A DNA stretch of 64,000 bases from Conexibacter sp. CPCC 205762 (lineage in GTDB: Bacteria; Actinomycetota; Thermoleophilia; Solirubrobacterales; Solirubrobacteraceae). The stretch is taken from positions 1 to 64,000 of the forward strand of contig NZ_JAUTDN010000006.1 in NCBI RefSeq assembly GCF_030646155.1, in the 5' to 3' direction. The translations under genes and the position numbers were made by a program. Positions 1-64,000 of this stretch are shown piece after piece (the first letter of the stretch is position 1; the number at the start of each line of letters is the position of its first letter). Below the pieces are notes generated by a model. It searched no databases. It saw only the letters and a program-made list of their open reading frames with translations, and had not been told where the DNA came from.

Positions 1-75
1 GCCGCAGCGCCCGCCGCCGCAGCGCCCGCCGCCGCAGCGCCCGCCGCCGTCGCGCCCGCCGCTGCCGCCCTGCCA
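1..75 (+). repeat. 15-bp tandem repeat coding AAAPA
   Basis: Three identical copies of a 15-bp unit (1-15, 16-30, 31-45), a fourth with one codon changed (46-60) and a degenerate fifth (61-75). In frame they give alternating Ala/Pro, a flexible linker. The array may continue left of the window. Confidence 0.85.
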
Positions 76-1434
76 GCGCCCGCTGCGTCCGCAGCCGCCG
101 CGGCGCCGTCGATCGTCACGATCAGAGCGCCGCACGCGCCCGGCACGCCGGCCAGGTACGACCGCGTCCAGGTGCGCCGCTACGGCCCCGCCGGCGCCGG
201 CACGGTGCACCTGCTCGTGCCCGGAACGCTCGGCGGCGCGGCCGACTTCCACGTGCTCGCGCCGGCGCTCGTCAGACGCGTCCCGGGCCTGCAGGTGTGG
301 GCGCTGATGCGGCGCGAGGGCGCGCTCCACGACACGCGCGTGCTGGAGCGGGCGCGGGCCGGCAGGGTCAGCGTCCAGGAGGCGTTCGACTACTACCTCG
401 GCTGGCTCGCGAAGCCGTCGGTCAGCGACCACTACAGACCGCTCTCGGCGGCCGACTACGGGTTTGTCGGCAACTGGGGGCTGAAGGTCGCGATCGACGA
501 CCTCCACGCGGTCGTGGAGGAGGCGCGCAGAGCGCCGGGCAGAGGCGCGAGAGCGCGGCGCGTGATCCTCGGCGGCCACTCGCTCGGCGGCAGCGTCGCC
601 GGCATCTACGCCGCCTGGGAGTTCGACGGCCGCGCGGGCGCGAGCGACCTCGCCGGGATCGTCGAGATCGACGGCGGCGCCGGCGGTCTGCGCGACGGCG
701 CGCTCGCCAGCGCGGCCGACGCGAGAGCCGCGCTGGCGAGAATGGCCGGCAGACCGTTCACCGACCTGCTCGGTCTCGGGCTGCCGTGGATCGCGGGAGC
801 GTTCGGCGAGCTGAGCGCGCTCGCCGCCCACGTCGAGCCGACCGCGCCGTCGATCGGCCAGACCTTCCCGCTGCTGCCGGCGGCCTTCAGAGCGCCGTTC
901 CCGGTCACCAACCGCGGCCAGCTCGGCTACGCCTTCGACGCGAAGACCTCGCCGCCCGGCCTGTCGCTGATCCAGGTCCGCTCGGGCGCGCTGGCGGCGA
1001 GCGGCGATCCGCGCGACTGGGTCGACGACCCGCGCGAGCCGACGCCGATCGCCAACCTCGCCGACGCCTTCTCGCTGGAGCCGCTGGGCGCGATCGAGTG
1101 GTACTACCCGGCGCGCCTGTCGCTCGACGTCGGCGCCGCCTCGGCGCTGCGGCAGACGGCCGCCGCGAGCGCGCTCGGCCTGCGGGTCACGCGCGTCAGA
1201 CAGGTCGACGTGCCGCTCTACGCCTTCGGCGCCGCGCTCGCCGGCAGAGACGGCGCGCTGAAGACGGGCGCCGAGCGCTACAAGTCGCTCTCGCAGATCC
1301 CCAGCGTCACCTACGTCGACCGCTCGGCGACCTACTCCCACCTCGACCCGCTGCTCGCCGCCCCCGCCCGCAGCGCGCTCGTGAAGACGCTGACGCCGTG
1401 GCTGAGACGGACGATGAAGCGACCGCTGCGGTGA
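1..1434 (+). CDS. alpha/beta hydrolase, probably exported (5' end cut off)
   Basis: The frame is open from base 1, so the true start lies outside the window; GTG at 172 is only an internal candidate. The first ~50 residues are Ala/Pro-rich with AAAPA pentapeptides, the look of a linker behind a signal peptide or lipid anchor. The hydrolase fold follows: an oxyanion-type LLVPGT segment near the start of the domain, then the nucleophile elbow GGHSLGGS at about bases 571-594, the lipase/esterase G-x-S-x-G signature. A late YSHLD segment near the C-terminus could hold the catalytic His. Substrate is unknown. Arginine is often encoded by AGA here, as in other exported proteins of the window. Not obviously co-transcribed with the next gene, from which an AT-richer gap separates it. 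Confidence 0.75.
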   Translation, partial: AAAPAAAAPAAAAPAAVAPAAAALPAPAASAAAAAPSIVTIRAPHAPGTPARYDRVQVRRYGPAGAGTVHLLVPGTLGGAADFHVLAPALVRRVPGLQVWALMRREGALHDTRVLERARAGRVSVQEAFDYYLGWLAKPSVSDHYRPLSAADYGFVGNWGLKVAIDDLHAVVEEARRAPGRGARARRVILGGHSLGGSVAGIYAAWEFDGRAGASDLAGIVEIDGGAGGLRDGALASAADARAALARMAGRPFTDLLGLGLPWIAGAFGELSALAAHVEPTAPSIGQTFPLLPAAFRAPFPVTNRGQLGYAFDAKTSPPGLSLIQVRSGALAASGDPRDWVDDPREPTPIANLADAFSLEPLGAIEWYYPARLSLDVGAASALRQTAAASALGLRVTRVRQVDVPLYAFGAALAGRDGALKTGAERYKSLSQIPSVTYVDRSATYSHLDPLLAAPARSALVKTLTPWLRRTMKRPLR

Positions 1435-1473
1435 GCGCGCTAGCTCTGGTGAGTGCTACACCTAGGAATAAAG

Positions 1474-1493
1474 CGGTGCTACTTTTAGCACCG
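1474..1493 (+). promoter_or_regulatory. perfect 7-bp inverted repeat abutting the ATPase start
   Basis: CGGTGCT (1474-1480) and AGCACCG (1487-1493) form a perfect dyad with a 6-base loop; the last G is the first base of the GTG start codon. The half-site GTGCTAC recurs at 1453-1459. The gap is much more AT-rich than its surroundings. It could be an operator or an mRNA hairpin occluding the start. A TACTTT hexamer at 1480-1485 would suit the -10 of a leaderless transcript. Confidence 0.5.
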
Positions 1494-2605
1494 TGACCGT
1501 CAGCAGTCCCTTCATCTACGACGAGCCGCTCGCGGCGGAGGAGCTGATCGGGCGGCAGAACGCCCTCGCACTGCTGCGAGAGCGCGCCCTCGACGGGCGC
1601 AACAGCCGTCTGGAGGGGCCGCGCCGCTTCGGCAAGACCTCGCTGGTCCGGGCCGTGCTCGACACCGCCAAGGCCGACGGCGCGCACGCGATCGAGGTCA
1701 ACTTCCTCGGCTGCGTGACGCCGGCCGACGTCGCCGAGCGGATCGAGCTGGCCTACCGCGCCCAGCTCGAGCGGCCGCTGCAGCAGTGGTTCAAGGCCGT
1801 CGTGCGGACGCTCAGGCCGACGTTCAGCGCGGCTCCGGGCGGCGTCGGCGCGTCGATCGAGCCGCAGGTGACCGCGCCGGGGCTGCCGGAGCGGCTCGCG
1901 CTGCCGAGACGGGTGCTGGAGCGCACCGGCCGCACCTGCGTGATCGCGTTCGACGAGTTCCAGGAGGTCTTCCGGATCGACTCGATGCTGCCGAGCGTCT
2001 TCCGCTCGGTGATCGAAGGGCAGCGCGAGGCGGCCGCCTACCTCTTCTGCGGCTCCCACCCGGGATTGATGCGCGAGCTGTTCTCGGACCGCCGCCACGC
2101 CTTCTTCGGCCAGGCCGCGCCGGTCGAGCTGGAGCCGCTGCCGGAGGTCGACCTGGCCGACGCGCTGACGGCGCGGTTCGAGCAGCACGGACGCGGCCTC
2201 GGCGAGGCCTTCGAGCCGTTGCTCGACGCCGCCGAAGGGCATCCGCAGCGCACGATGCTGCTCGCGCACCATCTGTTCGCCGAGACGAAGAGGGGCACGA
2301 CGGCCGACCTGATGACGTGGACACGCGCGCACGCGAACGCCACGCGCGAGGTCGCGGGCGAGATCCAGGTCGTCTGGGACGGCTGCAGCCGGCTCGAGCG
2401 GCGGCTGCTGAAGACGATCGCCCATCTCACCGTGCCGCTGACCGGCCGCGACGCGCAGGAGCGCTTCGGGCTCGTCAAGAGCGGCTCGACGCAGGTCGCC
2501 GTCGACCGGCTGCTGCGCGACGGCACGCTCGTCGTCGACCGCACGACGCGCAGCGGCTGGCGGATCGTCGACCCGTTCCTCGCCGCCTGGCTGCGCGGCG
2601 AGTGA
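1493..2605 (+). CDS. AAA/STAND-like P-loop ATPase (archaeal-type ATPase family)
   Basis: A 370-residue protein of the 'archaeal ATPase' (PF01637-like) group, whose members are mostly of unknown role. Walker A is GPRRFGKTS at residues 42-50, Walker B the hydrophobic run ending FDEFQE near residue 150. The last ~80 residues (after the ERRLLKTIAHL segment) look like a winged helix, normal for the family. GTG at 1493 is the first start after the palindrome; there is no good Shine-Dalgarno, so the message may be leaderless. Monocistronic: it runs towards the opposite-strand VWA gene 28 bases downstream. Such ATPases are sometimes mobile or linked to nucleases, but none is seen nearby. Confidence 0.8.
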   Translation: MTVSSPFIYDEPLAAEELIGRQNALALLRERALDGRNSRLEGPRRFGKTSLVRAVLDTAKADGAHAIEVNFLGCVTPADVAERIELAYRAQLERPLQQWFKAVVRTLRPTFSAAPGGVGASIEPQVTAPGLPERLALPRRVLERTGRTCVIAFDEFQEVFRIDSMLPSVFRSVIEGQREAAAYLFCGSHPGLMRELFSDRRHAFFGQAAPVELEPLPEVDLADALTARFEQHGRGLGEAFEPLLDAAEGHPQRTMLLAHHLFAETKRGTTADLMTWTRAHANATREVAGEIQVVWDGCSRLERRLLKTIAHLTVPLTGRDAQERFGLVKSGSTQVAVDRLLRDGTLVVDRTTRSGWRIVDPFLAAWLRGE

Positions 2606-2633
2606 CGGGCGGGCCGGCGCCGCAGGCCGGCCG

Positions 2634-3611
2634 CTACGGCAGCCGGCCGGCGGAGAACATCGCCGCGGTGCCGGCGCCGAGCAGCAGGATCGCGCCCGCG
2701 ACGGCGAAGACGAAGGTGACCTCGCGCTTCTCGTCTCTGGTGCCGAGGCGGGAGCCGAGCGTTCTGTAGATCTGCGCCAGCTCCTGGTCGTCCTGCGCCT
2801 GGAAGGCGCGGCCGCCGGAGGAGTCGGCGATCGCCTGCAGCGTCTCCGGATCGGGCGGGACCGGCAGCGGCGGCTGGCCCGGCTCGGGGTTCGGCACGGT
2901 CGCGTCGGAGGTGCCGAGCGCGATCGTGTAGATCGGGATCTTCGCCTCGCCGGCGGCGTGCGCGACCGCGACCGGGTCGCGGCCGATCGTCGTCGCGCCG
3001 TCGGACAGCAGCACGATCGCGGCCGGCACCTTCTCGCCCGCCTCCTGCTGGCGGTCGAGCGTGTCGAGCGCGACCTGCAGCGCGTCGCCGGTCGCGGTGC
3101 CGCCGTCGGCGACCTGGTTGTCGATCATCAGGCGGATCGTGTCGTGGTCGCGCGTCGGCGGCTGGGTGCCGTCGGGGACGTCGGAGTAGGTCGTCACGCC
3201 GACTCTGATCGCCGCCGGGATCTGGTCGAGGAATCTGCCCGCGGCGCGCTTGGCGGCGGTCATCCGGTCGGGGTTGACGTCCTGCGCGAGCATCGAGCGC
3301 GAGTGGTCGGTGACGAGCATGATCGACGCTCTCTCGACCGGCACCGCGACCGTCCGCTGCGGCTTCGCGAGCGCCAGCGCCAGCACCGCCAGAGCCGCCA
3401 GCAGCAGCCCGGCGGGCAGGTGTCTCTTCCACGCCGGCACCGTCCCCGCCGCCAGCTTGAGCGTCGAGACGCCCGTGAAGCGGACGGCGTATCTGTCGCC
3501 GCGCTTGCGGTTGGCGACCATCATGCCGATCAGCGCCGGCACGGCCAGCAGCGCCAGCAGCACCAGCGGCGTGCCGAACGACAGCGGGAAGGCGAACGGG
3601 AGCGCGCTCAC
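2634..3611 (-). CDS. VWA-domain membrane protein (BatA/BatB-like), second copy
   Basis: 325 residues: a hydrophobic N-terminal segment (~10-30), a second around 65-82, a von Willebrand factor A domain (~95-290) and a C-terminal transmembrane helix (~300-320). The MIDAS metal site is present as DHSRS (D-x-S-x-S), with the downstream SDG loop. This is the usual layout of aerotolerance-type BatA/BatB proteins found with MoxR and DUF58 proteins. The GTG start at 3611 overlaps the DUF58 stop by 4 bases, implying translational coupling. It is the last gene of the htrA-moxR operon and a diverged paralogue of the VWA gene at 5606-6583. Substrate or partner unknown; a role in envelope protein assembly or stress is inferred. 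Confidence 0.85.
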   Translation of the reverse strand: MSALPFAFPLSFGTPLVLLALLAVPALIGMMVANRKRGDRYAVRFTGVSTLKLAAGTVPAWKRHLPAGLLLAALAVLALALAKPQRTVAVPVERASIMLVTDHSRSMLAQDVNPDRMTAAKRAAGRFLDQIPAAIRVGVTTYSDVPDGTQPPTRDHDTIRLMIDNQVADGGTATGDALQVALDTLDRQQEAGEKVPAAIVLLSDGATTIGRDPVAVAHAAGEAKIPIYTIALGTSDATVPNPEPGQPPLPVPPDPETLQAIADSSGGRAFQAQDDQELAQIYRTLGSRLGTRDEKREVTFVFAVAGAILLLGAGTAAMFSAGRLP

Positions 3612-4516
3612 GAGAGGTGCCGCCCCAGCTCGCCGAGCCAGTCGCCCTGCGTCGACAGCGCGACGTGCGAGACCTGCAGCCGCCGCAGCTCGCGCGCGAC
3701 TCTCTCGCGCCGCTCGCGCTCGATCTGCTCGAAGCGGTCGCGGACCGATCTGCGCGAGGTGTCGACCTCGACGCGCTCACCGGTCTCGGGGTCGACGACC
3801 GCCAGCCGCCCGACCGCCGGGACCGACTCCTCGCGCGGGTCGCGGATCTCGACGGCGAGCACCGAGTGGCGCTGCGCGAGCGCCCCCAGCGGCCGTCTCC
3901 AGGTGTCCTCCTCACGCCAGTCGGAGATCACGACGACGAGCCCCGGCTGCGTCGCGACGCGGCCGATCCGGCGCAGCGCCTCGGTCATCGCGGCGGGGTC
4001 GTCGTAGCCGTCGGGCGCGACGCCCTCGGCGATCGCGCGCTGGAGCGCGACGACGCCCGGCTTGGAGGCGCGCGGCGGATGCAGCCGCGGCACGCCGGCG
4101 CCGAACGTCATCAGCGCGACGCGGCCGGCGCGGCGGATCGCCAGCCGCCCGATCACGTGCGTGACGCCCTCGGCGACGTCGAACTTGAGCCGGTCGGCGG
4201 TGCCGAACGCCATCGAGGGGGAGAGGTCGAGCGCGATCCAGGTCGTCAGCGTCCGCTCCGGCACGTGCAGCCGCACGTGCGGCTCGCCGGTGCGGGCGGT
4301 CGCGGCCGCGTCGATCTGGCGCACGTCGTCGCCGACCTCGTACGGGCGCAGCTGCGCCAGCTCGGTGCCGGCGCCGAGGCCGGCGGCGCGGCGATCGCCC
4401 GGCAGCGCGCCCGAGGCGCGCCTGGCGACGATCAGGTCGAGCCCCTCCAGCAGGCCGTGCGGTATCGGGCCGGGGCCCTGGCTGCCGGCGGGACGTGTGA
4501 GGCGCGGCGCGGGCAT
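3608..4516 (-). CDS. DUF58 domain protein
   Basis: 302 residues with the DUF58 core: the ELAQLRPYEVGDDVRQIDA segment around residue 50 matches the family's 'Y..GD..R.IDW' signature, followed by a VWA-like fold (ALDLSPSMAFG). DUF58 proteins almost always pair with MoxR ATPases and VWA membrane proteins; the complex is thought to act as a chaperone or metal-insertion machine. ATG at 4516 lies 8 bases from the moxR stop, with AGGA just upstream. The stop overlaps the GTG of the next VWA gene. No transmembrane helix is evident, unlike some DUF58 proteins that carry two. Confidence 0.88.
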   Translation of the reverse strand: MPAPRLTRPAGSQGPGPIPHGLLEGLDLIVARRASGALPGDRRAAGLGAGTELAQLRPYEVGDDVRQIDAAATARTGEPHVRLHVPERTLTTWIALDLSPSMAFGTADRLKFDVAEGVTHVIGRLAIRRAGRVALMTFGAGVPRLHPPRASKPGVVALQRAIAEGVAPDGYDDPAAMTEALRRIGRVATQPGLVVVISDWREEDTWRRPLGALAQRHSVLAVEIRDPREESVPAVGRLAVVDPETGERVEVDTSRRSVRDRFEQIERERRERVARELRRLQVSHVALSTQGDWLGELGRHLS

Positions 4517-4524
4517 GACGTTCC

Positions 4525-5583
4525 TCAGGCCGCGGCTTCCGGACGGCGGAGGTGGTCGGCCGGCGGCTCGTCGACGGCGCTGAAGACGCGGCCGAGCACG
4601 TCGTCGGCGGAGACGTTCTCCGTCAGCGCGTCATAGGAGAGCACGATCCGGTGGCGCAGCACGTCGAGCGCGAGGTCGCGCACGTCGGCGACGGCGACGT
4701 AGCCGCGGCCGCGCAGCAGCGCCAGCGCGCGCGCCGCTCTGACGAGGCCGATCGGCCCGCGCGGGCTGGCGCCGTACTCGACGTAGGGGGCGACGTCGTC
4801 GAGGCCGTAGCGCTCGGGCCGCCGCGTCGCGTCGGCGAGCGTGACGGCGTACTGGATCACCTCGCGGTCGACCAGCACCCTGTCGGCGGCCGCGGCGAAG
4901 CGGTCGAGGTCCGCGATCGACAGCCGCTCGCGCGGCGCGGCGGCGTGGCCGAGCGAGCGGTCGACGACGGCCGCCTCCTCGCTCATCGTCGGGTAGTCGA
5001 CCAGCACCTTCATCAGGAAGCGGTCGACCTGCGCCTCGGGCAGCGGGTAGGTGCCCTCGGACTCGATCGGGTTCTGCGTCGCGAGCACGAGGAACGGGCG
5101 GGGAGTGGGATGCGTCTCGCCGCCTATCGTCACCTGCTGCTCCTGCATCACCTCCAGCAGCGCCGACTGCACCTTCGCGGGCGCGCGGTTGATCTCGTCG
5201 GCGAGCAGGAAGTTGCCGAAGACGGGGCCCAGCTCGGTCTCGAAGCGGCCCGTGTCGGGGCGGTAGACGCGCGTGCCGATCAGGTCGGCCGGGACCAGGT
5301 CCGGCGTGAACTGGATCCGCTTGAAGCTGCCGCCGAGCACCTGCGCGAGCGTCTTCACCGTCAGCGTCTTGGCGAGGCCGGGAACGCCCTCCAGCAGCAC
5401 GTGGCCGCCGGCCAGCAGGGCGACCAGCAGCCGCTCCAGCATCGCGTCCTGGCCGACGATCACGCGCTTGATCTCGTGCAGCGCCTCCTCCAGCGCGTCG
5501 CGCGGCGCCTCCCTGCGCGGGAAGCGGTCGGCCGGCGGCTGCTCCTGGGGCTGCTCGGGAGTGGGCGGGATGTCGAAGCTCAC
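4525..5583 (-). CDS. MoxR-family AAA+ ATPase
   Basis: 352 residues, a usual length for MoxR. Walker A is GVPGLAKT (~residue 65), followed by the FKRIQFTPDLVPADLIG stretch typical of the family, Walker B LLADEINRA and sensor 1 ATQNP. The C-terminal lid contains the GASPRG arginine-finger region. The GTG start at 5583 is preceded by AAGGAG at 9 bases. The first ~30 residues are Pro/Gln-rich. It sits between the first VWA gene (22-base gap) and the DUF58 gene, so the three products probably form one ATP-driven complex on membrane-anchored VWA partners. Confidence 0.93.
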   Translation of the reverse strand: MSFDIPPTPEQPQEQPPADRFPRREAPRDALEEALHEIKRVIVGQDAMLERLLVALLAGGHVLLEGVPGLAKTLTVKTLAQVLGGSFKRIQFTPDLVPADLIGTRVYRPDTGRFETELGPVFGNFLLADEINRAPAKVQSALLEVMQEQQVTIGGETHPTPRPFLVLATQNPIESEGTYPLPEAQVDRFLMKVLVDYPTMSEEAAVVDRSLGHAAAPRERLSIADLDRFAAAADRVLVDREVIQYAVTLADATRRPERYGLDDVAPYVEYGASPRGPIGLVRAARALALLRGRGYVAVADVRDLALDVLRHRIVLSYDALTENVSADDVLGRVFSAVDEPPADHLRRPEAAA

Positions 5584-5605
5584 GGGTCTCTGCTCCTTGT
5601 CAGTG

Positions 5606-6583
5606 TCAGATGGGGCGGCCGAACATGCCGAGCGAGAGGCCGGCGCCGACCAGCAGCAGCACCAGGCCGGCGCCGGCGAACCAGACGGTGATCTGCCGCG
5701 TCTCTTCTCTCGTCCCGAGCTGCGAGCCGAGTCTCTCGTAGACGGCGTTGAGTCTGCCGGCGTCCTGCGCGCTGAACGTCTCCGCGCCGGTCACGTCGGC
5801 GATTCTGGCGAGCGCCTGAGGATCGGGCGGGACGCGCTCGACTCTCTCGGTGCCGCCGGGTCCGGTCGTCGTGATCGTGCCCTCGTCGGTGCCGAACGCG
5901 ACGGTGTAGATCGGGATTCTCAGTCTCGCGGCCTCGGCGGCGACGGTGACCGGGTCCTCGCCCTGGACCGACTTGCCGTCCGAGATCAGCACGATCGCCG
6001 ACGGCGGCATTCTGCCTCTCTCGCCGGGCTGCGTCTTCAGCACCGACAGCGCGGTCCGGATCGCGTCGCCGGTCGCGGTCGTGCCGCGGACGGAGAGGCG
6101 GTCGATCGCGTTGTCGACGTCGAGCCGGTCGCGCGTGGGGCTCTGCAGCACGGTCGCGCTGGAGCCGAAGGCGATCACGCCGACGTTGACCTCTCTCGGC
6201 ACTCTCTCGACGAAGCGGCGCGCGGCGCGCTTGGCGGCGATCAGCCGGTTGGGGTCGACGTCGGTCGCCAGCATCGAGCCGGAGACGTCGGTCAGCAGCA
6301 CGATCGAGGCGCGCTCGACCGGCACCTTCTTCTTCGTCTCAGGCCGCGCGACCGCGATCAGCAGGGCGGCGATCGCGAGCAGGAAGAAGACGATCGGCAG
6401 GTGCCGTCCGCCGCCCGGCCGCCGCGGCGCGATCGACGACTGCATCCGCGGCGCGGCGAACGAGGCCGCCGCCGCGCGCCGGTTGCGCTGCGCCAGCACG
6501 TACCAGATCGCCAGCAGCGGAATGGCAAGCAGCAGCAGGAGGAGCCAAGCGTCCTCGAAATGCGGGAGGTGCAGGAAGCTCAC
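5606..6583 (-). CDS. VWA-domain membrane protein (BatA/BatB-like), first copy
   Basis: 325 residues, the same length as its paralogue at 2634-3611. N-terminal transmembrane segment (~12-30), second helix (~63-80), VWA domain with an intact MIDAS motif DVSGS, the later LISDG element and a C-terminal helix ending near residue 320. The GTG start at 6583 overlaps the HtrA stop by 4 bases. Arginine is often AGA. With MoxR and DUF58 it should form the membrane part of a MoxR/VWA system. Two paralogues on either side of moxR and DUF58 suggest a heterodimer like BatA/BatB. Confidence 0.87.
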   Translation of the reverse strand: MSFLHLPHFEDAWLLLLLLAIPLLAIWYVLAQRNRRAAAASFAAPRMQSSIAPRRPGGGRHLPIVFFLLAIAALLIAVARPETKKKVPVERASIVLLTDVSGSMLATDVDPNRLIAAKRAARRFVERVPREVNVGVIAFGSSATVLQSPTRDRLDVDNAIDRLSVRGTTATGDAIRTALSVLKTQPGERGRMPPSAIVLISDGKSVQGEDPVTVAAEAARLRIPIYTVAFGTDEGTITTTGPGGTERVERVPPDPQALARIADVTGAETFSAQDAGRLNAVYERLGSQLGTREETRQITVWFAGAGLVLLLVGAGLSLGMFGRPI

Positions 6584-7779
6584 GGCGCGTCGGCACGATC
6601 TCCGACCGTCACGTCGAACGTCAGCGTTCTGCCGTTGCGCTCGACCTGCATCTGGATTCTGTCGCCGGGCTCGTTTCTGCTGATGTTGGCGGCGACGTCA
6701 GCCGGCTCGGTGACGCTGCGCCCGTTGACGCTTCTGACCACGTCGCCGACCTGGATGCCCGCTCTCTGCGCCGGGCTGTCTCTTCTGACCTGGGCGACTC
6801 TCGCGCCGGTGCCGGCGGCGGACGTCGGCGAGGTCGAGATGCCGAGGTAGGGACGCGAGATCTTCTCGCCCTTCTCCAGCTTCGGCACGATCTGGCGCGC
6901 GGTGTTGGAGGGGACGGCGAAGCCGATGCCGATGTTGCCCTGCGAGCCCATGCCGCTGGTCGCGATCTGCGAGTTGACGCCGATCACGCGGCCGCCGGAG
7001 TCGAGCAGCGGGCCGCCCGAGTTGCCGGGGTTGATCGGGGCGTCGGTCTGGATCACCTGGTCGATCTCGAAGCCGTTGGGCGCCTGGATCGAGCGGCCGA
7101 GGCCGGAGACGATGCCCTCGGTGACGGTGCGGTCGAGGCCGAACGGGTTGCCGATCGCGACCGCGAAGTCGCCCACCTGGACGTTGCGCGAGTCGGCGAA
7201 GGCGAGCGGTCTGACGCCTCTCGGTATGCGGCTGGGCTCGATCGTGACGACGGCGAGGTCGGACGACTCGTCGGTGCCGAGCACGTCGCCGTCGATCGCG
7301 GCGCCGTCCTGGCCGAACTTGACGACGACGTGGCTGGCGCCGTCGGTCACGTGGTAATTGGTGACGAGCGTGCCCCTGTCGTCGATCAGGAAGCCGGTGC
7401 CCTGACCGGTGTTGGTGCGGATCGAGACGACGGCGGGGCTGGCCTGCGCGTAGATCGCGCCCGCGCGCGTCTGCCCCTGCTCCGGTCTGATCGGCTTGCT
7501 GGAGAGGGCCGGCAGCGCGTCCGGGGTGTTGCTGTCGTTGCCGCCGAGCAGGAAGAAGCCGGCGGCGACCCCGCCGCCGACGGCGAGCAGGACGACCAGC
7601 ACGCCGACGATCCACAGCCCGGTGCTGCTGCGCTTGGGTGGCGCGGAGGGCGGTTCCTGCGGCGTCTCGGTCGCGGGTCTCGGCGGTGGCGTGCGGTTCA
7701 GCGCGGACGCGCCGTCATCACGTGATTGATCGGACTCGGCTCGCCACGTGCCGGTCCACAGATGTCTCGGTGACCCCAT
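6580..7779 (-). CDS. htrA: HtrA/DegP-type trypsin-like serine protease with PDZ domain
   Basis: 399 residues from ATG 7779. The cytoplasmic N-terminus is Pro-rich (to ~50), then one transmembrane helix (~52-75), a trypsin-like domain and one C-terminal PDZ domain (~300-395). The catalytic triad is visible: His in TNYHV, Asp in SSDLAVV, Ser in GNSGGPLL. This is the layout of actinobacterial membrane-anchored HtrA proteases, which degrade or refold damaged envelope proteins. The frame stays open far upstream of 7779, but that part lies antisense to the phosphoesterase gene. No strong ribosome site precedes 7779, so the start may be off by a few codons. First gene of the operon with VWA/moxR/DUF58. 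Confidence 0.9.
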   Translation of the reverse strand: MGSPRHLWTGTWRAESDQSRDDGASALNRTPPPRPATETPQEPPSAPPKRSSTGLWIVGVLVVLLAVGGGVAAGFFLLGGNDSNTPDALPALSSKPIRPEQGQTRAGAIYAQASPAVVSIRTNTGQGTGFLIDDRGTLVTNYHVTDGASHVVVKFGQDGAAIDGDVLGTDESSDLAVVTIEPSRIPRGVRPLAFADSRNVQVGDFAVAIGNPFGLDRTVTEGIVSGLGRSIQAPNGFEIDQVIQTDAPINPGNSGGPLLDSGGRVIGVNSQIATSGMGSQGNIGIGFAVPSNTARQIVPKLEKGEKISRPYLGISTSPTSAAGTGARVAQVRRDSPAQRAGIQVGDVVRSVNGRSVTEPADVAANISRNEPGDRIQMQVERNGRTLTFDVTVGDRADAP

Positions 7780-7850
7780 CGGTAGGAACGAGGCTACCCG
7801 CAGACCCAAAGCCAACGTTAAGCGTTTCCCAGTGATTCCTGAGTGTTCGG

Positions 7851-9323
7851 TCAGCCCGGGCGGGAGGCGGGGCCGGGGGCGGGGTGGAGCGGCAGCGGGT
7901 CGGGCGGCAGCGGGCGCTGGCGGAAGTCGAAGGCGCTGCGCAGATCGCCGAGCTGGGGGACGGTCTCGCGCACGTCGGGGCGCGGGTCGGGGCGGCCGTC
8001 GCTGCGCGGGTCGATCCGCCGGCCGTGCAGGAAGTCGTCCTCGACGAAGCGGTTGAAGGCGTCGAACGACATCGTCACGTGGTCGACGTGGCCGCGGCGG
8101 GCGTACGGGCTGATGACGATCCCCGGCACGCGCAGCCCGTAGCCGTTGACGTCGACCGGCGGCGGCGCGACGTGGTCGTAGAAGCCGCCCCAGTCGTCCC
8201 AGGCGACGACGATCGCGGTCGAGCTCCAGTCGGGCCCGCGCATGACCGCGTCGACCAGGCGCGTGACATAGGCCTCGCCGGTTGCCGGCGTCGCCGGCGG
8301 GTGCTCGCTGTGGGTCTGGTCGGGCACGACCCAGCTGACGTTCGGCAGGTGGCCGCGGCGGGCGGCGCGCAGGAAGGCGCGCGTGTCCTGGATGTCCTTC
8401 AGCTGGTGGTCGGCGCGGACGGTCGAGAACGACGGCAGCGGGTTCCAGATCTCCGGCGTGGTCAGCCGCTGCGGGCCGGGCTTGCAGTTGTCGTCGCCGT
8501 CGGCGCAGTCGGGCTGGAGACCGGTGTGGACGTAGTAGCGCCAGCTGACGTGGGCTCTGTGCAGCAGCCAGGTGAGGTCGGTCCAGGCGTAGTTGGCGCG
8601 CTTGCGCAGCAGCCGCAGCTCGTGCGCGCTGCGCGGATGGTGGCCGTCGATCTCGCCGGGGTGGAAGCCCTGCAGCTCGTCGTCGTTGACGCACGACATC
8701 GGGTCGTCCTGTCTGCTGCAGCGGGCCGACCAGCCGGAGACGAGGAAGAGGTGCGACGGCAGGCTCCACGAGGCGACCGACTCGAACAGGTGGTCGGTGA
8801 GCGTGTAGTCGTGCGCCCAGCGCCAGTAGTTGGGGATCTCGCGCGCGTCGTGGTAGCCCATCACGTCCGGCGGGGTCGACGACTCGCAGGCGAGCGCGAC
8901 GCCGCCGCAGCCGCGCCCGGCGGCCGACTCGGCGACTCTGACGAAGCCGTCCATGCGGCCGCCGTCGGCGTCGGCCTTGGCCGGCGCGGCGTCGTGGGGG
9001 CCGCCGCCGTTGATCTGCTGCGGGTCGTGGTAGGGCCGGTCGCAGCGGCCGCGGCGCGGATCCGGCACGCAGACGCTGAAGCGGCCGTCGCGCGCCGGTA
9101 TCCCGTCGGCGCCGGGGAAGGTGCCGAAGTAGGAGTCGAACGAGCGGTTCTCCTGCATCACGACGATCACGTGTCTGATCTTGTGGATCCCCGCGCCGGC
9201 CGCCACCGGCGCGCCGTGGACCGCGGGGGTCGAGCCGCCGCAGCCGGCGAGCGCCAGCGCGGCGGCCACCGCGCCCGCGCTCGCCGCGGCGACGGTGCGT
9301 CGTCGGGGCCTGATCGCAACCAC
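7851..9323 (-). CDS. phosphoesterase-family lipoprotein (phospholipase C / acid phosphatase-like)
   Basis: 490 residues from GTG 9323. The N-terminus has Arg-rich residues, a hydrophobic stretch and the lipobox LAGC (~26-29), so it is predicted to be exported and lipid-anchored. The mature domain begins with [17 protein letters not shown], the hallmark of the PF04185 phosphoesterase family (phospholipase C and acid phosphatase AcpA), where the Asn/Glu and later His/Asp residues bind metal. Further family features are the HSEHPP and [10 protein letters not shown] segments. The substrate, phospholipid or phosphomonoester, cannot be told. It shares its upstream region with the divergent ytoQ gene. 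Confidence 0.9.
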
Positions 9324-9408
9324 GCCAGCGATCGTCCGCCCGCATTCTCAAGCTGCGCTCAGCTTTCCGGATGGCTCCGGTATGAGCAGGCTGGCTAGAG
9401 TGCCGGCC

Positions 9409-9870
9409 ATGCCCTGGCACGTCTACCTCTCCGGCGAGATCCACTCCAGCTGGCGCGCGCGGATCGCGAACCAGATCGACGAGGAGGAGCTCGACGTCGA
9501 GCTGAGCGCTCCCGTCACCGACCACGCCAGCAGCGACGACTGCGGCGTCGCGATCCTCGGCGAGCAGCCGAACAGCTTCTGGAAGGACCACATCGGCGCC
9601 GGCGTCAACGCGATTCGCACGCGCACGCTGATCGAGCAGGCGGACGTGGTCGTCGTCCGCTTCGGCGACCAGTACCGCCAGTGGAACGCTGCCTTCGACG
9701 CCGGCTACGCCGCGGCGCTCGGCAAGCCGCTGATCACGCTCCACCCCGAGGAGCACGACCATGCGCTGAAGGAGGTCGACCGCGCCGCGCTCGCCGTCGC
9801 GCGCGAGCCGGAGCAGGTCGTCGACATCCTCCGCTACGTGCTCGACGGGACGCTGCCGCGGCGACGCTGA
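9409..9870 (+). CDS. ytoQ: YtoQ family protein
   Basis: 153 residues, matching the whole length of YtoQ-family proteins: start YLSGEIHSSWR, then APVTDH, FWKDH, NAIRTRTLIEQADVVVVRFG, QWNAAFDAGYAAALGKPLI, and a C-terminal HALKEVD segment. The fold is predicted to resemble nucleoside 2-deoxyribosyltransferases, but I know of no established reaction. ATG 9409 is chosen because the family begins there; an open frame upstream is not conserved and lies opposite the phosphoesterase gene. Divergent from that gene. Confidence 0.9.
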   Translation: MPWHVYLSGEIHSSWRARIANQIDEEELDVELSAPVTDHASSDDCGVAILGEQPNSFWKDHIGAGVNAIRTRTLIEQADVVVVRFGDQYRQWNAAFDAGYAAALGKPLITLHPEEHDHALKEVDRAALAVAREPEQVVDILRYVLDGTLPRRR

Positions 9871-10001
9871 CGCGCCCGCGCGGGAGAATCGCTCACGTAA
9901 GAGGGGCGGGGGCGAGTAGGGTTGGGGCTACAGCACGTCCTGCCGCTCCCAATCCCTCGAGCAACAGCGCCGCGCATCACCTGGAGCAGAGGAGCCGTTC
10001 G

Positions 10002-10340
10002 ATGACCATCTCGCCGCCGACCCAGCCGTTGGAGCTGACCGTCACGCCCGATCGCGAGCGCGCGATCGTCGCCCCGCACGGCGAGCTCGACATCGCGACC
10101 GCGCCGGCGGTCGAGCAGGAGGTCGTCGCACTCTGCGAGCGCGGCTTCGCCGAGGTCTGCCTCGACCTGCGCGGCGTCACCTTCTTCGACTCCAGCGGCC
10201 TGCGGCTGCTGATGCGCCTCGACGACCGGCTGAAGAGCGACGACTGCCGCTTCTCCGTCGATCCGGGCGACGGCGCCGCCGCGCGCGTGCTGCGCCTCAC
10301 CCGCCTCGACGGCCGCTTCGCAGCGCCGTCGCGTCGCTGA
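10002..10340 (+). CDS. STAS-domain anti-sigma factor antagonist
   Basis: 112 residues forming one STAS domain. The motif FFDSSGLRLL holds the serine (DSSG) that an anti-sigma kinase phosphorylates in SpoIIAA/RsbV proteins. The expected role is partner switching: the unphosphorylated protein binds an anti-sigma factor and frees a stress sigma factor. ATG 10002 has GAGGAG 7 bases upstream. No kinase or sigma gene is adjacent, so the partner is encoded elsewhere. A hairpin terminator follows about 30 bases after the stop. Confidence 0.9.
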   Translation: MTISPPTQPLELTVTPDRERAIVAPHGELDIATAPAVEQEVVALCERGFAEVCLDLRGVTFFDSSGLRLLMRLDDRLKSDDCRFSVDPGDGAAARVLRLTRLDGRFAAPSRR

Positions 10341-10368
10341 ACCGCCGCCAACTGACAGTCAAATAGTG

Positions 10369-10403
10369 CATCCCGCCACAGCAGTGTGGGACGGGATCTT
10401 TTC
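10369..10403 (+). terminator. terminator after the STAS gene
   Basis: Arms at about 10370-10380 and 10385-10397 (ATCCCG..CACA with TGTG..CGGGAT, small bulge), loop GCAG, followed by CTTTTC. A plausible Rho-independent terminator for the STAS gene. Confidence 0.65.
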
Positions 10404-10526
10404 AGCGTATACGCGCCAGTCAGGATCGAGTACTGTCGCCCTCGAGCAGGCGTCGGGCGCCTCCAGAATTCGCGTCGGCGATTACCGGCGCGCGGGCCTC
10501 GCGGCCTGAGAAAGGAGGTGGTTGCC

Positions 10527-10589
10527 ATTGAGCAACTCCTGCTTGGGATGCTGCTCCTGCTGCTGATCCTCGTGGTCGTCACCAGGTAG
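10527..10589 (+). CDS. possible tiny membrane peptide with strong ribosome site
   Basis: AAAGGAGG at 10511-10518 is an essentially perfect Shine-Dalgarno. Eight bases behind GGAGG lies ATT (10527), opening a 20-residue hydrophobic frame (MEQLLLGMLLLLLILVVVTR) that stops at TAG 10587-10589. One base on, TTG (10528) opens a Cys-rich 12-residue frame. The only ATG (10548) is too far from the Shine-Dalgarno. The 12-bp hairpin terminator follows 16 bases after the stop, so a short transcript is likely real. Which frame, if any, is translated cannot be decided. It could be a single-helix membrane peptide, a leader peptide or a small RNA. Confidence 0.4.
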   Translation: MEQLLLGMLLLLLILVVVTR

Positions 10590-10605
10590 CACGTCCCAGA
10601 AGAGC

Positions 10606-10640
10606 GAAGAGCCCGGCACCCAACGCCGGGCTCTTCTTTT
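10606..10640 (+). terminator. strong Rho-independent terminator
   Basis: Perfect 12-bp stem (10606-10617 with 10625-10636), 7-base loop and a T-tract at 10637-10640. It ends the tiny unit at 10511-10589. Confidence 0.9.
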
Positions 10641-10799
10641 GAGGCGGCTGCCTCGAGTAACTCCTGCTCGGAATGCACGCACAGTGTACGCCGCTGCCAT
10701 ATCTGTCTTGTAGGCAGCAGTCATTGCAGCCGCGCGTGTGACTGGATGGTGCCAGCCAGTGCTCTTGTTGTCAACGGTTCGGGCGTTCAGACTGGACGT

Positions 10800-11180
10800 A
10801 TGGCAAACGCCAGCCATTCGGTGAGCAATCTCCCAGCCCCTGAGGCGCTCAGGGCGCTGATCGCGGAGAGACGGCTCTCGAATCGCAAGCTGGCGCGGCT
10901 GACCGACGAGGTCAACGCCCCGGCGAGAGGACTCTCTCCCGGGCACATCGGCAACATCGCCCGCGGGGCCGACAGGCCGAGCCTGGCCGCGCTCGCGCTG
11001 ATCGCGCGGGCGGCCGGCGTCGCGCCGAGCTACTTCGTCGAGCATCGCCTCTGGAACGCGCGCAGCCGGCTCGACGAGCGCGTCGTCGGGGTCGAGGAGG
11101 CGCTCGCCGCGTTCAACCGCGTGCAGGCGCTGCTCGATCTCGAAGAGGCGGCGGCGGAGGCGCAGCGCCGCTTCGGCTGA
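10800..11180 (+). CDS. XRE-family helix-turn-helix regulator
   Basis: 126 residues. The N-terminal two thirds form a Cro/CI-type helix-turn-helix (LSNRKLARLTDEVN ... LSPGHIGNIARGADRPSLAALALIARAAGV), then a PSYFVEHRLW segment typical of actinobacterial XRE regulators and an acidic C-terminal helix. ATG 10800 is chosen because the conserved domain begins shortly after; upstream in-frame codons lack a ribosome site. Target unknown; autoregulation is likely for the family. Its 3' end overlaps a possible small antisense gene. Confidence 0.8.
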   Translation: MANASHSVSNLPAPEALRALIAERRLSNRKLARLTDEVNAPARGLSPGHIGNIARGADRPSLAALALIARAAGVAPSYFVEHRLWNARSRLDERVVGVEEALAAFNRVQALLDLEEAAAEAQRRFG

Positions 11181-11322
11181 GCGTCCGCAGCAGCGGCCGC
11201 CGCACCGCCAGCAGCCCGCTCCGCACCGCCGACGACTGCGGCAGTCTCGCCGCCGCCCGCCCGATCGCCTCGACCACCTCGGCCAGCGCCGCCAGCTCCG
11301 TCTCGCTCAGTCCCGTTCGCAT
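11113..11322 (-). CDS. small hypothetical protein (doubtful)
   Basis: 69 residues: an amphipathic N-terminal helix (SETELAALAEVVEAIGRAAA) and a basic, Pro-rich tail. ATG 11322 has AGAGG only two bases upstream, closer than ideal. It lies 96 bases downstream of the YbdK-like gene on the same strand and overlaps the XRE gene by 68 bases tail to tail. No family recognised. It may be non-coding; the regular helix pattern is the only argument for it. Confidence 0.3.
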   Translation of the reverse strand: MRTGLSETELAALAEVVEAIGRAAARLPQSSAVRSGLLAVRRPLLRTLSRSGAAPPPPPLRDRAAPARG

Positions 11323-11418
11323 GACCTCTTGAGGCCCGCGCGCCGGATCTTCGCCCCGCCGCGCCCGCGGTCCGGCCGCGGCGCCGGCGTCTGCGTCGGC
11401 CGGGTGGGCAGCCGCCGC

Positions 11419-12552
11419 TCAGCCCGCGGCGGCCGCCGCGGGACCGGGCGGCGCGGCCGTGCCCGCCGCCGTCAACGCGGTCATCTCGCGCAGCAGCGTC
11501 CCCATCCCGCCGATCGCGTGCAGCGCCCGCTGGCGGCCGGCGCCGCCACCCCGTTCGAGCAGGCCGCGGAGGCTGTCGAGCTCGGCGCCGCAGTCGAGCT
11601 CGCGGGCGGTCGGGGCGAGCGTCGCGAGCAGCTCGTCCAGCAGCTGCGAGACGGGGCGGAGGGTGCCGTCGGCGCCGGGCAGCCGCGCCGTGACGCCGAA
11701 GCGGGCGGCGCGGAAGACGCCCTCGTCCAGCAGCTCGCCGGGCGGGTCGGCGCTCGCGTCGCCGTTGGTCTCGTCGGCGGCGTGGCGGGCGAGGCAGTGG
11801 ACGAGCGCGACGAGGCCGGCGAGGTCGTCGAGCGAGGCCTGCGTGTCGAGCGCGCGGATCTCGACGGTGCCCAGCCGCGGATGCGGCCGCAGCTTCCACC
11901 AGAACCAGGTGTAGTCGGGCACGTCGGCCGCTCTCGTCAGCAGCGCGGTGATCGCGTCGAAGTCGTCGAAGTCGCGCAGCGCGCGCGGGACGCCGGAGCG
12001 CGGCCAGCCGCGCATCGTCACCTCGCGCACCGACGCCAGCCCCGTGTCGCGGCCGTGGCGGAAGGGCGAGTTGGCGCCGAGCGCCTGCAGCAGCGGCAGA
12101 TGGCGCCGGAGGCCGTTGAAGGCGCGCACGGCGGTCTGCGCGTCCGGCATGCCGACATGGACGTGGAGGCCGCTGACGGAGGTCGCGACGGCGTCGCCGA
12201 GCAGCTCGCGGATCCGCTCGTAGCGCTCCTTGTCGGTGATCTCCGCCTCGCCCTCGCCGGCGAGCGGATGGGTGCCGGCGCCGAGCAGCCCGGCGCCGGT
12301 CGCGATCACCGCCCGCCGCAGCCCGCCGAGCGTCCCGACCGCCTCGCCGACGGTGCGGCAGACGTCGGTGATCAGCTCGACCTGGCAGGCGTGCAGCTCG
12401 CGCTCGACGCGGCCGTCGTGCGGCCCGAGCCGCTCGATCACGGCGGCGGAGCTGTTGACCTGCGCGCCGCTGACGGGGTCGACCAGGAACAGCTCCTCCT
12501 CGACCCCGAGCGAGAACGGCGTCCCGTCACCGAAGCGGTTGTCGTCGCTCAT
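11419..12552 (-). CDS. ybdK: YbdK-type carboxylate-amine ligase (GCS2 family)
   Basis: 377 residues, close to E. coli YbdK (372). Near the N-terminus FSLGVEEELFLVDP is the glutamate-cysteine ligase 2 signature; GLHVHVGMPD and the MRGWPRSGVP segment are other conserved blocks, holding metal and substrate ligands. The family makes an ATP-dependent bond between the gamma-carboxyl of glutamate and an amine; YbdK itself has weak glutamate-cysteine ligase activity. The actual amine is unknown here. Actinobacteria use relatives for mycothiol-independent or ergothioneine pathways, but no such partner genes are near. No clear ribosome site at ATG 12552, so the start is from family length. Confidence 0.88.
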   Translation of the reverse strand: MSDDNRFGDGTPFSLGVEEELFLVDPVSGAQVNSSAAVIERLGPHDGRVERELHACQVELITDVCRTVGEAVGTLGGLRRAVIATGAGLLGAGTHPLAGEGEAEITDKERYERIRELLGDAVATSVSGLHVHVGMPDAQTAVRAFNGLRRHLPLLQALGANSPFRHGRDTGLASVREVTMRGWPRSGVPRALRDFDDFDAITALLTRAADVPDYTWFWWKLRPHPRLGTVEIRALDTQASLDDLAGLVALVHCLARHAADETNGDASADPPGELLDEGVFRAARFGVTARLPGADGTLRPVSQLLDELLATLAPTARELDCGAELDSLRGLLERGGGAGRQRALHAIGGMGTLLREMTALTAAGTAAPPGPAAAAAG

Positions 12553-12664
12553 GCTGGGAGGGAGTACCCGCCAGCCGGCAAGGCGACGCCGTCCGTCAAC
12601 GTTTTCGCCGCTCGCTTCACGGGCAGCTCATAACGACTGAAACTTCTCTGAATCGGAGCAGACA

Positions 12665-12820
12665 TTGATTGCGCTGGGATTGATCCTGTTGTTGATCGGG
12701 CTGCTCGTGAGCAGCGGCATCCTGTGGACGATCGGAATCGTCCTCGTGCTCGTCGGGATCGTGCTGTGGATCCTCGGCGCCACCGGCCGCGCGGTCGGCG
12801 GACGCGAACGCTGGTACTGA
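12665..12820 (+). CDS. DUF6131 family small membrane protein
   Basis: 51 residues from TTG 12665, with GGAG six bases upstream. Two hydrophobic helices (about 2-20 and 21-42) are followed by a short GRAVGGRERWY tail. The pattern 'helix - LWTIGIVLVLVGIVLWILG - RAVGGR.WY' is that of DUF6131 peptides, widespread in actinobacteria and of unknown function. Divergent from the YbdK-like gene. A small basic C-terminus suggests that the tail lies in the cytoplasm. Confidence 0.85.
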   Translation: MIALGLILLLIGLLVSSGILWTIGIVLVLVGIVLWILGATGRAVGGRERWY

Positions 12821-12839
12821 CGCCCGCAGACGGCCGCCG

Positions 12840-13355
12840 CTAGCCGGCGGCCGGTCTGCTGGAGCCTTCCACCGCCGCCTCGGCTGCGTCGCCGCGGTCG
12901 GGCAGGGTGCCGGCGGGGATCGGCTCGCGCCGCTCCGCGAGCGCCTTCAGCCGCCGCAGCGACTCGTGGTTGCGCAGCCGCACGAGCGGGTCGGTGAGCG
13001 CGTTCATGAACAGGCGGCTGCGCCCGTCGGCCGGGCCCTCGTCCATCTCGACCCGCGTGCCCGCAGGCGAGGGGTGCAAGCGCAGCGTCACGTGCGCTCT
13101 CGTGAACGGCCGCGCCTGCACCAGCAGTCTCAGCAGCCGCGGTCGTTCGCACTGCTGCACGGCGCTGTGGTCCTTCAGCTGCAGCGGGCCGAAGCCGATC
13201 GCGTGGTCGAAGGCCGAGCCGGGCGCGGGGAAGTGCGCGTCGGCGCGGCGGATCCGCTTGGAGCCGACGACCCAGCGGGCGTAGGCGCGCGGATCGCTCA
13301 GCACGTCGAAGACCCGCTCGGGCGGCGCGGCGACGTCGATCTCGTTGTGCGCCAT
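12840..13355 (-). CDS. SRPBCC (START-like) family protein
   Basis: 171 residues. The first ~145 form an SRPBCC/polyketide-cyclase-like domain, beginning EIDVAAPPERVFDVLSDPRAYARWV, the standard opening of this hydrophobic-ligand-binding fold. It is followed by a Arg/Pro/Ala-rich tail of about 25 residues. Ligand unknown. ATG 13355 overlaps the stop of an upstream 19-codon ORF (TGATG) and has no ribosome site of its own, so its translation probably depends on the mini-ORF. The stop lies 20 bases from the convergent DUF6131 stop. Confidence 0.82.
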   Translation of the reverse strand: MAHNEIDVAAPPERVFDVLSDPRAYARWVVGSKRIRRADAHFPAPGSAFDHAIGFGPLQLKDHSAVQQCERPRLLRLLVQARPFTRAHVTLRLHPSPAGTRVEMDEGPADGRSRLFMNALTDPLVRLRNHESLRRLKALAERREPIPAGTLPDRGDAAEAAVEGSSRPAAG

Positions 13356-13414
13356 CAGGCGGCCGTCGCGATCTCCGCGCGCGCCAGCTGCGGCGCGGTC
13401 GTTCTGTCGAGCAT
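13355..13414 (-). CDS. 19-codon ORF coupled to the SRPBCC gene
   Basis: ATG 13414 is preceded by GAGGAGA at 8 bases, the best ribosome site in this unit. The 19-residue product (MLDRTTAPQLARAEIATAA) ends TGATG, sharing bases with the SRPBCC start. It looks like a coupling or leader ORF. It could instead be a short independent peptide; I recognise no family. Confidence 0.5.
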   Translation of the reverse strand: MLDRTTAPQLARAEIATAA

Positions 13415-13605
13415 CGTGGATTCTCCTCGTTCGGTGTCGTGAGACTGAGCTGCCCGGCGCGCCGCGGGAGAAACAGATCTCGCGATCTTCCGCCTGCAGC
13501 ACCTCGGCGCGCAGCAGCTCTTCCGCGCGGGGAGCGCGCCGGCGCCGCCGGGCGCGAGGTACCGCTGTCCTGCGCGCGCCGCTTCAAACAGCGCGCGTCC
13601 GCCGT

Positions 13606-14859
13606 CTACAGCAGCCCGTGCCGCGGCGGCGGGGTGCCGTTGAGCACGTGGCGGCCGATGTGCTGGAGCTTCCAGCGGGGCGGGTCGTGGAGCGTGTGGG
13701 TGCGGGCGTTGCGCCAGTGGCGGTCGAGGTTGAGCGCCGCCAGGCTCGAGCGCGTGCCGGAGACCTCGAAGAGCGCGTTGGTCAGCTCGATCGCGGCGCG
13801 GTCGGCGGCGACCTTGGCGGTCGCGACGGCGATCGAGGCGGCGGCCGCGGCCTCCTCGGTGACGCCCGCGCCGCGCGCGGCCGTCGCGCCCTGCGCGTCG
13901 TCGCCGCCCGCGCGCGCCGCGTCGATGCTGGCGGCCGCGTCGGCGAGCAGGACCTCGGCGGTGCGCAGCGTCAGCTGCAGCTCGCCAAACCGCTGCAGCA
14001 GCAGCGCGTCGTCGCTGGCGAACTCGACGCCGGCCTCGAACCACGGCCGCGCGTAGTCGCGCACGAAGCGGACCGCCTCGCGCAGCGCGGCGCCGGCGAT
14101 GCCGGTGTCGATCGCGGCGTGCAGCAGCTGCGCCTGCGCGCCGAACAGCTGCGGGCCGTCGAACGTGCGGTGGTGCTCGACGACGTGGCCCTCGGCGACC
14201 GTCACGTCGGTCAGCCTGACCGTGCCGGAGGCGGTCGTGCGCTGGCCCATCCCGTCCCAGTCGTCGACGATCTCGACACCGGCGGCGTCGGCCGGCACGA
14301 ACGCGACGACGGCGCGCTCCTGCGCGTCGAGCGCGAGCACGCCGAGCCAGTCGGCGAACAGCGAGCCGGTGCAGTAGTGCTTGACGCCGTCGAGCGCGAG
14401 CCGGCCTCCGTCGCGTCGCGCCAGCCGCGTGCGGTAGTCCTGCACATGGCGCGTGTCGCGCTCGGACTGGGCGTTGGCGATCTGCGCGCCGGCCAGCAGC
14501 TCGCCGAAGAAGAACGCCCGCTGGCCGGGGTCGCCCTGCTGCTTGAGGACGTTGACGTAGACGAAGTGGCTCTGCGGGATCTGCGCGACGTTGGGGTCGC
14601 CGGCGGCGAGCAGGCGGAAGACCTCGGCGAGCGTCGCGGCGCTCGCGTCGATGCCGCCGTGCTCGCGCGGGACGGTGATCGCCAGCAGCCCGCTGGCGGC
14701 CAGCTCGCGCACCTCGGCGTGGGGGAGGCGGCGCTCGGCGTCGCGCTCGGCGGCCTCGACCGCCAGCTCTCTGCCGAGCCGGGCGGCGGCCGCGACGGCC
14801 TGCGCCTCGTCGGCGATCAGGTCGGCCGGCGGGCGGGTGGGACGGGAAGACGAAGACAC
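13606..14859 (-). CDS. sfnB: SfnB-family flavin-dependent oxidoreductase (acyl-CoA dehydrogenase fold)
   Basis: 417 residues with an acyl-CoA dehydrogenase fold. Conserved blocks: ITVPREHGG near 75, IPQSHF near 105, HYCTGSLFADW in the middle domain, GMGQRTTASGTV, and the C-terminal NARTHTLHDPPRWK. The last is shared by SfnB and DszC proteins, which act on organosulfur compounds with reduced flavin rather than acyl-CoA. SfnB is linked to dimethyl sulfone and other sulfur scavenging in pseudomonads. GTG 14859 lacks a ribosome site; TATAAG on the minus strand about 11 bases upstream may be a -10 for a very short leader. Divergent from the LuxR-type regulator and related to the gene at 16788. Confidence 0.85.
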   Translation of the reverse strand: MSSSSRPTRPPADLIADEAQAVAAAARLGRELAVEAAERDAERRLPHAEVRELAASGLLAITVPREHGGIDASAATLAEVFRLLAAGDPNVAQIPQSHFVYVNVLKQQGDPGQRAFFFGELLAGAQIANAQSERDTRHVQDYRTRLARRDGGRLALDGVKHYCTGSLFADWLGVLALDAQERAVVAFVPADAAGVEIVDDWDGMGQRTTASGTVRLTDVTVAEGHVVEHHRTFDGPQLFGAQAQLLHAAIDTGIAGAALREAVRFVRDYARPWFEAGVEFASDDALLLQRFGELQLTLRTAEVLLADAAASIDAARAGGDDAQGATAARGAGVTEEAAAAASIAVATAKVAADRAAIELTNALFEVSGTRSSLAALNLDRHWRNARTHTLHDPPRWKLQHIGRHVLNGTPPPRHGLL

Positions 14860-14894
14860 GGTCGCGACAACTTATACGGGTAGGTGGAAGAAAA

Positions 14895-14907
14895 CGGAAC
14901 CATTCCG
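14895..14907. promoter_or_regulatory. dyad between sfnB and the LuxR-type gene
   Basis: CGGAA-CCA-TTCCG is a perfect 5-bp inverted repeat in the 71-base divergent region, 23 bases before the regulator's ATG. Candidate operator controlling both directions. Confidence 0.4.
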
Positions 14908-14930
14908 GTCGACATCGTACGATTCACCCG

Positions 14931-15575
14931 ATGGGTACCGAACCGGAAGCGGTCGCGCCGGGATTCGACGGGCGTGTCGACGTGCTCGTGGTCGACGAGC
15001 ACGACCCCAGCCGCCTCGGCCTCGCGCTGCTGCTGCGGCGCCAGCCGTGGGTCCGCCGCTGCGCGCTCGCGACCGACCAGCGCGAGGCGGCCGAGCTGGT
15101 CCGCCGCGACCGGCCCGACGTCGCGGTCGTCGACATCTCCAACGCCGGCCCGTTCGTCGGCCTCGTGGTCGAGACGCTGCGCGCGCCGCACCCCGGTCTG
15201 CGGCTGCTGCTGACCGCCCGCTGCGCGACCGTCTCCTGCGCCCTGCTGCGGCACGTCGACGCGCCCTTCCTGCCGTATGGAACGCCCGGCAGAGAGCTGG
15301 TCGAGGGCGTGCTCGCCGCCGTGCGCGAGGCGGCGCCCGCGGCTGCGAGCGGCCAGCCGGTCGCCGACGATCCCTTGACCCCGCGCGAGCGCGACGTGCT
15401 GACGCTGCTGGCGACAGGCGCGACCAACCGCGAGATCGCCGCGCAGCTGCATCTGGGGCCCGACTCGATCAAGAAGCACGCCTCCGCGATCTACCGCAAG
15501 CTCGGCGTCCGCAACCGCACCGAGGCGGTCCAGCGCTACGCCCAGCTTCCCCGATCGGGTACTCCTCGGGCATAA
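14931..15575 (+). CDS. LuxR/NarL-type response regulator with degenerate receiver
   Basis: 214 residues: an N-terminal receiver-like domain (~15-130) and a C-terminal LuxR helix-turn-helix (LTPRERDVLTLLATGATNREIAAQL, ~148-210). The acidic pocket (VVDEHD) and a phospho-acceptor candidate (VVDIS, ~65) are present, but the conserved Lys before the fifth strand is replaced by PY, so phosphorylation may be lost. No histidine kinase is adjacent. Position between sfnB and the monooxygenase/ABC cluster suggests it regulates sulfur scavenging. The 40-base gap to the next gene allows co-transcription. Confidence 0.82.
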   Translation: MGTEPEAVAPGFDGRVDVLVVDEHDPSRLGLALLLRRQPWVRRCALATDQREAAELVRRDRPDVAVVDISNAGPFVGLVVETLRAPHPGLRLLLTARCATVSCALLRHVDAPFLPYGTPGRELVEGVLAAVREAAPAAASGQPVADDPLTPRERDVLTLLATGATNREIAAQLHLGPDSIKKHASAIYRKLGVRNRTEAVQRYAQLPRSGTPRA

Positions 15576-15615
15576 ACCTGACAAAAGCGATCGACAAAGC
15601 AAGGATGAGCGCATC

Positions 15616-16791
15616 ATGTCGCTCACCTTCCACTGGTTCCTCCCGACGTACGGGGACAGCCGCCACCTCGTCGGCGGCGGTCACGGCCTCCAGGCGGGGA
15701 CCGCCGGCGGCGCCCGACCGGCGACGCTCGACTACCTCGGCCAGATCGCCCGCTCGGCCGAGCAGCTCGGCTTCGACGGCGCGCTGACGCCCGCCGGCGC
15801 CTGGTGCGAGGACGCCTGGCTGACGACCGCGATGCTGGTCGAGCAGACGCGCCGGCTGAAGTTCCTCGTCGCCTTCCGCCCCGGCCTGCTGTCGCCGACG
15901 CTCGGCGCGCAGATGGCGGCGACCTACCAGCGCCACTCGAACGGCCGCCTGCTGCTGAACGTCGTCGTCGGCGGCGAGTCGCACGAGCAGCGCTCCTACG
16001 GCGACTTCCTCGACAAGGACGCGCGCTACGCCCGCGCCGACGAGTTCCTGACGATCGTCCGACGGCTGTGGGCCGGCGAGACGGTCGACTTCGACGGGGC
16101 GCACGAGCGGGTCGAGGGCGCCGTCCTCGGGCGCCTGCCGGAACCGGCGCCGCCGATCTACCTCGGCGGCTCCAGCCCCGCCGCCGGCACGGTCACGGCG
16201 AAGCACGTCGACGTCTACCTGACGTGGGGCGAGCCGCCGGCCGCGGTCGCGCAGAAGATCGCCTGGATCAGGGCGCTCGCCGAGGCCGAGGGCCGCACGG
16301 TCCGCTTCGGCATCCGCCTGCACGTAATCACGCGCGACCGCTCCGAGCAGGCGTGGGCGGAGGCGCAGCGGCTGCTCGACGGGCTCGACCCGGCGACGAT
16401 CTCCAGAGTCCAGGCCGGCCTCGCCAGAAGCGAGTCGGAGGGGCAGAAGCGGATGCTGGCGCTGCACGGCGGCAGCAAGGACGAGCTCGAGGTCGCGCCC
16501 AACCTGTGGGCTGGCGTCGGACTCGTGCGCGGCGGTGCCGGCACGGCGCTCGTCGGCTCCCATGAGGAGGTCGCCGAGCGGATCGCCGAGTACCACGCGC
16601 TCGGGATCGACGAGTTCGTGCTCTCCGGCCATCCCCACCTGGAGGAGGCCTACTGGTTCGGCGAGGGCGTGCTGCCGCTGCTGCGCCGGCGCGGCCTGTG
16701 GGAGCACCCGGCCGGCGCCGCCGACGTCGACGAGCGCGCGGCGGTGCCGTTCGCGCCGACGGCGCGGCCGAAGGCGGAGGCGGCGTCATGA
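15616..16791 (+). CDS. LLM-class flavin monooxygenase, SsuD-like
   Basis: 391 residues in the bacterial luciferase-like fold. The opening FHWFLPTYGDSR and later RHSNGRLLLNVVVGGE, EFVLSGHPHLEEAYWFGEGVLP are strongly SsuD-like; SsuD uses FMNH2 and O2 to split alkanesulfonates into aldehyde and sulfite. Length is near SsuD (~380). The exact sulfonate is unknown. AAGGA lies 11 bases upstream of ATG 15616. The stop overlaps the next gene by ATGA. With the flavoenzymes downstream it forms one run of genes to about 24,990. Reduced flavin must come from a separate reductase, for example that at 42,472. Confidence 0.9.
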   Translation: MSLTFHWFLPTYGDSRHLVGGGHGLQAGTAGGARPATLDYLGQIARSAEQLGFDGALTPAGAWCEDAWLTTAMLVEQTRRLKFLVAFRPGLLSPTLGAQMAATYQRHSNGRLLLNVVVGGESHEQRSYGDFLDKDARYARADEFLTIVRRLWAGETVDFDGAHERVEGAVLGRLPEPAPPIYLGGSSPAAGTVTAKHVDVYLTWGEPPAAVAQKIAWIRALAEAEGRTVRFGIRLHVITRDRSEQAWAEAQRLLDGLDPATISRVQAGLARSESEGQKRMLALHGGSKDELEVAPNLWAGVGLVRGGAGTALVGSHEEVAERIAEYHALGIDEFVLSGHPHLEEAYWFGEGVLPLLRRRGLWEHPAGAADVDERAAVPFAPTARPKAEAAS

Positions 16792-18101
16792 GCGACACGC
16801 TGCAGCCCGCGAGCGCCGCCGCCGCAAGCGACGTCGCCGCGTCCGCGACGAGCGAGTCGCGTCCGCCCGCCGCCGTCATCGCGACCGCGGAGGAGGCGCT
16901 CGCCACCACCCGCGCGCTCGCGGCCGAGTTCGCCGTCGACGCGACCGCGCGCGACCTCCAACGGCGCCTCCCGCGCGCCGAGCTGGACCGCGTCAGCGCG
17001 GCCGGCATCACCGCGATCACCGTCCCGGCCGAGCACGGCGGCGCCGACGTGCCGACGCGCGTGCTCGGCGAGGTGATCGCGACGCTCGCCGCCGCCGACG
17101 CCAGCATCGGCCAGATCCCGCAGAACCACTTCTTCTTCGTCGAGGTGCTGCGGCAGAACGGCACGCCCGAGCAGCAGCAGCGGTTCTTCGCCGAGGTGCT
17201 CGCCGGCAAGCGCTTCGGCAACGCGCTCGCCGAGCCGGGCGCGACCCACGCGCTGGAGTTCAGAACGACGATCCGCCCCGACGGCGACGGCTGGTTCCGG
17301 CTCGACGGCGCGAAGTACTACTCGACCGGCGCGCTGCTGGCCGACTGGGTGCCGGTCTACGCCGTCGACGAGCAGGGCCGCGTCAACGCCGCCTACGTCG
17401 AGGCCGGCGCCGACGGGCTGGAGATCGTCGACGACTGGGAGGGCGTCGGCCAGCGCACGACCGCCAGCGGCACCGTACGGCTGAACGGCGTCCGCATCCC
17501 CGCCGACCAGGTCGTGCCGCACTGGAAGACGTTCGAGAAGACCGAGGCGTTCGGCGCCTACGGCCAGTTCCTGCACGCGGCGATAGACACCGGCATCGCG
17601 ATCGGAGCGCTCGACGCCGCGCGCGAGTTCGTGCAGACGAAGGCGCGGCCGTGGGCCGAGGCGGGCGTCGCGCGCGCGGCCGAGGAGCCGCTCGTGATCA
17701 ACCAGTTCGGCGAGCTGGCGCTGCGCGTCCGCGCCGCCCGCGCGCTGCTGCGCGAGGCGGCCGAGGCGCTCGACGCCGCGCGCGCCGCGATCGCGGCGCA
17801 GGCGTCTGACACGCCCGCGCCCGCGCCCGCCGCCGGCGCCGCCGACGCCGAAGCGCTGGCCGCGGAAGCCTCCGCCGCCGTCGCGGCCGCGCGGGCGCAG
17901 GCGGACATCAGCGCCGTCTCCGTCGCGAGCGACTTCCTCGCGCTCGGCGGCGCCCGCGCCGCCTCCACCAGAGGCGGCCTGGACCGCTTCTGGCGCGACG
18001 CGCGCACGCACACGCTGCACGACCCGCGCCGCTGGAAGCTGCAGCACCTCGGCAACTACGAGCTGAACGGCGTCGCCCCGCCGCGCAGCGGAATCGTCTG
18101 A
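16788..18101 (+). CDS. sfnB: SfnB-family flavin-dependent oxidoreductase
   Basis: 437 residues from ATG 16788, overlapping the SsuD-like stop by 4 bases. It shares the SfnB blocks with the gene at 13606: ITVPAEHGGAD, IPQNHFFF, YYSTGALLADW, GVGQRTTASGTVRL and the terminal RDARTHTLHDPRRWK. About 30 Ala-rich residues precede the domain, and an Ala/Pro insertion lies near residues 340-365. Likely a reduced-flavin-dependent enzyme of organosulfur breakdown. The in-frame sequence before 16788 lies inside the SsuD-like gene and is not part of this protein. Confidence 0.85.
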   Translation: MSDTLQPASAAAASDVAASATSESRPPAAVIATAEEALATTRALAAEFAVDATARDLQRRLPRAELDRVSAAGITAITVPAEHGGADVPTRVLGEVIATLAAADASIGQIPQNHFFFVEVLRQNGTPEQQQRFFAEVLAGKRFGNALAEPGATHALEFRTTIRPDGDGWFRLDGAKYYSTGALLADWVPVYAVDEQGRVNAAYVEAGADGLEIVDDWEGVGQRTTASGTVRLNGVRIPADQVVPHWKTFEKTEAFGAYGQFLHAAIDTGIAIGALDAAREFVQTKARPWAEAGVARAAEEPLVINQFGELALRVRAARALLREAAEALDAARAAIAAQASDTPAPAPAAGAADAEALAAEASAAVAAARAQADISAVSVASDFLALGGARAASTRGGLDRFWRDARTHTLHDPRRWKLQHLGNYELNGVAPPRSGIV

Positions 18102-18111
18102 GAGCACGACC

Positions 18112-19317
18112 GTGACATCGACCACGCCGAGCGGCACGACGCCGCGCACCCACGACGACTGGCTCGCGACCGCCCGCACGGTCGCCGCCGAGCTGGCGAG
18201 CGACGCGCTCGAACGCGACCGCGCGAACACGCTCCCGCACGCGCAGATCGACCTGTTCCGCAGCAGCGGGCTGCTGAGCCTGCTGGTCCCCGCCGAGCAG
18301 GACGGGGGCGGCGGTGACTGGCGCACCGCCTACCAGGTGATCCGCGAGATCGCGGCCGGCGACGGCTCGCTCGGGCAGCTGATCGGCTACCACTTCCAGA
18401 TCTCCTGGAACGCGGGCTTCTTCGCGAACTGGGAGCTGCTGGCCGAGCTGAGCCGCGAGGGCGCGGCGCAGGGCTGGTTCTGGGGCGGCGCCTTCAACCC
18501 GCGCGACGCCGACCTGAAGCTGACCCGCACGAGCGGCGGGTATCGCCTCGACGGCCGCAAGAGCTTCGCGACCGGCGCCCGCGTCGCCGACCGCATCGGC
18601 GCCTCGGCGATCGACGCCGACACGGGCGAGCCGCGCTTCATCGTGCTCGACCCGGCGCAGCCCGGCGTCCGCTTCGGCGACGACTGGGACAACCTCGGCC
18701 AGCGGCTGACGGCCAGCGGCAGCGTCAGCTTCGACGACGTGAAGGTCGCGCCCGAAGGCGTCGTCGCGTCGCTCGCGCCGGAGGCGCTGGCGCCCTTCGG
18801 CACGCTCGTCACGCCGGCGATCCAGCTCGTCTTCATCCAGTTCTACATCGGCATCGCCGAGGGGGCGCTGGCGCGGGCGCGCGAGTACACGCTCGCGAGA
18901 ACGCGGCCGTGGCTGCTGAGCGGCGTCGACGCGGCCGCCGAGGACCCGTACATCCTCCAGACGTACGGCGAGCTGGTCGCCCACCTGAAGGCGGCCAGAG
19001 CGCTCGCCGACGAGGGGATCGAGGCGCTCGCGCAGACGATCGAGGCCGGGCCGGACGCGCTCACGTGGGAGGGGCGCGGCGAGCTGGCGGAGCTGGTCGC
19101 GGCGGCGAAGGTCGTCGCCACGAGAGCGTCGCTGGAGGCGACCTCACGCATCTTCGAGCTGACCGGCGCGCGTGCGACGAGCAACGCCGTCGGGCTCGAC
19201 ATCCACTGGCGCAACGTGCGGACGCACACCCTGCATGACCCCGTTGCCTACAAGCAGCGGGAAGTGGGGGCTCACTTCCTGACCGGTGAGCACCCGCCGT
19301 TCACCCTCTACACCTGA
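18112..19317 (+). CDS. DszC-like flavin monooxygenase (acyl-CoA dehydrogenase fold)
   Basis: 401 residues, acyl-CoA dehydrogenase fold of the dibenzothiophene-monooxygenase group. Blocks: LLVPAEQDGGGG, GDGSLGQLIGYHF, the WFWGGAFNPRD loop, GRKSFATGA, NLGQRLTASGSVSFDDV and the terminal NVRTHTLHDPVAYK. DszC-type enzymes oxidise sulfur in organosulfur compounds with FMNH2. GTG 18112 lies 10 bases after the SfnB stop. It is more diverged from the two SfnB genes than they are from each other and probably acts on a different intermediate. Substrate unknown. Confidence 0.85.
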   Translation: MTSTTPSGTTPRTHDDWLATARTVAAELASDALERDRANTLPHAQIDLFRSSGLLSLLVPAEQDGGGGDWRTAYQVIREIAAGDGSLGQLIGYHFQISWNAGFFANWELLAELSREGAAQGWFWGGAFNPRDADLKLTRTSGGYRLDGRKSFATGARVADRIGASAIDADTGEPRFIVLDPAQPGVRFGDDWDNLGQRLTASGSVSFDDVKVAPEGVVASLAPEALAPFGTLVTPAIQLVFIQFYIGIAEGALARAREYTLARTRPWLLSGVDAAAEDPYILQTYGELVAHLKAARALADEGIEALAQTIEAGPDALTWEGRGELAELVAAAKVVATRASLEATSRIFELTGARATSNAVGLDIHWRNVRTHTLHDPVAYKQREVGAHFLTGEHPPFTLYT

Positions 19318-19338
19318 CCACCGGGGACCAGACGACCA

Positions 19339-20670
19339 ATGACCACCTCCCGCCGGGACTTCCTGCGCGGCGGCGTCGCCTTCGGCGCCGCCTTCGCGAC
19401 CCTGCCGCTGCTGTCGGCCTGCGGCAGCGACGACGCCGGGGCGGCGCTCGACCCGTCAAAGAGCGCGACCGACCTCGACGGCGTGAAGCTGAAGGTGCTC
19501 GTCAACCAGCCGAACCTCGGCGCTTGGAGAATCGCCGCCAGACTGTTCGAGCAGGAGACCGGCGCGACCGTCGAGCTGACGCCGATCCCGTACGACAAGC
19601 TGACCTCGAACGCGATCCGCGACGTGCAGTCGGGCGCCGGCGAGTTCGACGTCTTCCAGTACTGGTACGTCGGCCTCGGCGACCTCGTCGACGCGGGCGC
19701 GCTGGAGAACCTGACCGACTTCATCGACGAGCGCAGAGCGGAGATCAGACCGGAGGACTTCCTCCCGTCGATCTACGACCCGTACACGCTGATCGACGAC
19801 AGACGCTGGGGCCTCCCGTTCGACGGCGACACCTTCCTGCTGTTCTACAACCAGGAGCTGTTCGACAGATTCGGCGTTCAGCCGCCGCAGACGTGGGAGC
19901 AGTACGCCGACGTCACCAGAACGATCACCGGCAGAGGCGGCGGCAACGTCTACGGCGCGGCCGTGATGGGCCAGCAGGTGCCGATCATCCTCGGCTGCAC
20001 CTTTGCCGACCGGCTCGTCGGCTTCGGCGGCAGATTCCTCGACGACAGCGGCAAGCCGGCGCTCACCTCGCCGGAGGCGGTCGCCGCCGCCGAGGCGCTG
20101 TTCGCCGTCTCGCCCGACGCGCTGCCGACGCCGCTGCAGACCGGCTTCGACCAGGCGATACCGGCCTTCCTCTCCGGCAGAGCCGCGATGATGGAGTTCT
20201 GGACCGACCTGTCGGTGATGGCCTCCAACCCGGAGCAGTCGAGAATCGTCGACAGCTGGAGACCGATACAGCTCCCCGTCGGCGGCTCCAACACGACCCA
20301 CGGCACCTCGCTCAACGCCGGTTTCGGCGCCGCCGTCTCGACGCTCTCCAAGCACAAGGAGGCGGCCGCGGCACTGGTCCAGTTCCAGGCCTCGCCGAGA
20401 TCGCAGGAGACGGTGATCGGCAACTTCGGCACCGGCGCCGACCCGATCCGCAGATCGACCTTCGCCGCGCCTGAGTTCAGAAGAACGTTCGGGCAGGCGG
20501 CCGGCGACGTGCAGGCCGGCCTCAGCGGCCAGCCGCTGGTGTGGCCCAACTCCGTCGGCGCGGTCGACCGGCTGCAGACGCTGGTCGACGAGCTGGCGCT
20601 CGGGATCCAGGGCAAGCAGAGCGCCAGAGAGGCGCTGCAGAAGGCCCAGGACGCGTGGGAGCGGGGGTGA
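19339..20670 (+). CDS. ABC importer substrate-binding lipoprotein (family 1, sugar-type)
   Basis: 443 residues. The N-terminus has a twin-arginine motif (SRRDFL) and a lipobox ending LLSAC at ~28, so it is probably Tat-exported and lipid-anchored. The mature part is an extracellular solute-binding protein of family 1 (CUT1-like), with the LYYNQELFDRFGVQPP-type segment near residue 170 and a late GGSNTTHGTS block. Such proteins usually bind sugars or glycosides, which is unexpected in a sulfur cluster. AGA is frequent. The GTG of the first permease overlaps its stop by 4 bases. Confidence 0.9.
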   Translation: MTTSRRDFLRGGVAFGAAFATLPLLSACGSDDAGAALDPSKSATDLDGVKLKVLVNQPNLGAWRIAARLFEQETGATVELTPIPYDKLTSNAIRDVQSGAGEFDVFQYWYVGLGDLVDAGALENLTDFIDERRAEIRPEDFLPSIYDPYTLIDDRRWGLPFDGDTFLLFYNQELFDRFGVQPPQTWEQYADVTRTITGRGGGNVYGAAVMGQQVPIILGCTFADRLVGFGGRFLDDSGKPALTSPEAVAAAEALFAVSPDALPTPLQTGFDQAIPAFLSGRAAMMEFWTDLSVMASNPEQSRIVDSWRPIQLPVGGSNTTHGTSLNAGFGAAVSTLSKHKEAAAALVQFQASPRSQETVIGNFGTGADPIRRSTFAAPEFRRTFGQAAGDVQAGLSGQPLVWPNSVGAVDRLQTLVDELALGIQGKQSAREALQKAQDAWERG

Positions 20671-21530
20671 GGAAGACGCCGGCCAGCCTCAGCTGGCCGT
20701 TGATCGGGGCGCTGCTGCTGTTCAGCGCCTTCCCGTTCGCGTACCTGATCGGTCTGTCGCTGACCGACTCGACGCTGGCGAGACCGCTGAACGGCTTCAG
20801 CGGTCTCGACAACTACGCCGACGCGCTCGCCTCGACGGCCTTCAAGAGCTCGTTGTGGCGCTCGGCGCTGTTCGCCGTCGGCGCGGCGCTGCTGCAGCTC
20901 GCGCTCGGCACCGCGCTGGCGCTGCTGCTGGCGATCCGCGGGCGCCGGCTCGGCTGGCTCGGCGTCGCGCTGCTGCTGCCGCTGGTGACGCCGCCGGTGA
21001 TGGTCGGCGTCGCCTGGAAGCTGCTGCTGGCGCCGGTCGGCGGAGCGCTGCCGGAGATCGCCGACACGCTCGGGTCCAGCGGCTTCAACCCGCTCGGCTC
21101 CTCTCTCGGTGCCTTCGTCAGCCTGCTCGCGATCGACACCTGGCAGTGGACGCCGTTCGTGACGCTGCTGCTGTACGCGGCGCTGCTGGGCGTGCCGCGC
21201 GAGCTGCTCGACGCGGCGCGGATCGACGGCGCGAGCACGCGCCAGCTGCTGCGCCACGTGATCCTGCCGCTGATCGCCGGGACGCTCGTCGCCGTCTTCC
21301 TGCTGCGGCTGGTGATCGCGTTCAAGGTCTTCGACATCGTCTACGTCGTCACCTCGGGCGGGCCCGGCTTCGCGACGACGCTGTCGGCGTTCGACATCTA
21401 CCGCACCGGCCTGCAGGACTTCCAGGTCGGCGAGGCGGCGGCCGCGACGGTCGTCTTCTCGCTGCTGGTCGGGATCTTCGTGACGGTCGTCTCGCGGCTG
21501 CACAAGCGGGTGCGGGAGGTGGCGCCGTGA
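20667..21530 (+). CDS. ABC importer permease 1 (sugar-type, MalF-like)
   Basis: 287 residues with about six transmembrane helices, first at ~9-30. The EAA loop is present as ELLDAARIDGASTRQLLRHVILP (~180-205), the contact site for the ATPase. GTG 20667 overlaps the binding-protein stop; the next permease's GTG overlaps its own stop. The MalF-type partner of the downstream MalG-like protein. No ATP-binding gene lies in the cluster, so a shared MsiK-like ATPase encoded elsewhere probably serves it. Confidence 0.9.
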   Translation: MRKTPASLSWPLIGALLLFSAFPFAYLIGLSLTDSTLARPLNGFSGLDNYADALASTAFKSSLWRSALFAVGAALLQLALGTALALLLAIRGRRLGWLGVALLLPLVTPPVMVGVAWKLLLAPVGGALPEIADTLGSSGFNPLGSSLGAFVSLLAIDTWQWTPFVTLLLYAALLGVPRELLDAARIDGASTRQLLRHVILPLIAGTLVAVFLLRLVIAFKVFDIVYVVTSGGPGFATTLSAFDIYRTGLQDFQVGEAAAATVVFSLLVGIFVTVVSRLHKRVREVAP

Positions 21531-22339
21531 TCGCCAGACCGCGCCGCTGGGCGACCGCCGTCGTGACGGTCGCGATCGCGCTCGCCTCGCTGCCGCTGCT
21601 CTACCTCGCGACGCTGTCGGTGCGCTCGCGCGACGACGTGCTGTCGGGCTCGCTGCTGCCGTCGAAGCTGTACTGGGACAACTGGCCCGACACGTTCGAC
21701 GCGATCGACCTGACGCGCTTCCTCGTCAACTCGTGGATCGTCGCGCTGCTCGCGGTCGTGCTGACGATGGCGCTGGCGTTGCCGGGCGCGTACTACGTCG
21801 CGCGCGCCGGTCGTGCCGGCGACCGGCTCGCCGCGATCACGATGGCGAGCTACTGCGCGCCGCCGGTCGTCGCGGTGCTGCCGCTGTTCTTCATGCTGCG
21901 CTGGGCCGGGCTCAACAACACGCTGCCGGGCCTCGCGCTCGTCGTCGGGCTCGCCAACCTGCCCGTCGCCGTCTGGCTGCTCGACGGCTTCCTGCGGCGC
22001 GTCCCGCGCGAGATCGAGGAGGCGGCGTGGCTCGACGGCCTCGGCCACTGGGCGACGCTGCGGCGGATCGTGATCCCGCTCGCCTCGCCCGGGATCGTCG
22101 CCGCCGCGCTGATCTGCTTCTTCCTCTCCTACAACGAGCTGCTGTTCGCGATCAGCTTCCAGCAGCAGCAGAGCACCCAGACGCTCCCCGTCGCGCTGTC
22201 GCTGTTCCAGGGCGACCGCAACATCGAGTTCGGCCAGCAGGCGGTCGCCTCGCTCGTCGGCATCGTCCCCGTGTACCTGATCGCGGTGCTCGCGCAGCGC
22301 CGGCTCGTCGCCGGGCTGGTCGCGGGCGCCGTGAAGTGA
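21527..22339 (+). CDS. ABC importer permease 2 (sugar-type, MalG-like)
   Basis: 270 residues, six predicted helices. The EAA loop reads EIEEAAWLDGLGHWATLRRIVIP (~160-185). The SYNELLFAISF segment near residue 210 is typical of MalG-type proteins. GTG 21527 overlaps permease 1 by 4 bases. Pairs with permease 1 to form the channel for the family 1 binding protein. Confidence 0.9.
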   Translation: MIARPRRWATAVVTVAIALASLPLLYLATLSVRSRDDVLSGSLLPSKLYWDNWPDTFDAIDLTRFLVNSWIVALLAVVLTMALALPGAYYVARAGRAGDRLAAITMASYCAPPVVAVLPLFFMLRWAGLNNTLPGLALVVGLANLPVAVWLLDGFLRRVPREIEEAAWLDGLGHWATLRRIVIPLASPGIVAAALICFFLSYNELLFAISFQQQQSTQTLPVALSLFQGDRNIEFGQQAVASLVGIVPVYLIAVLAQRRLVAGLVAGAVK

Positions 22340-22355
22340 CCCCAGGAGCCTCGTG

Positions 22356-23792
22356 ATGTCCTCCGCCAAGCGGATCTACCTGAACGCGTTCGAGATGGCC
22401 TGCGTCGGCCACCAGGCGCCCGGCCTCTGGCGCCACCCCGACGACCAGGCCCACCGCTACACGCAGCTCTCCTACTGGACCGAGCTGGCGAGGCTGCTCG
22501 ACCGCGGCGGCTTCGACGCGCTCTTCCTCGCCGACGTGCTCGGCGTCTACGACGTCTACGAGGGCTCGCACGCGGCGGCGGTGCGCGAGGCGACGCAGGT
22601 GCCGCTGCTGGACCCGCTGCCGCTGGTCGGCGCGATGGCGGCGGTGACCGAGCGGCTCGGCTTCGGCGTCACCGTCTCGCTGACGTACGAGCAGCCGTAT
22701 GCGCTCGCGCGCCGCCTCACGACGCTCGACCACCTGACCGGCGGCCGCGTCGCCTGGAACGTCGTCACCTCCTACCTGGAGAGCGCCGCCCGCAACCTCG
22801 GCTTCGACGCGCAGCGCAAGCACGACGACCGCTACGACGTCGGCGACGAGTTCCTCGACGTCGTCTACCAGCTGTGGGAGTACTCGTGGGACGACGACGC
22901 GGTCGTGCGCGACGCCGCGCGCGGAGTCTTCACGGACCCGGACAAGGTGCGCCCGATCGATCACCACGGCAGGTACTACGACGTGCCGGGGATCTTCCTG
23001 TCGGAGCCCTCGCCGCAGCGGACGCCGGTGATCTTCCAGGCCGGCGCCTCGACGCGCGGGCGGGCGTTCGCGGCCAAGCACGGGGAGGCGATCTTCATCA
23101 ACGCGGTCGACGTCGCGGCGACGAGACGGCTCGTCGACGACATCCGCGCGAGAGTGGCGGAGGGCGGGCGCGACCCGGCGTCGGTGAAGATCTTCATCCT
23201 GCTGACGGCGATCGCGGGGGAGACCGACGCGGAGGCCGAGGCGAAGCTGGCGGACTACTACGCGCACGCCTCGATCGACGGCGCGCTGGCGCTGTACGGC
23301 GGCTGGAGCGGGCTCGACCTCTCCGGCCACGATCCCGACACGCCGCTCGCCTACCAGGACACCGACGCCGCCCGCTCGGCGCTGGAGATCTTCACGAAGG
23401 CCGACCCGACGCGCACCTGGACGCCGCGCGAGGTCGCCAGATACCTGACGCTCGGCGGCATCGGCCCCGTCGTCGCCGGCTCGCCGACGACGATCGCCGA
23501 CGAGCTGGAGCGGTGGGTCGACGCGTCCGGCGTCGACGGCTTCAACCTCGCCTACGCGGTCGCGCCGGGGACGTTCGAGGACTTCGTCGCGCTGGTCGTG
23601 CCGGAGCTGCGGCGGCGCGGGCGGATCCCCGACGCGGAGGACGCCGGCGCGGCGCTGTCGCTGCGCGAGCGCCTGACCGGCTCCGGCCCGCACGTCGCCG
23701 ACGGCCACCCGGCGGCGGTGCACCGGGCGCGGCGGCTGGCGGCGGGCGGCGCGCCCACCGCGGCCGCGCCGAGCGCGGAGGCGGCCGCGTAG
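22356..23792 (+). CDS. LLM-class flavin monooxygenase, DszA/NtaA-like
   Basis: 478 residues of the NtaA/SnaA/DszA(SoxA) luciferase-like family. Signature blocks: LNAFEMACVGHQAPGLWRHP at the start, FDALFLADVLGVYD (~70), the RRLTTLDHLTGGRVAWNVVTS region (~125) and FQAGASTRGRAFAAKHGEAIF (~225). DszA splits the C-S bond of dibenzothiophene sulfone with FMNH2; NtaA acts on nitrilotriacetate. ATG 22356 has AGGAG 7 bases upstream; GTG 22353 is less well spaced. Its place behind the importer and a DszC-like enzyme supports C-S bond cleavage of an imported organosulfur compound. Confidence 0.9.
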   Translation: MSSAKRIYLNAFEMACVGHQAPGLWRHPDDQAHRYTQLSYWTELARLLDRGGFDALFLADVLGVYDVYEGSHAAAVREATQVPLLDPLPLVGAMAAVTERLGFGVTVSLTYEQPYALARRLTTLDHLTGGRVAWNVVTSYLESAARNLGFDAQRKHDDRYDVGDEFLDVVYQLWEYSWDDDAVVRDAARGVFTDPDKVRPIDHHGRYYDVPGIFLSEPSPQRTPVIFQAGASTRGRAFAAKHGEAIFINAVDVAATRRLVDDIRARVAEGGRDPASVKIFILLTAIAGETDAEAEAKLADYYAHASIDGALALYGGWSGLDLSGHDPDTPLAYQDTDAARSALEIFTKADPTRTWTPREVARYLTLGGIGPVVAGSPTTIADELERWVDASGVDGFNLAYAVAPGTFEDFVALVVPELRRRGRIPDAEDAGAALSLRERLTGSGPHVADGHPAAVHRARRLAAGGAPTAAAPSAEAAA

Positions 23793-23820
23793 AACTCGCC
23801 GCGTGCGCGATGATGCGCCG

Positions 23821-24990
23821 ATGACCGCCGCGGATGCGATCGGCCGCCACGTGCTGGAGCTGGAGACGCCGGCGCTCGTCGTCGACCTCGACCTGCTGGA
23901 GGCCAACATCGCCCGCGCGGCGGCGTACGCGGAGCTGCGCGGGCTGGCGCTGTGGCCGCACCTGAAGACGCACAAGACGGTCGAGGTCGCGGCGCGCCAG
24001 CGGGCGGCGGGGGCGGTTGGCTTCACGGTCGCGAAGTCGCGCGAGGCGGAGCTGTTCGCGGCCGCCGGCTTCGGTCCGCTGCTGCTGCACTACCCGGCGT
24101 GGGGCGAGGAGAAGTGGCGGCGGCTGGCGGAGGTCGCCGGCCAGGTCCCGCTGACGGTCGCGCTCGACGGGCTCGGCGCGGCCGAGGGTCTGGCCCGCGC
24201 CCTGCGCGCCCGCGGGACGCGCGCCGACGTGCTGGTCGAGCTGGACGCGGGCATGGGCCGGACCGGCGTCGCCGACGCGCACGAGGCGCTCGCGCTGGCG
24301 CAGGCGATCGAGCGGATCGCGGGCGGCGGCGCGGCGGCCGGCGGCGGGCGCGGCGCGACCGGCTCCGGCGCGACCGGCGGCGGCGTGCTGCACGTGGCCG
24401 GCATCTCCTGCTATCCCGGCCACGTCCGCGGCACGCTCGACCAGGTGCGGGCGAGACTGGCCGAGGTCGACGCGCTGCTGTGCGCGACCCGCGATGCCTT
24501 CACCCGCGCGGGCATCGACTGCGCGCGCATCTCCGGCGGCTCGACCGCGACGCTGCAGCTGTCGCACGAGACCTGCATGACCGAGGTCCGCGCCGGCAAC
24601 TACGTCTTCCTCGACCGCAGCGAGGCGCGCGGCGGCTGGAGCGCCGCCGACGCCGCCCTGCGCGTCCACGCCGCGGTCGTCTCGACGGCGGTGCCGGGCC
24701 GGATGGTGCTCGACGCCGGCGCCAAGACGCTCAGCGAGGCCGGCCCGCCCGCGGGCCTGACCGGCTGGGCCCAGGTCGCCACCGCGCCCGGCGCCGAGGT
24801 CGTCGCGCTCAACGAGGAGCACGCCGTCTGCGTCCTCCCGCAGGGCGCCACCGCCCGTGTCGGCGACCGCCACGAGCTGGTCCCCAACCACGCCTGCACC
24901 TGCGCCAACCTCCACCCCTTCCTCTACGCCGCCCGCGGCGGCGTCGTCGAAGAGGTCTGGCCCCTGATCGCCCGCGGCGAGGTGCGGTAG
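23821..24990 (+). CDS. D-threonine aldolase / D-serine dehydratase-like PLP enzyme
   Basis: 389 residues, alanine-racemase-like N-terminal barrel and C-terminal beta domain of the DSD1/D-threonine aldolase family. The PLP lysine lies in WPHLKTHK (~45); a C-terminal NHACTCANLH motif supplies the His and Cys that bind the metal. A Gly/Ala-rich stretch near 165-185 looks like an inserted loop. It probably breaks a D-beta-hydroxy amino acid (D-threonine or similar), but specificity is unknown. ATG 23821 matches the family's start; GTG 23803 is possible. The 28-base gap to the DszA-like gene suggests co-transcription. Tail to tail with the acyl-CoA synthetase. Confidence 0.85.
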   Translation: MTAADAIGRHVLELETPALVVDLDLLEANIARAAAYAELRGLALWPHLKTHKTVEVAARQRAAGAVGFTVAKSREAELFAAAGFGPLLLHYPAWGEEKWRRLAEVAGQVPLTVALDGLGAAEGLARALRARGTRADVLVELDAGMGRTGVADAHEALALAQAIERIAGGGAAAGGGRGATGSGATGGGVLHVAGISCYPGHVRGTLDQVRARLAEVDALLCATRDAFTRAGIDCARISGGSTATLQLSHETCMTEVRAGNYVFLDRSEARGGWSAADAALRVHAAVVSTAVPGRMVLDAGAKTLSEAGPPAGLTGWAQVATAPGAEVVALNEEHAVCVLPQGATARVGDRHELVPNHACTCANLHPFLYAARGGVVEEVWPLIARGEVR

Positions 24991-25021
24991 CCCGCTGGCG
25001 GGCGCTCGCACGCGTGATCGC

Positions 25022-26602
25022 CTAACCGGCCTCCGCCTCCTGCTGGCGCAGCTCGATCCGCCGGATCTTGCCCGTCAGCGTCTTCGGCAGGTCGTCGACG
25101 AACTCGACCTTGCGCGGGTACGCGTAGGCCGACAGCCGCCCGCGCACGTGCGCTCTGATCGAGGCCGCCAGCTCGTCCGAAGCGGAGAACCCGTCCGCGA
25201 GCACGACGAACGCCTTCACGACGTTGCCCTTGACCGGGTCCGGCGAGGCGACGGCGGCCGCCTCTCGCACGGCCGGGTGCTCAAGGCAGGCGGACTCGAC
25301 CTCGAACGGGCCGATCCGGTAGCCGGCGGCGATGATCACGTCGTCGGCGCGGCCCTCGTACCAGTAGTAGCCGTCCGCGTCCTCGGAGGCGGCGTCCTTG
25401 GTGTGGAACCACGCGCCGCCGAAGGTCGCGCTGGTCGCCTCGGGCTGGCGCCAGTAGCCGAGCGGGTAGTGCGGGTTCGACCGCGCCCGCAGGCAGATCT
25501 CGCCCCGCTCCCCGCGCGCGACCGGTCGCTCGTCCTCGTCGAGGATCGCGACCTCCCAGCCGGGCATCGGCTTGCCCATCGACCCCTCGCGCACCTCCAT
25601 CCAGGGGAAGTTCCCGACGAGCGGATACGACTCGGTCAGCCCGTAGTAGTCGAGCACGGTGACGCCGTACTGCTCGCGGAACCAGCGGATCGCCTCCGGG
25701 TTCAGCGGCTCGCCGGCGCTGCAGACGCGCCGGAAGACCTGCGGGAAGCGAGCGCCCGCATCCTCCAGCGTCATCATCGCCCGCATCGCCGTCGGCGTCG
25801 TGAAGACGTTCGTGACCCGATGGCGCGAGAGGAAGGCGAGCTGCTCGGCCGGGTCGAAGCCGCCTCTGCGCTGGAGGACGACCTGCGTCGCGCCGAGCCG
25901 CCACGGCCCCAGCAGCGGCGCGATCCCGGCCGCCCACGCCCACTCGCCCATGCCGTGGAAGCGCTCGCCCTCCTGCACCTCGTGCGACCAGGCGAACTCC
26001 TCGTGGCCGAGGATGTAACGGTGGGCGTGGACGATCCCCTTCGCCAGCCCGGTCGTGCCGGAGGTGTAGTAGAGCTGGGCCGGATCGTCGGCCGAGGTGT
26101 CGGTCGAGATCGGATCGGCCGGCGCGGTCGCCAGCAGTCGCGCGCCCTCCTCGCTGTCGAGCACGAGCAGCTCCTCGGCGAGCGCGCTGTCGAAGCGGCC
26201 GACGTTGGCGGCGTCGGTGACGAGCAGCCGCGGCTGGCTGTCCTGCAGCCGGTGGCGGATGCCGTCGTCGCCGTAGAGGACCGACATCGACAGCAGCACC
26301 GCGCCGAGCTTCCAGGTCGCGAGGAAGACGGCGGCCGTCTCCGGCGTCGGCGGCAGCACGACGGCGACGCGGTCGCCGCGCCCGACGCCGTGCGCGCGCA
26401 GCACGTGCGCGGCCTGGTTGGCGAGGTCCTGCAGCTCGCCCCAGGTGAGGTCGCGGCGGGCGCCGTCCCAGCGCTCCCAGATCATCGCGAGGCCGTCGCG
26501 CGGGTGCTTGTCGCAGACGTCGAAGGCGATGTTGTAGCGGTCGGGCACGAGCCATCTGTGCTCGGCGCGGATCTGCTCGTAGTCGGTGGTGACGGTCGTC
26601 AT
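25022..26602 (-). CDS. AMP-forming acyl-CoA synthetase
   Basis: 526 residues of the ANL superfamily. The phosphate loop is YTSGTTGLAKG (~190), the A5 core YYGLTESYPLVG, A7 YEGRADDVI and the C-terminal lysine motif PKTLTGKIRR. It joins a carboxylic acid to CoA through an acyl-adenylate, in the cytoplasm. Closest in look to short/medium-chain acid synthetases. ATG 26602 has AAGGAG 9 bases upstream. It lies 14 bases downstream of the membrane-protein gene in an operon divergent from the diol dehydratase genes, so propionate or a related acid made from the diol is a sensible substrate (inferred). Confidence 0.92.
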   Translation of the reverse strand: MTTVTTDYEQIRAEHRWLVPDRYNIAFDVCDKHPRDGLAMIWERWDGARRDLTWGELQDLANQAAHVLRAHGVGRGDRVAVVLPPTPETAAVFLATWKLGAVLLSMSVLYGDDGIRHRLQDSQPRLLVTDAANVGRFDSALAEELLVLDSEEGARLLATAPADPISTDTSADDPAQLYYTSGTTGLAKGIVHAHRYILGHEEFAWSHEVQEGERFHGMGEWAWAAGIAPLLGPWRLGATQVVLQRRGGFDPAEQLAFLSRHRVTNVFTTPTAMRAMMTLEDAGARFPQVFRRVCSAGEPLNPEAIRWFREQYGVTVLDYYGLTESYPLVGNFPWMEVREGSMGKPMPGWEVAILDEDERPVARGERGEICLRARSNPHYPLGYWRQPEATSATFGGAWFHTKDAASEDADGYYWYEGRADDVIIAAGYRIGPFEVESACLEHPAVREAAAVASPDPVKGNVVKAFVVLADGFSASDELAASIRAHVRGRLSAYAYPRKVEFVDDLPKTLTGKIRRIELRQQEAEAG

Positions 26603-26616
26603 CGGGTGGGGCTCCT

Positions 26617-27684
26617 TCACAGCGCGAGATCGGTCAGCACGATCGCGGTCGTCATCAGCGCGATCGCGAGCGCGGGCGGGTCGACGTGGGTGTCGGCGTG
26701 GATCAGGAAGAGGCGGGCGCACAGCTCGCCCAGCAGCGCGCCGAGCAGGCCGCAGAGCGCGCCGACCGCGACCGCCGTCAGCGCGCTGCCGCCGGCCGCG
26801 AGGACGAAGCCGGCGGCGACCGCGGCCGGCAGCGTCATGTGGTGGGTGACCGGCACCGAGGCGCCGACGACGAGCAGCGCCAGCAGGCTGGCGGAGACGC
26901 CGAAGCCGATCAGCGTCGCCGCGCCGGCGTAGGCCGCGTCGACCTCGGCGAGCGACGCGACCACCCATGCCGAGGCGAGGCCGGAGACGAGTCCGAGCAG
27001 TGCGGCCATCGACCACGCTCTCTGCCACGGCACCCACGTCGCCTCCTCTGGCGGCGCATCGGCGCGCCTGCCGGCGTCCTCGATCGCTCGCGGGCTGGCG
27101 CCCGCCACGCTCTCTGCGTCCTTGGCAGCCACGCCGATGCTTTCGCCAGAGAGCAGGAGGTCCGCCTCCTGCGACCCGCCGGCCATGATCGGCCGTGCGC
27201 GCCGCGTGGGGCGGGTGCCGAGCAGGCCGCCGGCGCCGAAGGCGAAGCGCGCCACCACGGCGGTGACGCCGACCGACAGCGCGACCGTGTCGGTGTAGAA
27301 GCCGGTCCCGTCGCTCTTGGCCAGCAGCTCCGCGAACAGCTGCTGCAGCGCGTAGCCGCCGATCCCGAACAGGCCGCCGACGACGATCGGGTCGGGCCGC
27401 CCGAGGCTGACCAGCGGCGTCGCGATGTCGCGCCCGCTCTCGGCGTAGCCGCGCCGCGCCGCGTAGGCGACCGCCGCGACCGCGCCCGCGAACGCGACGT
27501 GCGGGCCGAAGACCGGCCCGAACGCGACCGTGCCGAGCACGTCGACTCTGCCGCCGGCAAGCGCGACGGCGGCGCCGAGCAGGACGATCGCCCCGGTCAG
27601 CGCAAAGGCGATCAGGGCGCCGCAGAGCGCCCCGAAGCAGCCGCCCGCGAACGCGGCGAGCAGCATGGACAGGCTGAAGTCCAT
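26617..27684 (-). CDS. polytopic membrane protein of unknown function in the diol locus
   Basis: 355 residues with about nine or ten hydrophobic segments split in two halves by a hydrophilic loop (~175-225). Both halves have Gly/Ala-rich helices of transporter or channel look; a VTHHM motif lies in the second half and FGPHVAF in the first. I do not recognise the family. It heads the operon with the acyl-CoA synthetase and is read divergently from the diol dehydratase operon across a shared control region, so uptake of the diol or export of the acid is a reasonable guess. ATG 27684 is at the first Met before the first helix. Confidence 0.75.
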   Translation of the reverse strand: MDFSLSMLLAAFAGGCFGALCGALIAFALTGAIVLLGAAVALAGGRVDVLGTVAFGPVFGPHVAFAGAVAAVAYAARRGYAESGRDIATPLVSLGRPDPIVVGGLFGIGGYALQQLFAELLAKSDGTGFYTDTVALSVGVTAVVARFAFGAGGLLGTRPTRRARPIMAGGSQEADLLLSGESIGVAAKDAESVAGASPRAIEDAGRRADAPPEEATWVPWQRAWSMAALLGLVSGLASAWVVASLAEVDAAYAGAATLIGFGVSASLLALLVVGASVPVTHHMTLPAAVAAGFVLAAGGSALTAVAVGALCGLLGALLGELCARLFLIHADTHVDPPALAIALMTTAIVLTDLAL

Positions 27685-27745
27685 TCGTTCACTCTCCTCT
27701 TTGACGGTGACCCGTCGCTCCGGGAAGTGACGCTAGGCAGCGCGG

Positions 27746-27825
27746 TGTTGCAGGAGAGATGCCGCGCCCAAACGTTGCGGGAGTGTTGCAACGGAGCTTG
27801 CCTCTGACCACAGGCGTCCGCAACG
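27746..27825. promoter_or_regulatory. CGTTGC/GCAACG motif cluster before the diol dehydratase operon
   Basis: In the 198-base divergent region: TGTTGCA 27746-27752, CGTTGC 27773-27778, palindrome GTTGCAAC 27785-27792 (making CGTTGC-N9-GCAACG over 27773-27793) and GCAACG 27820-27825. The same hexamer recurs three times before the aldehyde dehydrogenase gene (37267-37296). Probable operator set of the GAF regulator at 33291. No cobalamin-riboswitch box is seen here. Confidence 0.6.
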
Positions 27826-27882
27826 ATCGCTCACAGTCGGATTGGGGTCAATCAATTCCAGTCCGCCGAGGAGAGAGAGTTG

Positions 27883-29718
27883 ATGATGACCCTGATCGTC
27901 GGTGTCGACATCGGGAACTCGACGACGGAGGCATGCGTCGCCGCGGTGCGGGAGGGCGAGGTCGCCTATCTCGGCTCCGGCCTCGCCGCCACGACGGGCG
28001 TGAAGGGCACGGTCCCGAACGTGACCGGCGCCGTCCGCGCGATCGACCGCGCGCTCGGCCGCGCCGGCCGCACCTACGCCGAGGTCGACACGATCCTGCT
28101 CAACGAGGCGACCCCGGTGATCAGCGGCCTCGCGATGGAGACGATCACCGAGACGATCATCACCGAGTCGACGATGATCGGCCACAACCCGCAGACGCCC
28201 GGCGGCGAGGGGCTCGGCGTTGGCGTCACCGTCGCCTTCGAGCAGCTCGGCACGCTGCATCCCGGCGGCGACGACCTGATCTGCGTGATCCCCGCCGCGG
28301 TCGACTTCGAGGAGGCGGCCGCCGCGATCGAGGCCGCCGCGCAGCGGGGCGTCACGGTCAGCGGCGCGATCGTCCAGCGCGACGACGCGCGCCTGATCGC
28401 CAACCGCCTCACGACGCCGATCCCGATCGTCGACGAGGTCACCCACGTCGAGCGCGTCCCGCTCGGGATGGCGGCCGCGGTCGAGGTCGCGGCGCCCGGC
28501 CGCAGCGTCCGCACGCTCGCCAACTCCTACGGCCTCGCGACCGTCTTCACGCTGACGCCGGAGGAGACGCGCGTCGTCGCGCCGGTCGCACGGGCGCTGA
28601 TGGGGACGCGCTCGGCGGTCGTCGTGCGCACGCCCGGCGGCGACGTGACCGACCGCCGCATCCCCGCCGGCACGCTCGAGCTGCACGGCGAGCGCGCCAA
28701 GAAGGCGGTCGACGTCAACGGCGGCGCGGCCGAGATCATGGACGCGCTCAAGCGCGTTCAGCCGCTCGCCGACGTCGTCGGGGAGACCGGCTCGCACGTC
28801 GGCGGGATGCTCGCCGGCGTGCGCGAGACGATGGCCGACCTGACCGGCGACGAGGTCGCGACGATCCGCATCCGCGACGTGCTCGCCGCCGACACGTTCG
28901 TCCCGCGCGAGGTGCGCGGCGGCCTCGCGGGCGAGTTCGCGCTGGAGAACGCGGTCGCGCTGGCGGCGATGGTGCGCACCAGCCGCGGCCCGATCGAGCA
29001 GGTCGCGCGGGCGCTGCAGGAGGCGGCGCGCGTCACGGTGCGCGTCGGCGGCGTCGAGGCGGAGATGGCGGTCCGCGGCGCGCTCACCACGCCCGGCACG
29101 GCGACCCCGGTCGCGGTGCTCGATCTCGGCGGCGGCTCGACCGACGCCGCCTTCGCGCTCGGCGACGACGCCTCCGCGACCTACCACGCGGCCGGCGCCG
29201 GCGACCTCGTCACGAAGCTGATCGGCTCCGAGCTGGGGATCGACGATCGCGAGCTGGCCGAGCACGTCAAGACCTCGCCGCTGGCGAAGGTCGAGTCGCT
29301 CTTCCACATCCGCCTGGAGGACGGCACCGTCCAGTACTTCGACAAGGCGCTGCCGGCCGAGACGTTCGCGCGCGTCGTCGCGCTGACCGAGCAGCAGGGG
29401 ATGGTCCCGATCCCGGTCAGCCACGGGCTCGACCGCATCCGCCGCGTGCGCCGCGACGCGAAGCGGCGCGTCTTCGCCGTCAACGCCCTGCGCGCGCTGC
29501 GCGAGGTCGCCCCGCACGGCAACGTGCGCGGGATCGACTTCGTCGTGCTGATCGGCGGCTCGGCGCTCGACTTCGAGATCCCGGAGCTGGTCGCCGAGGC
29601 GCTCGCCGACTTCGGCGTCGTCTGCGGCACCGGCAACGTGCGCGCCGTCGAGGGGCCGCGCAACGCGGTCGCGACCGGGCTGGTCGAGGCCTACGTGCGC
29701 GAGGAGGTGCTCGCATGA
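27883..29718 (+). CDS. ddrA: diol dehydratase reactivase, large subunit
   Basis: 611 residues, the usual length of DdrA/PduG. It opens with VGVDIGNSTTEACV, the ASKHA phosphate-1 motif; LDLGGGSTDAA (phosphate 2) and VLIGGSALDFEIPE follow. The ATP-driven chaperone swaps damaged cobalamin out of the B12-dependent dehydratase. GAGGAG lies 9 bases before ATG 27883; TTG 27880 and ATG 27886 are alternatives. The stop overlaps ddrB by ATGA. It is the first gene of the six-gene operon, ahead of the dehydratase itself, which is unlike the classic pdu order. Confidence 0.93.
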   Translation: MMTLIVGVDIGNSTTEACVAAVREGEVAYLGSGLAATTGVKGTVPNVTGAVRAIDRALGRAGRTYAEVDTILLNEATPVISGLAMETITETIITESTMIGHNPQTPGGEGLGVGVTVAFEQLGTLHPGGDDLICVIPAAVDFEEAAAAIEAAAQRGVTVSGAIVQRDDARLIANRLTTPIPIVDEVTHVERVPLGMAAAVEVAAPGRSVRTLANSYGLATVFTLTPEETRVVAPVARALMGTRSAVVVRTPGGDVTDRRIPAGTLELHGERAKKAVDVNGGAAEIMDALKRVQPLADVVGETGSHVGGMLAGVRETMADLTGDEVATIRIRDVLAADTFVPREVRGGLAGEFALENAVALAAMVRTSRGPIEQVARALQEAARVTVRVGGVEAEMAVRGALTTPGTATPVAVLDLGGGSTDAAFALGDDASATYHAAGAGDLVTKLIGSELGIDDRELAEHVKTSPLAKVESLFHIRLEDGTVQYFDKALPAETFARVVALTEQQGMVPIPVSHGLDRIRRVRRDAKRRVFAVNALRALREVAPHGNVRGIDFVVLIGGSALDFEIPELVAEALADFGVVCGTGNVRAVEGPRNAVATGLVEAYVREEVLA

Positions 29719-30056
29719 ACGGCCCCGCGGTCTTCCTCCACGTCGCCGCCTCCGAGGCCGACGCCGGCCCCGCCCTGCGCGAGCTGCGCGCCGGCCTGGA
29801 GGAGGAGGGCGTGCCGTGCCGGCTGCGTGTCGTCGAGGGCGACGCCGCCACGATCGCCTGGATCGCCGCGCGCGCCTCGCCCGTCTCGGTCGGGATCGGC
29901 CTCGACGCCGAGTCCGTCTGCCTGCACCTGCCGCAGCTGGCGCCCGAGTCGCCGCTGCTGCGCCTGCCCGTCGACCACCTCCCGGAGCGCCTGCGGGCGC
30001 TCGGTCACAACGCCGCGCGCCTCGTCAAGGGCGCACCGCTGAAGGAGCTGCCATGA
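29715..30056 (+). CDS. ddrB: diol dehydratase reactivase, small subunit
   Basis: 113 residues; begins PAVFLHV and carries the GIGLDAESVCLHLPQLAP block and an RLVKGAPLKEL tail characteristic of DdrB/PduH. It pairs with DdrA in a 2:2 complex and resembles the dehydratase medium subunit, which it displaces. ATG 29715 overlaps the ddrA stop; its own stop overlaps the next ATG. Typical length. Confidence 0.88.
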   Translation: MNGPAVFLHVAASEADAGPALRELRAGLEEEGVPCRLRVVEGDAATIAWIAARASPVSVGIGLDAESVCLHLPQLAPESPLLRLPVDHLPERLRALGHNAARLVKGAPLKELP

Positions 30057-30484
30057 GCGCGACACGATCCCGCACGAAGCCCGCCAAGGTCACCCTCGCC
30101 GCTGCTGAGGCGGTGATCGCCGCCGCCAAGGAGAAGGCCGAGGAGCTCGGCCAGCCGATGAACATCGCGGTCGTCGACGCGGGCGCGCGGCTGGTCGCCT
30201 TCGCGCGCATGGACGGGTCGATCATGGCCAGCATCGACATCAGCCAGCGCAAGGCCTACACGGCGATGATGATGAAGCTGCCGACGCACGCGCTGGCCGA
30301 GATCACGCAGCCGGGCCAGCCGCTCTACGGCCTCGAGCACAGCAGCGGCGGCCTCGTCAGCTTCGGCGGCGGCGTGCCGCTGATCGGCAGAGGCGGCGAG
30401 GTCGTCGGCGCGGTCGGCGTCTCCGCCGGCTCCGTCGAGCAGGACCAGGAGGTCGCGGAGGCCGGCGCGGCCGCCTTCGCGTGA
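30053..30484 (+). CDS. GlcG/HbpS-like protein (PduO C-terminal domain family)
   Basis: 143 residues of the DUF336/HbpS family: starts with TLAAAEAVIAAAKEKAEELG, then MNIAVVDAGARLVAFARMDG and the FGGGVPLIG ... GVSAGSVEQD region. The same domain forms the C-terminal half of PduO, the adenosyltransferase of propanediol operons; here it stands alone, without the transferase domain. Members can bind haem or cobalamin-like ligands. AAGGAG lies 5 bases before ATG 30053. A role in keeping cobalamin active for the dehydratase is inferred from position. Confidence 0.85.
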   Translation: MSATRSRTKPAKVTLAAAEAVIAAAKEKAEELGQPMNIAVVDAGARLVAFARMDGSIMASIDISQRKAYTAMMMKLPTHALAEITQPGQPLYGLEHSSGGLVSFGGGVPLIGRGGEVVGAVGVSAGSVEQDQEVAEAGAAAFA

Positions 30485-30504
30485 GCGTCCCAGAGGAGAG
30501 AACG

Positions 30505-30936
30505 ATGAGCGACCAGACAAGCACCGTCACCGCCGCGGACTACCCGCTCTCCAGCCGCCGGCCGGAGCTGCTGCGGACGCCGAGCGGGAAGACGCTCGAC
30601 GAGATCACGCTGGAGGCGGTGCTCGACAAGCGCGTCACCGCCGAGGACCTGCGCATCACGCCCGACACGCTGGAGCTGCAGGCGCAGATCGCCGAGCAGA
30701 CCGAGCGGCCGCAGATGGCGGCCAACCTGCGCCGCGCCGGCGAGCTGACGCGCGTGCCCGACGAGCGGCTGCTGGAGATCTACGCCGCGCTGCGGCCGGG
30801 CGCCAGCACCAAGCCGCAGCTGCTGAGCATCGCGCAGGAGCTGGAGGGGCAGTACGACGCCCCGGTCAACGCCGCGCTCGTGCGCGAGGCGGCCGACGTC
30901 TACGAGCGCCGCGACTGCCTCGCGGCCGACGACTGA
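30505..30936 (+). CDS. pduE: diol dehydratase small subunit
   Basis: 143 residues. Key blocks: YPLSSRRPELLRTPSGKTLDEITLEAV, which matches the PduE/DhaE start, RRAGELTRVPDERLLEIYAALRPG in the middle and a YERRDCLA end. It forms the third subunit of B12-dependent diol/glycerol dehydratase. ATG 30505 has AGAGGAG about 7 bases upstream; an in-frame GTG at 30481 overlaps the previous stop but is less likely. It precedes the large subunit here; in pdu and dha operons it follows the medium subunit. Confidence 0.9.
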   Translation: MSDQTSTVTAADYPLSSRRPELLRTPSGKTLDEITLEAVLDKRVTAEDLRITPDTLELQAQIAEQTERPQMAANLRRAGELTRVPDERLLEIYAALRPGASTKPQLLSIAQELEGQYDAPVNAALVREAADVYERRDCLAADD

Positions 30937-30957
30937 TCCCGGGGGAGGAGAACCGCC

Positions 30958-32658
30958 ATGACCGCCTTGCGAGCACCCGATCCGCAGACCAAGACCTCCA
31001 AGCGCACCGCCGCGCTGGAGGCGCGCCCCGTCAACCTCGACGGCTTCGTCGACGAGTGGCCCGAGGTCGGCCTCGTCGCGATGGACAGCCCCAACGACCC
31101 GCAGCCGAGCATCCGCATCGAGGACGGCCGCGTCGTCGAGATGGACGGCCGCACGCGCGAGCAGTTCGACTTCCTCGACCAGTTCATCGCCGACACCGCG
31201 ATCGACGCGAGCAGCGCGGAGAGATCGATGGCGATCGACGCGGTCGAGATCGCGCACATGCTGGTCGACCCGCGCACCCCGCGCGAGACCGTGCTGCGGA
31301 CCGTCCGCGGCCTCACGCCGGCGAAGATCCTCGCCGTCATGAAGACGATGAACGTCGTCGAGATGATGATGGCGATGCAGAAGATGCGGGCCCGCCGCAC
31401 GCCCTCCAACCAGGCCCACTGCACGAGCGCGCGCGACAACCCCCTGCAGGTCGCCGCCGACGCCGCCGAGGGCGCGCTGCGCGGCTTCGACGAGGTCGAG
31501 ACGACGCTCGGCATCGTCCGCTACGCGCCGCTGGTCGCGCTCGGCCTGCAGGTCGGCGCGCAGGTCGGCCGCGGCGGCGTGCTGACGCAGTGCGCGCTGG
31601 AGGAGGCGACCGAGCTGCGGCTCGGGCTGCGCGGCCTCACCACCTACGCCGAGACGATCTCGATCTACGGCACCGAGAGAGTCTTCATGGACGGCGACGA
31701 CACGCCCTGGTCGAAGGCCTTCCTCGCCTCCGCCTACGCGAGCCGCGGCATCAAGATGCGCTTCACCTCCGGCACCGGCTCGGAGGTGCAGATGGGCAGC
31801 GCCGAGGGCAAGTCGATGCTGTACCTGGAGATCCGCTGCATCCTGACGGCGAAGGGCGCCGGCGTGCAGGGGCTGCAGAACGGCTCGATCTCCTGCATCG
31901 GCGTGCCCGGCGCCGTCCCCGCCGGGATCCGCGCCGTGCTGGCCGAGAACCTCGTCGCCTCGATGGTCGACCTGGAGGTCGCCTCCGGCAACGACCAGAC
32001 CTTCTCGCACTCCGACATGCGCCGCACCGCGCGGCTGCTGATGCAGTTCCTGCCCGGCACCGACCTGATCTGCAGCGGCTACTCGGCCTGCCCCAACTAC
32101 GACAACATGTTCGCCGGCTCCAACGTCGACTGCGAGGACTACGACGACTGGAACACGATCCAGCGCGACCTGCAGGTCGACGGCGGCCTGCGCCACGTCG
32201 ACGAGCGCGAGATCCTCGCCGTTCGCGACAAGGCGGCTCGCGCGATGCAGGCGGTCTTCGAGCAGTTCGGCCTGCCGGCGATCAGCGACGCCGAGGTCGA
32301 GGCCGTCACCTACGCGCACGGCTCCAACGACCTCCCGCCGCGTGACGTGCTGGAGGACCTCAAGGGCGCGCAGATGATCATGGACGAGGGCATCACCGGC
32401 CTCGACGTCGTGCGCGCGCTGGAGGCCGGCGGCTTCCGCGACGTCGCCGAGTCGCTGCTGGCGCTGCTGCGCCAGCGCGTCGGCGGCGACCTGCTGCACA
32501 CGGCCGCGATCGTCGGTCGCGACGGCGAGGCGGTCAGTGCCGTCAACGCGCCCAACGACTACGCCGGACCCGGAAGCGGGTATCGACCCGAAGGGGCGCG
32601 CTGGGAAGAGATGAAGCGGCTGCGGCACACCGTCAGCCCGAGCAACCCGGAAGCCTGA
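30958..32658 (+). CDS. pduC: B12-dependent diol dehydratase large subunit
   Basis: 566 residues, near the ~554 of PduC. Recognised by [20 protein letters not shown] at the N-terminus, the [15 protein letters not shown] block (substrate site), GTGSEVQMG and CNPNYDN-like [11 protein letters not shown]. It binds adenosylcobalamin and turns a vicinal diol (1,2-propanediol or glycerol) into the aldehyde by a radical mechanism. GGAGGAG precedes ATG 30958. The choice between propanediol and glycerol cannot be made by eye. No shell protein, adenosyltransferase or CoA-linked aldehyde dehydrogenase accompanies it. Confidence 0.95.
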
Positions 32659-32672
32659 GGCGGAGGAGAGCA

Positions 32673-33251
32673 ATGAGCCCCACCACGATTTCAGCGCCGG
32701 TCCACGAGCTGAGGCTGGCCGAGCTCGGCCCGGCCGAGCAGGGCACGCGTCATGACGAGGTCGTCGTCGCGCTGTCGCCCGCGTTCGGCGAGTTCTTCAC
32801 CAGAACGATCGTCGACGTGCCGCACGGCAGCGTGCTGCGCGAGCTGTTCGCCGGCGTCGAGGAGGAGGGCGCCTCGCTGCGCGTGATCCGCGTCACCCAC
32901 AGCGCGGATCTGGCGATCGTCGCGTTCACGGGCGCCAAGCTGAGCGGCTCCGGGATCGGCGTCGGCGTGCTCTCGCGCGGGACGACGGTGATCCACCAGC
33001 GCGACCTGCCGCGGCTGTCGAACCTGGAGCTGTTCCCGCAGGCGCCGCTGCTGGACCTGGAGACCTTCCGCGCGATCGGCCGCAATGCGGCGCGCTATGC
33101 GAAGGGCGAGACGCCGCAGCCGGTGCCGGTCCGCAACGACTTCATGGCGCGGCCGCGCTGGCAGGCGAAGGCGGCGTTGCTGCACAATAAGGAAATGGAG
33201 TTCGTGCGAAGCGGCAAGCCCGTCCAGCTCGAAGTCACGATCGGCCGGTAG
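32673..33251 (+). CDS. pduD: diol dehydratase medium subunit
   Basis: 192 residues, with the PduD pattern: [74 protein letters not shown]. It binds the cobalamin lower face with PduC. It lacks the N-terminal extension (about 30 residues) that targets PduD into microcompartments, consistent with the absence of shell genes. GGAGGAG lies 4-5 bases before ATG 32673. Last enzyme gene before the regulator. Confidence 0.92.
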
Positions 33252-33258
33252 GGTCGAC

Positions 33259-33272
33259 CCTCCGGCCGGAGG
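33259..33272 (+). promoter_or_regulatory. 14-bp palindrome overlapping the regulator's ribosome site
   Basis: CCTCCGGCCGGAGG is a perfect palindrome in the 39-base gap; its right half is part of the GGAGGAG Shine-Dalgarno (33268-33274) of the GAF regulator. In mRNA it could pair as a tight hairpin or between molecules and lower translation of the regulator relative to the enzymes. Confidence 0.5.
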
Positions 33273-33290
33273 AGAGCGAGCGCACCATCC

Positions 33291-34823
33291 ATGCGGAACC
33301 CATGGGTCGCGATCGAAGCGTCGGTTGAACCCGTCTCGCAGGCACGGCTGATCGCTCGCGCGCGCGAGCACGTGCTGGAGGGCAACCCGCCGCCGCGCGT
33401 GCTGCGGCCGGTGGTGCTGGAGTCATGGCAGCGCTCGGCCAGAGCCGGCGTCTACGCCGAGCACGACGAGCTGCCGCCGCAGCTGACCTACGAGGAGCTG
33501 GAGGAGCGGCGCGCGCGCCATCCGCTGGCGGTCGCGATGCCGCTGATCCGCTCGCTGCTGGTCGACGTCGCCGAGGAGGCGCGTCACGTCGTCGCCGTCT
33601 GCGACGTGACCGGCCACCTGCTGTGGGTCGAGGGCAGCCGCGCGACCCAGCGCGCCGCCGAGGGGATCGGCTTCGTGCCCGGCTCCGACTGGAGCGAGGG
33701 GACGACCGGCACCAACGCGCCCGGCACCGCGATCGAGGCCGACCATCCGATCCAGGTCTTCGCCGCCGAGCACTACCACGCCACCCACGCCTCCTGGATG
33801 TGCGCCGCGGCCCCGATCCACGATCCCGAGGACGGCAACCTGCTCGGCGCCGTCGACCTGACCGGCTCCTTCGACACCGCTCACCCGTCGACGCTGGCGC
33901 TCGCGAACGCGACCGCGAGAGCGGTCGAGGCGCACCTGGCGGCGCTGGCGGCGTGGAAGGACGCGGCCGCGCTGGAGGCGGCGCGCGGCCAGATCGGCGC
34001 CGGCTCCAGCGTCACCGTCGTCTCGCCCGGCGGGCGGCTGCTGGGCGACGACATGGGCCGCCGCCGCGTGCCGCCGCCGACCGAGGCCGGCCGCCTGCGG
34101 ATAGGCCGCACGGTCGTCGAGGCGGAGCAGCTCGCGGGCGCGCCCGGCTACTGGGTGCTGCATCCCAACAGCCGCCGCCGCGCCGCGCCGTCGCTGAGCG
34201 AGGTCGCCGCGGGCGGGCGCGCCGCGATCGCCAGCGCCGGCGGCACGCTCGACCTGCGCCTGCTCGGCACGCCCGCCGACGCGCTCGTCGCCGCCGGCCG
34301 CCGGCTGACGGTGACGCCGCGCCAGCTGGAGATCTGCGCGCTGCTGGCGCTCCACCCCGACGGGCTCGGGAGCGGCGAGCTGCGCGAGCTGCTGTACGGC
34401 GACCAGGACGTCGCCGACGTGACGATCCGCAGCGAGCTGTCGCGCCTGCGGCGGACGCTCGGCCCGGCGCTGGCGGCCCGCCCGTACCGCTTCTCGGCGC
34501 CGGTCGCGACCGACGTCGAGCACGTCGAGCGGCTGCTGCACAGCGGCGACCTGAGGGCGGCGGTGCAGGCGTACGCGGGGCCGGTGCTGCCGGCGTCGCA
34601 GTCGCCGCGGATCGTCGACCTGCGCGACCAGCTGCACTACGAGCTGCGCGCCGCGCTGCTCGCCAGCGACGACGCCGACGCGCTGTTCCAGTGGATCCGC
34701 GCCCCGCACGGTGCGCGCGATGCGGCCGTCGCGCGCCGCCTGACCACCTTGATCTCAGCCCGTGACCCCCGCCGCGCGACAGCCGTGGCGGTCGTCGAAG
34801 CCGATCTGTTCGCGCGGCGCTGA
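33291..34823 (+). CDS. GAF-domain transcriptional regulator (AcoR-like N-terminus, winged-helix C-terminus)
   Basis: 510 residues. The N-terminal half resembles AcoR-type activators: VLESWQRSARAGV near 45, then a GAF domain with SEGTTGTNAPGTAI and HATHASWMCAAAPIHDP. No sigma-54 AAA+ domain (no GAFTGA, no Walker A) follows. After ~330 comes a winged-helix region (LTVTPRQLEICALLALHP ... SELSRLRRTLG) of the OmpR/SARP look, so it should work with ordinary RNA polymerase. ATG 33291 is the only start; its ribosome site is rather far (16 bases). As the last gene of the diol operon it probably senses a diol or aldehyde and controls both GCAACG-bearing promoters. Confidence 0.85.
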   Translation: MRNPWVAIEASVEPVSQARLIARAREHVLEGNPPPRVLRPVVLESWQRSARAGVYAEHDELPPQLTYEELEERRARHPLAVAMPLIRSLLVDVAEEARHVVAVCDVTGHLLWVEGSRATQRAAEGIGFVPGSDWSEGTTGTNAPGTAIEADHPIQVFAAEHYHATHASWMCAAAPIHDPEDGNLLGAVDLTGSFDTAHPSTLALANATARAVEAHLAALAAWKDAAALEAARGQIGAGSSVTVVSPGGRLLGDDMGRRRVPPPTEAGRLRIGRTVVEAEQLAGAPGYWVLHPNSRRRAAPSLSEVAAGGRAAIASAGGTLDLRLLGTPADALVAAGRRLTVTPRQLEICALLALHPDGLGSGELRELLYGDQDVADVTIRSELSRLRRTLGPALAARPYRFSAPVATDVEHVERLLHSGDLRAAVQAYAGPVLPASQSPRIVDLRDQLHYELRAALLASDDADALFQWIRAPHGARDAAVARRLTTLISARDPRRATAVAVVEADLFARR

Positions 34824-34824
34824 G

Positions 34825-34875
34825 CGAGCCGCGTGACGTTACTGTCGATAAACCGCAGTAACTTCACGCAGCTCG
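34825..34875. terminator. long imperfect hairpin between convergent genes
   Basis: Arms 34825-34844 and 34856-34875 (core GTTACTG/CAGTAAC with flanking CGTGA/TCACG and CGAG/CTCG) around an 11-base loop, between the regulator and the PHP-glycosyltransferase stops. No T-tract on either side. Probably a bidirectional transcription end. Confidence 0.55.
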
Positions 34876-34882
34876 GCGGGAA

Positions 34883-37183
34883 CTAGGCCGTCTGCGCCTC
34901 CTCCGCGGCCTCCGCCGGCGCGAGCGCGCGGCGGTAGCCGTCGGCGAGCTGGCGCAGGGCGCCGCTCCAGGAGCGGTGGCGGACGGCCTCGACGCCGGCG
35001 GCCGACAGCCGCTCGCGCAGCGCCGGCCGGCGCGCGAGGTCGACCAGCGCCGCCGCCAGCAGGTCGGCGTCGGGCGGGCAGAGCCAGCCGCTGCGCGTGT
35101 GCTCGACCAGCTCGGCCGGGCCGCCGGCGTCGACCGCGATCACCGGCAGGCCGCTCGCCTGCGCCTCCAGGATCACCTGGCCGAAGGTGTCGGTCTCGCT
35201 CGCGAACAGGAAGATGTCGGCGTCGGCGTACGCCTGCGCGAGCGCGTCGCCGTCGAGCCAGCCGAGGAAGCGCGCGCTGTCGCCGAGGCGGGCGCGCAGC
35301 GTCTCCTCCTCCGGGCCGCCGCCGGCCAGCGCGAGCTGCAGCCGCGGCTCGCGCGCGTGGGCGCGCAGGAACGCGTCGGCGAGCAGGTCGGCGCCCTTCT
35401 CGGCCGTCAGGCGGCCGGCGTAGAGGACGGTCAGCGGCTCGCGCGCGCCGACGCCGCTGAGGCCCTCGGCCGGCTGCGGGCGCGTGCGCTTGGCGGGCGA
35501 GAAGCGCGAGAGGTCGACGCCGCGGTCCCAGCGGCCGATCTGCTCGCGCGCGATCCCCAGCTCGGCGAGCGAGCTGTCGGCCGCCGCGCTCGGCGACAGC
35601 ACCTGGCCGCACTGCCCGTAGAAGACCGCCAGCGCCATCTGCACGGCTGCCTCGATCCGCTCGTCGGCGGTCCGCAGGCGGGCGTAGGCGGCCAGCTCGG
35701 TGTGGTAGCTGCCGACGACCGGCAGCCCCAGCAGCCGCGCCATCAGCGCGGCGCCGATCCCGGCCGGGCCGGGGGAGACGAGGTGGACGAGGTCGTAGCC
35801 GCCGTCGGTCAGCGCCTCGGCGATCGTCGGCAGCGACGGCACGCCGACGCGCAGGCCGGGGTAGAACGGCACGTCGACCTCGGCGACCGCGGCGAGGCGG
35901 CGGTCGACGTGCGGGTCGGTGCCGACGACCTCGACCTCGAAGCCGGGCAGCCCGTGCTCGCGGATCTGCTGCAGCGTGTGCGTGACGCCGTGCATCGAGC
36001 CGACGCCGTCGGCGACGAGCGCCACGCGCGTGACGTCGCGCTCGCGGGCCGACAGCTTGTCCTTCTCTCTCGCGAGGAAGGCCTGCGCCGGCACGTAGGG
36101 GATCGCGGGCAGGCAGGCGGCGAACAGCTCCAGCCCGACGGCGCCGATGCGGTCGATGTCGCCGGCGCTCGCGAGCGCGTTCTCGACGGCGCGCGCCAGC
36201 CGCTTCTCGTGCACGCGGCGGGCGCGGCGGGCGAGGTCGGAGTGCGAGAAGTCGTCGCGCTGCATCAGCGCGACGAGCGCGTCGGCGTCGGGCGCGAGGT
36301 CGAGCGCGTCGAGCCACGCCGACAGCAGCCGGCGGCCGTCGTCGGGGCCGAGGCCGCTGCCCTCCTCGCCCTTGCGGTCGTCGGCCTCGAGCATCATCCG
36401 CTCGCACATCTGCAGGACCGCGAACGGGTCCGGCGCCTCCGTGCGGTCGGCGCCGATCGAGCGCGCGGCGAGCGCGATCGCGGCGTGCGACCACTTCGCG
36501 GCGCTGCCCTGTCTGCCGTGCGCGGCGACGCGGCCGGCGCGGATGTGGGCGAGAAACTCGTCGGGCGTGGCGGCGGCCGGAGCCTGCGTGCACGTGCGAC
36601 CGATGTCGACGCCCGCATGGTCGTCCGAGCCGCCGACGCCCGTTCCCCCGTGGGTCTCGATGTAGATCGCGGCGGGAGCGTTCAGCTCCGGTGCGCGCGA
36701 CCCGTTGCGGACCTCCCAGACGGGGAAGAGCTGCGCGAGCCGCCGTCGGTGGCGCGGAGCCAGTGGCGCCTCGACGGCGTAGAAGGGATGCGCGAGCGCG
36801 CACGCGATCTCGTTGCCCTGCAGGTACTCGGCGACCGCCTCGACGTCGCGCGCGTTGGCCTGCAGCCAGGCGTGGTCCGCGGGCGTGATCCCCCAGCAGA
36901 GGACGTGGACGGCCTGCGGCTCGCCGCGGAACCAGGTCGTCAGCTCCTCCGAGACGAACACGTCCGGCAGGCCGAGCCGCTGCAGCTCGAGACAGCCGTC
37001 GATCGTGTCGTGGTCGGTGATCGTGACGAAGTCCATCCCCCGCAGCTTCGCCAGCTCGTAGACGGCCTGCGGCGGCGTGGCGCACTCCGGCAGCCCGACC
37101 GCCCGCTGCACGCCGAGCTTCGACAGCTGGCTCGCCGTCGAGTGGCAGTGCAGATCGGCTCGCGTCACCTGGTTCTCGCGCAT
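34883..37183 (-). CDS. PHP-domain / GT4 glycosyltransferase fusion
   Basis: 766 residues. N-terminal PHP metallo-phosphoesterase domain (~1-330): ADLHCHST (metal-binding HxH), FVTITDHDTIDG, EIACALAHPFYAV and GSDDHAGVDIG. The C-terminal ~390 residues are a GT-B glycosyltransferase of family 4: GVGSMHGVTHTL, LVHLVSPGPAGIGAAL, SYHTELAAYAR, LYAGRLTAEKGADLLADAF and the FASETDTFGQVILEAQASG donor site. It probably hydrolyses a phosphate and transfers a sugar to a lipid or metabolite; exact substrates unknown. ATG 37183 and GTG 37189 are both possible, neither with a ribosome site. An inverted repeat overlaps the start. Divergent from the aldehyde dehydrogenase. Confidence 0.88.
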   Translation of the reverse strand: MRENQVTRADLHCHSTASQLSKLGVQRAVGLPECATPPQAVYELAKLRGMDFVTITDHDTIDGCLELQRLGLPDVFVSEELTTWFRGEPQAVHVLCWGITPADHAWLQANARDVEAVAEYLQGNEIACALAHPFYAVEAPLAPRHRRRLAQLFPVWEVRNGSRAPELNAPAAIYIETHGGTGVGGSDDHAGVDIGRTCTQAPAAATPDEFLAHIRAGRVAAHGRQGSAAKWSHAAIALAARSIGADRTEAPDPFAVLQMCERMMLEADDRKGEEGSGLGPDDGRRLLSAWLDALDLAPDADALVALMQRDDFSHSDLARRARRVHEKRLARAVENALASAGDIDRIGAVGLELFAACLPAIPYVPAQAFLAREKDKLSARERDVTRVALVADGVGSMHGVTHTLQQIREHGLPGFEVEVVGTDPHVDRRLAAVAEVDVPFYPGLRVGVPSLPTIAEALTDGGYDLVHLVSPGPAGIGAALMARLLGLPVVGSYHTELAAYARLRTADERIEAAVQMALAVFYGQCGQVLSPSAAADSSLAELGIAREQIGRWDRGVDLSRFSPAKRTRPQPAEGLSGVGAREPLTVLYAGRLTAEKGADLLADAFLRAHAREPRLQLALAGGGPEEETLRARLGDSARFLGWLDGDALAQAYADADIFLFASETDTFGQVILEAQASGLPVIAVDAGGPAELVEHTRSGWLCPPDADLLAAALVDLARRPALRERLSAAGVEAVRHRSWSGALRQLADGYRRALAPAEAAEEAQTA

Positions 37184-37186
37184 GCT

Positions 37187-37219
37187 CACAAAATGGCGTG
37201 CAAATCAGCGCCTTTTGTG
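37187..37219. promoter_or_regulatory. inverted repeat at the start of the PHP-glycosyltransferase gene
   Basis: CACAAAATGGCG (37187-37198) and CGCCTTTTGTG (37209-37219) form an imperfect 11-bp dyad (one bulged base) immediately beside the start codon. Likely a repressor site; sequence differs from the GCAACG motifs further right, so a different protein is expected. Confidence 0.5.
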
Positions 37220-37266
37220 ATCAGCAAGCGAAGATCGTGTGGCCGGGGAGTGAACGTGCACCCGCC

Positions 37267-37296
37267 GCAACGTTGCATCGCAACGGTTCCGCAACG
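37267..37296. promoter_or_regulatory. GCAACG motif cluster before the aldehyde dehydrogenase
   Basis: Palindrome GCAACGTTGC 37267-37276, then GCAACG 37280-37285 and 37291-37296, about 50 bases before the gene's start. Same hexamer as at 27773-27825 before the diol dehydratase operon, implying shared control. Confidence 0.6.
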
Positions 37297-37347
37297 TCGG
37301 CCGGCGTACTGTCGATGGCAGGAGAACCCGACGAAGGAGAGATCGTC

Positions 37348-38841
37348 ATGGCTGTTGCCGTTTCCATGGCCGACGCGACCCGCCGCTTCACCTCCGAACC
37401 GCGCAAGCTGCTGATCGGCGGCGAGTGGCGCGATTCCGTGAGCGGCAAGACGTTCGAGACCTACGACCCCGCGACCGGCGCCGTGCTGGCGACCGTCGCC
37501 GAGGGCGACAAGCAGGACGTCGAGCTGGCCGTCGCGGCCGCGCGCAAGGCGCTCGACGGACCGTGGGCGAAGCTGAACCCCTCCGAGCGCGGCCGGATCG
37601 TGCACCGCATCGGCGACCTGATCATGGAGCACGCCGAGGAGCTGGCCGAGCTGGAGACGCTCGACAACGGCAAGCCGAAGGGCGTCGCGCTGGCCGCCGA
37701 CGTTCCGCTCGCCGCCGACCTCTTCTGGTACATGGCCGGCTGGGCGACGAAGCTCAACGGCGGCACGATCAACCCGTCGGTGCCGTACATGCCGGGGGCG
37801 GAGTTCCACGCCTACACGCTGCGTGAGCCGGTCGGCGTCGTCGGCCAGATCATCCCCTGGAACTTCCCGCTGCTGATGGCGGCGTGGAAGCTCGGCCCGG
37901 CGCTGACGACCGGCTGCACGGTCGTGCTGAAGCCGGCGGAGCAGACGCCGCTGAGTGCGCTGCGGCTCGCCGAGCTGATCCAGGAGGCCGGCGTCCCGGA
38001 CGGCGTCGTCAACGTGATCCCCGGCTTCGGCGAGACCGCCGGCGCCGCGCTCGCCCAGCACCCGGGCGTCGACAAGGTCGCCTTCACCGGCTCGACCGAG
38101 GTCGGCAAGCTGATCGCCCAGCAGGCGACCGGCAACCTCAAGCGCGTCTCGCTGGAGCTCGGCGGCAAGTCGCCGAACATCGTCTTCAGCGACGCCGACG
38201 TCGACGCCGCGATCGCCGGCGCCGCGCAGGGGATCTTCTTCAACCAGGGCGAGGTCTGCTCGGCCGGCTCGCGCCTGTACGTGCAGGAGGATCAGTTCGA
38301 CCGCGTCGTCGAGGGCCTCACCAGCGCGGCCCAGTCGATCAGAGTCGGCCACGGCCTCGACCCCGACACGGAGATGGGCCCGCTCGTCTCGCAGGAGCAG
38401 TTCGACCGCGTCACGAGATACCTCTCGATCGGCGAGCAGGAGGGCAACCGCGCGACCGCCGGCGGCAGCGCGATCGACGGCGAGGGCTGGTTCGTCCAGC
38501 CGACCGTGCTCGTCGACGCCAAGCCCGAGCACACGATCGTGCAGGAGGAGGTCTTCGGCCCGGTGATCGCGGCGATGCCGTTCAGCGACGTCGACGACCT
38601 CGCCCGCCAAGCCAACGACTCCCACTACGGCCTCGCCGCCGGCGTCTGGACGCGCGACATCTCGAAGGCGCACAAGCTGGCGAAGCGGATCAAGGCCGGC
38701 ACCGTCCACGTCAACTCGTACCACGTCTTCAGCGCCGAGCTGCCGTTCGGCGGCTACAAGCAGTCCGGCTGGGGCCGCGAGATGGGCGAAGAGGTGCTCA
38801 ACAACTACATGGAGACCAAGTCGGTCATCGTCGGGCTCTGA
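37348..38841 (+). CDS. NAD(P)-dependent aldehyde dehydrogenase
   Basis: 497 residues, typical of the non-acylating ALDH superfamily. Motifs: PWNFPLLMAAWK, VLKPAEQTPLSAL, FTGSTEVGK (cofactor), LELGGKSPNIVF (general-base Glu) and FNQGEVCSAGSR (catalytic Cys ~300). It oxidises an aldehyde to the free acid, not to acyl-CoA. AAGGAG lies 8 bases upstream of ATG 37348. GCAACG motifs upstream tie it to the diol dehydratase operon; the natural substrate is then propionaldehyde or 3-hydroxypropionaldehyde (inferred). Earlier in-frame codons in the divergent region are not part of the protein. Confidence 0.93.
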   Translation: MAVAVSMADATRRFTSEPRKLLIGGEWRDSVSGKTFETYDPATGAVLATVAEGDKQDVELAVAAARKALDGPWAKLNPSERGRIVHRIGDLIMEHAEELAELETLDNGKPKGVALAADVPLAADLFWYMAGWATKLNGGTINPSVPYMPGAEFHAYTLREPVGVVGQIIPWNFPLLMAAWKLGPALTTGCTVVLKPAEQTPLSALRLAELIQEAGVPDGVVNVIPGFGETAGAALAQHPGVDKVAFTGSTEVGKLIAQQATGNLKRVSLELGGKSPNIVFSDADVDAAIAGAAQGIFFNQGEVCSAGSRLYVQEDQFDRVVEGLTSAAQSIRVGHGLDPDTEMGPLVSQEQFDRVTRYLSIGEQEGNRATAGGSAIDGEGWFVQPTVLVDAKPEHTIVQEEVFGPVIAAMPFSDVDDLARQANDSHYGLAAGVWTRDISKAHKLAKRIKAGTVHVNSYHVFSAELPFGGYKQSGWGREMGEEVLNNYMETKSVIVGL

Positions 38842-38912
38842 ATTCCTTTCCCAGGGGGCGGCGCGCTGGTTCCCGCTTGCGCCCGCTCCCCGGGGAGGCG
38901 TAGCGTGATGCG

Positions 38913-39410
38913 ATGTTCGACAGAAGATCTGCACTAGCCATCCTGGCGACCGCCATGCTGCTCGCGGTTGCCGGATGTGGGAGCTCGGGCGGCGACGACT
39001 CCGCCACCGTCGCGACGGCGGCACCTGACGGCAGCGCCGCGTTCGTGAGAGCGGCTTGGGACGTCTGCGACGGGTTGAACGCCGAGATCGCGGCCGTGCC
39101 GAGATCGTCGCTGACGCAGCAGGACCCGGCCAGAGACACGGCCGTGTGGCTCGAGCAGGTGATCAGAATCCGCCGCGACGGCGCGAGCAGACTTGCGCAG
39201 GTGGAGGTGCCTGCCGACGCGAAGGGTGAGTACGACCAGTTCGTCGCGCTGATCGGAGAGCAGACCGACAGCTTTCAGAGAATCCACGACGCGATGGCGT
39301 CGGGCGACAGAGCGACCGCGGACGCAGCCTCGACCGACAGCGCGGTCGCCAACGAGAAGCAGAACGCGATCGCCAGAAGACTGGGGATAGACGGCTGCGC
39401 GGGCGGCTGA
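38913..39410 (+). CDS. small lipoprotein of unknown function
   Basis: 165 residues. Signal peptide with lipobox LAVAGC (~17-22), then a Ser/Gly/Asp spacer and a helical domain with two Cys (in WDVCDGL and at the very end IDGCAGG) that could form a disulfide. No family recognised. AGA encodes nearly all the downstream arginines. Ends 12 bases from the convergent LysR stop. No ribosome site is evident before ATG 38913, which is set by the signal peptide. Confidence 0.75.
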   Translation: MFDRRSALAILATAMLLAVAGCGSSGGDDSATVATAAPDGSAAFVRAAWDVCDGLNAEIAAVPRSSLTQQDPARDTAVWLEQVIRIRRDGASRLAQVEVPADAKGEYDQFVALIGEQTDSFQRIHDAMASGDRATADAASTDSAVANEKQNAIARRLGIDGCAGG

Positions 39411-39422
39411 GCGGGAGGCGCG

Positions 39423-40337
39423 TCAGGCCTGCGGGGCGAGGGTCGTTGCGAGCCAGCTCCAGAACCGCTCGGCCTGTCTCGGCAGGGCGCGGCGGGGGTC
39501 ACGGACGGCGCGCAGCTCGCGCGCCAGCGGGACGTCGCGGAGGGGGACGGTGCGGAGGGTGCCGTTGCGCTGCTCGGCGTCGACCGCCAGGCGTGACAGC
39601 AGTGCGAAGCCGCCGGCGGCGAGCGCGCGCTTGACGCTCTCGGCGCTCGCCAGCTCCAGCAGCGGCTCCAGCGCGACGTCCTGCTCGGCGAGCGCGGCGG
39701 TCGCGACCATGCGGGTGCCGGAGCCGGCCTCGCGGGCGACATAGGGCTGGCCGCGCAGCTCAGCCGCGCGCAGCGATCTGCGGCGTGCCCAGCGGTGCGC
39801 GGTCGAGACGACGACGGCGATCTCGTCGCGGTGGACGACGAGCGGCTCGAGGCTGCCGAGCGGGTCGCGGCCCTCGACGAAGCCGATCTGCGCGCGCCGT
39901 TCGCGCAGCGCCGCGATCACGCCCGCCGAGTTGACGATGTCGACCTGCGCGTGGACGGTCGGCAGCTCGCCGCGGAAGCGCGCCAGCCAGTCCGGCAGCA
40001 GGAACTCGCCGACGGTGTGGCTGGCGGCGAGCGCCAGCGAGGGCCCGCCGTCGCGCTGGTGGCTGGCGAGCGCCTCCTCGGCGTCGCGCAGGGCGGCCAG
40101 CACGCGCTTGGCCTCCGGGTAGAGGACGCGGCCGGCGCCGGTCGGGCGGACGCCGAAGCGGCCGCGCTCCAGCAGCGTCGCGCCGGTGCGCCGCTCCAGC
40201 GCCGCGACGCGCTTGGTGACCGCCGACTGCGTCAGCTCGAGCGTGTCGGCGGCGCCGCGCATCGTGCCGGCCTCGAAGGCGGCGACGAACGCCGCCAGGT
40301 CGGCGCTCGGGAGCGGGTTGGCGGTCAGTTCGCCCAT
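39423..40337 (-). CDS. LysR-family transcriptional regulator
   Basis: 304 residues. N-terminal winged helix-turn-helix (FVAAFEAGTMRGAADTLELTQSAVTKRVAALERRTGATLLER, ~15-60) and the two-lobed effector domain after ~90, beginning LALAASHTVGEFLLP. Divergently placed next to a TDT-family transporter, with two identical dyads in between, so it probably controls that gene and itself. ATG 40337 fits the usual ~10 residues before the helix. Effector unknown; a small anion or sulfite would fit the transporter family. Confidence 0.9.
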   Translation of the reverse strand: MGELTANPLPSADLAAFVAAFEAGTMRGAADTLELTQSAVTKRVAALERRTGATLLERGRFGVRPTGAGRVLYPEAKRVLAALRDAEEALASHQRDGGPSLALAASHTVGEFLLPDWLARFRGELPTVHAQVDIVNSAGVIAALRERRAQIGFVEGRDPLGSLEPLVVHRDEIAVVVSTAHRWARRRSLRAAELRGQPYVAREAGSGTRMVATAALAEQDVALEPLLELASAESVKRALAAGGFALLSRLAVDAEQRNGTLRTVPLRDVPLARELRAVRDPRRALPRQAERFWSWLATTLAPQA

Positions 40338-40355
40338 CTCGTCATCATCGCAACA

Positions 40356-40393
40356 ATTCCAATTCGGAATACTGACCCATTCCACATCGGAAT
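40356..40393. promoter_or_regulatory. two ATTCC-N5-GGAAT dyads (LysR operator)
   Basis: ATTCC-AATTC-GGAAT at 40356-40370 and ATTCC-ACATC-GGAAT at 40379-40393, centres 23 bases apart (about two helical turns), in the divergent region between the LysR gene and the transporter. The first is 19 bases from the LysR start. Same arms, same spacing: a convincing tandem operator. Confidence 0.75.
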
Positions 40394-40440
40394 CGATCGC
40401 GGCCGATGTCGACTGGTTCCGAGCCCCGTCCGGGCGCACC

Positions 40441-41508
40441 ATGGATGACGTGAGGGTCGCCCCCAACTGGTTCACCGCCGCGATGGGCACCGGCATCGTC
40501 GCCAACGCCGCCGTGCTGCTGCCGCTCGACCTGCCCGGTCTGCATGCGCTCGCGCTCGCCGCCTGGGTCGCGGCGGTGCTGCTGCTGGCGAGACTGCTGG
40601 CGCTCTGCTTCCAGCAGTGGCGCAGCGGCTGGTCGCTGCCGAGCGTCACGCTCGCCAGCGCGCCCTTCTGGGGCGCCCCGCCGATGGCGCTGATGACGAT
40701 CGCCTCCGGCACGCTGCTGGTCGGCCGCGACCTGCTCGGCGAGGACGCCGCGCTGGCGGTCGCGGCGGTGATGTGGAGCACCGGCACGATCGGCGGCCTC
40801 GTCGCCGTCTGGGCCGTTCCGCGCTGGCTGCGCAACCATCCCGACAGCCGGCTCGACGACGTCTACGCGACCTGGCTGCTGCCGGTCGTGCCGCCGCTCG
40901 TCTCCGCCACCAGCGGCGCCGCGCTGATCGCCAGAGCGCCCGCGGGCCCGCTGCGGACCGGTCTGCTGCTCGCCTGCTGCGCGCTGTTCGCGCTCAGCAT
41001 CACGGCCGTGATCGCGACCAAGCGGCTGCTCGTGCGCCGTCTCAGGCGGCACGGCGCCGGCCCCGCGCGGATGGTGCCGACGCTGTTCATCGCGCTCGGC
41101 CCGCTCGGCCAGTCGGTGACCGCGGCCTGCCTGCTGGCGGCGGTCGCGCCGGTGGCGGTCGGCGCGCGGCTGGCGCACGGCATCGACGTGTTCGCGCTCG
41201 TCTTCGCGATACCGGTCTTCGCGCTCGCGCTGATCTGGCTGACGGTCGCGGCGACCGTCACCGCCCGCACCGCGCGCGGCCCCGGCCTGCCGTTCGCGGC
41301 GACCTGGTGGAGCTTCATCTTCCCGCTCGGGACCTGCGTCACCGGCAGCTCCGGGCTGGCGCAGCGGCTCGGCGCCGCGCCGCTGACGTGGATCGCCGGG
41401 CTGCTGTTCGCGGCGCTGCTGGCGGCGTGGGTGACGGTCGCCGCGGCGACCGCCCGCCATGCCTACACGCGCCGCGCGGGCGCTACTCCAGCTCCGACGC
41501 CTGCGTGA
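40441..41508 (+). CDS. TDT-family transporter (TehA/Mae1/SLAC1 type)
   Basis: 355 residues with about ten transmembrane helices. The N-terminal NWFTAAMGTGIVANAA is the TDT signature (…WFs..MGtGi…), and the later WWSFIFPLGTCVTGS is the matching C-terminal block. Family members move tellurite, malate, sulfite or other small anions. ATG 40441 is chosen; no strong ribosome site is visible and GTG 40450 is an alternative. Expression is probably controlled by the divergent LysR protein. The 3' end overlaps the convergent aldo/keto reductase gene by 26 bases. Confidence 0.9.
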   Translation: MDDVRVAPNWFTAAMGTGIVANAAVLLPLDLPGLHALALAAWVAAVLLLARLLALCFQQWRSGWSLPSVTLASAPFWGAPPMALMTIASGTLLVGRDLLGEDAALAVAAVMWSTGTIGGLVAVWAVPRWLRNHPDSRLDDVYATWLLPVVPPLVSATSGAALIARAPAGPLRTGLLLACCALFALSITAVIATKRLLVRRLRRHGAGPARMVPTLFIALGPLGQSVTAACLLAAVAPVAVGARLAHGIDVFALVFAIPVFALALIWLTVAATVTARTARGPGLPFAATWWSFIFPLGTCVTGSSGLAQRLGAAPLTWIAGLLFAALLAAWVTVAAATARHAYTRRAGATPAPTPA

Positions 41509-42430
41509 GCGCGGCCAGCTCGTCCTCGGCGAGCCTCAGCTCGGCGACCGGCAGCAGCTGCGCCAGCTGATCGGTCGTGCGCGCGCTCGCGATCGGCGCG
41601 GCGATGCCGGGCTGGGCGAGCGTCCAGGCGAGCGCGACGGCGGCGACGTTCGTCTGGTGCGCGGCGGCGATCTGGTCCAGCGCGGTCAGCACGGCCGGGC
41701 CTCTGGCCGTCTCCAGGTAGGCGGCGGCGCCGGCGGCGCGGGCGCTCTGCACCTGCTCGCCGCCGGGCCGGTACTTGCCGGCGAGGAAGCCCATCGCGAG
41801 GCTGAAGAAGGGGAAGACGTCGACGTGCTCGGCGACGACGTAGTCCTGCAGCGGGCCCTCGTAGGGGATCTCGTCGTGGCGGCGCTCGACGAGGTTGTAG
41901 TACGGCTGCAGCGCGACGTAGGCGGCGAAGCCCTCGCGGGCGGAGACCTCGCGCGCCTCGGCGAGCCGCGCGGCGGTGAAGTTGGAGGCGGCGATCGCGC
42001 GCACCTTGCCTGCTCTGACGAGCGCGTCGAGCGCGCCGAGCGACTCCTCCAGCGGCACGTCGCTGTGGTCGTCGTGCATGTAGAAGAGGTCGATGTAGTC
42101 GCTCTGCAGCCGTCTCAGCGAGGCGTCGGCGAACGTGGCGATGTTGGCGCCGGTCAGTCTGCCGAGTCTGCCGGCCTTGGTCGCGACCATGATCTGGTCG
42201 CGGTTGCCGCGCGCCTTCATCCAGTTGCCGATGATCGTCTCCGACTCGCCGCCGGAGTTGCCGGGCACCCACGCCGAGTAGGAGTCGGCGGTGTCGATGT
42301 GGTTGCCGCCGGCCGCCGCGTAGGCGTCGAGCACCGCGAACGACTCAGTCTCGTCGGCGGTCCAGCCGAAGACGTTGCCGCCGAGCGCGAGCGGGAAGAG
42401 CGTGAGGTTCGTCCATGCAGTGTTCGCCAT
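41483..42430 (-). CDS. aldo/keto reductase
   Basis: 315 residues, (beta/alpha)8 barrel. The tetrad is visible: Asp in HIDTADSYSAW with Tyr four to five residues on, Lys in VATKAG and His in YMHDDH. C-terminal NADPH-binding residues lie in ASARTTDQLAQL. It reduces an aldehyde or ketone with NADPH; substrate unknown. ATG 42430 lies 42 bases from the divergent FMN reductase start. Some members of this subgroup act on sugars or methylglyoxal-like aldehydes. Confidence 0.9.
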   Translation of the reverse strand: MANTAWTNLTLFPLALGGNVFGWTADETESFAVLDAYAAAGGNHIDTADSYSAWVPGNSGGESETIIGNWMKARGNRDQIMVATKAGRLGRLTGANIATFADASLRRLQSDYIDLFYMHDDHSDVPLEESLGALDALVRAGKVRAIAASNFTAARLAEAREVSAREGFAAYVALQPYYNLVERRHDEIPYEGPLQDYVVAEHVDVFPFFSLAMGFLAGKYRPGGEQVQSARAAGAAAYLETARGPAVLTALDQIAAAHQTNVAAVALAWTLAQPGIAAPIASARTTDQLAQLLPVAELRLAEDELAALTQASELE

Positions 42431-42460
42431 CGCTCGAACCTATCAGCAGGGTCTGTACCA

Positions 42461-42481
42461 TCTCGACCCAAATGGTCGAGA
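42461..42481. promoter_or_regulatory. inverted repeat in the aldo/keto reductase - FMN reductase gap
   Basis: TCTCGACC (42461-42468) and GGTCGAGA (42474-42481), a perfect 8-bp dyad with a 5-base loop that contains the first bases of the FMN reductase ATG (42472). Either an operator for both genes or an mRNA hairpin. A TACCAT hexamer (42456-42461) may be the -10. Confidence 0.45.
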
Positions 42482-43074
42482 ACACCGTGAGAGTGACCGT
42501 CGTGATCGGCAGCGCGACGCCGCCCGGCCGCCTGCGCCGCGCCGTCGCCGAGGCGCTGGAGCGCGCTGAGCGCACGGGCGCGATCGCGCCGGCCCTGATC
42601 GACCTCGCCGAGGTCCGGATCGCGAACGCCGACGGCACGCCGCCCGAGCAGCTCGGCGACGACACCGCGGCGACGGTCGCCGCGATCGCCGCGGCCGACG
42701 CCGTCGTGCTGGCGACGCCGGTCTACCGCGGCTCGTTCACCGGCGTGCTGAAGAACCTGCTCGACCACGTGCCGGTCGAGGCGCTGCAGGACACGCCGGT
42801 CGGGATCGTCGCGATGGGCGCGACGCCGCACCACTTCCTCGGCGCCGAGAGCCACCTGCGCGACGTGCTCGCCTTCTTCGGCGCGCTCGTCGCCCCGGTC
42901 GGCGTCTACCTGACCTCGGCCGACTTCGCCGACGGCGTCCCGACCGAGCACGCGGCCGCCGACCTCGACACGCTGCTGGCCGCGGTCGCGACGCTCGCGC
43001 GCGCGACCGACGGCCTCAGCCTCGGCGGCGCGCGCCCGCTGCCGCGGCGGCCGAAGCCGCCGAAGCCCTCCTAG
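42472..43074 (+). CDS. NADPH-dependent FMN reductase (SsuE/MsuE-like)
   Basis: 200 residues, flavodoxin-like fold. VVIGSATPPGRLRRAVAEAL binds the FMN phosphate; ATPVYRGSFTGVLKNLLDHVP is the strongly conserved second FMN site. The family supplies FMNH2 to two-component monooxygenases such as SsuD, SfnG and DszA. It could feed the monooxygenases at 15.6-23.8 kb. ATG 42472 and GTG 42487 are both possible starts; the ATG lies in the loop of an inverted repeat. The stop TAG shares bases with the TAG of the convergent VOC gene within the palindrome CTAG. Confidence 0.88.
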   Translation: MVENTVRVTVVIGSATPPGRLRRAVAEALERAERTGAIAPALIDLAEVRIANADGTPPEQLGDDTAATVAAIAAADAVVLATPVYRGSFTGVLKNLLDHVPVEALQDTPVGIVAMGATPHHFLGAESHLRDVLAFFGALVAPVGVYLTSADFADGVPTEHAAADLDTLLAAVATLARATDGLSLGGARPLPRRPKPPKPS

Positions 43075-43946
43075 GCGGCGGCGACGAAGCGCAGCCCGTT
43101 GCCGAACGGGTCGGTCGCGAACAGCGCGCCGTCGCTCTCCAGCGCCGGCGTTCTGGCGGCGTCGAGGCGGTCGCGCAGGTCGGCGAGCGCGGCGGCGTCG
43201 GGGAGGACGACCTCGAAGCGGTCGAGGCCGCGCGTCGCCGGCGTGTTGGCGGGGGCGCCGGCGCTGGCCCAGGTGTTGAGGCCGAGGTGGTGGTGGTAGC
43301 CGCCGGCCGAGACGAACAGCGCGCCCGGGTAGCCGCGCACGACGACGTCGAAGCCGAGCACGCCGTTGTAGAACGCCTCCGCCTGCTCGAGGTCGGAGAC
43401 CTGCAGGTGGACGTGGCCGAGCACGGTGCCGTCGGCGACCGGCGCGTTGGGCGTGCTGGCGTCGATGCCGGCCGGCATGTCGTCGATCACGCTGTCGAGG
43501 TCGAGCGGAAGCGTCGCCATTCTGATCTGGCCGTCGGCCTCGCGGCCCCACTCCGAGCGTGGGCGGTCGCGGTAGATCTCGATCCCGTTGCCCTCGGGGT
43601 CGCTGAGGTAGAGCGCCTCGCTGACGAGGTGGTCGGAGGCGCCTTCGAGCGGATAGCGGGCGCTCGCCAGGCGCCGCAGTGCGAGCGCGAGGTCGGCGCG
43701 CGTCGGCAGCAGGATCGCGAGGTGGAAGAGGCCGGCGGAGCGGCGCGGGCGCTGCTCGGCGTCGGCGCGGCCGACGAGCTCCAGCAGCGGCGTGCCGTCG
43801 GGCGTGCCGAGGGTCGCCTCGTCACCGTCGTGGCGCAGCGGCACGAGCCCGATCACCTGCTCGTAGAAGGCGGCCTCGGTCGCGAGATCGTTGACCGTGA
43901 GGCGGATCGGGCCGAGGGTTGTCGCAGCGGGGAGTGAAGGAGGCAT
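43071..43946 (-). CDS. VOC-family extradiol dioxygenase-like protein (CatE-like)
   Basis: 291 residues with two VOC modules (~10-125 and ~165-290). Blocks: LFHLAILLPTR, YLSDPEGNGIEIYRDRP, GHVHLQVSDLEQAEAFYNGVLGFD and GGYHHHLGLNTW, matching Bacillus CatE/YfiE, described as catechol 2,3-dioxygenases. Metal ligands would be the His residues in GHVHL and YHHHLG and a late Glu (here the family's E is less clear). ATG 43946 or 43961; no ribosome site for either. Whether it truly cleaves catechols is unknown. If it does, its products could enter the MhpD/E/F-like enzymes 8 kb away. Confidence 0.82.
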   Translation of the reverse strand: MPPSLPAATTLGPIRLTVNDLATEAAFYEQVIGLVPLRHDGDEATLGTPDGTPLLELVGRADAEQRPRRSAGLFHLAILLPTRADLALALRRLASARYPLEGASDHLVSEALYLSDPEGNGIEIYRDRPRSEWGREADGQIRMATLPLDLDSVIDDMPAGIDASTPNAPVADGTVLGHVHLQVSDLEQAEAFYNGVLGFDVVVRGYPGALFVSAGGYHHHLGLNTWASAGAPANTPATRGLDRFEVVLPDAAALADLRDRLDAARTPALESDGALFATDPFGNGLRFVAAA

Positions 43947-44179
43947 GTTCACGCTCGTCATCAAGGTTGCTTGCGCAATCAACAATAGCAAACGACGCCA
44001 CCGCCGCGGGCGCGGCGGGCGCGAGGCCGGAGCGCGGCGTTTCAAGAACGCCGACGTGCCCGAGCGTGAGCGACCTCACACGCTCTATGGGCAGACGTTC
44101 GGGTTGCGTTAATTCTCCTCTCATCAACTGCGGGAACAGTCGAATTCATGGCTTTCCCCCCGGGCCGCCGGAACGCTCG

Positions 44180-45052
44180 ATGAGCGTCGACTTCATCGCC
44201 GCCTACGCGGGCAGCTCCGTCGCGCAGGCGGCACTCGTCGCAGGCGCGACGGCGACGGCGACCCCGGTCTGGATAAAGCAGCTGCGCCACCGCCTGTTCG
44301 CGCTCGTGCCGTTGCTGTCGCTCGTCGGCGTCGTCGTGCTGCTGCGGCTGCACCCGGAGTACGCCGACAGCTTCGCGACGGTCGCGCTCGTCTGCGTGCC
44401 GCTGCTGGCGCTGCTCGGCGCGGCGCGCGTCGGCGCCCCGGCGCTGCTGATCACCTTGACCGCGATCGCGCTCGTGCTGCACGACACCCACTCGCTGCTG
44501 GGCCAGGTCGCGGCGCTGACGCTGATCGGCGGCAGCTGCCTGCTGCTCGGCACGCTGCTGGTCGCGCTGACGCCGCCCGAGTGGCTCGGCGCCGGCATCA
44601 TCGCGATGGCCGTCGCCGATCTGGTCCTCGTCGCCAGCGGCCTGCTCGGCCCGGCCAGCGACGTGCTCAACGCAGCCGGCGTCAGCGACCACCTGCCGCA
44701 GCTGCAGCGGGTCGAGATCGGGCCGCTGGAGATGGGCTACGGCGACATCTTCCTGCCGGCGCTGGTCGGTGCGCTGCTGGCCGCGCGCGCCCGCCCGCGC
44801 ACCTGGGCGGCCGGCCTCACGCTGCTGTTCGCGCTGCTGGCGGGGCTCGTCTTCCTCGCCTTCGACCGCCTGCCCGCGACCGTCCCGGTGGCGCTCGCGC
44901 TGCTCGTCGTCGAGGCCGCCGGCGCCGCCCGCCTCGCCTGGCGCATCCGCCGCGGTCGCCGCCGCCGCGCCGGCGGCCGCCCCGAGCGCGAGCCCGCCGC
45001 CGATCCGATCGCAACCGCGATTGAACCGGTGCCCGCCCCGGCTAGCCTCTGA
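44180..45052 (+). CDS. polytopic membrane protein with a GxGD motif (presenilin-like?)
   Basis: 290 residues, eight or nine hydrophobic helices and a basic, Pro-rich cytoplasmic tail (~250-290). Helices near 135-150 and 185-205 carry an Asp each, the first in AVADLVLV, the second in MGYGDIFLP. A GxGD motif preceded one helix earlier by an Asp is the hallmark of presenilin/signal-peptide-peptidase aspartyl proteases. The family is not recognised with certainty and the first motif lacks the usual Tyr. ATG 44180 is the first Met after a 230-base stretch without a gene. The next gene starts 4 bases after its stop. Confidence 0.7.
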   Translation: MSVDFIAAYAGSSVAQAALVAGATATATPVWIKQLRHRLFALVPLLSLVGVVVLLRLHPEYADSFATVALVCVPLLALLGAARVGAPALLITLTAIALVLHDTHSLLGQVAALTLIGGSCLLLGTLLVALTPPEWLGAGIIAMAVADLVLVASGLLGPASDVLNAAGVSDHLPQLQRVEIGPLEMGYGDIFLPALVGALLAARARPRTWAAGLTLLFALLAGLVFLAFDRLPATVPVALALLVVEAAGAARLAWRIRRGRRRRAGGRPEREPAADPIATAIEPVPAPASL

Positions 45053-45055
45053 CGC

Positions 45056-45712
45056 ATGGCACCTCTCGACGTCGCGATCGCAGGCGGGCACGGGCAGATC
45101 GCCCTCCGCCTCGGCAAGCTCCTGTCCGCCCGCGGTGACCGCGTCCGCGGCCTGATCCGCAACCCCGACCACGCCGACGACCTCCGCGCCGCCGGCGTCG
45201 AGCCGGTCGTGCTCGACCTCGAAGCGGCCGGTGCGCAGGCCGTCGCCGACGCCGTCGAGGGCGCCGACGCGGTCGTCTTCGCCGCGGGCGCCGGCCCCGG
45301 CAGCGGCGAGGGGCGCAAGCAGACGATGGACCGCGACGGTGCCGTCAAGCTGATCGAGGGGGCGAAGGCGAACGGGATCGAGCGCTACCTGATCGTCTCC
45401 TCGCGCGGCGCCGACGCGCAGGCGCAGGGCGACGGCTTCTCCGCCTACCTGCGCGCCAAGGGCGAGGCCGACGAGGCCGTCAGAGCGAGCGGCCTGAGCT
45501 GGACGATCGTCCGCCCCGGCGCGCTCGTCAACGACTCCGGCACGGGCCGGGTCCGCACCGACACGGGCGAGGGCGAGATCTCGCGCGACGACGTCGCCGC
45601 GACGCTCGTCGCCGTGCTCGACGAGCCCGCGACGGCCGGCAGAACCTTCCTGCTGGTCGGCGGCGACACGCCGGTCGCCGAAGCGGTCCAGCAGATCGCC
45701 GCCGGCTCCTAG
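45056..45712 (+). CDS. NAD(P)-binding atypical SDR
   Basis: 218 residues, Rossmann fold. The nucleotide loop is IAGGHGQIALRLGKLL, followed by GLIRNPDHADDL (NADP preference), VVFAAGAGPGS, the YLIVSSRGAD strand and WTIVRPGALVND. This is the YwnB/biliverdin-reductase-B-like group of the atypical short-chain family, usually NADPH-linked flavin or quinone reductases or sugar-nucleotide-like proteins. Substrate unknown. ATG 45056 lies 4 bases after the membrane-protein stop, so the two are probably co-transcribed. Confidence 0.85.
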   Translation: MAPLDVAIAGGHGQIALRLGKLLSARGDRVRGLIRNPDHADDLRAAGVEPVVLDLEAAGAQAVADAVEGADAVVFAAGAGPGSGEGRKQTMDRDGAVKLIEGAKANGIERYLIVSSRGADAQAQGDGFSAYLRAKGEADEAVRASGLSWTIVRPGALVNDSGTGRVRTDTGEGEISRDDVAATLVAVLDEPATAGRTFLLVGGDTPVAEAVQQIAAGS

Positions 45713-45718
45713 CGCGAG

Positions 45719-46492
45719 CTACCCCTGCCCGATCGTCGCCGCGATCCGCTCGCGGAAGGCGACGAACGCCGGCGTCGCGCGCAGCTCGGCGGTGCGCGCG
45801 CCGGCGTCGAAGGGAACCTGCTCGTCGAGCACGATCCGCCCCGGGCGCGGGCTCATCACGAGCACGCGCGTGCCGAGGTAGACCGCCTCCTCGACGCTGT
45901 GGGTGATGAAGAAGGCGGTCTTGCCGGAGCCGCGCCAGATGCGGTGCAGCTCGTCCTGGAGACGGTCGCGCGTGAGCGCGTCGAGCGCCCCGAACGGCTC
46001 GTCCAGCAGCATGATCGCCGGGTCGTTGGCGAGCACGCGCGCGATCTGGCAGCGCTGCTGCATCCCGCCCGACAGCTCGTAGGTGGCGGCCCCGCCGAAC
46101 TCGCTCAGCCCGACCAGCTCCAGGTACCGCTCGGCGATCCGGCGGCGCTCGGCGCGTGGGACGCCGCGCAGCCGCGGCCCCAGCTCGACGTTGCCGCGGA
46201 CCGTCATCCACGGGTACAGGTTGGCCTGCTGGAAGACGACGCCGCGGTCGGGCGAGGGCGCCGTGACCGGCGCGCCGCCGACCGTCACCGTCCCCTCGGT
46301 CGGCGTCAGGAAGCCGGCCAGCAGCTGCAGCAGCGTCGTCTTGCCGCAGCCCGACGGGCCGACGACGGCGACGAACTCGCCGGCGCCGATCTCCAGCTCC
46401 AGCGGCGCCAGCGCCTGCACGTCGGCGTCGCGCCCGCGGTAACGGTGCGCGACGCCGCGCAGGACGACCGTGTGGTCGCCTGAGACGCTCAC
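45719..46492 (-). CDS. ABC importer ATP-binding protein (SsuB/TauB-like)
   Basis: 257 residues. Walker A GPSGCGKTT (~40), Q-loop FQQANLYPWMTV, signature LSGGMQQR, Walker B IMLLDEPFGALD and the H-loop ITHSVEEA. The 'NLYPWMTVRGNV' and 'DEPFGALDALTR' strings are typical of nitrate/sulfonate/taurine ATPases. GTG 46492 overlaps the binding-protein stop by 4 bases. It energises the permease at 47580. The first ~15 residues and the end (ATIGQG) are not conserved. Confidence 0.92.
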   Translation of the reverse strand: MSVSGDHTVVLRGVAHRYRGRDADVQALAPLELEIGAGEFVAVVGPSGCGKTTLLQLLAGFLTPTEGTVTVGGAPVTAPSPDRGVVFQQANLYPWMTVRGNVELGPRLRGVPRAERRRIAERYLELVGLSEFGGAATYELSGGMQQRCQIARVLANDPAIMLLDEPFGALDALTRDRLQDELHRIWRGSGKTAFFITHSVEEAVYLGTRVLVMSPRPGRIVLDEQVPFDAGARTAELRATPAFVAFRERIAATIGQG

Positions 46493-47556
46493 TTCGACGC
46501 GGCCTCCACGAATCTCGTCGTGACGGCGTCGAGGTATCTCTGCTCGTCGAAGACCGACGGGATCTGGCCGAGTCTCTGGTTGAAGGCGGCCGTCGCGAAG
46601 AGGTTTCTGCCGACGCCGCCGCCGAGGTACTCGGGGCCGGCCTGGTCGGCCGCCGTCACGAAGATCAGGTCGGCGACCTGCGCCTTCGCGTCGGCCGGCT
46701 CGATGTTCAGCTCGGCCGCGATCGATCTCGCCGCCGCGTCGGGGTCGTCCTGGATCAGTCTGACCGCTCTGTCCTGCGCTCTGACCCAGGTCGTGACCGC
46801 GTCCGGGTACTTGTCGGCGAAGGAGTTCGTGACGACCGCGAGGTCGTACGTCGTCTTGCCCTCTCTCGCCAGCTCCTCGCTGGAGATCAGCACTCTGCCG
46901 CCGTCGGCGACGATTCTCGCCAGGTTCGGGTTCCAGACGTAGGCGCCGTCGATGTCGCCACGCGTCCAGGCGGCGTAGATGTCGTCGGGCTCGGCGTCGA
47001 TCACGTCGACGTCTCTCTCGCTCAGCCCGGCTCTGTCGAGCGCGGCCAGCAGCGAGTAGTGCGAGGTCGAGGCGAGCGGGGTCGCGATCTTCTTGCCCTT
47101 GAGGTCCTCGATCGAGCCGATGTCGTCTTTGACGACGAGCGCCTCGGCTCTGCCGATCACGTCGTGGATCCACGGCACCTGGTACTCGATCGGCGTCGAG
47201 AGGCCGCGTGCGACGGGGCTCGAGCCGGCGAGGCCGATGTCGATCGAGTTGGCCAGCACCGCCTCGTTGACCGTGCCGCCGGAGTCGAACAGCTTCCACT
47301 CGATCTGCGTGTCGGGGAAGGCCTCCTCCAGCCATCTCTGGTTCTTGACGACGAGATCGCCGTTGGGGATCGCCTGGTAGGCGATCGTGATCTTCTCGGG
47401 CGCGCCCGAGCCGCCGTCGCCGGAAGCGGCGGCGGCCGTGTCGGCCCCTCCCTTGTCGTCGTCGGACGAGCCGCACGCGGCGACGCCGAAGACGAGCAGC
47501 GCGGCGAGCAGCAGCGCGAGCAGCGGCCTGAGCGGGCCGCGTCTGACGGTGGACAT
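46489..47556 (-). CDS. ABC importer substrate-binding lipoprotein (SsuA/TauA-like)
   Basis: 355 residues. Signal peptide and lipobox FGVAAC (~22-27), then an NMT1/SsuA-like domain: ITIAYQAIPNGDLVVKN, the GGTVNEAVLANSIDIGLAGSSPVARGL region and LAVVTNSFADKYPD. Ligands of the family are taurine, alkanesulfonates, nitrate or thiamine precursors. AGGAGG lies 8 bases before ATG 47556. Many Arg codons are AGA. It lies between the permease and the ATPase on the minus strand. Which ligand it binds cannot be told. Confidence 0.92.
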   Translation of the reverse strand: MSTVRRGPLRPLLALLLAALLVFGVAACGSSDDDKGGADTAAAASGDGGSGAPEKITIAYQAIPNGDLVVKNQRWLEEAFPDTQIEWKLFDSGGTVNEAVLANSIDIGLAGSSPVARGLSTPIEYQVPWIHDVIGRAEALVVKDDIGSIEDLKGKKIATPLASTSHYSLLAALDRAGLSERDVDVIDAEPDDIYAAWTRGDIDGAYVWNPNLARIVADGGRVLISSEELAREGKTTYDLAVVTNSFADKYPDAVTTWVRAQDRAVRLIQDDPDAAARSIAAELNIEPADAKAQVADLIFVTAADQAGPEYLGGGVGRNLFATAAFNQRLGQIPSVFDEQRYLDAVTTRFVEAASK

Positions 47557-47579
47557 GCGACGTACCTCCTGGTGGGTTC

Positions 47580-48392
47580 TCACGCCTTGCCGTGCCACGG
47601 CAAGACACGCTTCTCCAGCTGCTTGACGAGCTGATCGAGCGCGATCGCGGTGAGGCCGATCACGATGATGCAGAGGACCGCCACGTCGGTCTGCTGGAAC
47701 TTCTTCGTCTGCCATGCGAGCCCGCCGATCCCGGGGATCCCGTCGACGGTCTCGGCCGCGACGATCGTCGTCCAGGCGAAGCCGAGCGCCAGCCGCGTGC
47801 CGGTGAACAGCTGCGGCAGGATCGACGGCAGCGTCACGAAGCGGACGACCTGCCAGCGGCTGGCGCCGAGCGCCCGCGCCGCGTCGACCCGCTCGCGCCT
47901 GATGCCCTCGACGCCCGCCAGCACCGACAGCGCGATCGGCGGGAAGGCGGCCAGGAACAGCAGCCAGATCTTCGACGTGTCCTCGATCCCGAACCAGATG
48001 ATCAGGAGCGAGAAGTAGGCCAGCGGCGGCAGCGAGCGGATGAAGTTGACGTACGGCTCGACGACCAGCCGGAACGGCTTGATCGTCGCCAATGCGAGGC
48101 CGAGCGCGACGCCGAAGACGAGCGCGAAGGCAACGCCGCGGAGGATCCGCCAGAGGCTCGCCCAGAGGTGCTGGTGGAGGTAGTAGCCCGACAGGCCGAC
48201 CTGTCCGTCGTGGACCGATTCGCCCTCCTTCAGCCGCTCCCAGACGCTCGCCGGGCTCGGCACGAAGACCTCCGACCACACTCTCAGCTCGACCACGAGC
48301 CACCAGACGCCGAGCAGGATCGCGAGCGACAGCAGCGGGATCGCAAGCCGTGTCGCCACCCGCCGCACGGAAATCCGCGGAGCATTTTGCAC
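47580..48392 (-). CDS. ABC importer permease (SsuC/TauC-like)
   Basis: 270 residues, six predicted helices. The EAA loop is VDAARALGASRWQVVRFVTLPSILP (~150-175). RSLPPLAYFSLLIIWFGIEDTSK is the TauC/SsuC signature. GTG 48392 is preferred over TTG 48404 or GTG 48485 because it gives the family's length. The AT-rich stretch around 48385-48430 (minus-strand TATTAA) is the probable promoter. First gene of the three-gene importer operon, divergent from the Pro-tail membrane protein. Confidence 0.9.
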   Translation of the reverse strand: MQNAPRISVRRVATRLAIPLLSLAILLGVWWLVVELRVWSEVFVPSPASVWERLKEGESVHDGQVGLSGYYLHQHLWASLWRILRGVAFALVFGVALGLALATIKPFRLVVEPYVNFIRSLPPLAYFSLLIIWFGIEDTSKIWLLFLAAFPPIALSVLAGVEGIRRERVDAARALGASRWQVVRFVTLPSILPQLFTGTRLALGFAWTTIVAAETVDGIPGIGGLAWQTKKFQQTDVAVLCIIVIGLTAIALDQLVKQLEKRVLPWHGKA

Positions 48393-48474
48393 AATCTCGA
48401 CCAAGATAGGCGGGATTAATACAGCATAAGCGGCGGTGGCGCGTACGCAGTCGTCCGTGCGAAGATTCCGGCCG

Positions 48475-49269
48475 ATGGAGACCACAGCTCAGCCGCCTCT
48501 GCTCACGCCGCGGCAGAAGGCCTTCTCACTCGTGGGCATGCTGCTCGTCGCCGTCGGCGCCGTGCTCGCCTACGTCGGCATCTTCCTGCCGTTCTTCTCG
48601 ACGCCAGATCCGGCGGTGACGATCGTCGACAACGCGGCGATCTCCGGCGCGGCCGGGCCCGGCGTGCTGACGATCGTCGGCGCGACCTGCGCGCTCGCGC
48701 TCGCGATCGGGCGCTGGCGGGGTGTGCCGATGCCGGCGTGGATCCCATCGTCGATCGGCGTCTGGGGGCTCTGCTTCGTCGTCTTCTGGGTCGTCGACAT
48801 CAACAACCACGACCTCTACAACGTCGCCTACCGCGGCCCGTACCACGCCTCCAGCTCGGAGCTGTCGCCGGGCTCCGGCATCTGGCTGATCGGCGCCGGC
48901 GCGCTCACGGTCGTGCTCGGCGGCGCCTTCTTCGCGGCGATCCCGCTGAAGCTGATGAAGGCGGTCGCGCCGGCGCCCGCGCGCGTCCCCGCCACCCGGC
49001 CGGACACGTACGGCGGGCCCTATGGCGGCGCCCCGCAGCCGGCGGCGTTCGGCGGGCCCTACGGGGGCGTCCAGGCGGCGCCGTCGCGGCAGCCGCAGCC
49101 GCAGCCGCACCCGGCCTACGGCGCCCCCGCGGCGCCGCCGAGCGCGCCGCCGCCGCGGCTCAGCGCGCCGCCGCCGGCCCAGGAGGCACCTGCCAGAAGA
49201 TGGGCGCCGCCGAGCGCTGCGGGTAGCCTGCCTCCATGGGACGACTCGACGAGACCGACCTCTCACTGA
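48475..49269 (+). CDS. membrane protein with Pro/Ala-rich tail
   Basis: 264 residues. Four predicted helices (about 17-40, 60-80, 88-108, 130-150), with an extracytoplasmic YNVAYRGPYHASSSELSPGSG loop, then an ~90-residue tail rich in Pro, Ala, Gly and Gln with repeated YGGP(Y/A) units. No family recognised. ATG 48475 is preferred over the upstream GTG 48436. Its last 34 bases overlap the PPK2 gene in another frame, so the two are probably co-transcribed. Confidence 0.72.
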   Translation: METTAQPPLLTPRQKAFSLVGMLLVAVGAVLAYVGIFLPFFSTPDPAVTIVDNAAISGAAGPGVLTIVGATCALALAIGRWRGVPMPAWIPSSIGVWGLCFVVFWVVDINNHDLYNVAYRGPYHASSSELSPGSGIWLIGAGALTVVLGGAFFAAIPLKLMKAVAPAPARVPATRPDTYGGPYGGAPQPAAFGGPYGGVQAAPSRQPQPQPHPAYGAPAAPPSAPPPRLSAPPPAQEAPARRWAPPSAAGSLPPWDDSTRPTSH

Positions 49270-50012
49270 CGCTCGACAAGGCGGAGGGCGAGCGGCGGCT
49301 TGCCGAGGAGCAGCGCCGCCTGCTGGCGCTGCGCCTCCAGCTCGGCGGCCTGATCGGCGACGGCTGGCTCGGCCCGCCGCTGCTGGTCCTCTTCGAAGGC
49401 TGGGACGCCTCCGGCAAGGGCGGCGCGATCAGACGGCTGGTGACGCCGCTGGATCCGCGCCACGTGCGCGTCGTGCAGTTCGCCGCGCCCTCCGCCGACG
49501 AGAAGCGCCACCACTTCCTCCAGCGCTTCTGGCCGCCGCTGCCGGGCTGGGGCGGGATGGCCGTCTTCGACCGCTCCTACTACGGCCGCGTGCTGGTCGA
49601 GCGGGTCGAGGGCTTCGCCGACGAGGCCGAGTGGCGGCGCGGCTACGACGAGATCGCGGCGTTCGAGCAGATGCTCCACGTCGAGGGCACGACGATCGTC
49701 AAGTTCTGGCTGCAGATCAGCGACGAGGAGCAGAAGCAGCGCTTCGAGAAGCGGGCGCAGGATCCGCTCAAGCAGTGGAAGCTGACCGACGAGGACTGGC
49801 GCAACCGCGAGAAGCGGCCGCAGTACGAGGAGGCGCTGGAGGAGCTGTTCGCGCGCACCGACCGCCCGGCGGCGCCGTGGACGGTCGTGCCGGCGGAGTC
49901 GAAGGCGTACGCGCGAGTCGCCGTTTTGGAGACTGTCAACGCGGCAATCGTGCGAGCTTTGCGCGCACACGGCAGAGAGCCGATATCTTTCCCTGCACGA
50001 GAAGGGAAGTAG
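49236..50012 (+). CDS. ppk2: polyphosphate kinase 2 family protein
   Basis: 258 residues. Walker A FEGWDASGKGGAI (~52-64) and lid/Walker B FDRSYYGRVLVERVEG (~110-125), then the NREKRPQYEEA and late TRYRVVP-like WTVVPAESK segment. PPK2 proteins move phosphate between polyphosphate and nucleotides (usually polyphosphate to ADP or AMP). Single-domain size; the exact class is not decided here. ATG 49236 overlaps the preceding gene's end. The last 15 bases of the coding region are also the start of a predicted riboswitch for the next gene. Confidence 0.92.
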   Translation: MGRLDETDLSLTLDKAEGERRLAEEQRRLLALRLQLGGLIGDGWLGPPLLVLFEGWDASGKGGAIRRLVTPLDPRHVRVVQFAAPSADEKRHHFLQRFWPPLPGWGGMAVFDRSYYGRVLVERVEGFADEAEWRRGYDEIAAFEQMLHVEGTTIVKFWLQISDEEQKQRFEKRAQDPLKQWKLTDEDWRNREKRPQYEEALEELFARTDRPAAPWTVVPAESKAYARVAVLETVNAAIVRALRAHGREPISFPAREGK

Positions 50013-50125
50013 CCCTGCGACACGGCGCGTTCGTCAACACGGTTCCCCAGATGGGAGCCCGGCGCGCCGGCTGCAGCCCCGCGGCGGGTCAAACCTTCGA
50101 GACCATCGAATCGTTCTCGAAGGAG
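49998..50125 (+). promoter_or_regulatory. probable manganese (yybP-ykoY) riboswitch before terC
   Basis: The aptamer-like part has GAAGGGAAGTAG at 50001-50012 (compare AAGGGGAGUAG), CGTCAACACGG at 50032-50042, and GTCAAACCTTC at 50088-50098 (compare GCAAGACCUUU). GAAGG (50001-50005) pairs with CCTTC (50094-50098) as closing helix P1. Alternatively CTTCGAGA (50095-50102) pairs with TCTCGAAG (50115-50122), which buries part of the AAGGAG ribosome site (50120-50125). The two pairings exclude each other, a natural translational switch. The next gene is a TerC-family protein, the classic target of this riboswitch. Match to the consensus is by eye and imperfect in both loops. Confidence 0.65.
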
Positions 50126-50134
50126 TCCCAATAG

Positions 50135-51085
50135 ATGTTGATCCCCTGGCTCGGCCTGGTCGTGTTCATCGTCGTCTCGCTGACGATCGACCTGCGCGGC
50201 CACGGCGGCAGACCGATGACGCCGCGCAACGCGCTCATCTGGTCGATCGCGTGGACGGCGATCGGCGCCGCCTTCGCGATACTGCTGGCCGTCTTCGACA
50301 GCGGCGAGTCGGCCGGTGAGTACCTCTCCGGCTTCCTGATCGAGAAGTCGCTCTCGCTCGACAACCTGTTCGTCTTCGCGATCCTCTTCTCGTTCCTGCA
50401 GGTGCCGGACACGCAGCGGCTGAAGGTGCTCGTGTGGGGCATCGCGGGCGCGATCGTGCTGCGCACGATCTTCATCCTCGTCGGCGCCGCCGCGCTCGAC
50501 GCCTTCCACGCGACGACCTACGTGCTCGGCGCGCTGCTGCTGCTGACCGCGATCAGAATCGCCAGAAGCGGCGCCGAGGAGATGGACCCGGACAGAACGC
50601 TGATCATGCGCTGGCTGCGCAAGCTGCTGCCGCTCTCCAGAGAGTTCGACGGCGACAAGCTGTTCACGGTCCAGAACGGCAAGAGACTTGCGACGCCGCT
50701 GTTCGCGGCGCTGGCGCTGGTCGCCGCCTTCGACGTGATGTTCGCGATCGACTCGATCCCGGCGATCTTCGCGATCACGCGCGACACCTACATCGTCTTC
50801 GCCGCGAACGCCTTCTCGCTGCTCGGCATGGTGTCGCTCTACTTCCTGCTCGACGGCCTGCTGGACCGCTTCCGCTACCTCCACTTCGGCCTCGCGGTGA
50901 TCCTCGCCTTCGTCGCCGCCAAGCTGCTGCTCGTCGACGTCTGGCACCCGTCCAACGGCATCTCGCTGATCGTGATCGCGCTCGCGCTCTCCGGCGCCGC
51001 GCTCGCCTCGATGATCGTCGAGAGAAGAGAGATGCGGCTGGCGCAGGAGCGCCGCGAGCGCGAGCAGGAGCGCGTCGAGAAGTAG
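50135..51085 (+). CDS. terC: TerC-family membrane protein (Alx/YkoY-like)
   Basis: 316 residues, about eight helices. The acidic motifs FLIEKSLSLDNLFVFAILFSF (~70-90) and AAFDVMFAIDSIPAIFAIT (~190-210) are diagnostic of TerC; in Alx and MeeF-type relatives they take part in manganese export. A charged ~20-residue tail (ERREREQERVEK) ends the protein. AAGGAG lies 9 bases before ATG 50135 and is part of the predicted riboswitch. Many Arg residues in the middle are AGA. Role: metal (Mn) homeostasis, consistent with the leader. Confidence 0.92.
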   Translation: MLIPWLGLVVFIVVSLTIDLRGHGGRPMTPRNALIWSIAWTAIGAAFAILLAVFDSGESAGEYLSGFLIEKSLSLDNLFVFAILFSFLQVPDTQRLKVLVWGIAGAIVLRTIFILVGAAALDAFHATTYVLGALLLLTAIRIARSGAEEMDPDRTLIMRWLRKLLPLSREFDGDKLFTVQNGKRLATPLFAALALVAAFDVMFAIDSIPAIFAITRDTYIVFAANAFSLLGMVSLYFLLDGLLDRFRYLHFGLAVILAFVAAKLLLVDVWHPSNGISLIVIALALSGAALASMIVERREMRLAQERREREQERVEK

Positions 51086-51160
51086 CGCTCAGCGCCCGCA
51101 GACCGACGATCTTCGGGAACACGACGACCAGAGCGCAGCGTCCTCTCGCTACATCGCCGC

Positions 51161-51190
51161 TTGACGGGACCTCCGTGGCCGGCATATAAC
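51161..51190 (+). promoter_or_regulatory. sigma-70-type promoter of the MT-IleRS operon
   Basis: -35 TTGACG (51161-51166), 18-base spacer, -10 TATAAC (51185-51190). The best-matching promoter in the window. Transcription would begin near 51197, giving a ~180-base leader. Confidence 0.75.
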
Positions 51191-51196
51191 ACGAGT

Positions 51197-51379
51197 TGGC
51201 GCTGCGTCCAGCGGCGCCGGGGGAACGATCCGAGGAGCAGCTCGTGGAAGGTGCCGACCGAGTCCGCAAGCACAGGGGGCCGGCAGGTTCGAGCTGCGTG
51301 AAAACGATGTCGGGGGACGACGGCACGGGCGCACGACGCGTCACGGTCGCTCCTGCCCGGAGGACGAGGTGAGCGGTTG
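51197..51379 (+). ncRNA. structured 5' leader of the MT-IleRS operon (class unknown)
   Basis: GCAGCTCG (51237-51244) pairs with CGAGCTGC (51290-51297); inside it TGCCG (51252-51256) pairs with CGGCA (51281-51285), a nested two-helix structure around a 24-base purine-rich loop. The leader is long for this genome, where most genes have short or no leaders. I cannot assign it to a known riboswitch class. Confidence 0.4.
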
Positions 51380-52399
51380 ATGACTGACGTCCAGCCAACG
51401 CTGAAGGCCGAGCAGGAGGGCGCCGGCGACGGCGTTCGCCCGGTCTTCGAGTTGTTCGAGGGCTTCGCGCTGACGAGCGTGCTCGCTTCGTTGGAGCGCG
51501 CGGGGCTGCTCGAGCGGCTGGAGGGCGGCGGTCTGCCTGCCGACGCCGACGACGGTCCCGACGGACTGCCGCTGGCCACGCTCCGGTATCTTGCTCAACG
51601 TGGCATCGTTGAGGAGAGCGACGGAACCTACAGTCTTTCGGACCGCGGTCGCGCGATCGTCAAGGACAAGGGCTACCTCGTCTGGCTGCAGGGCGGCTAC
51701 GGCCACGTTCTCGCCGCGCTGGGCGATTTCTCTACCGGCGCCAGACGCTACGGGAGCGACGTGATCCGCGACGGTCGCTGGGTCGCCGACGGCTCCGCCC
51801 TGATCGGGCGCGACGACGTCTCGCCGCACGCCACCGCGGTGCTCGAGACGATCGACTTCTCGCACGTCGTCGACCTCGGCTGCGGCAACGCCCGCTTCCT
51901 GATCGCCGCCGCCAGACGGTTCGGCGTCAGCGGCGTCGGCGTCGACCTCGCGCCGGAGGCGTGCGAGGACGCCGAGCACGCGATCGCCGCCGCCGGCCTC
52001 AGCGATCGCCTCACCGTCCGCTGCGGCGACGCCGGCGACCTCGACGCGATCCCGGAGCTGGAGCGCTCCGATCTCGCCGTCGCCTTCTTCCTGCTGCACG
52101 AGATCTTCGAGCACGGGCGTGACGCGCTGATGGCCTATCTGCGCAAGCTCGGCACGCTGATGCCGAAGGGCGCGCACATGCTCGTCGCGGAGGTGCAGCC
52201 GGCAAGCGGCGCACCGGAGGAGCGCTGGCGGCCAGAATTCACGCTCTTGCACGCGATCATGCGTCAACAGCTGCTGACGGAGCAGGGCTGGCACGAGGCG
52301 TTCACCGAGGCCGGCTGGAGCCGCCACGAGGTCGTCGAGCTGGGCCTGCCGGGCGCGATCCTGCTGCTCTACCGCAACGAGAACGGAGCGGAGGCGTGA
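51380..52399 (+). CDS. class I SAM-dependent methyltransferase with winged-helix N-terminus
   Basis: 339 residues. N-terminal ~130 residues are helical with a winged-helix look (LFEGFALTSVLASLERAGLLERL ... LSDRGRAIV), then a Rossmann methyltransferase: motif I VVDLGCGNARFLI (~160), motif II GVDLAPEACEDAE, an acidic GDAGDL, and AFFLLHEIFEHG. This layout is seen in O- and C-methyltransferases that act on keto acids, polyketides and phenols. The acceptor is unknown. ATG 51380 has GAGGTGAG ~6 bases upstream. The cupin gene's GTG overlaps its stop. First gene of the operon after the promoter at 51161. Confidence 0.85.
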   Translation: MTDVQPTLKAEQEGAGDGVRPVFELFEGFALTSVLASLERAGLLERLEGGGLPADADDGPDGLPLATLRYLAQRGIVEESDGTYSLSDRGRAIVKDKGYLVWLQGGYGHVLAALGDFSTGARRYGSDVIRDGRWVADGSALIGRDDVSPHATAVLETIDFSHVVDLGCGNARFLIAAARRFGVSGVGVDLAPEACEDAEHAIAAAGLSDRLTVRCGDAGDLDAIPELERSDLAVAFFLLHEIFEHGRDALMAYLRKLGTLMPKGAHMLVAEVQPASGAPEERWRPEFTLLHAIMRQQLLTEQGWHEAFTEAGWSRHEVVELGLPGAILLLYRNENGAEA

Positions 52400-52794
52400 G
52401 CGCGCAGATCACCAGACGCGCCGGCGTCCTCATCACCCAGGGCCTGCCGGTGCCGGTCGAGGTCGACGGCCACCACGGCCCGACGCCGTTCATGGTCACC
52501 CCGGAGACGCTGCCGGGCACGCCCTTCAGCATCGCCGTCGTCGACGCCGCGAGACTGGTCGGCGCGCCGCACGCGGACCTGCACGTCCACGACGACCACG
52601 ACGAGCTGTACCTCGTCGCGACGCCGGGGCTGCGCTTCACGGTCGAGACGGAGGAGGAGCGGATCGAGCTGAACTCGCCGGCGACGATCTCGATCCCCGC
52701 CGGCGTCAGGCATCGGTTGATCTGCCACGAGGTCGAGGGCGACCACTGCCCCTTCCTCGGGATCCTGGTCGAGAAGGGCACGCTCCCCGCGTAG
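52396..52794 (+). CDS. cupin-domain protein
   Basis: 132 residues, single cupin barrel. The metal-binding motif is DLHVHDDHDELYLV (~60-73: two His and a Glu), and the second motif IPAGVRHRLICHE (~100) supplies another His. GTG 52396 overlaps the methyltransferase stop by 4 bases. Such stand-alone cupins are isomerases, dioxygenases or sugar/keto-acid binders. Coupled translation with the methyltransferase suggests they act in sequence on the same compound. Confidence 0.82.
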   Translation: MSAQITRRAGVLITQGLPVPVEVDGHHGPTPFMVTPETLPGTPFSIAVVDAARLVGAPHADLHVHDDHDELYLVATPGLRFTVETEEERIELNSPATISIPAGVRHRLICHEVEGDHCPFLGILVEKGTLPA

Positions 52795-52817
52795 GGGGGG
52801 AGAGGGGCACGAGGGGA

Positions 52818-53789
52818 ATGGAAGCTTCGGCGATCAAAGGAACGACGACGGAAGCCGAGACGCGCCGGCCACGGCTGCGGCTCGCCGGTCCGGGCAGGCG
52901 CGGACGCCTGCGCGTCGCGATCATCGGCACCGGCAACATCGGCACGGACCTGCTGCTGAAGGTGCAGCGCTCCGAGCTGCTCGACTGCGAGCTGTTCGCC
53001 GGGCGCAGCAGCGGCTCGGCCGGGATACGCCGGGCCCAGGCGATGGGCGTCGAGACCTCCGACCGCAGCATCGACGCGCTGCTGGAGGAGCCGGAGCGGT
53101 TCGACCTCGTCTTCGACGCCACCTCGGCGGTCGACGCGCGCCGCCACTACGAGCTGCTGAAGCCGCACGGCATACCGGTGATCGACCTGACGCCGGCGAA
53201 GCTGGGGAAGATGTGCGTGCCGGCGCTCAACCTCGCCGACTGCGTCGGCGAGCCGAACCTCTGCATGGTCACGTGCGGCGGGCAGGCGGCGGTGCCGCTC
53301 GCCCGCACCGTGATGGAGACGCACCCGCAGGTCGACTACGTCGAGATCGTCTCGACGAGCGCGTCGGCCTCCGTCGGGCCGGCGACGCGGATCAACATAG
53401 ACGAGTACCTGGCGACCACCGAGGCGGCGCTGAGCCACTTCAGCGGCGTCGGGCGCTGCAAGTCGATCCTGCTCGTCAACCCGTCGACGCCGCCGATCAT
53501 GATGCAGAACACGGTCTTCGCGAAGGCCGACGAGACCGACCTGCCGGCGCTCACGACGGCGGTCGAGCAGATGGTCGAGCGGATACAGCGGTACGTGCCG
53601 GGCTACCGGCTCGTCGTGCCGCCGCTCTACGAGAACGGGCGCATCGCGATGACGGTCCAGGTCGCGGGCGCCGGTGACTACCTGCCGGCCTATGCCGGCA
53701 ACCTGGACATCATCACCTGCGCCGCGGTCGCCGCGGCGGAGGAGAACGCGCGCGTCCTGCTGCAGGACGCCGCGTCAACGCAAGCCTGA
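52818..53789 (+). CDS. mhpF: acetaldehyde dehydrogenase (acylating), MhpF-like
   Basis: 323 residues. The NAD loop VAIIGTGNIGTDLL (~36-49) is preceded by a ~30-residue charged extension absent from most MhpF. The catalytic Cys lies in NLCMVTCGGQA (~150), and IVSTSASASVGPATRINIDEYLATT is the matching conserved block. The enzyme converts acetaldehyde + CoA + NAD to acetyl-CoA, or the reverse, and channels acetaldehyde to or from its aldolase partner, encoded next. GAGGGG lies just before ATG 52818. Confidence 0.92.
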   Translation: MEASAIKGTTTEAETRRPRLRLAGPGRRGRLRVAIIGTGNIGTDLLLKVQRSELLDCELFAGRSSGSAGIRRAQAMGVETSDRSIDALLEEPERFDLVFDATSAVDARRHYELLKPHGIPVIDLTPAKLGKMCVPALNLADCVGEPNLCMVTCGGQAAVPLARTVMETHPQVDYVEIVSTSASASVGPATRINIDEYLATTEAALSHFSGVGRCKSILLVNPSTPPIMMQNTVFAKADETDLPALTTAVEQMVERIQRYVPGYRLVVPPLYENGRIAMTVQVAGAGDYLPAYAGNLDIITCAAVAAAEENARVLLQDAASTQA

Positions 53790-53823
53790 ACGGTTCTTGG
53801 GGGAACAAGGGGGAACCAGACAG

Positions 53824-54888
53824 ATGGCACAGATCTTGATCAGCGATCCGACGTTGCGAGACGGCAACCACGCCGTCCAGCACCGCCTGACCGCAGAGCA
53901 GATCCGGCGCTACGCGGCAGCGGCCAACGCCGCCAGAGTCGCGATCGTCGAAGTCGGGCACGGCAACGGGCTGGGGGCGTCCTCGCTGCAGGTCGGCGAG
54001 GCGCTGCTGAGCGACGAGGAGATGCTGCGGATCGCGCGCGAGGAGCTGTCCGACGTGAAGCTGGGGGCGTTCGGCATCCCCGGCTTCGCGACGATGCGGC
54101 GTGACCTCGATCTCGCGATCGACGTCGGCGTCGACGTCTTCCGGGTCGGCGCGCACTGCACCGAGGCCGACCTCACGGAACGTCACATCACCTACCTGCG
54201 CGAGCGCGACAAGGAGGTGTACGGCGTCCTGATGATGTGTCATATGGCGACGCCGGAGCAGCTCTGCGAAGAGGCGCTCAAGATGAAGTCCTACGGCGCC
54301 CAGGGGGTCGTCGTGATGGACTCGGCCGGCGCCTTCCTGACGCGCGACCTGCAGGACCGAATAGCGCGCATGGTGGACGCGACGCAGATCGCGATCGGCT
54401 TCCACGGGCACAACAACCTGTGCCTGGCGGTCGCCAACTCGGTCGCGGCGGTCGACGCCGGCGCGACGATCGTCGACGGCACGGCGCGGGGATTCGGCGC
54501 CGGTGCCGGCAACACCGCGCTCGAGGTGCTGGTCGCGGTGCTGGCCGAGCTTGGCCACGACACGGGGATAGACCTGTACAAGGTGCTCGACGCGGCCGAC
54601 CTGGCCGACGCCGAGCTGGTGCAGCAGCTGCCGACGACGGACTCGGTCGGCATCGTCAGCGGGCTCGCGGGCGTCTTCTCCGGCTATTCGAAGCCGGTGC
54701 GGCGGATCGCGAGAGACTTCGGGATCGACCCGCGCGACGTATTCTTCGCGCTCGGCAGACGGGACGTGATCGCCGGCCAGGAGGACGTGATCCTCGAGGT
54801 CGCGATGGCGCTGCGAGATGCAGTGGAGAACCAGGGGCTGGAGCAGCAGGACGACGAGATCAGCGATGCCGAGGGGGACAAGGCATGA
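53824..54888 (+). CDS. mhpE: 4-hydroxy-2-oxovalerate aldolase, MhpE/DmpG-like
   Basis: 354 residues, DRE-TIM metallolyase. The start ISDPTLRDGNHAV holds the metal and substrate residues (R-D), and GFHGHNNL the metal-binding HxH. A C-terminal communication domain (from ~275, QQLPTTDSVGIVSGLAGVFSGY) is the part that binds the acetaldehyde dehydrogenase. It splits or joins pyruvate and acetaldehyde (4-hydroxy-2-oxopentanoate). The stop overlaps the hydratase ATG. Confidence 0.93.
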   Translation: MAQILISDPTLRDGNHAVQHRLTAEQIRRYAAAANAARVAIVEVGHGNGLGASSLQVGEALLSDEEMLRIAREELSDVKLGAFGIPGFATMRRDLDLAIDVGVDVFRVGAHCTEADLTERHITYLRERDKEVYGVLMMCHMATPEQLCEEALKMKSYGAQGVVVMDSAGAFLTRDLQDRIARMVDATQIAIGFHGHNNLCLAVANSVAAVDAGATIVDGTARGFGAGAGNTALEVLVAVLAELGHDTGIDLYKVLDAADLADAELVQQLPTTDSVGIVSGLAGVFSGYSKPVRRIARDFGIDPRDVFFALGRRDVIAGQEDVILEVAMALRDAVENQGLEQQDDEISDAEGDKA

Positions 54889-55724
54889 CTCCGCACACGA
54901 TCACGAGGACCTTTGACGGCGACCGCCCGGCGCTCCTGGAAGCCGCCGCGCTGACGCCACATCACGAAGCGCTGGCGCGGCTGCTGTGGCACGCCGAGCT
55001 GCGCGGGGAGGCGATCGAGCCGCTCAGCGGCACGTTCCCGGACCTGACGCTCTGGGACGCCTATCGAATACAGGCGATCGGCCGCACCCTGCGGACCGCC
55101 GAGGGCGAGGAGCTGCGCGGCTGGAAGGTCGGCCTGACGAGCGTGGCGATGCAGGAGATGATGGGCGTCGACCAGCCGGACTCCGGCTACCTGCTGGAGT
55201 CGATGGTCGTCCACAGCGGCGCGCAGCTGCGCGCCTCGCGCTTCATCCAGCCGCGCGTCGAGGCCGAGATCGCCTTCCTGCTGAAGTCGCCGCTGGAGGG
55301 CCCCGGCGTCACCCGCGAGGAGGTGCTGGAGGCGACGCACGCGCTCGCGCCGGCGCTCGAGGTGATCGACTCGCGCATCAGCGACTGGCGGATCGGGATC
55401 GTCGACACGGTCGCCGACAACGCCTCCTCGGGCATGTGCGTGATCGGCGACTGGGAGCCGGCCGAGGACGTCCAGGCGGAGACGCTCGGCGTCTCGCTGG
55501 CGGTCGGCCCGGAGCTGGTGCGCGGCCGCGGCGACGCGGTCCTCGGCCACCCGGCCGAGCCGGTCGCGTGGCTGGCGCGGATGCTCGCCGAACAGGGCGA
55601 GCGGCTGGAGCCGGGCGACATCGTGATGCCGGGCTCGGTCTCCCGCGCCGTCCCGATCGCGCAGGGCCAGACCGCCTACGCGACCTTCGACCGTCTGGGC
55701 GAGGTGAGCGTCGGCCTTGTCTGA
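54885..55724 (+). CDS. mhpD: 2-keto-4-pentenoate hydratase, MhpD-like
   Basis: 279 residues (family ~265). Conserved: DAYRIQAIGR, GWKVGLTSVAMQEMMGVDQPDSGYLL, RVEAEIAFLL (metal ligands), ALEVIDSRISDWRIGIVDTVADNASSG and GDIVMPGSVSRAVPI. It hydrates 2-oxopent-4-enoate to 4-hydroxy-2-oxopentanoate, or the reverse. A ~20-residue N-terminal extension is present. ATG 54885 overlaps the aldolase stop; the AlaX-like TTG start lies inside its last codons. Confidence 0.92.
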   Translation: MTPHTITRTFDGDRPALLEAAALTPHHEALARLLWHAELRGEAIEPLSGTFPDLTLWDAYRIQAIGRTLRTAEGEELRGWKVGLTSVAMQEMMGVDQPDSGYLLESMVVHSGAQLRASRFIQPRVEAEIAFLLKSPLEGPGVTREEVLEATHALAPALEVIDSRISDWRIGIVDTVADNASSGMCVIGDWEPAEDVQAETLGVSLAVGPELVRGRGDAVLGHPAEPVAWLARMLAEQGERLEPGDIVMPGSVSRAVPIAQGQTAYATFDRLGEVSVGLV

Positions 55725-56550
55725 GAGCACCACTGGCACCCGCGAGTTCCCACCTGCCTCTGGCGATCAGGGCCAGACGTGGAACTCGCAAGGCGCAGCC
55801 CGGGCGCCTGCGGACGCACCGCCGTACCAGGTCAACGCCTATCAGCGCTCCTTCTCCGCGCGCGTGCTGCGTGCGGAGGGGACGGCGGTGCAGCTGGAGG
55901 GGAGCGCGCTCTTCCCCGGCGGCGGCGGGCAGCCGGCCGACCGCGGCACGCTGCGCGACGGCGACGCCGTCTGGCAGGTGACCGGCGCCAAGCTGGCGCG
56001 TGACGACGCCGATCCGGCCTTCCCGGCGGCCGGCGTCTGGACGCTGCTCGACAGAGCCGCGCCGGCTGCCGGCAGCGACCTCGAAGGCGAGGTCGAGTGG
56101 GAGCGGCGCTACCAGCTGATGCGCACCCACACCGCGCTCCACATCCTCTGCGCCGTCGTCTGGCGCGACTACAGAGCGAAGGTGACCGGCGCCAACATGG
56201 AGCCGCTGCGCGGCCGCATGGACTTCGAGTTCGACGCGCTCTCAGGCGAGTTCGTGGCCGAGCTGGAGGAGAAGGTCAACGCCGAGGTGGCCGCCGCGCG
56301 GCCGACGCGCGTCGACTTCCTGACACGCGCCGAGGCCGACCAGGACCCCGAGCTGATCCGCAACAAGGTCAGCCTGCTGCCGCCCTCGATCACCGTCGTC
56401 CGCGTCGTCGGGATCGATGGGCTGGACCTGCAGGCGGACGGCGGCACGCATGTCGCCAACACACGCGAGGTGGGCCGGATCGCCCTCCCCTCGTACAAGA
56501 GCAAGGGCAAGATCAACAAGCGCGTTGAACTCATGCTGACAGGGGGCTGA
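55717..56550 (+). CDS. AlaX-like alanyl-tRNA editing protein
   Basis: 277 residues. After a ~40-residue hydrophilic start comes the alanyl-tRNA synthetase second additional domain: FPGGGGQPADRGTL (~65), THTALHILCAVV (~130, the zinc HxxxH), and at ~248 ADGGTHVANTREVG. In most AlaX proteins that block begins with Cys (C-G-G-T-H); here it is Asp. The family clears wrongly charged tRNA, typically Ser-tRNA(Ala). TTG 55717 overlaps the hydratase by 8 bases; IleRS follows after 4 bases. A stand-alone editing protein between a catabolic or biosynthetic cluster and IleRS is unusual. Confidence 0.85.
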   Translation: MSESTTGTREFPPASGDQGQTWNSQGAARAPADAPPYQVNAYQRSFSARVLRAEGTAVQLEGSALFPGGGGQPADRGTLRDGDAVWQVTGAKLARDDADPAFPAAGVWTLLDRAAPAAGSDLEGEVEWERRYQLMRTHTALHILCAVVWRDYRAKVTGANMEPLRGRMDFEFDALSGEFVAELEEKVNAEVAAARPTRVDFLTRAEADQDPELIRNKVSLLPPSITVVRVVGIDGLDLQADGGTHVANTREVGRIALPSYKSKGKINKRVELMLTGG

Positions 56551-56554
56551 AATC

Positions 56555-59500
56555 ATGCGCGAGCCGCACCGGCCAGTTGACGGACGACCCGACTTCCCGC
56601 AGATCGAGGAGCGGGTGCTGGAGCGCTGGCGCGACGAGCGCACCTTCGAGCGCGCGCTCGCCCAGCGCGAGGACGGCGAGGTCTTCAGCTTCATCGAAGG
56701 TCCGCCGACCGCCAACGGCAACCCCGGCTCGCACCACGTCCTGCTGCGCTCGTTCAAGGACTTCTACATGCGCTACCGCACGATGTGCGGCTACCGCGTG
56801 CCGCGCAAGGCCGGCTGGGACTGCCACGGCCTGCCGGTCGAGCTGGAGGTCGAGAAGCAGCTCGGCTTCGACTCCAAGCGCGAGATCGAGGAATACGGGA
56901 TCGCGGCCTTCAACGAGCGCTGCCGCGAGTCCAACCAGCACTACATCGGCGCCTGGGAGCGGATGACCGAGCGGGTCGGCTTCTGGATCGACCTCGAGAA
57001 CGCCTTCCAGACCGGCACGCCCGAGTACATCGAGTCGGTCTGGTGGTCGCTGCACGAGCTGTGGGACAGAGGGCTGATCTACGAGGGCCACAAGGTCGTC
57101 CCGTACTGCCCGCGCTGCGGCACCGGCCTCTCCTCGCACGAGGTCGCGATGGCCTATCGCGAGATCGAGGACCTGACCGCGACGGTCAAGCTGCCCGTCG
57201 TCGAGCGCCGCGGCCCGCTGCAGGTCGGCGACGCCTTCCTGATCTGGACGACGCAGCCGTGGACGCTGTTCGCCAACTGCGCCGTCGCGATCGCGCCCGA
57301 CGTCCGCTACGTGCGCGCCCGCCGCGGCGACGAGGTGTTCGTGCTGGCGGAGGAGCGCGTCGCCGCGACGCTCGGCGAGGAGGGAGTCGAGATCCTCGAC
57401 CGCTTCCCCGGCCGCACGATCGTCGACGCCCGCTACGAGCCGCCGTTCGACCTGCTGACCGACCACGGCCCGCGCAGTCACACGCTGCTCGCCGCCGACC
57501 ACGTCGGACTCGACAGAGGCACCGGCCTCGTCCACACGGCGATGGCGTTCGGCGAGGAGGACTTCGTGCTGTGCGAGCGGCACGGGATCCCGCTCGTCAA
57601 CCCGGTCCGCGAGGACGGCACCTACGACGAGCGGGTCACCGGCTGGGAGGGCGAGTTCGTCGGTGACGCGACGCCGAGAGTGGTCGAGGCGCTGCGCGCC
57701 GCCGGCAAGCTGCTGGAGGCCGAGCCGTTCATCCACTCGCACCCGCACTGCTGGCGCTGCGACTCCAAGCTGCTCTACTACGCGAAGGAGAGCTGGTACA
57801 TCGCCACGCGCGACCGGCGCCACGACATGCTGCGGCAGAACACGCGCATCGACTGGCGTCCCGAGCACGTGCGCGACGGCCGCTTCGGCAACTGGCTGCA
57901 GGGCAACGTCGACTGGGCGCTCTCGCGCGACCGCTACTGGGGCACGCCGCTGCCGATCTGGGAGTGCTCCTCGGCCGGCTGCGACGCGCGTCACTGCGTC
58001 GGCTCGATCGAGGAGCTGAGAGCGCTCACCGGCGCGCTCCCGAGAGACCTCCACCGGCCCTACATCGACGAGGTCACGTGGGCCTGCTCGGTCGACGGCT
58101 GCGGCGGCGAGATGCGCCGTGTCAGAGCGACGATCGACACCTGGTACGACTCGGCCTGCATGCCGTTCGCGCAGTTCCACTACCCGTTCGAGGGTGTGGA
58201 GCAGTTCAGAGCGGAGTTCCCGCCCTCGTTCATATGCGAGGGGATCGACCAGACGCGCGGCTGGTTCTACACCTCGCTCGCGGTCTCGACGCTGCTGTTC
58301 GACGACATCCCCTTCCAGACCGCCGTCTGCGTCGGCCACGTGCAGGACAGAAACGGCCACAAGATGTCGAAGTCCAGAGGCAACGCGGTCGACCCGTGGG
58401 ACGTGCTCGAGCGCCACGGCGCCGACGCCTTCCGCTGGTACTACCTCGCCTCGCAGCAGCCGTGGGCCGGCTACCGCTTCTCCAGAGAGGCGGTCGCGGA
58501 GGCGGTCAAGCAGGTGCTGCTGCCGCTGTGGGAGATCTACCGCTTCTACGTCCTCTACGCGAACATCGAGCGCTTCGACGCGCGCGCCGCGGCCGCCGCG
58601 CCGCCGCCGTCGCGCCGCTGCGAGATGGACCGATGGGCGCTGTCGCGGCTGCAGACGGTCGTGCGCGAGATGCGCGAGCGGATCGACGCCTTCGACGCCC
58701 ACGGCGCGACCCACCTCGCGCTCGACTGGCTCGACGAGCTGTCGAACTGGTACGTGCGCCTGTCGCGCCCGCGCTTCTGGGACAGCGCGACCGCCGCGCC
58801 CGCGCTGGCGACGCTGCGCGAGTGCCTGCTGACGACGGTCAAGCTGCTCGCGCCGGCGCTCCCGTTCGCAACCGAGGAGCTGTACGAGAACCTCGTCGGC
58901 GGCGTCAACGGGACGTTCCGCGCGGAGCCGAGATCGGTCCATCTGTGCGACTACCCGCAGCCCGACGCGGCGCTCGTCGACGCGCGCCTGGAGCGCGACA
59001 TGGCGTTCGCGCGCGAGACGGTCGAGCTGGGCCGCTACGCGCGCGACAGAGCGAGAGTGAAGACGCGCCAGCCGCTGCGGCGCGCGATCGTCTGCGCGCC
59101 GGCGAGAGCCGATCGCGAGGCGGTCGAGCGGATGCAGGCGCTGATCTGCCGCGAGCTGAACGTCAAGCAGCTCGAGGTCGTCGCCGACGAGCTGGTGCTG
59201 GAGCGGCCGCTGGTGCTGCCGAACCTGCAGAAGCTCGGCCCGCGCTGCGGCCGCGACATGGGCACGATCGTCTCGTCGCTGCGCACGCGCGACGGCGACG
59301 AGGCGCTGCAGGCGCTGCGCGAGCACGGCGTGCTGACCGTCCGCGTCGGCGACCCGGGCGATCTGCACGACCCGCCGCGCACCTACGCGCTGGCCGAGAA
59401 CGACCTGATGGTCAGAAGAGTCCCGCGCGAGGGGCTGGTGCTGTCCGGCAGAGGCGCGCGGCTCGGGCTCGTCGTCGCGATCGACACGCTGCTCGACGAC

Positions 59501-59764
59501 TCGCTGAGGCGCGAGGGCTGGGCGCGCGAGATCGTGCGCGCGGTGCAGGCGCAGCGCAGAGCGGCCGGCGTCGGCGTGACCGACCGGATCGAGCTGCAGC
59601 TCGGCGGCAGCGCGGAGCTGCTGGCGGCGGCGCGCGAGCACGAGACGTATGTCGCAGCCGAGACGCTCGCACCGGTCGTCGTCTACGACGGCGGCGAGGG
59701 CGCGGGCGCCGAGGTCGACGGCAAGCCGCTGACCGTGCGCGTCGCCGTGATGACGCCGGCCTGA
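56555..59764 (+). CDS. ileS: isoleucyl-tRNA synthetase (type 2)
   Basis: 1069 residues, class I synthetase of the eukaryote-like type 2 found in many actinobacteria (mycobacterial IleS is ~1040). The HIGH-equivalent is NPGSHHVLL (~50), KMSKS is HKMSKSRGNAVDP (~605). An editing domain lies between, with WTTQPWTLFANCAVAI and GTGLVHTA. Zinc Cys pairs: CPRCG and CSSAGC. The tail carries the anticodon-binding and C-terminal domains. ATG 56555 lies 4 bases after the AlaX-like stop. Type 2 enzymes are often naturally resistant to mupirocin-like inhibitors. AGA clusters in the 58,000-58,500 part. It may be the only ileS or a second, special copy; the window cannot tell. Confidence 0.95.
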   Translation: MREPHRPVDGRPDFPQIEERVLERWRDERTFERALAQREDGEVFSFIEGPPTANGNPGSHHVLLRSFKDFYMRYRTMCGYRVPRKAGWDCHGLPVELEVEKQLGFDSKREIEEYGIAAFNERCRESNQHYIGAWERMTERVGFWIDLENAFQTGTPEYIESVWWSLHELWDRGLIYEGHKVVPYCPRCGTGLSSHEVAMAYREIEDLTATVKLPVVERRGPLQVGDAFLIWTTQPWTLFANCAVAIAPDVRYVRARRGDEVFVLAEERVAATLGEEGVEILDRFPGRTIVDARYEPPFDLLTDHGPRSHTLLAADHVGLDRGTGLVHTAMAFGEEDFVLCERHGIPLVNPVREDGTYDERVTGWEGEFVGDATPRVVEALRAAGKLLEAEPFIHSHPHCWRCDSKLLYYAKESWYIATRDRRHDMLRQNTRIDWRPEHVRDGRFGNWLQGNVDWALSRDRYWGTPLPIWECSSAGCDARHCVGSIEELRALTGALPRDLHRPYIDEVTWACSVDGCGGEMRRVRATIDTWYDSACMPFAQFHYPFEGVEQFRAEFPPSFICEGIDQTRGWFYTSLAVSTLLFDDIPFQTAVCVGHVQDRNGHKMSKSRGNAVDPWDVLERHGADAFRWYYLASQQPWAGYRFSREAVAEAVKQVLLPLWEIYRFYVLYANIERFDARAAAAAPPPSRRCEMDRWALSRLQTVVREMRERIDAFDAHGATHLALDWLDELSNWYVRLSRPRFWDSATAAPALATLRECLLTTVKLLAPALPFATEELYENLVGGVNGTFRAEPRSVHLCDYPQPDAALVDARLERDMAFARETVELGRYARDRARVKTRQPLRRAIVCAPARADREAVERMQALICRELNVKQLEVVADELVLERPLVLPNLQKLGPRCGRDMGTIVSSLRTRDGDEALQALREHGVLTVRVGDPGDLHDPPRTYALAENDLMVRRVPREGLVLSGRGARLGLVVAIDTLLDDSLRREGWAREIVRAVQAQRRAAGVGVTDRIELQLGGSAELLAAAREHETYVAAETLAPVVVYDGGEGAGAEVDGKPLTVRVAVMTPA

Positions 59765-59808
59765 GGCGCCCGCACCGGCGGCCGGCGGCCGGCCGCCGGC
59801 GCTGAAGT

Positions 59809-59846
59809 CTGCGGCTTTTGCCCCGCATCGGAGGGCAAGAGCCGCA
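59809..59846 (+). terminator. hairpin terminator after ileS
   Basis: TGCGGCTTTTGCCC (59810-59823) and GGGCAAGAGCCGCA (59833-59846) pair with one mismatch; loop of 9. No T-tract follows. A second GC palindrome (GCCGGC units, about 59780-59800) precedes it. Probable end of the operon begun at 51.2 kb. Confidence 0.6.
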
Positions 59847-59874
59847 AGCTTCCGGTGTGTGAGAGGTCGCACGG

Positions 59875-59908
59875 TTGGGTGTGACATGGATCGGTGTAAC
59901 ATCTGCGC
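59875..59908 (+). promoter_or_regulatory. promoter for a leaderless message
   Basis: -35-like TTGGGT (59875-59880), 16-base spacer, -10 TAACAT (59897-59902) ending 6 bases before ATG 59909. No Shine-Dalgarno. The spacing puts the transcription start on the A of the ATG. Confidence 0.55.
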
Positions 59909-61792
59909 ATGTTCGCCGTCATCGAAGACCCTGCCGGCGGCGCGGCGATAGGAGAGGTGCTGATCGCCTCCTCGGCCGCGCTGGTCCTGACCATCGGCCT
60001 GCTGGTGCTCGGGATGGGGCACCGCACCGGCCGCGTCGCCCTGCTCGGCAACCTCGCCGCGTTCACCGAGCGCCGCAGCGGCCTGCCCGGCTGGGTCGGC
60101 CTGCCGTCCGCGATCGCCGGCGCCTCGCTGCTGGCGGCGGTCTTCGGCATGTACTGGGACATCTCGCTGCACATCGACGTCGGCCGTGACGCCGGCCCGC
60201 TCGCCAACCCGGCCCACTACTTCATCCTCGGCGGCCTGTTCGGCATCTTCGCCGCCGGCGTCGTCGCGATCGTGCTGCCGGCGGGCAAGCCGAGCAGCTC
60301 CTCGATCGAGATCGGCGAGAACTGGTACGCGCCGCTCGGCGGCCTGCTGATCTGCGCCGCCGCGGCGTTCGCGCTGCTCGGATTCCCGCTCGACGACGTC
60401 TGGCACCGGCTCTTCGGCCAGGACGTGACGCTGTGGGGCCCGACCCACCTGATGCTGATCGGCGGCGCCTCGCTGACGCTCGTCGGCATGGCGGTGCTGC
60501 TGGTCGAGGGTCAGCGCTTCAACAAGGCCGCCGCCGAGGCGCGGATAGCGGCGAGAGTCGTCGGCCGCCGCGGCGCGGACACCGAGGCCGGCTGGGTCGA
60601 CCTCACCCGCCGCACCGCGCTCTGCGGCGCCTTCCTGCTCGGCCTCTCGACCTTCCAGGGCGAGTTCGACTTCGGCGTGCCGCAGTTCCGCTTCGTCTTC
60701 GGCCCGCTGCTGATCATGCTCGCCGCGGGCGCCGGCATCGTCGCCGTGCGGCTGTGGGCCGGGCGCGGCGCGGCGCTTGGCGCGGTCGGCTTCTTCCTGC
60801 TCGTGCGCGGCCTGCTGGCGCTGCTCGTCGGGCCGGTGCTGGGGGAGACGACGCCGCACTTCCCGCTCTACGTCGCGGAGGCGCTGGTCGTCGAGGCGAT
60901 CGCGCTGGCGGCGCCGACGCTGCTGCGGCGGCCGCTCGCCTTCGGGCTCGTCTCCGGGCTCGGCATCGGCACGATCGGCCTCGCCGCCGAGTGGGGCTGG
61001 ACGCACGTCTGGTCGCCGATCCCGTGGAGCTCGAACCTGCTGCCGGAGGCGATCGTCTTCGGCCTCCCGGCTGCCATCGCCGGCGCGCTGATCGGCGCCT
61101 GGATCGGAGACCGCCTCGCGCTGGAGGCGCGCGACCACGACCGCCGGCTCGACGTCGCGGCGCTCGTCGCCGCGCTCGGGGCGACCGCGCTGGTCGGGAT
61201 CGCGCTCTACAAGCCGGGCGTCGAGGGCGTCAGCGCGCAGGTGACGCTGACCAACGTCCAGAGCGGCCCCGACCGCACCGTCGAGGCGGTCGTGCGGATG
61301 CAGCCGGCCGACGCGGCCGACGACGCCGAGTACCTGACCGCGACCGCCTGGCAGGGCGGCGGCTTCATCGTCGACAGGCTGCAGCGGATCGACGAGGGCG
61401 TCTACCGCACGACGCAGCCGATCCCGGTTCACGGCGGCTGGAAGGCGCTGATCCGCATGTCGCGCGGCAACACGCTCAGCGCGATCCCGATCTTCCTGCC
61501 CGAGGACCGCGCGATCCCCGCCAGAGGGGTGCCGGCGCCGCAGTCGTTCACGCGCACCTTCGTCGCCGACCACAGACTGCTGCAACGCGAGCAGAAGACG
61601 GCGCAGGGCTGGCTGTGGGCGGTCGCCTACACCGTCGTCGGGCTGATCTTCCTGTCGCTGCTGGCGCTGATGGCGTGGGCGCTGCGGCGGCTGTCGGATG
61701 CCGCCGGCGAGCCGCCGGTGCCGCCGGCCGAGCGCCGCGCCGCAGCCAGCGCGCCCGCGCCGCGACCGACGCCGCAGCTGGGCGGGGCGTGA
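59909..61792 (+). CDS. large polytopic membrane protein with conserved His/Asp-rich loops
   Basis: 627 residues, about 12-13 helices (first at ~15-37), then a ~130-residue extracytoplasmic beta-like domain (~440-570), a last helix (~575-600) and a Pro/Ala tail. Two His/Asp-rich blocks look functional: YWDISLHIDVGRDAGPLANPAHY (~83-105) and WHRLFGQDVTLWGPTHLM (~160-178), the kind of pattern that binds metal in copper or oxidase assembly proteins. I do not recognise the family for certain. Probable leaderless start. The hydrolase gene follows 4 bases after its stop. Confidence 0.75.
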   Translation: MFAVIEDPAGGAAIGEVLIASSAALVLTIGLLVLGMGHRTGRVALLGNLAAFTERRSGLPGWVGLPSAIAGASLLAAVFGMYWDISLHIDVGRDAGPLANPAHYFILGGLFGIFAAGVVAIVLPAGKPSSSSIEIGENWYAPLGGLLICAAAAFALLGFPLDDVWHRLFGQDVTLWGPTHLMLIGGASLTLVGMAVLLVEGQRFNKAAAEARIAARVVGRRGADTEAGWVDLTRRTALCGAFLLGLSTFQGEFDFGVPQFRFVFGPLLIMLAAGAGIVAVRLWAGRGAALGAVGFFLLVRGLLALLVGPVLGETTPHFPLYVAEALVVEAIALAAPTLLRRPLAFGLVSGLGIGTIGLAAEWGWTHVWSPIPWSSNLLPEAIVFGLPAAIAGALIGAWIGDRLALEARDHDRRLDVAALVAALGATALVGIALYKPGVEGVSAQVTLTNVQSGPDRTVEAVVRMQPADAADDAEYLTATAWQGGGFIVDRLQRIDEGVYRTTQPIPVHGGWKALIRMSRGNTLSAIPIFLPEDRAIPARGVPAPQSFTRTFVADHRLLQREQKTAQGWLWAVAYTVVGLIFLSLLALMAWALRRLSDAAGEPPVPPAERRAAASAPAPRPTPQLGGA

Positions 61793-61796
61793 TTCG

Positions 61797-62888
61797 ATGG
61801 AGGGCATGAGCGAGCGCGAGCAGGACGGCGCGGGCCGCCGCAGCGAATGGGGCGGCGCGCGCCGCTGGGTCGAGGCAGGCGCGCTGCTGGGCGTCGGCGC
61901 CGGCGTCGCCGCGTGGGAGGCGGCGCGTCGCCGCGACCTGCGCAGGATCGCCGCCGATCCCAACCACGACCTGCTGTTCGACGTGCCCAGCGGCGAGCGC
62001 CGCGAGGTCGTCTCGCGTGACGGCACGACGCTCGCGGTCGAGCTGTTCGGGCCGCCGGACGGGCCGCCGCTCGTCTTCATCCACGGCTGGACCTGCGCCC
62101 GCCGCTTCTGGACCGGGCAGCTGCACGGCCTCACCGACCGCTACCGGATCGTCACGTACGACCTGCGCGGCCACGGCGACAGCGGCCTGCCGGCCGGCGA
62201 CGACTTCTCGACCGACGCGCTCGCCGAGGACCTGCAGGCGGTGCTGGAGGCGACCGTGCCCGAGGGCCGCAAGGCGCTGCTCGTCGGCCACTCGCTCGGC
62301 GCGATGACGATCGCCGCCTGGGCCGGCCGCTTCCCGCGCGAGGTGGAGGCGCGCGCCGCGGGCGCGGCGCTGCTCAACACCGGCCTCGGCGACCTGATCG
62401 ACCAGGCGCTGATCCTCAAGCTGCCGGCCGGGATGAGACGCACGAAAGCGGTCGCGGGCGGCATCTTCCTGTCGGCCAGCGCGCCGCTGCCGCCGGCCTC
62501 GCCGGTCAGCCTGCGCGCCGTCCAGTACGTCGCCCTGTCACCGAGCGCGACGCCGGCCCAGGTCGCCTTCTGCCAGCAGATGGTGATGGAGTGCCGGCGC
62601 GAGGTGCGCGCCGGCTTCGGCCGCACGATGACGCGGCTGGACCTGCTCGACGCGCTCGACAACCTGACCGTCCCGACGCTGCTGCTCGGCGGCGGCAGCG
62701 ACCGTCTCACACCGCCGCCGCACGTCGAGCGGATGGCGGCCGCGCTGCCGCAGCTGGCGGAGCGGGTCGAGCTGCCAAGCTCCGGCCACATGAGCCCGAT
62801 CGAACAGCCGGACGCGGTCAACGCCGCGCTCGAGCGGCTGGCCGAGCGCGCGGGGCTCGCGCCCAAGAAATCCCACGCGGCCGCGTAG
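61797..62888 (+). CDS. alpha/beta hydrolase
   Basis: 363 residues. After a ~55-residue N-terminal helix with a short hydrophobic stretch (~25-38) comes a canonical alpha/beta hydrolase: PLVFIHGWTC (oxyanion), YDLRGHGDSG, nucleophile VGHSLGAMT (~160), a late Asp in LLGGGSDRLTP and His in SSGHMSP. It looks like an epoxide-hydrolase/haloperoxidase-type esterase. Substrate unknown. ATG 61797 is used; ATG 61806 has GGAGG but only 2 bases away. Probably co-transcribed with the membrane protein. Confidence 0.87.
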   Translation: MEGMSEREQDGAGRRSEWGGARRWVEAGALLGVGAGVAAWEAARRRDLRRIAADPNHDLLFDVPSGERREVVSRDGTTLAVELFGPPDGPPLVFIHGWTCARRFWTGQLHGLTDRYRIVTYDLRGHGDSGLPAGDDFSTDALAEDLQAVLEATVPEGRKALLVGHSLGAMTIAAWAGRFPREVEARAAGAALLNTGLGDLIDQALILKLPAGMRRTKAVAGGIFLSASAPLPPASPVSLRAVQYVALSPSATPAQVAFCQQMVMECRREVRAGFGRTMTRLDLLDALDNLTVPTLLLGGGSDRLTPPPHVERMAAALPQLAERVELPSSGHMSPIEQPDAVNAALERLAERAGLAPKKSHAAA

Positions 62889-62919
62889 CTGCACTAAGGT
62901 ACAGCTTTCCGGAGTCACC

Positions 62920-62942
62920 GGGCGGGTCATGGGGTCCCGCCC
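62920..62942. terminator. GC-rich hairpin between the hydrolase and lipase genes
   Basis: GGGCGGG (62920-62926) and CCCGCCC (62936-62942), 9-base loop, no T-tract. It lies 31 bases after the hydrolase stop and 8 bases before the next ribosome site. Weak terminator or mRNA hairpin. Confidence 0.45.
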
Positions 62943-62963
62943 TCGGGGAAGGGGAGATTTCAG

Positions 62964-64000
62964 ATGCCGAACAGCATCCGCTGCCGGTCGCTTTCGCCTG
63001 TCCGCGCGCTGCTTGCGCTCGTCACGCTGCTCGCTGCGCTGGCCTGCGCCGCGACGCCCGCGCTCGCGCTCGACCCGCCGTCGGGCAACGCCTTCTACAC
63101 GCCGCCGAGCCCGCTGCCCGCGGGCAGAGCCGGCGACGTGATCTGGTACCGCGTCGCCAACACCTCGATCGCGAGAGACAACAACGCGAACGCGTACGAG
63201 GTGCTCTACCGCTCGACCAACGTCGCCGGCAACGCGATAGCGGTCTCCGGCACCGTGCTCGTGCCGAGAGCCGCCTGGACGGGCAGAGGCACGCGGCCGC
63301 TGACCGCCTACGCCAGCGGCACGCAGGGCTGGGACGACTCGTGCGCGCCGTCGCGCGAGATGACCGCCGGCAACTTCGACGAGAGCTTCGCCGTCTCGAA
63401 CCTGCTCGCGCGCGGCTGGGCCGTCGCGGTGACCGACTACCCGGGCCTCGGCACGCCTGGCGACCACCAGTACAACGTCGGCATCTCCGAGGGCAGAGCG
63501 GTCCTCGACATCCTGCGCGCGGCGACGCGGCTGTCGCCGGCCGGCATCAGCGCGACGACGCAGGTCGGCGTCGAGGGCTACTCGCAGGGCGGCGGCGCGG
63601 CCGGCTGGGTGATCCAGCAGGAGGCGACCTACGCGCCTGAGCTGAACGTCGTCGGCGTCGCCGGCGGCGGCACGCCGGCGAACCTGCAGGCGGTCAAGAA
63701 CAACATCGACGGCTCCGCCTTCTTCGCCTTCCTCGCCGGCACCGCGATCGGCTTCCGCGGCGGCTACCCGGCGCTCGACGTCAACAGATACCTGACGCTC
63801 TACGGCAGACTGGCGATCTCGACGCTCAACTCGCTCTGCCAGCTGCCGGCGCTCGCGCTCTACGCCGCCCACCACCTGACCGAGTACACGGTCGGCGGCA
63901 TCGACCCGACGGTGCAGCCGGCGTTCAGAGCCGCGCTCGACGCCAACAACCTCGGCGGGATCAGACCGCAGGTGCCGGTGCTCCAGTACCACGGCTCCTA
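62964..64000 (+). CDS. secreted lipase (LIP family), 3' end cut off
   Basis: First 345 codons visible. Signal peptide (RCRSL ... LLALVTLLAALACAATPALA) with likely cleavage after ALA (~35), so it is exported. The mature part fits secretory lipases (PF03583): VIWYRVANT, AYASGTQGWDDSCAPS (oxyanion), DYPGLGTPGDHQYNVGISEGRAVLD and the nucleophile EGYSQGGGAAGW (~205). No stop before the window edge. GGGGAG lies 7 bases before ATG 62964. AGA for Arg is frequent. Function: extracellular triacylglycerol or ester hydrolysis. Confidence 0.9.
   Translation, partial: MPNSIRCRSLSPVRALLALVTLLAALACAATPALALDPPSGNAFYTPPSPLPAGRAGDVIWYRVANTSIARDNNANAYEVLYRSTNVAGNAIAVSGTVLVPRAAWTGRGTRPLTAYASGTQGWDDSCAPSREMTAGNFDESFAVSNLLARGWAVAVTDYPGLGTPGDHQYNVGISEGRAVLDILRAATRLSPAGISATTQVGVEGYSQGGGAAGWVIQQEATYAPELNVVGVAGGGTPANLQAVKNNIDGSAFFAFLAGTAIGFRGGYPALDVNRYLTLYGRLAISTLNSLCQLPALALYAAHHLTEYTVGGIDPTVQPAFRAALDANNLGGIRPQVPVLQYHGS

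What the first reader, a model, noticed from the sequence alone, without database searches (positions are those of the whole stretch)
51161..59846. Seven-gene operon: methyltransferase, cupin, MhpF/E/D enzymes, AlaX-like protein and IleRS
Seen: one strong promoter, then seven genes with overlaps or 4-35 base gaps, ending in a hairpin. Known: MhpF, MhpE and MhpD interconvert acetyl-CoA, acetaldehyde + pyruvate, 4-hydroxy-2-oxopentanoate and 2-oxopent-4-enoate. Inference: run in the synthetic direction and methylated at C3, they would give 3-methyl-2-oxopent-4-enoate, the keto acid of 4,5-dehydroisoleucine, an isoleucine mimic that IleRS can charge. A linked IleRS and editing protein would then give self-protection. 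The alternative is an ordinary meta-cleavage lower pathway placed beside a housekeeping ileS. I know of no description of this set.
Basis: partly seen in the sequence, partly recalled or inferred. Interest (0 to 1): 0.85.

Follow-up and report, generated by a model that had tools for sequence, protein, structure and literature searches.

The report
Isoleucine-mimic operon with spare IleRS
A soil bacterium, Conexibacter, carries an operon that looks able to build an amino acid resembling isoleucine, next to a second, divergent copy of the enzyme that loads isoleucine for protein synthesis; if confirmed, it would be a new way to make, and survive, a protein-poisoning amino acid.

Summary
Seven co-directional genes (51377-59764), between a promoter and a strong hairpin, encode a C-methyltransferase, cupin, MhpF, MhpE, MhpD, AlaX-like protein and IleRS. 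The order is kept in 7 of 7 Conexibacter genomes examined (AlaX missing in 2); the set was not seen elsewhere in the samples searched. The third (induction by aromatics) could not be tested. Key addition: the cupin is related to MarH/StnK3, which epimerise C3 of beta-methyl alpha-keto acids made by MarI/StnQ1 methyltransferases. The operon methyltransferase belongs to that keto-acid family and keeps both metal histidines. A known methylation-epimerisation pair is thus joined to enzymes for a C5 keto acid. A review states that E. coli IleRS uses (2S,3S)- but not (2S,3R)-dehydroisoleucine. The aldolase has F/F at two positions that set C4 stereochemistry in BphI; 31 of 31 other aldolases checked lack this. 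Product, direction and self-protection are inferred. No aminotransferase was found beside it, genus-wide presence is unusual for an antibiotic cluster, and IleRS active-site changes are not statistically enriched.

The parts
51161..51190 (+). Promoter TTGACG-N18-TATAAC
   Evidence: 10-of-12 promoter upstream in 7 of 7 genomes, at -172 to -223 in six and -93 in G006; 5 of 500 random pieces as good
51377..52399 (+). SAM-dependent alpha-keto acid C-methyltransferase (TTG start, or ATG at 51380)
   Evidence: PDB matches 8ftv 2.8e-22, 8r4z 1.2e-17, 4m6x (MppJ) 1.3e-17; H241 and H292 align with the metal histidines 244 and 296, invariant in 7 of 7
52396..52794 (+). MarH/StnK3-like cupin, probable C3 epimerase
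   Evidence: 6j4b 2.7e-19, 7eqk 1.1e-17; Foldseek titles name MarH and an epimerase/lyase; H63, H65, E70, H106 invariant in 7 of 7
52818..53789 (+). MhpF, acetaldehyde dehydrogenase (acetylating)
   Evidence: TIGR03215 360.9 bits, cut-off 282.25; TCGGQA motif kept in 7 of 7
53824..54888 (+). MhpE, 4-hydroxy-2-oxovalerate-type aldolase with F83/F285
   Evidence: TIGR03217 351.7 bits, cut-off 286; F83/F285 in 7 of 7 operon copies, absent in 31 of 31 others
54885..55724 (+). MhpD-like hydratase/dehydratase
   Evidence: TIGR03220 227.9 bits, below cut-off 408.8; 56% identical to the mhpD beside the C67 mhpF-mhpE pair
55717..56550 (+). AlaX-like trans-editing protein (present in 5 of 7 genomes)
56555..59764 (+). 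Second isoleucyl-tRNA synthetase (type 2)
   Evidence: TIGR00392 824.9 bits; second copy at C53:106532-109693; operon copies form one clade, 100/100
59800..59860 (+). Strong hairpin after the operon, no T-run
   Evidence: -38.3 kcal/mol, z -5.0

Best explanation
The operon is a dedicated pathway to a C3-methylated, isoleucine-like C5 alpha-keto acid and, after transamination by an unlinked enzyme, to an isoleucine analogue. Proposed steps: MhpF reduces acetyl-CoA to acetaldehyde; MhpE adds it to pyruvate giving 4-hydroxy-2-oxopentanoate (probably 4R, from the F83/F285 pair); MhpD run backwards dehydrates it to 2-oxopent-4-enoate or its dienol; the methyltransferase methylates C3; the MarH-like cupin inverts C3 to S, the configuration of L-isoleucine; a branched-chain aminotransferase gives (2S,3S)-2-amino-3-methylpent-4-enoate (4,5-dehydroisoleucine). 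The second IleRS, with the AlaX-like protein in 5 of 7 strains, lets the producer keep translating by excluding or editing the analogue. Shown: the genes, their conservation, the extra ileS, protein families, metal-ligand and pocket residues. Inferred: direction, substrates, product, stereochemistry, protection.
For: Six genes (seven in 5 of 7) kept together in 7 of 7 genus genomes. Methyltransferase related to keto-acid C-methyltransferases with both metal histidines (role from passages of PMC10502145). Cupin related to MarH; in streptonigrin and maremycin clusters the methyltransferase and cupin genes are neighbours and the cupin StnK3 turns (R)- into (S)-beta-methyl keto acid (passages of PMC4742848). 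E. [quoted passage not shown] The IleRS is an extra copy in 6 of 7. Separate mhp genes lie elsewhere in the own genome. The aldolase pocket differs from 31 of 31 others in the way that altered C4 stereochemistry in BphI (passages of PMC3962088). Genes are under purifying selection by pN/pS below 1.
Against: No aminotransferase in the operon or among ten flanking genes scanned, unlike marG/stnR. Presence in 7 of 7 genomes is unlike patchy antibiotic clusters. MhpF and MhpD normally run in the degradative direction (established knowledge). MhpD scores below its curated cut-off. Operon-only IleRS changes are not enriched in the active site: core 7/56 vs 22/323, p 0.17; core plus editing 9/75 vs 20/304, p 0.14. 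The GXHH mupirocin-resistance signature is in both IleRS copies. AlaX is missing in 2 of 7. Cupin pN/pS against G006 is 0.91. No product has been seen.
Confidence: 0.5

Rival explanations
1. Same logic, but the hydroxyl is kept: 4-hydroxy-3-methyl-2-oxopentanoate and then a 4-hydroxyisoleucine stereoisomer or its lactone, with MhpD acting on a side branch.
For: MhpE alone with the methyltransferase and cupin would give it. The F83/F285 pair, which should matter for C4 configuration, only has meaning in the product if the hydroxyl is kept.
Against: MhpD is kept in 7 of 7, which a hydroxylated end product would not need.
Confidence: 0.2
2. Ordinary lower meta-cleavage pathway (MhpD-E-F run in degradation) that happens to sit with unrelated genes and a spare ileS.
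For: MhpF and MhpE score above their curated cut-offs and keep catalytic motifs. MhpD is 56% identical to a catabolic-type paralog.
Against: No ring-cleavage gene in the operon or among the ten flanking genes scanned; a separate mhpD-F-E set exists at C67; methyltransferase and cupin have no role in it; the association with IleRS is kept in 7 of 7; the aldolase pocket is changed. G001 has no second full-length MhpE, so there the operon copy could also serve catabolism.
Confidence: 0.1
3. IleRS works in biosynthesis, like SbzA, handing isoleucine or the analogue from tRNA to another molecule.
For: The sbz cluster holds an IleRS-like sbzA, an MppJ-like methyltransferase sbzD and a cupin sbzM; SbzA transfers isoleucine from Ile-tRNA (passages of PMC6331615 and PMC9113183).
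Against: No adenylation, carrier-protein or acceptor-building gene in the operon; the operon IleRS is full length, keeps GSHH and KMSKS and scores above the IleRS cut-off.
Confidence: 0.08
4. An alternative route to isoleucine itself, via reduction of 3-methyl-2-oxopent-4-enoate.
For: The methylated keto acid differs from that of isoleucine by one double bond (chemistry).
Against: Citramalate synthase and threonine dehydratase are present over cut-off in 7 of 7 genus genomes; no reductase in the operon; does not explain a second IleRS.
Confidence: 0.04

Closest known systems
marI-marH-marG (maremycin) and stnQ1-stnK3-stnR (streptonigrin) cassettes
   Same: Keto-acid C-methyltransferase gene directly followed by a small cupin epimerase gene (passages of PMC4742848)
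   Different: Those act on indolepyruvate from tryptophan and carry their own aminotransferase; here Mhp enzymes would supply a C5 keto acid, there is an IleRS and no aminotransferase
sbz cluster (SB-203208, altemicidin)
   Same: IleRS paralog, MppJ-like methyltransferase and a cupin in one actinomycete cluster (passages of PMC6331615 and PMC9113183)
   Different: 18 genes with AMP ligases and carrier proteins; its cupin is a cysteine oxidase; SbzA is a transfer enzyme; no Mhp enzymes
mhpDEF / dmpEFG meta-cleavage lower pathway
   Same: All three enzyme families, catalytic motifs kept
   Different: No ring-cleavage genes, changed aldolase pocket, linked to methylation and IleRS
BphI L87W/Y290F engineered aldolase
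   Same: Bulky aromatic at position 87 and F at 290 (passages of PMC3962088)
   Different: Natural enzyme, F rather than W at 87; activity untested
Furanomycin
   Same: Isoleucine analogue charged by IleRS as mode of action (passages of PMC3662646)
   Different: Feeding studies point to a polyketide route from propionate and acetate

Membership tests
Metal-dependent alpha-keto acid C-methyltransferases (SgvM, MarI, MppJ, 2-ketoarginine methyltransferase) | Full-domain sequence similarity | tested here: met
   8ftv 2.8e-22, 8r4z 1.2e-17, MppJ 1.3e-17; below the 2-ketoarginine equivalog cut-off, so not that enzyme
Metal-dependent alpha-keto acid C-methyltransferases (SgvM, MarI, MppJ, 2-ketoarginine methyltransferase) | Two metal-binding histidines (SgvM H244, H296) | tested here: met
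   H241 and H292 align and are invariant in 7 of 7. That 8ftv/8ftr is SgvM is inferred: histidines sit at 244 and 296 of the chain; the held paper text does not contain the code 8FTR
Metal-dependent alpha-keto acid C-methyltransferases (SgvM, MarI, MppJ, 2-ketoarginine methyltransferase) | Methylation of C3 of an alpha-keto acid | not testable with these tools
   needs an assay
MarH/StnK3 cupin epimerases | Sequence similarity to MarH | tested here: met
   2.7e-19 over residues 8-124; Foldseek 35-36% identity, query model pLDDT only 63.7
MarH/StnK3 cupin epimerases | Three His and one Glu of the cupin metal site | tested here: met
   H63, H65, E70, H106 invariant in 7 of 7 and aligned with MarH; roles recalled
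MarH/StnK3 cupin epimerases | Gene next to the C-methyltransferase | tested here: met
   7 of 7 genomes
MarH/StnK3 cupin epimerases | Partner aminotransferase gene in the cassette | tested here: not met
   absent from the operon in 7 of 7 and from ten flanking genes in the window
Meta-cleavage lower pathway | Linked to ring-cleavage or upstream aromatic genes | tested here: not met
   none in the operon or among ten flanking genes scanned
Meta-cleavage lower pathway | 4S-type aldolase pocket (L87, Y290 of BphI) | tested here: not met
   F/F in 7 of 7
Cluster with a self-resistance aminoacyl-tRNA synthetase | Second, divergent synthetase besides a housekeeping copy | tested here: met
   6 of 7 genus genomes; G002, 77% complete, shows one; separate clades
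Cluster with a self-resistance aminoacyl-tRNA synthetase | Synthetase resistant to the cluster's product | not testable with these tools
   GXHH motif is uninformative, as both copies have it
AlaX trans-editing proteins | tRNA_SAD domain and AlaXM curated cut-off | tested here: inconclusive
   tRNA_SAD 38.7 bits over cut-off 24; AlaXM 220.7 below 300
AlaX trans-editing proteins | HxxxH and CxxxH zinc ligands | tested here: not met
   H138, H142, H245 kept; the Cys position is D241 in 5 of 5 operon copies, C in the AlaRS and AlaX chains aligned; hence called AlaX-like only

The most novel reading that the evidence does not exclude
Conexibacter makes (2S,3S)-4,5-dehydroisoleucine, or a stereodefined 4-hydroxyisoleucine, from acetyl-CoA, pyruvate and SAM by turning a catabolic aldolase set to synthesis and adding a MarI/MarH-type methylation-epimerisation pair, and carries a dedicated IleRS for it. 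Boldest form: because the set is in every genome of the genus sampled, the IleRS may load the analogue on purpose, making it a regulated second 'isoleucine' in the cell's own proteins.
Probability: 0.35. Interest if true: 0.9.

Novelty: new variant of a known kind. Interest (0 to 1): 0.78.

Why it matters
If right, this is a compact and testable route to an isoleucine analogue whose (2S,3S) form is reported to enter proteins. It would show a degradative enzyme trio turned to synthesis, provide a natural aldolase with a pocket change like one engineered in BphI, and supply an IleRS that may tell isoleucine from a near-perfect mimic, which would be useful for antibiotic discovery, resistance studies and genetic-code work.

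Tried and rejected
Resistance read from the GSHH signature of the operon IleRS: rejected. GXHH is present in 36 of 36 rows that show this region, housekeeping copies included (a 37th row, L057, is cut before it).

Clustering of operon-specific IleRS changes in the active site: tested, not significant (core 7/56 vs 22/323, p 0.17; editing 2/19 vs 27/360, p 0.65). The same measure for Conexibacter housekeeping copies against other housekeeping copies gave 1/57 core and 7/352 outside.

Known RNA element (for example a T-box) in the leader: none at E<=1 in window 50000-61000, none at E<=0.5 in L051, L046, L049, L050. RNAalifold gave a leader structure with covariation 0.356 against a shuffled mean of 0.178, but the structure was derived from the same 6 sequences and the window leader folds no better than shuffles (z 0.69). 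I claim nothing from it.

Isoleucine bypass: weakened. Defence system: of the seven proteins only the methyltransferase matched padloc models (mad2 1.3e-14, MTase_II 9e-6), over its SAM-binding part; not pursued.

Operon relatives outside the genus: the methyltransferase profile matched 6 of 399 class genomes at E<=1e-15 (5 Conexibacter; G048 5.9e-20) and 2 of 396 phylum genomes at E<=1e-12 (own; G631 2.1e-23). About 20 kb around the G048, G631 and G008 hits hold none of the other six genes at E<=1e-3. Plasmids: 20 records match the methyltransferase, none over 80% of its length; no match for the cupin. The one genome-contig scan gave 6 loci, 5 of them operon loci.

Print: ten searches. None listed a description of this gene set, aimed at it, listed 2 papers, neither on it. 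Most subscription journals are not held.
Full report
WHAT IS THERE. The window lies in a 6.1-Mb assembly (G000, contig C75). Its nearest relatives include named Conexibacter records: L039 Conexibacter sp. CPCC 206217, L041 C. arvalis DSM 23288, and MAGs L040, L042, L043. Seven genes on + run from 51377 to 59764 with gaps of -8 to +34 bases. They encode a SAM methyltransferase, a 132-aa cupin, MhpF, MhpE, MhpD, an AlaX-like protein and an IleRS (MhpD, AlaX-like and cupin score below curated cut-offs of their best NCBIfam or Pfam family). A promoter stands at 51161-51190 and a hairpin at 59800-59860; the consensus scan listed neither.

CONSERVATION. The seven proteins were searched in loci of six other genomes of the genus: the order is the same in all, 7 of 7 with the window. 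AlaX is missing in G001 and G002. In G002 the IleRS is cut by a contig end and its remainder lies on another contig. The promoter is kept in 7 of 7. Upstream, terC is found in 6 of 7 (G002's contig starts too near to tell) and an ORF that looks like a flavin monooxygenase (by its first residues, recalled; not searched) lies between terC and the operon in 4 of 7; downstream neighbours differ (crude gene caller). pN/pS between the window and three relatives is 0.18-0.61, except 0.91 for the cupin against G006. Outside the genus, 54 relatives held no full-length methyltransferase above 32% identity, though many give partial matches in the SAM-binding part. The profile matched only Conexibacter and one weak relative in 399 class genomes and the own genome and one weak relative in 396 phylum genomes. 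The operon-type aldolase had no match at E<=1e-95 in the 395 other genomes of the phylum sample. Samples overlap and are parts of larger groups.

THE SECOND ILERS. The genome has two full-length ileS genes, 49% to 52% identical. Six of 7 genus genomes show two; G002 (77% complete) shows one. Of 54 other relatives 51 show one match and 3 (G008, G023, G033) two, some fragmentary. The 7 operon copies form one clade (100/100), apart from the 6 Conexibacter housekeeping copies. With outgroups the operon clade sits inside Solirubrobacterales, beside IleRS of family f3, on a stem of 0.77, while the housekeeping copies sit with family f1. It is an old, fast-diverged paralog or a transfer within the order, not a recent duplicate. 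It keeps GSHH, KMSKS and the residues aligned with T. thermophilus P46, D85, W518, Q554, W558 and with editing-site N237, H319, D328 (roles recalled). Operon-only changes include Y47 to I/S, T234 to Q/M in the editing motif, and positions 593, 595, 596 before KMSKS. These are suggestive only: the enrichment test is not significant. GXHH raises mupirocin resistance of IleRS2 (passages of PMC10485003), but both copies have it.

METHYLTRANSFERASE AND CUPIN. The methyltransferase matches 8ftv (2.8e-22), 2-ketoarginine methyltransferase 8r4z (1.2e-17) and MppJ (1.3e-17). Its H241 and H292 align with histidines 244 and 296 of 8ftv, the zinc ligands of SgvM (passages of PMC10502145), and are invariant in 7 of 7. 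I take 8ftv/8ftr to be SgvM from these positions; the held text does not give the code. The cupin matches 6j4b (2.7e-19) and 7eqk (1.1e-17). Foldseek titles name 6j4b/6j4d as MarH, an epimerase for maremycins, and 7eqk as a non-heme iron epimerase/lyase. The query model is poor (pLDDT 63.7), but the sequence match does not depend on it. In streptonigrin and maremycin clusters the methyltransferase and cupin genes are neighbours; StnQ1 makes (R)-beta-methylindolepyruvate and StnK3 inverts it to (S) (passages of PMC4742848). The S form has the spatial arrangement of C3 of L-isoleucine if vinyl or ethyl replaces indole (my reasoning). E. [quoted passage not shown] An epimerase is therefore what would turn the methylated product into an isoleucine mimic.

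THE MHP GENES. In the own genome separate mhpF-mhpE genes lie at C75 near 174 kb and an mhpD-F-E set at C67. Six of 7 genus genomes have at least one further full-length MhpE (40-44% identical); G001 has none. F83 and F285 replace BphI L87 and Y290 in 7 of 7 operon copies; both own paralogs have L and Y, as do 28 of 29 further actinobacterial aldolases, the other being V/T (the 29 loci held, of 57 listed matches). So 31 of 31 non-operon copies lack F/F. BphI Y290F loses C4 stereocontrol; L87W/Y290F and L87N/Y290F cleave only the 4R isomer (passages of PMC3962088). Positions were mapped through DmpG with an offset of one that I derived from Tyr 290/291. F is not W, so 4R specificity is a prediction.

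HOW IT PROBABLY WORKS. Acetyl-CoA to acetaldehyde (MhpF); with pyruvate to 4-hydroxy-2-oxopentanoate (MhpE); dehydration (MhpD); C3 methylation; C3 inversion (cupin); transamination by an unlinked enzyme; protection by the second IleRS, with the AlaX-like protein in some strains. Families, residues, linkage and conservation are shown; direction, substrates, product and protection are inferred. Citramalate synthase and threonine dehydratase are present over cut-off in 7 of 7 genus genomes, so a plain isoleucine route is unlikely.

WHAT IT RESEMBLES. marI-marH is the closest chemistry. The sbz cluster is the closest design, with an IleRS paralog, an MppJ-like methyltransferase and a cupin (passages), but it makes a different compound. 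Furanomycin is the closest mode of action (passages of PMC3662646). The ten searches named under Tried and rejected listed no description of this set.

LIMITS. No experiment; one genus, seven genomes; no aminotransferase among the operon or ten flanking genes scanned; and presence in every sampled genome of the genus, which suggests a steady physiological role rather than a dispensable antibiotic.

Noticed in passing
51197-51379, and leaders in L045, L046, L047, L049, L050: The transcript would have a 5' leader of roughly 130-190 bases in 6 of 7 genomes, partly conserved; a predicted stem would cover the ribosome-binding site, but the evidence is weak.
   Followed up: partly
55717-56550, residue D241: The AlaX-like protein has Asp where aligned AlaRS/AlaX chains have the zinc-binding Cys, in 5 of 5 operon copies.
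   Followed up: partly
L047:8108-9625, L045:12052-14253, L048:9447-12110, L050:19-336: An ORF resembling a flavin monooxygenase by its first residues lies between terC and the operon in 4 of 7 genomes, not in the window; not searched.
   Followed up: no
G555 (two IleRS matches): A more distant actinobacterial genome also shows two type-2 IleRS matches at E<=1e-200; context not examined.
   Followed up: no
41483-42430 and 47580-48485: Upstream of the operon lie an aldo/keto reductase and an ABC-transporter permease gene, conserved in G004 only among the loci compared.
   Followed up: no
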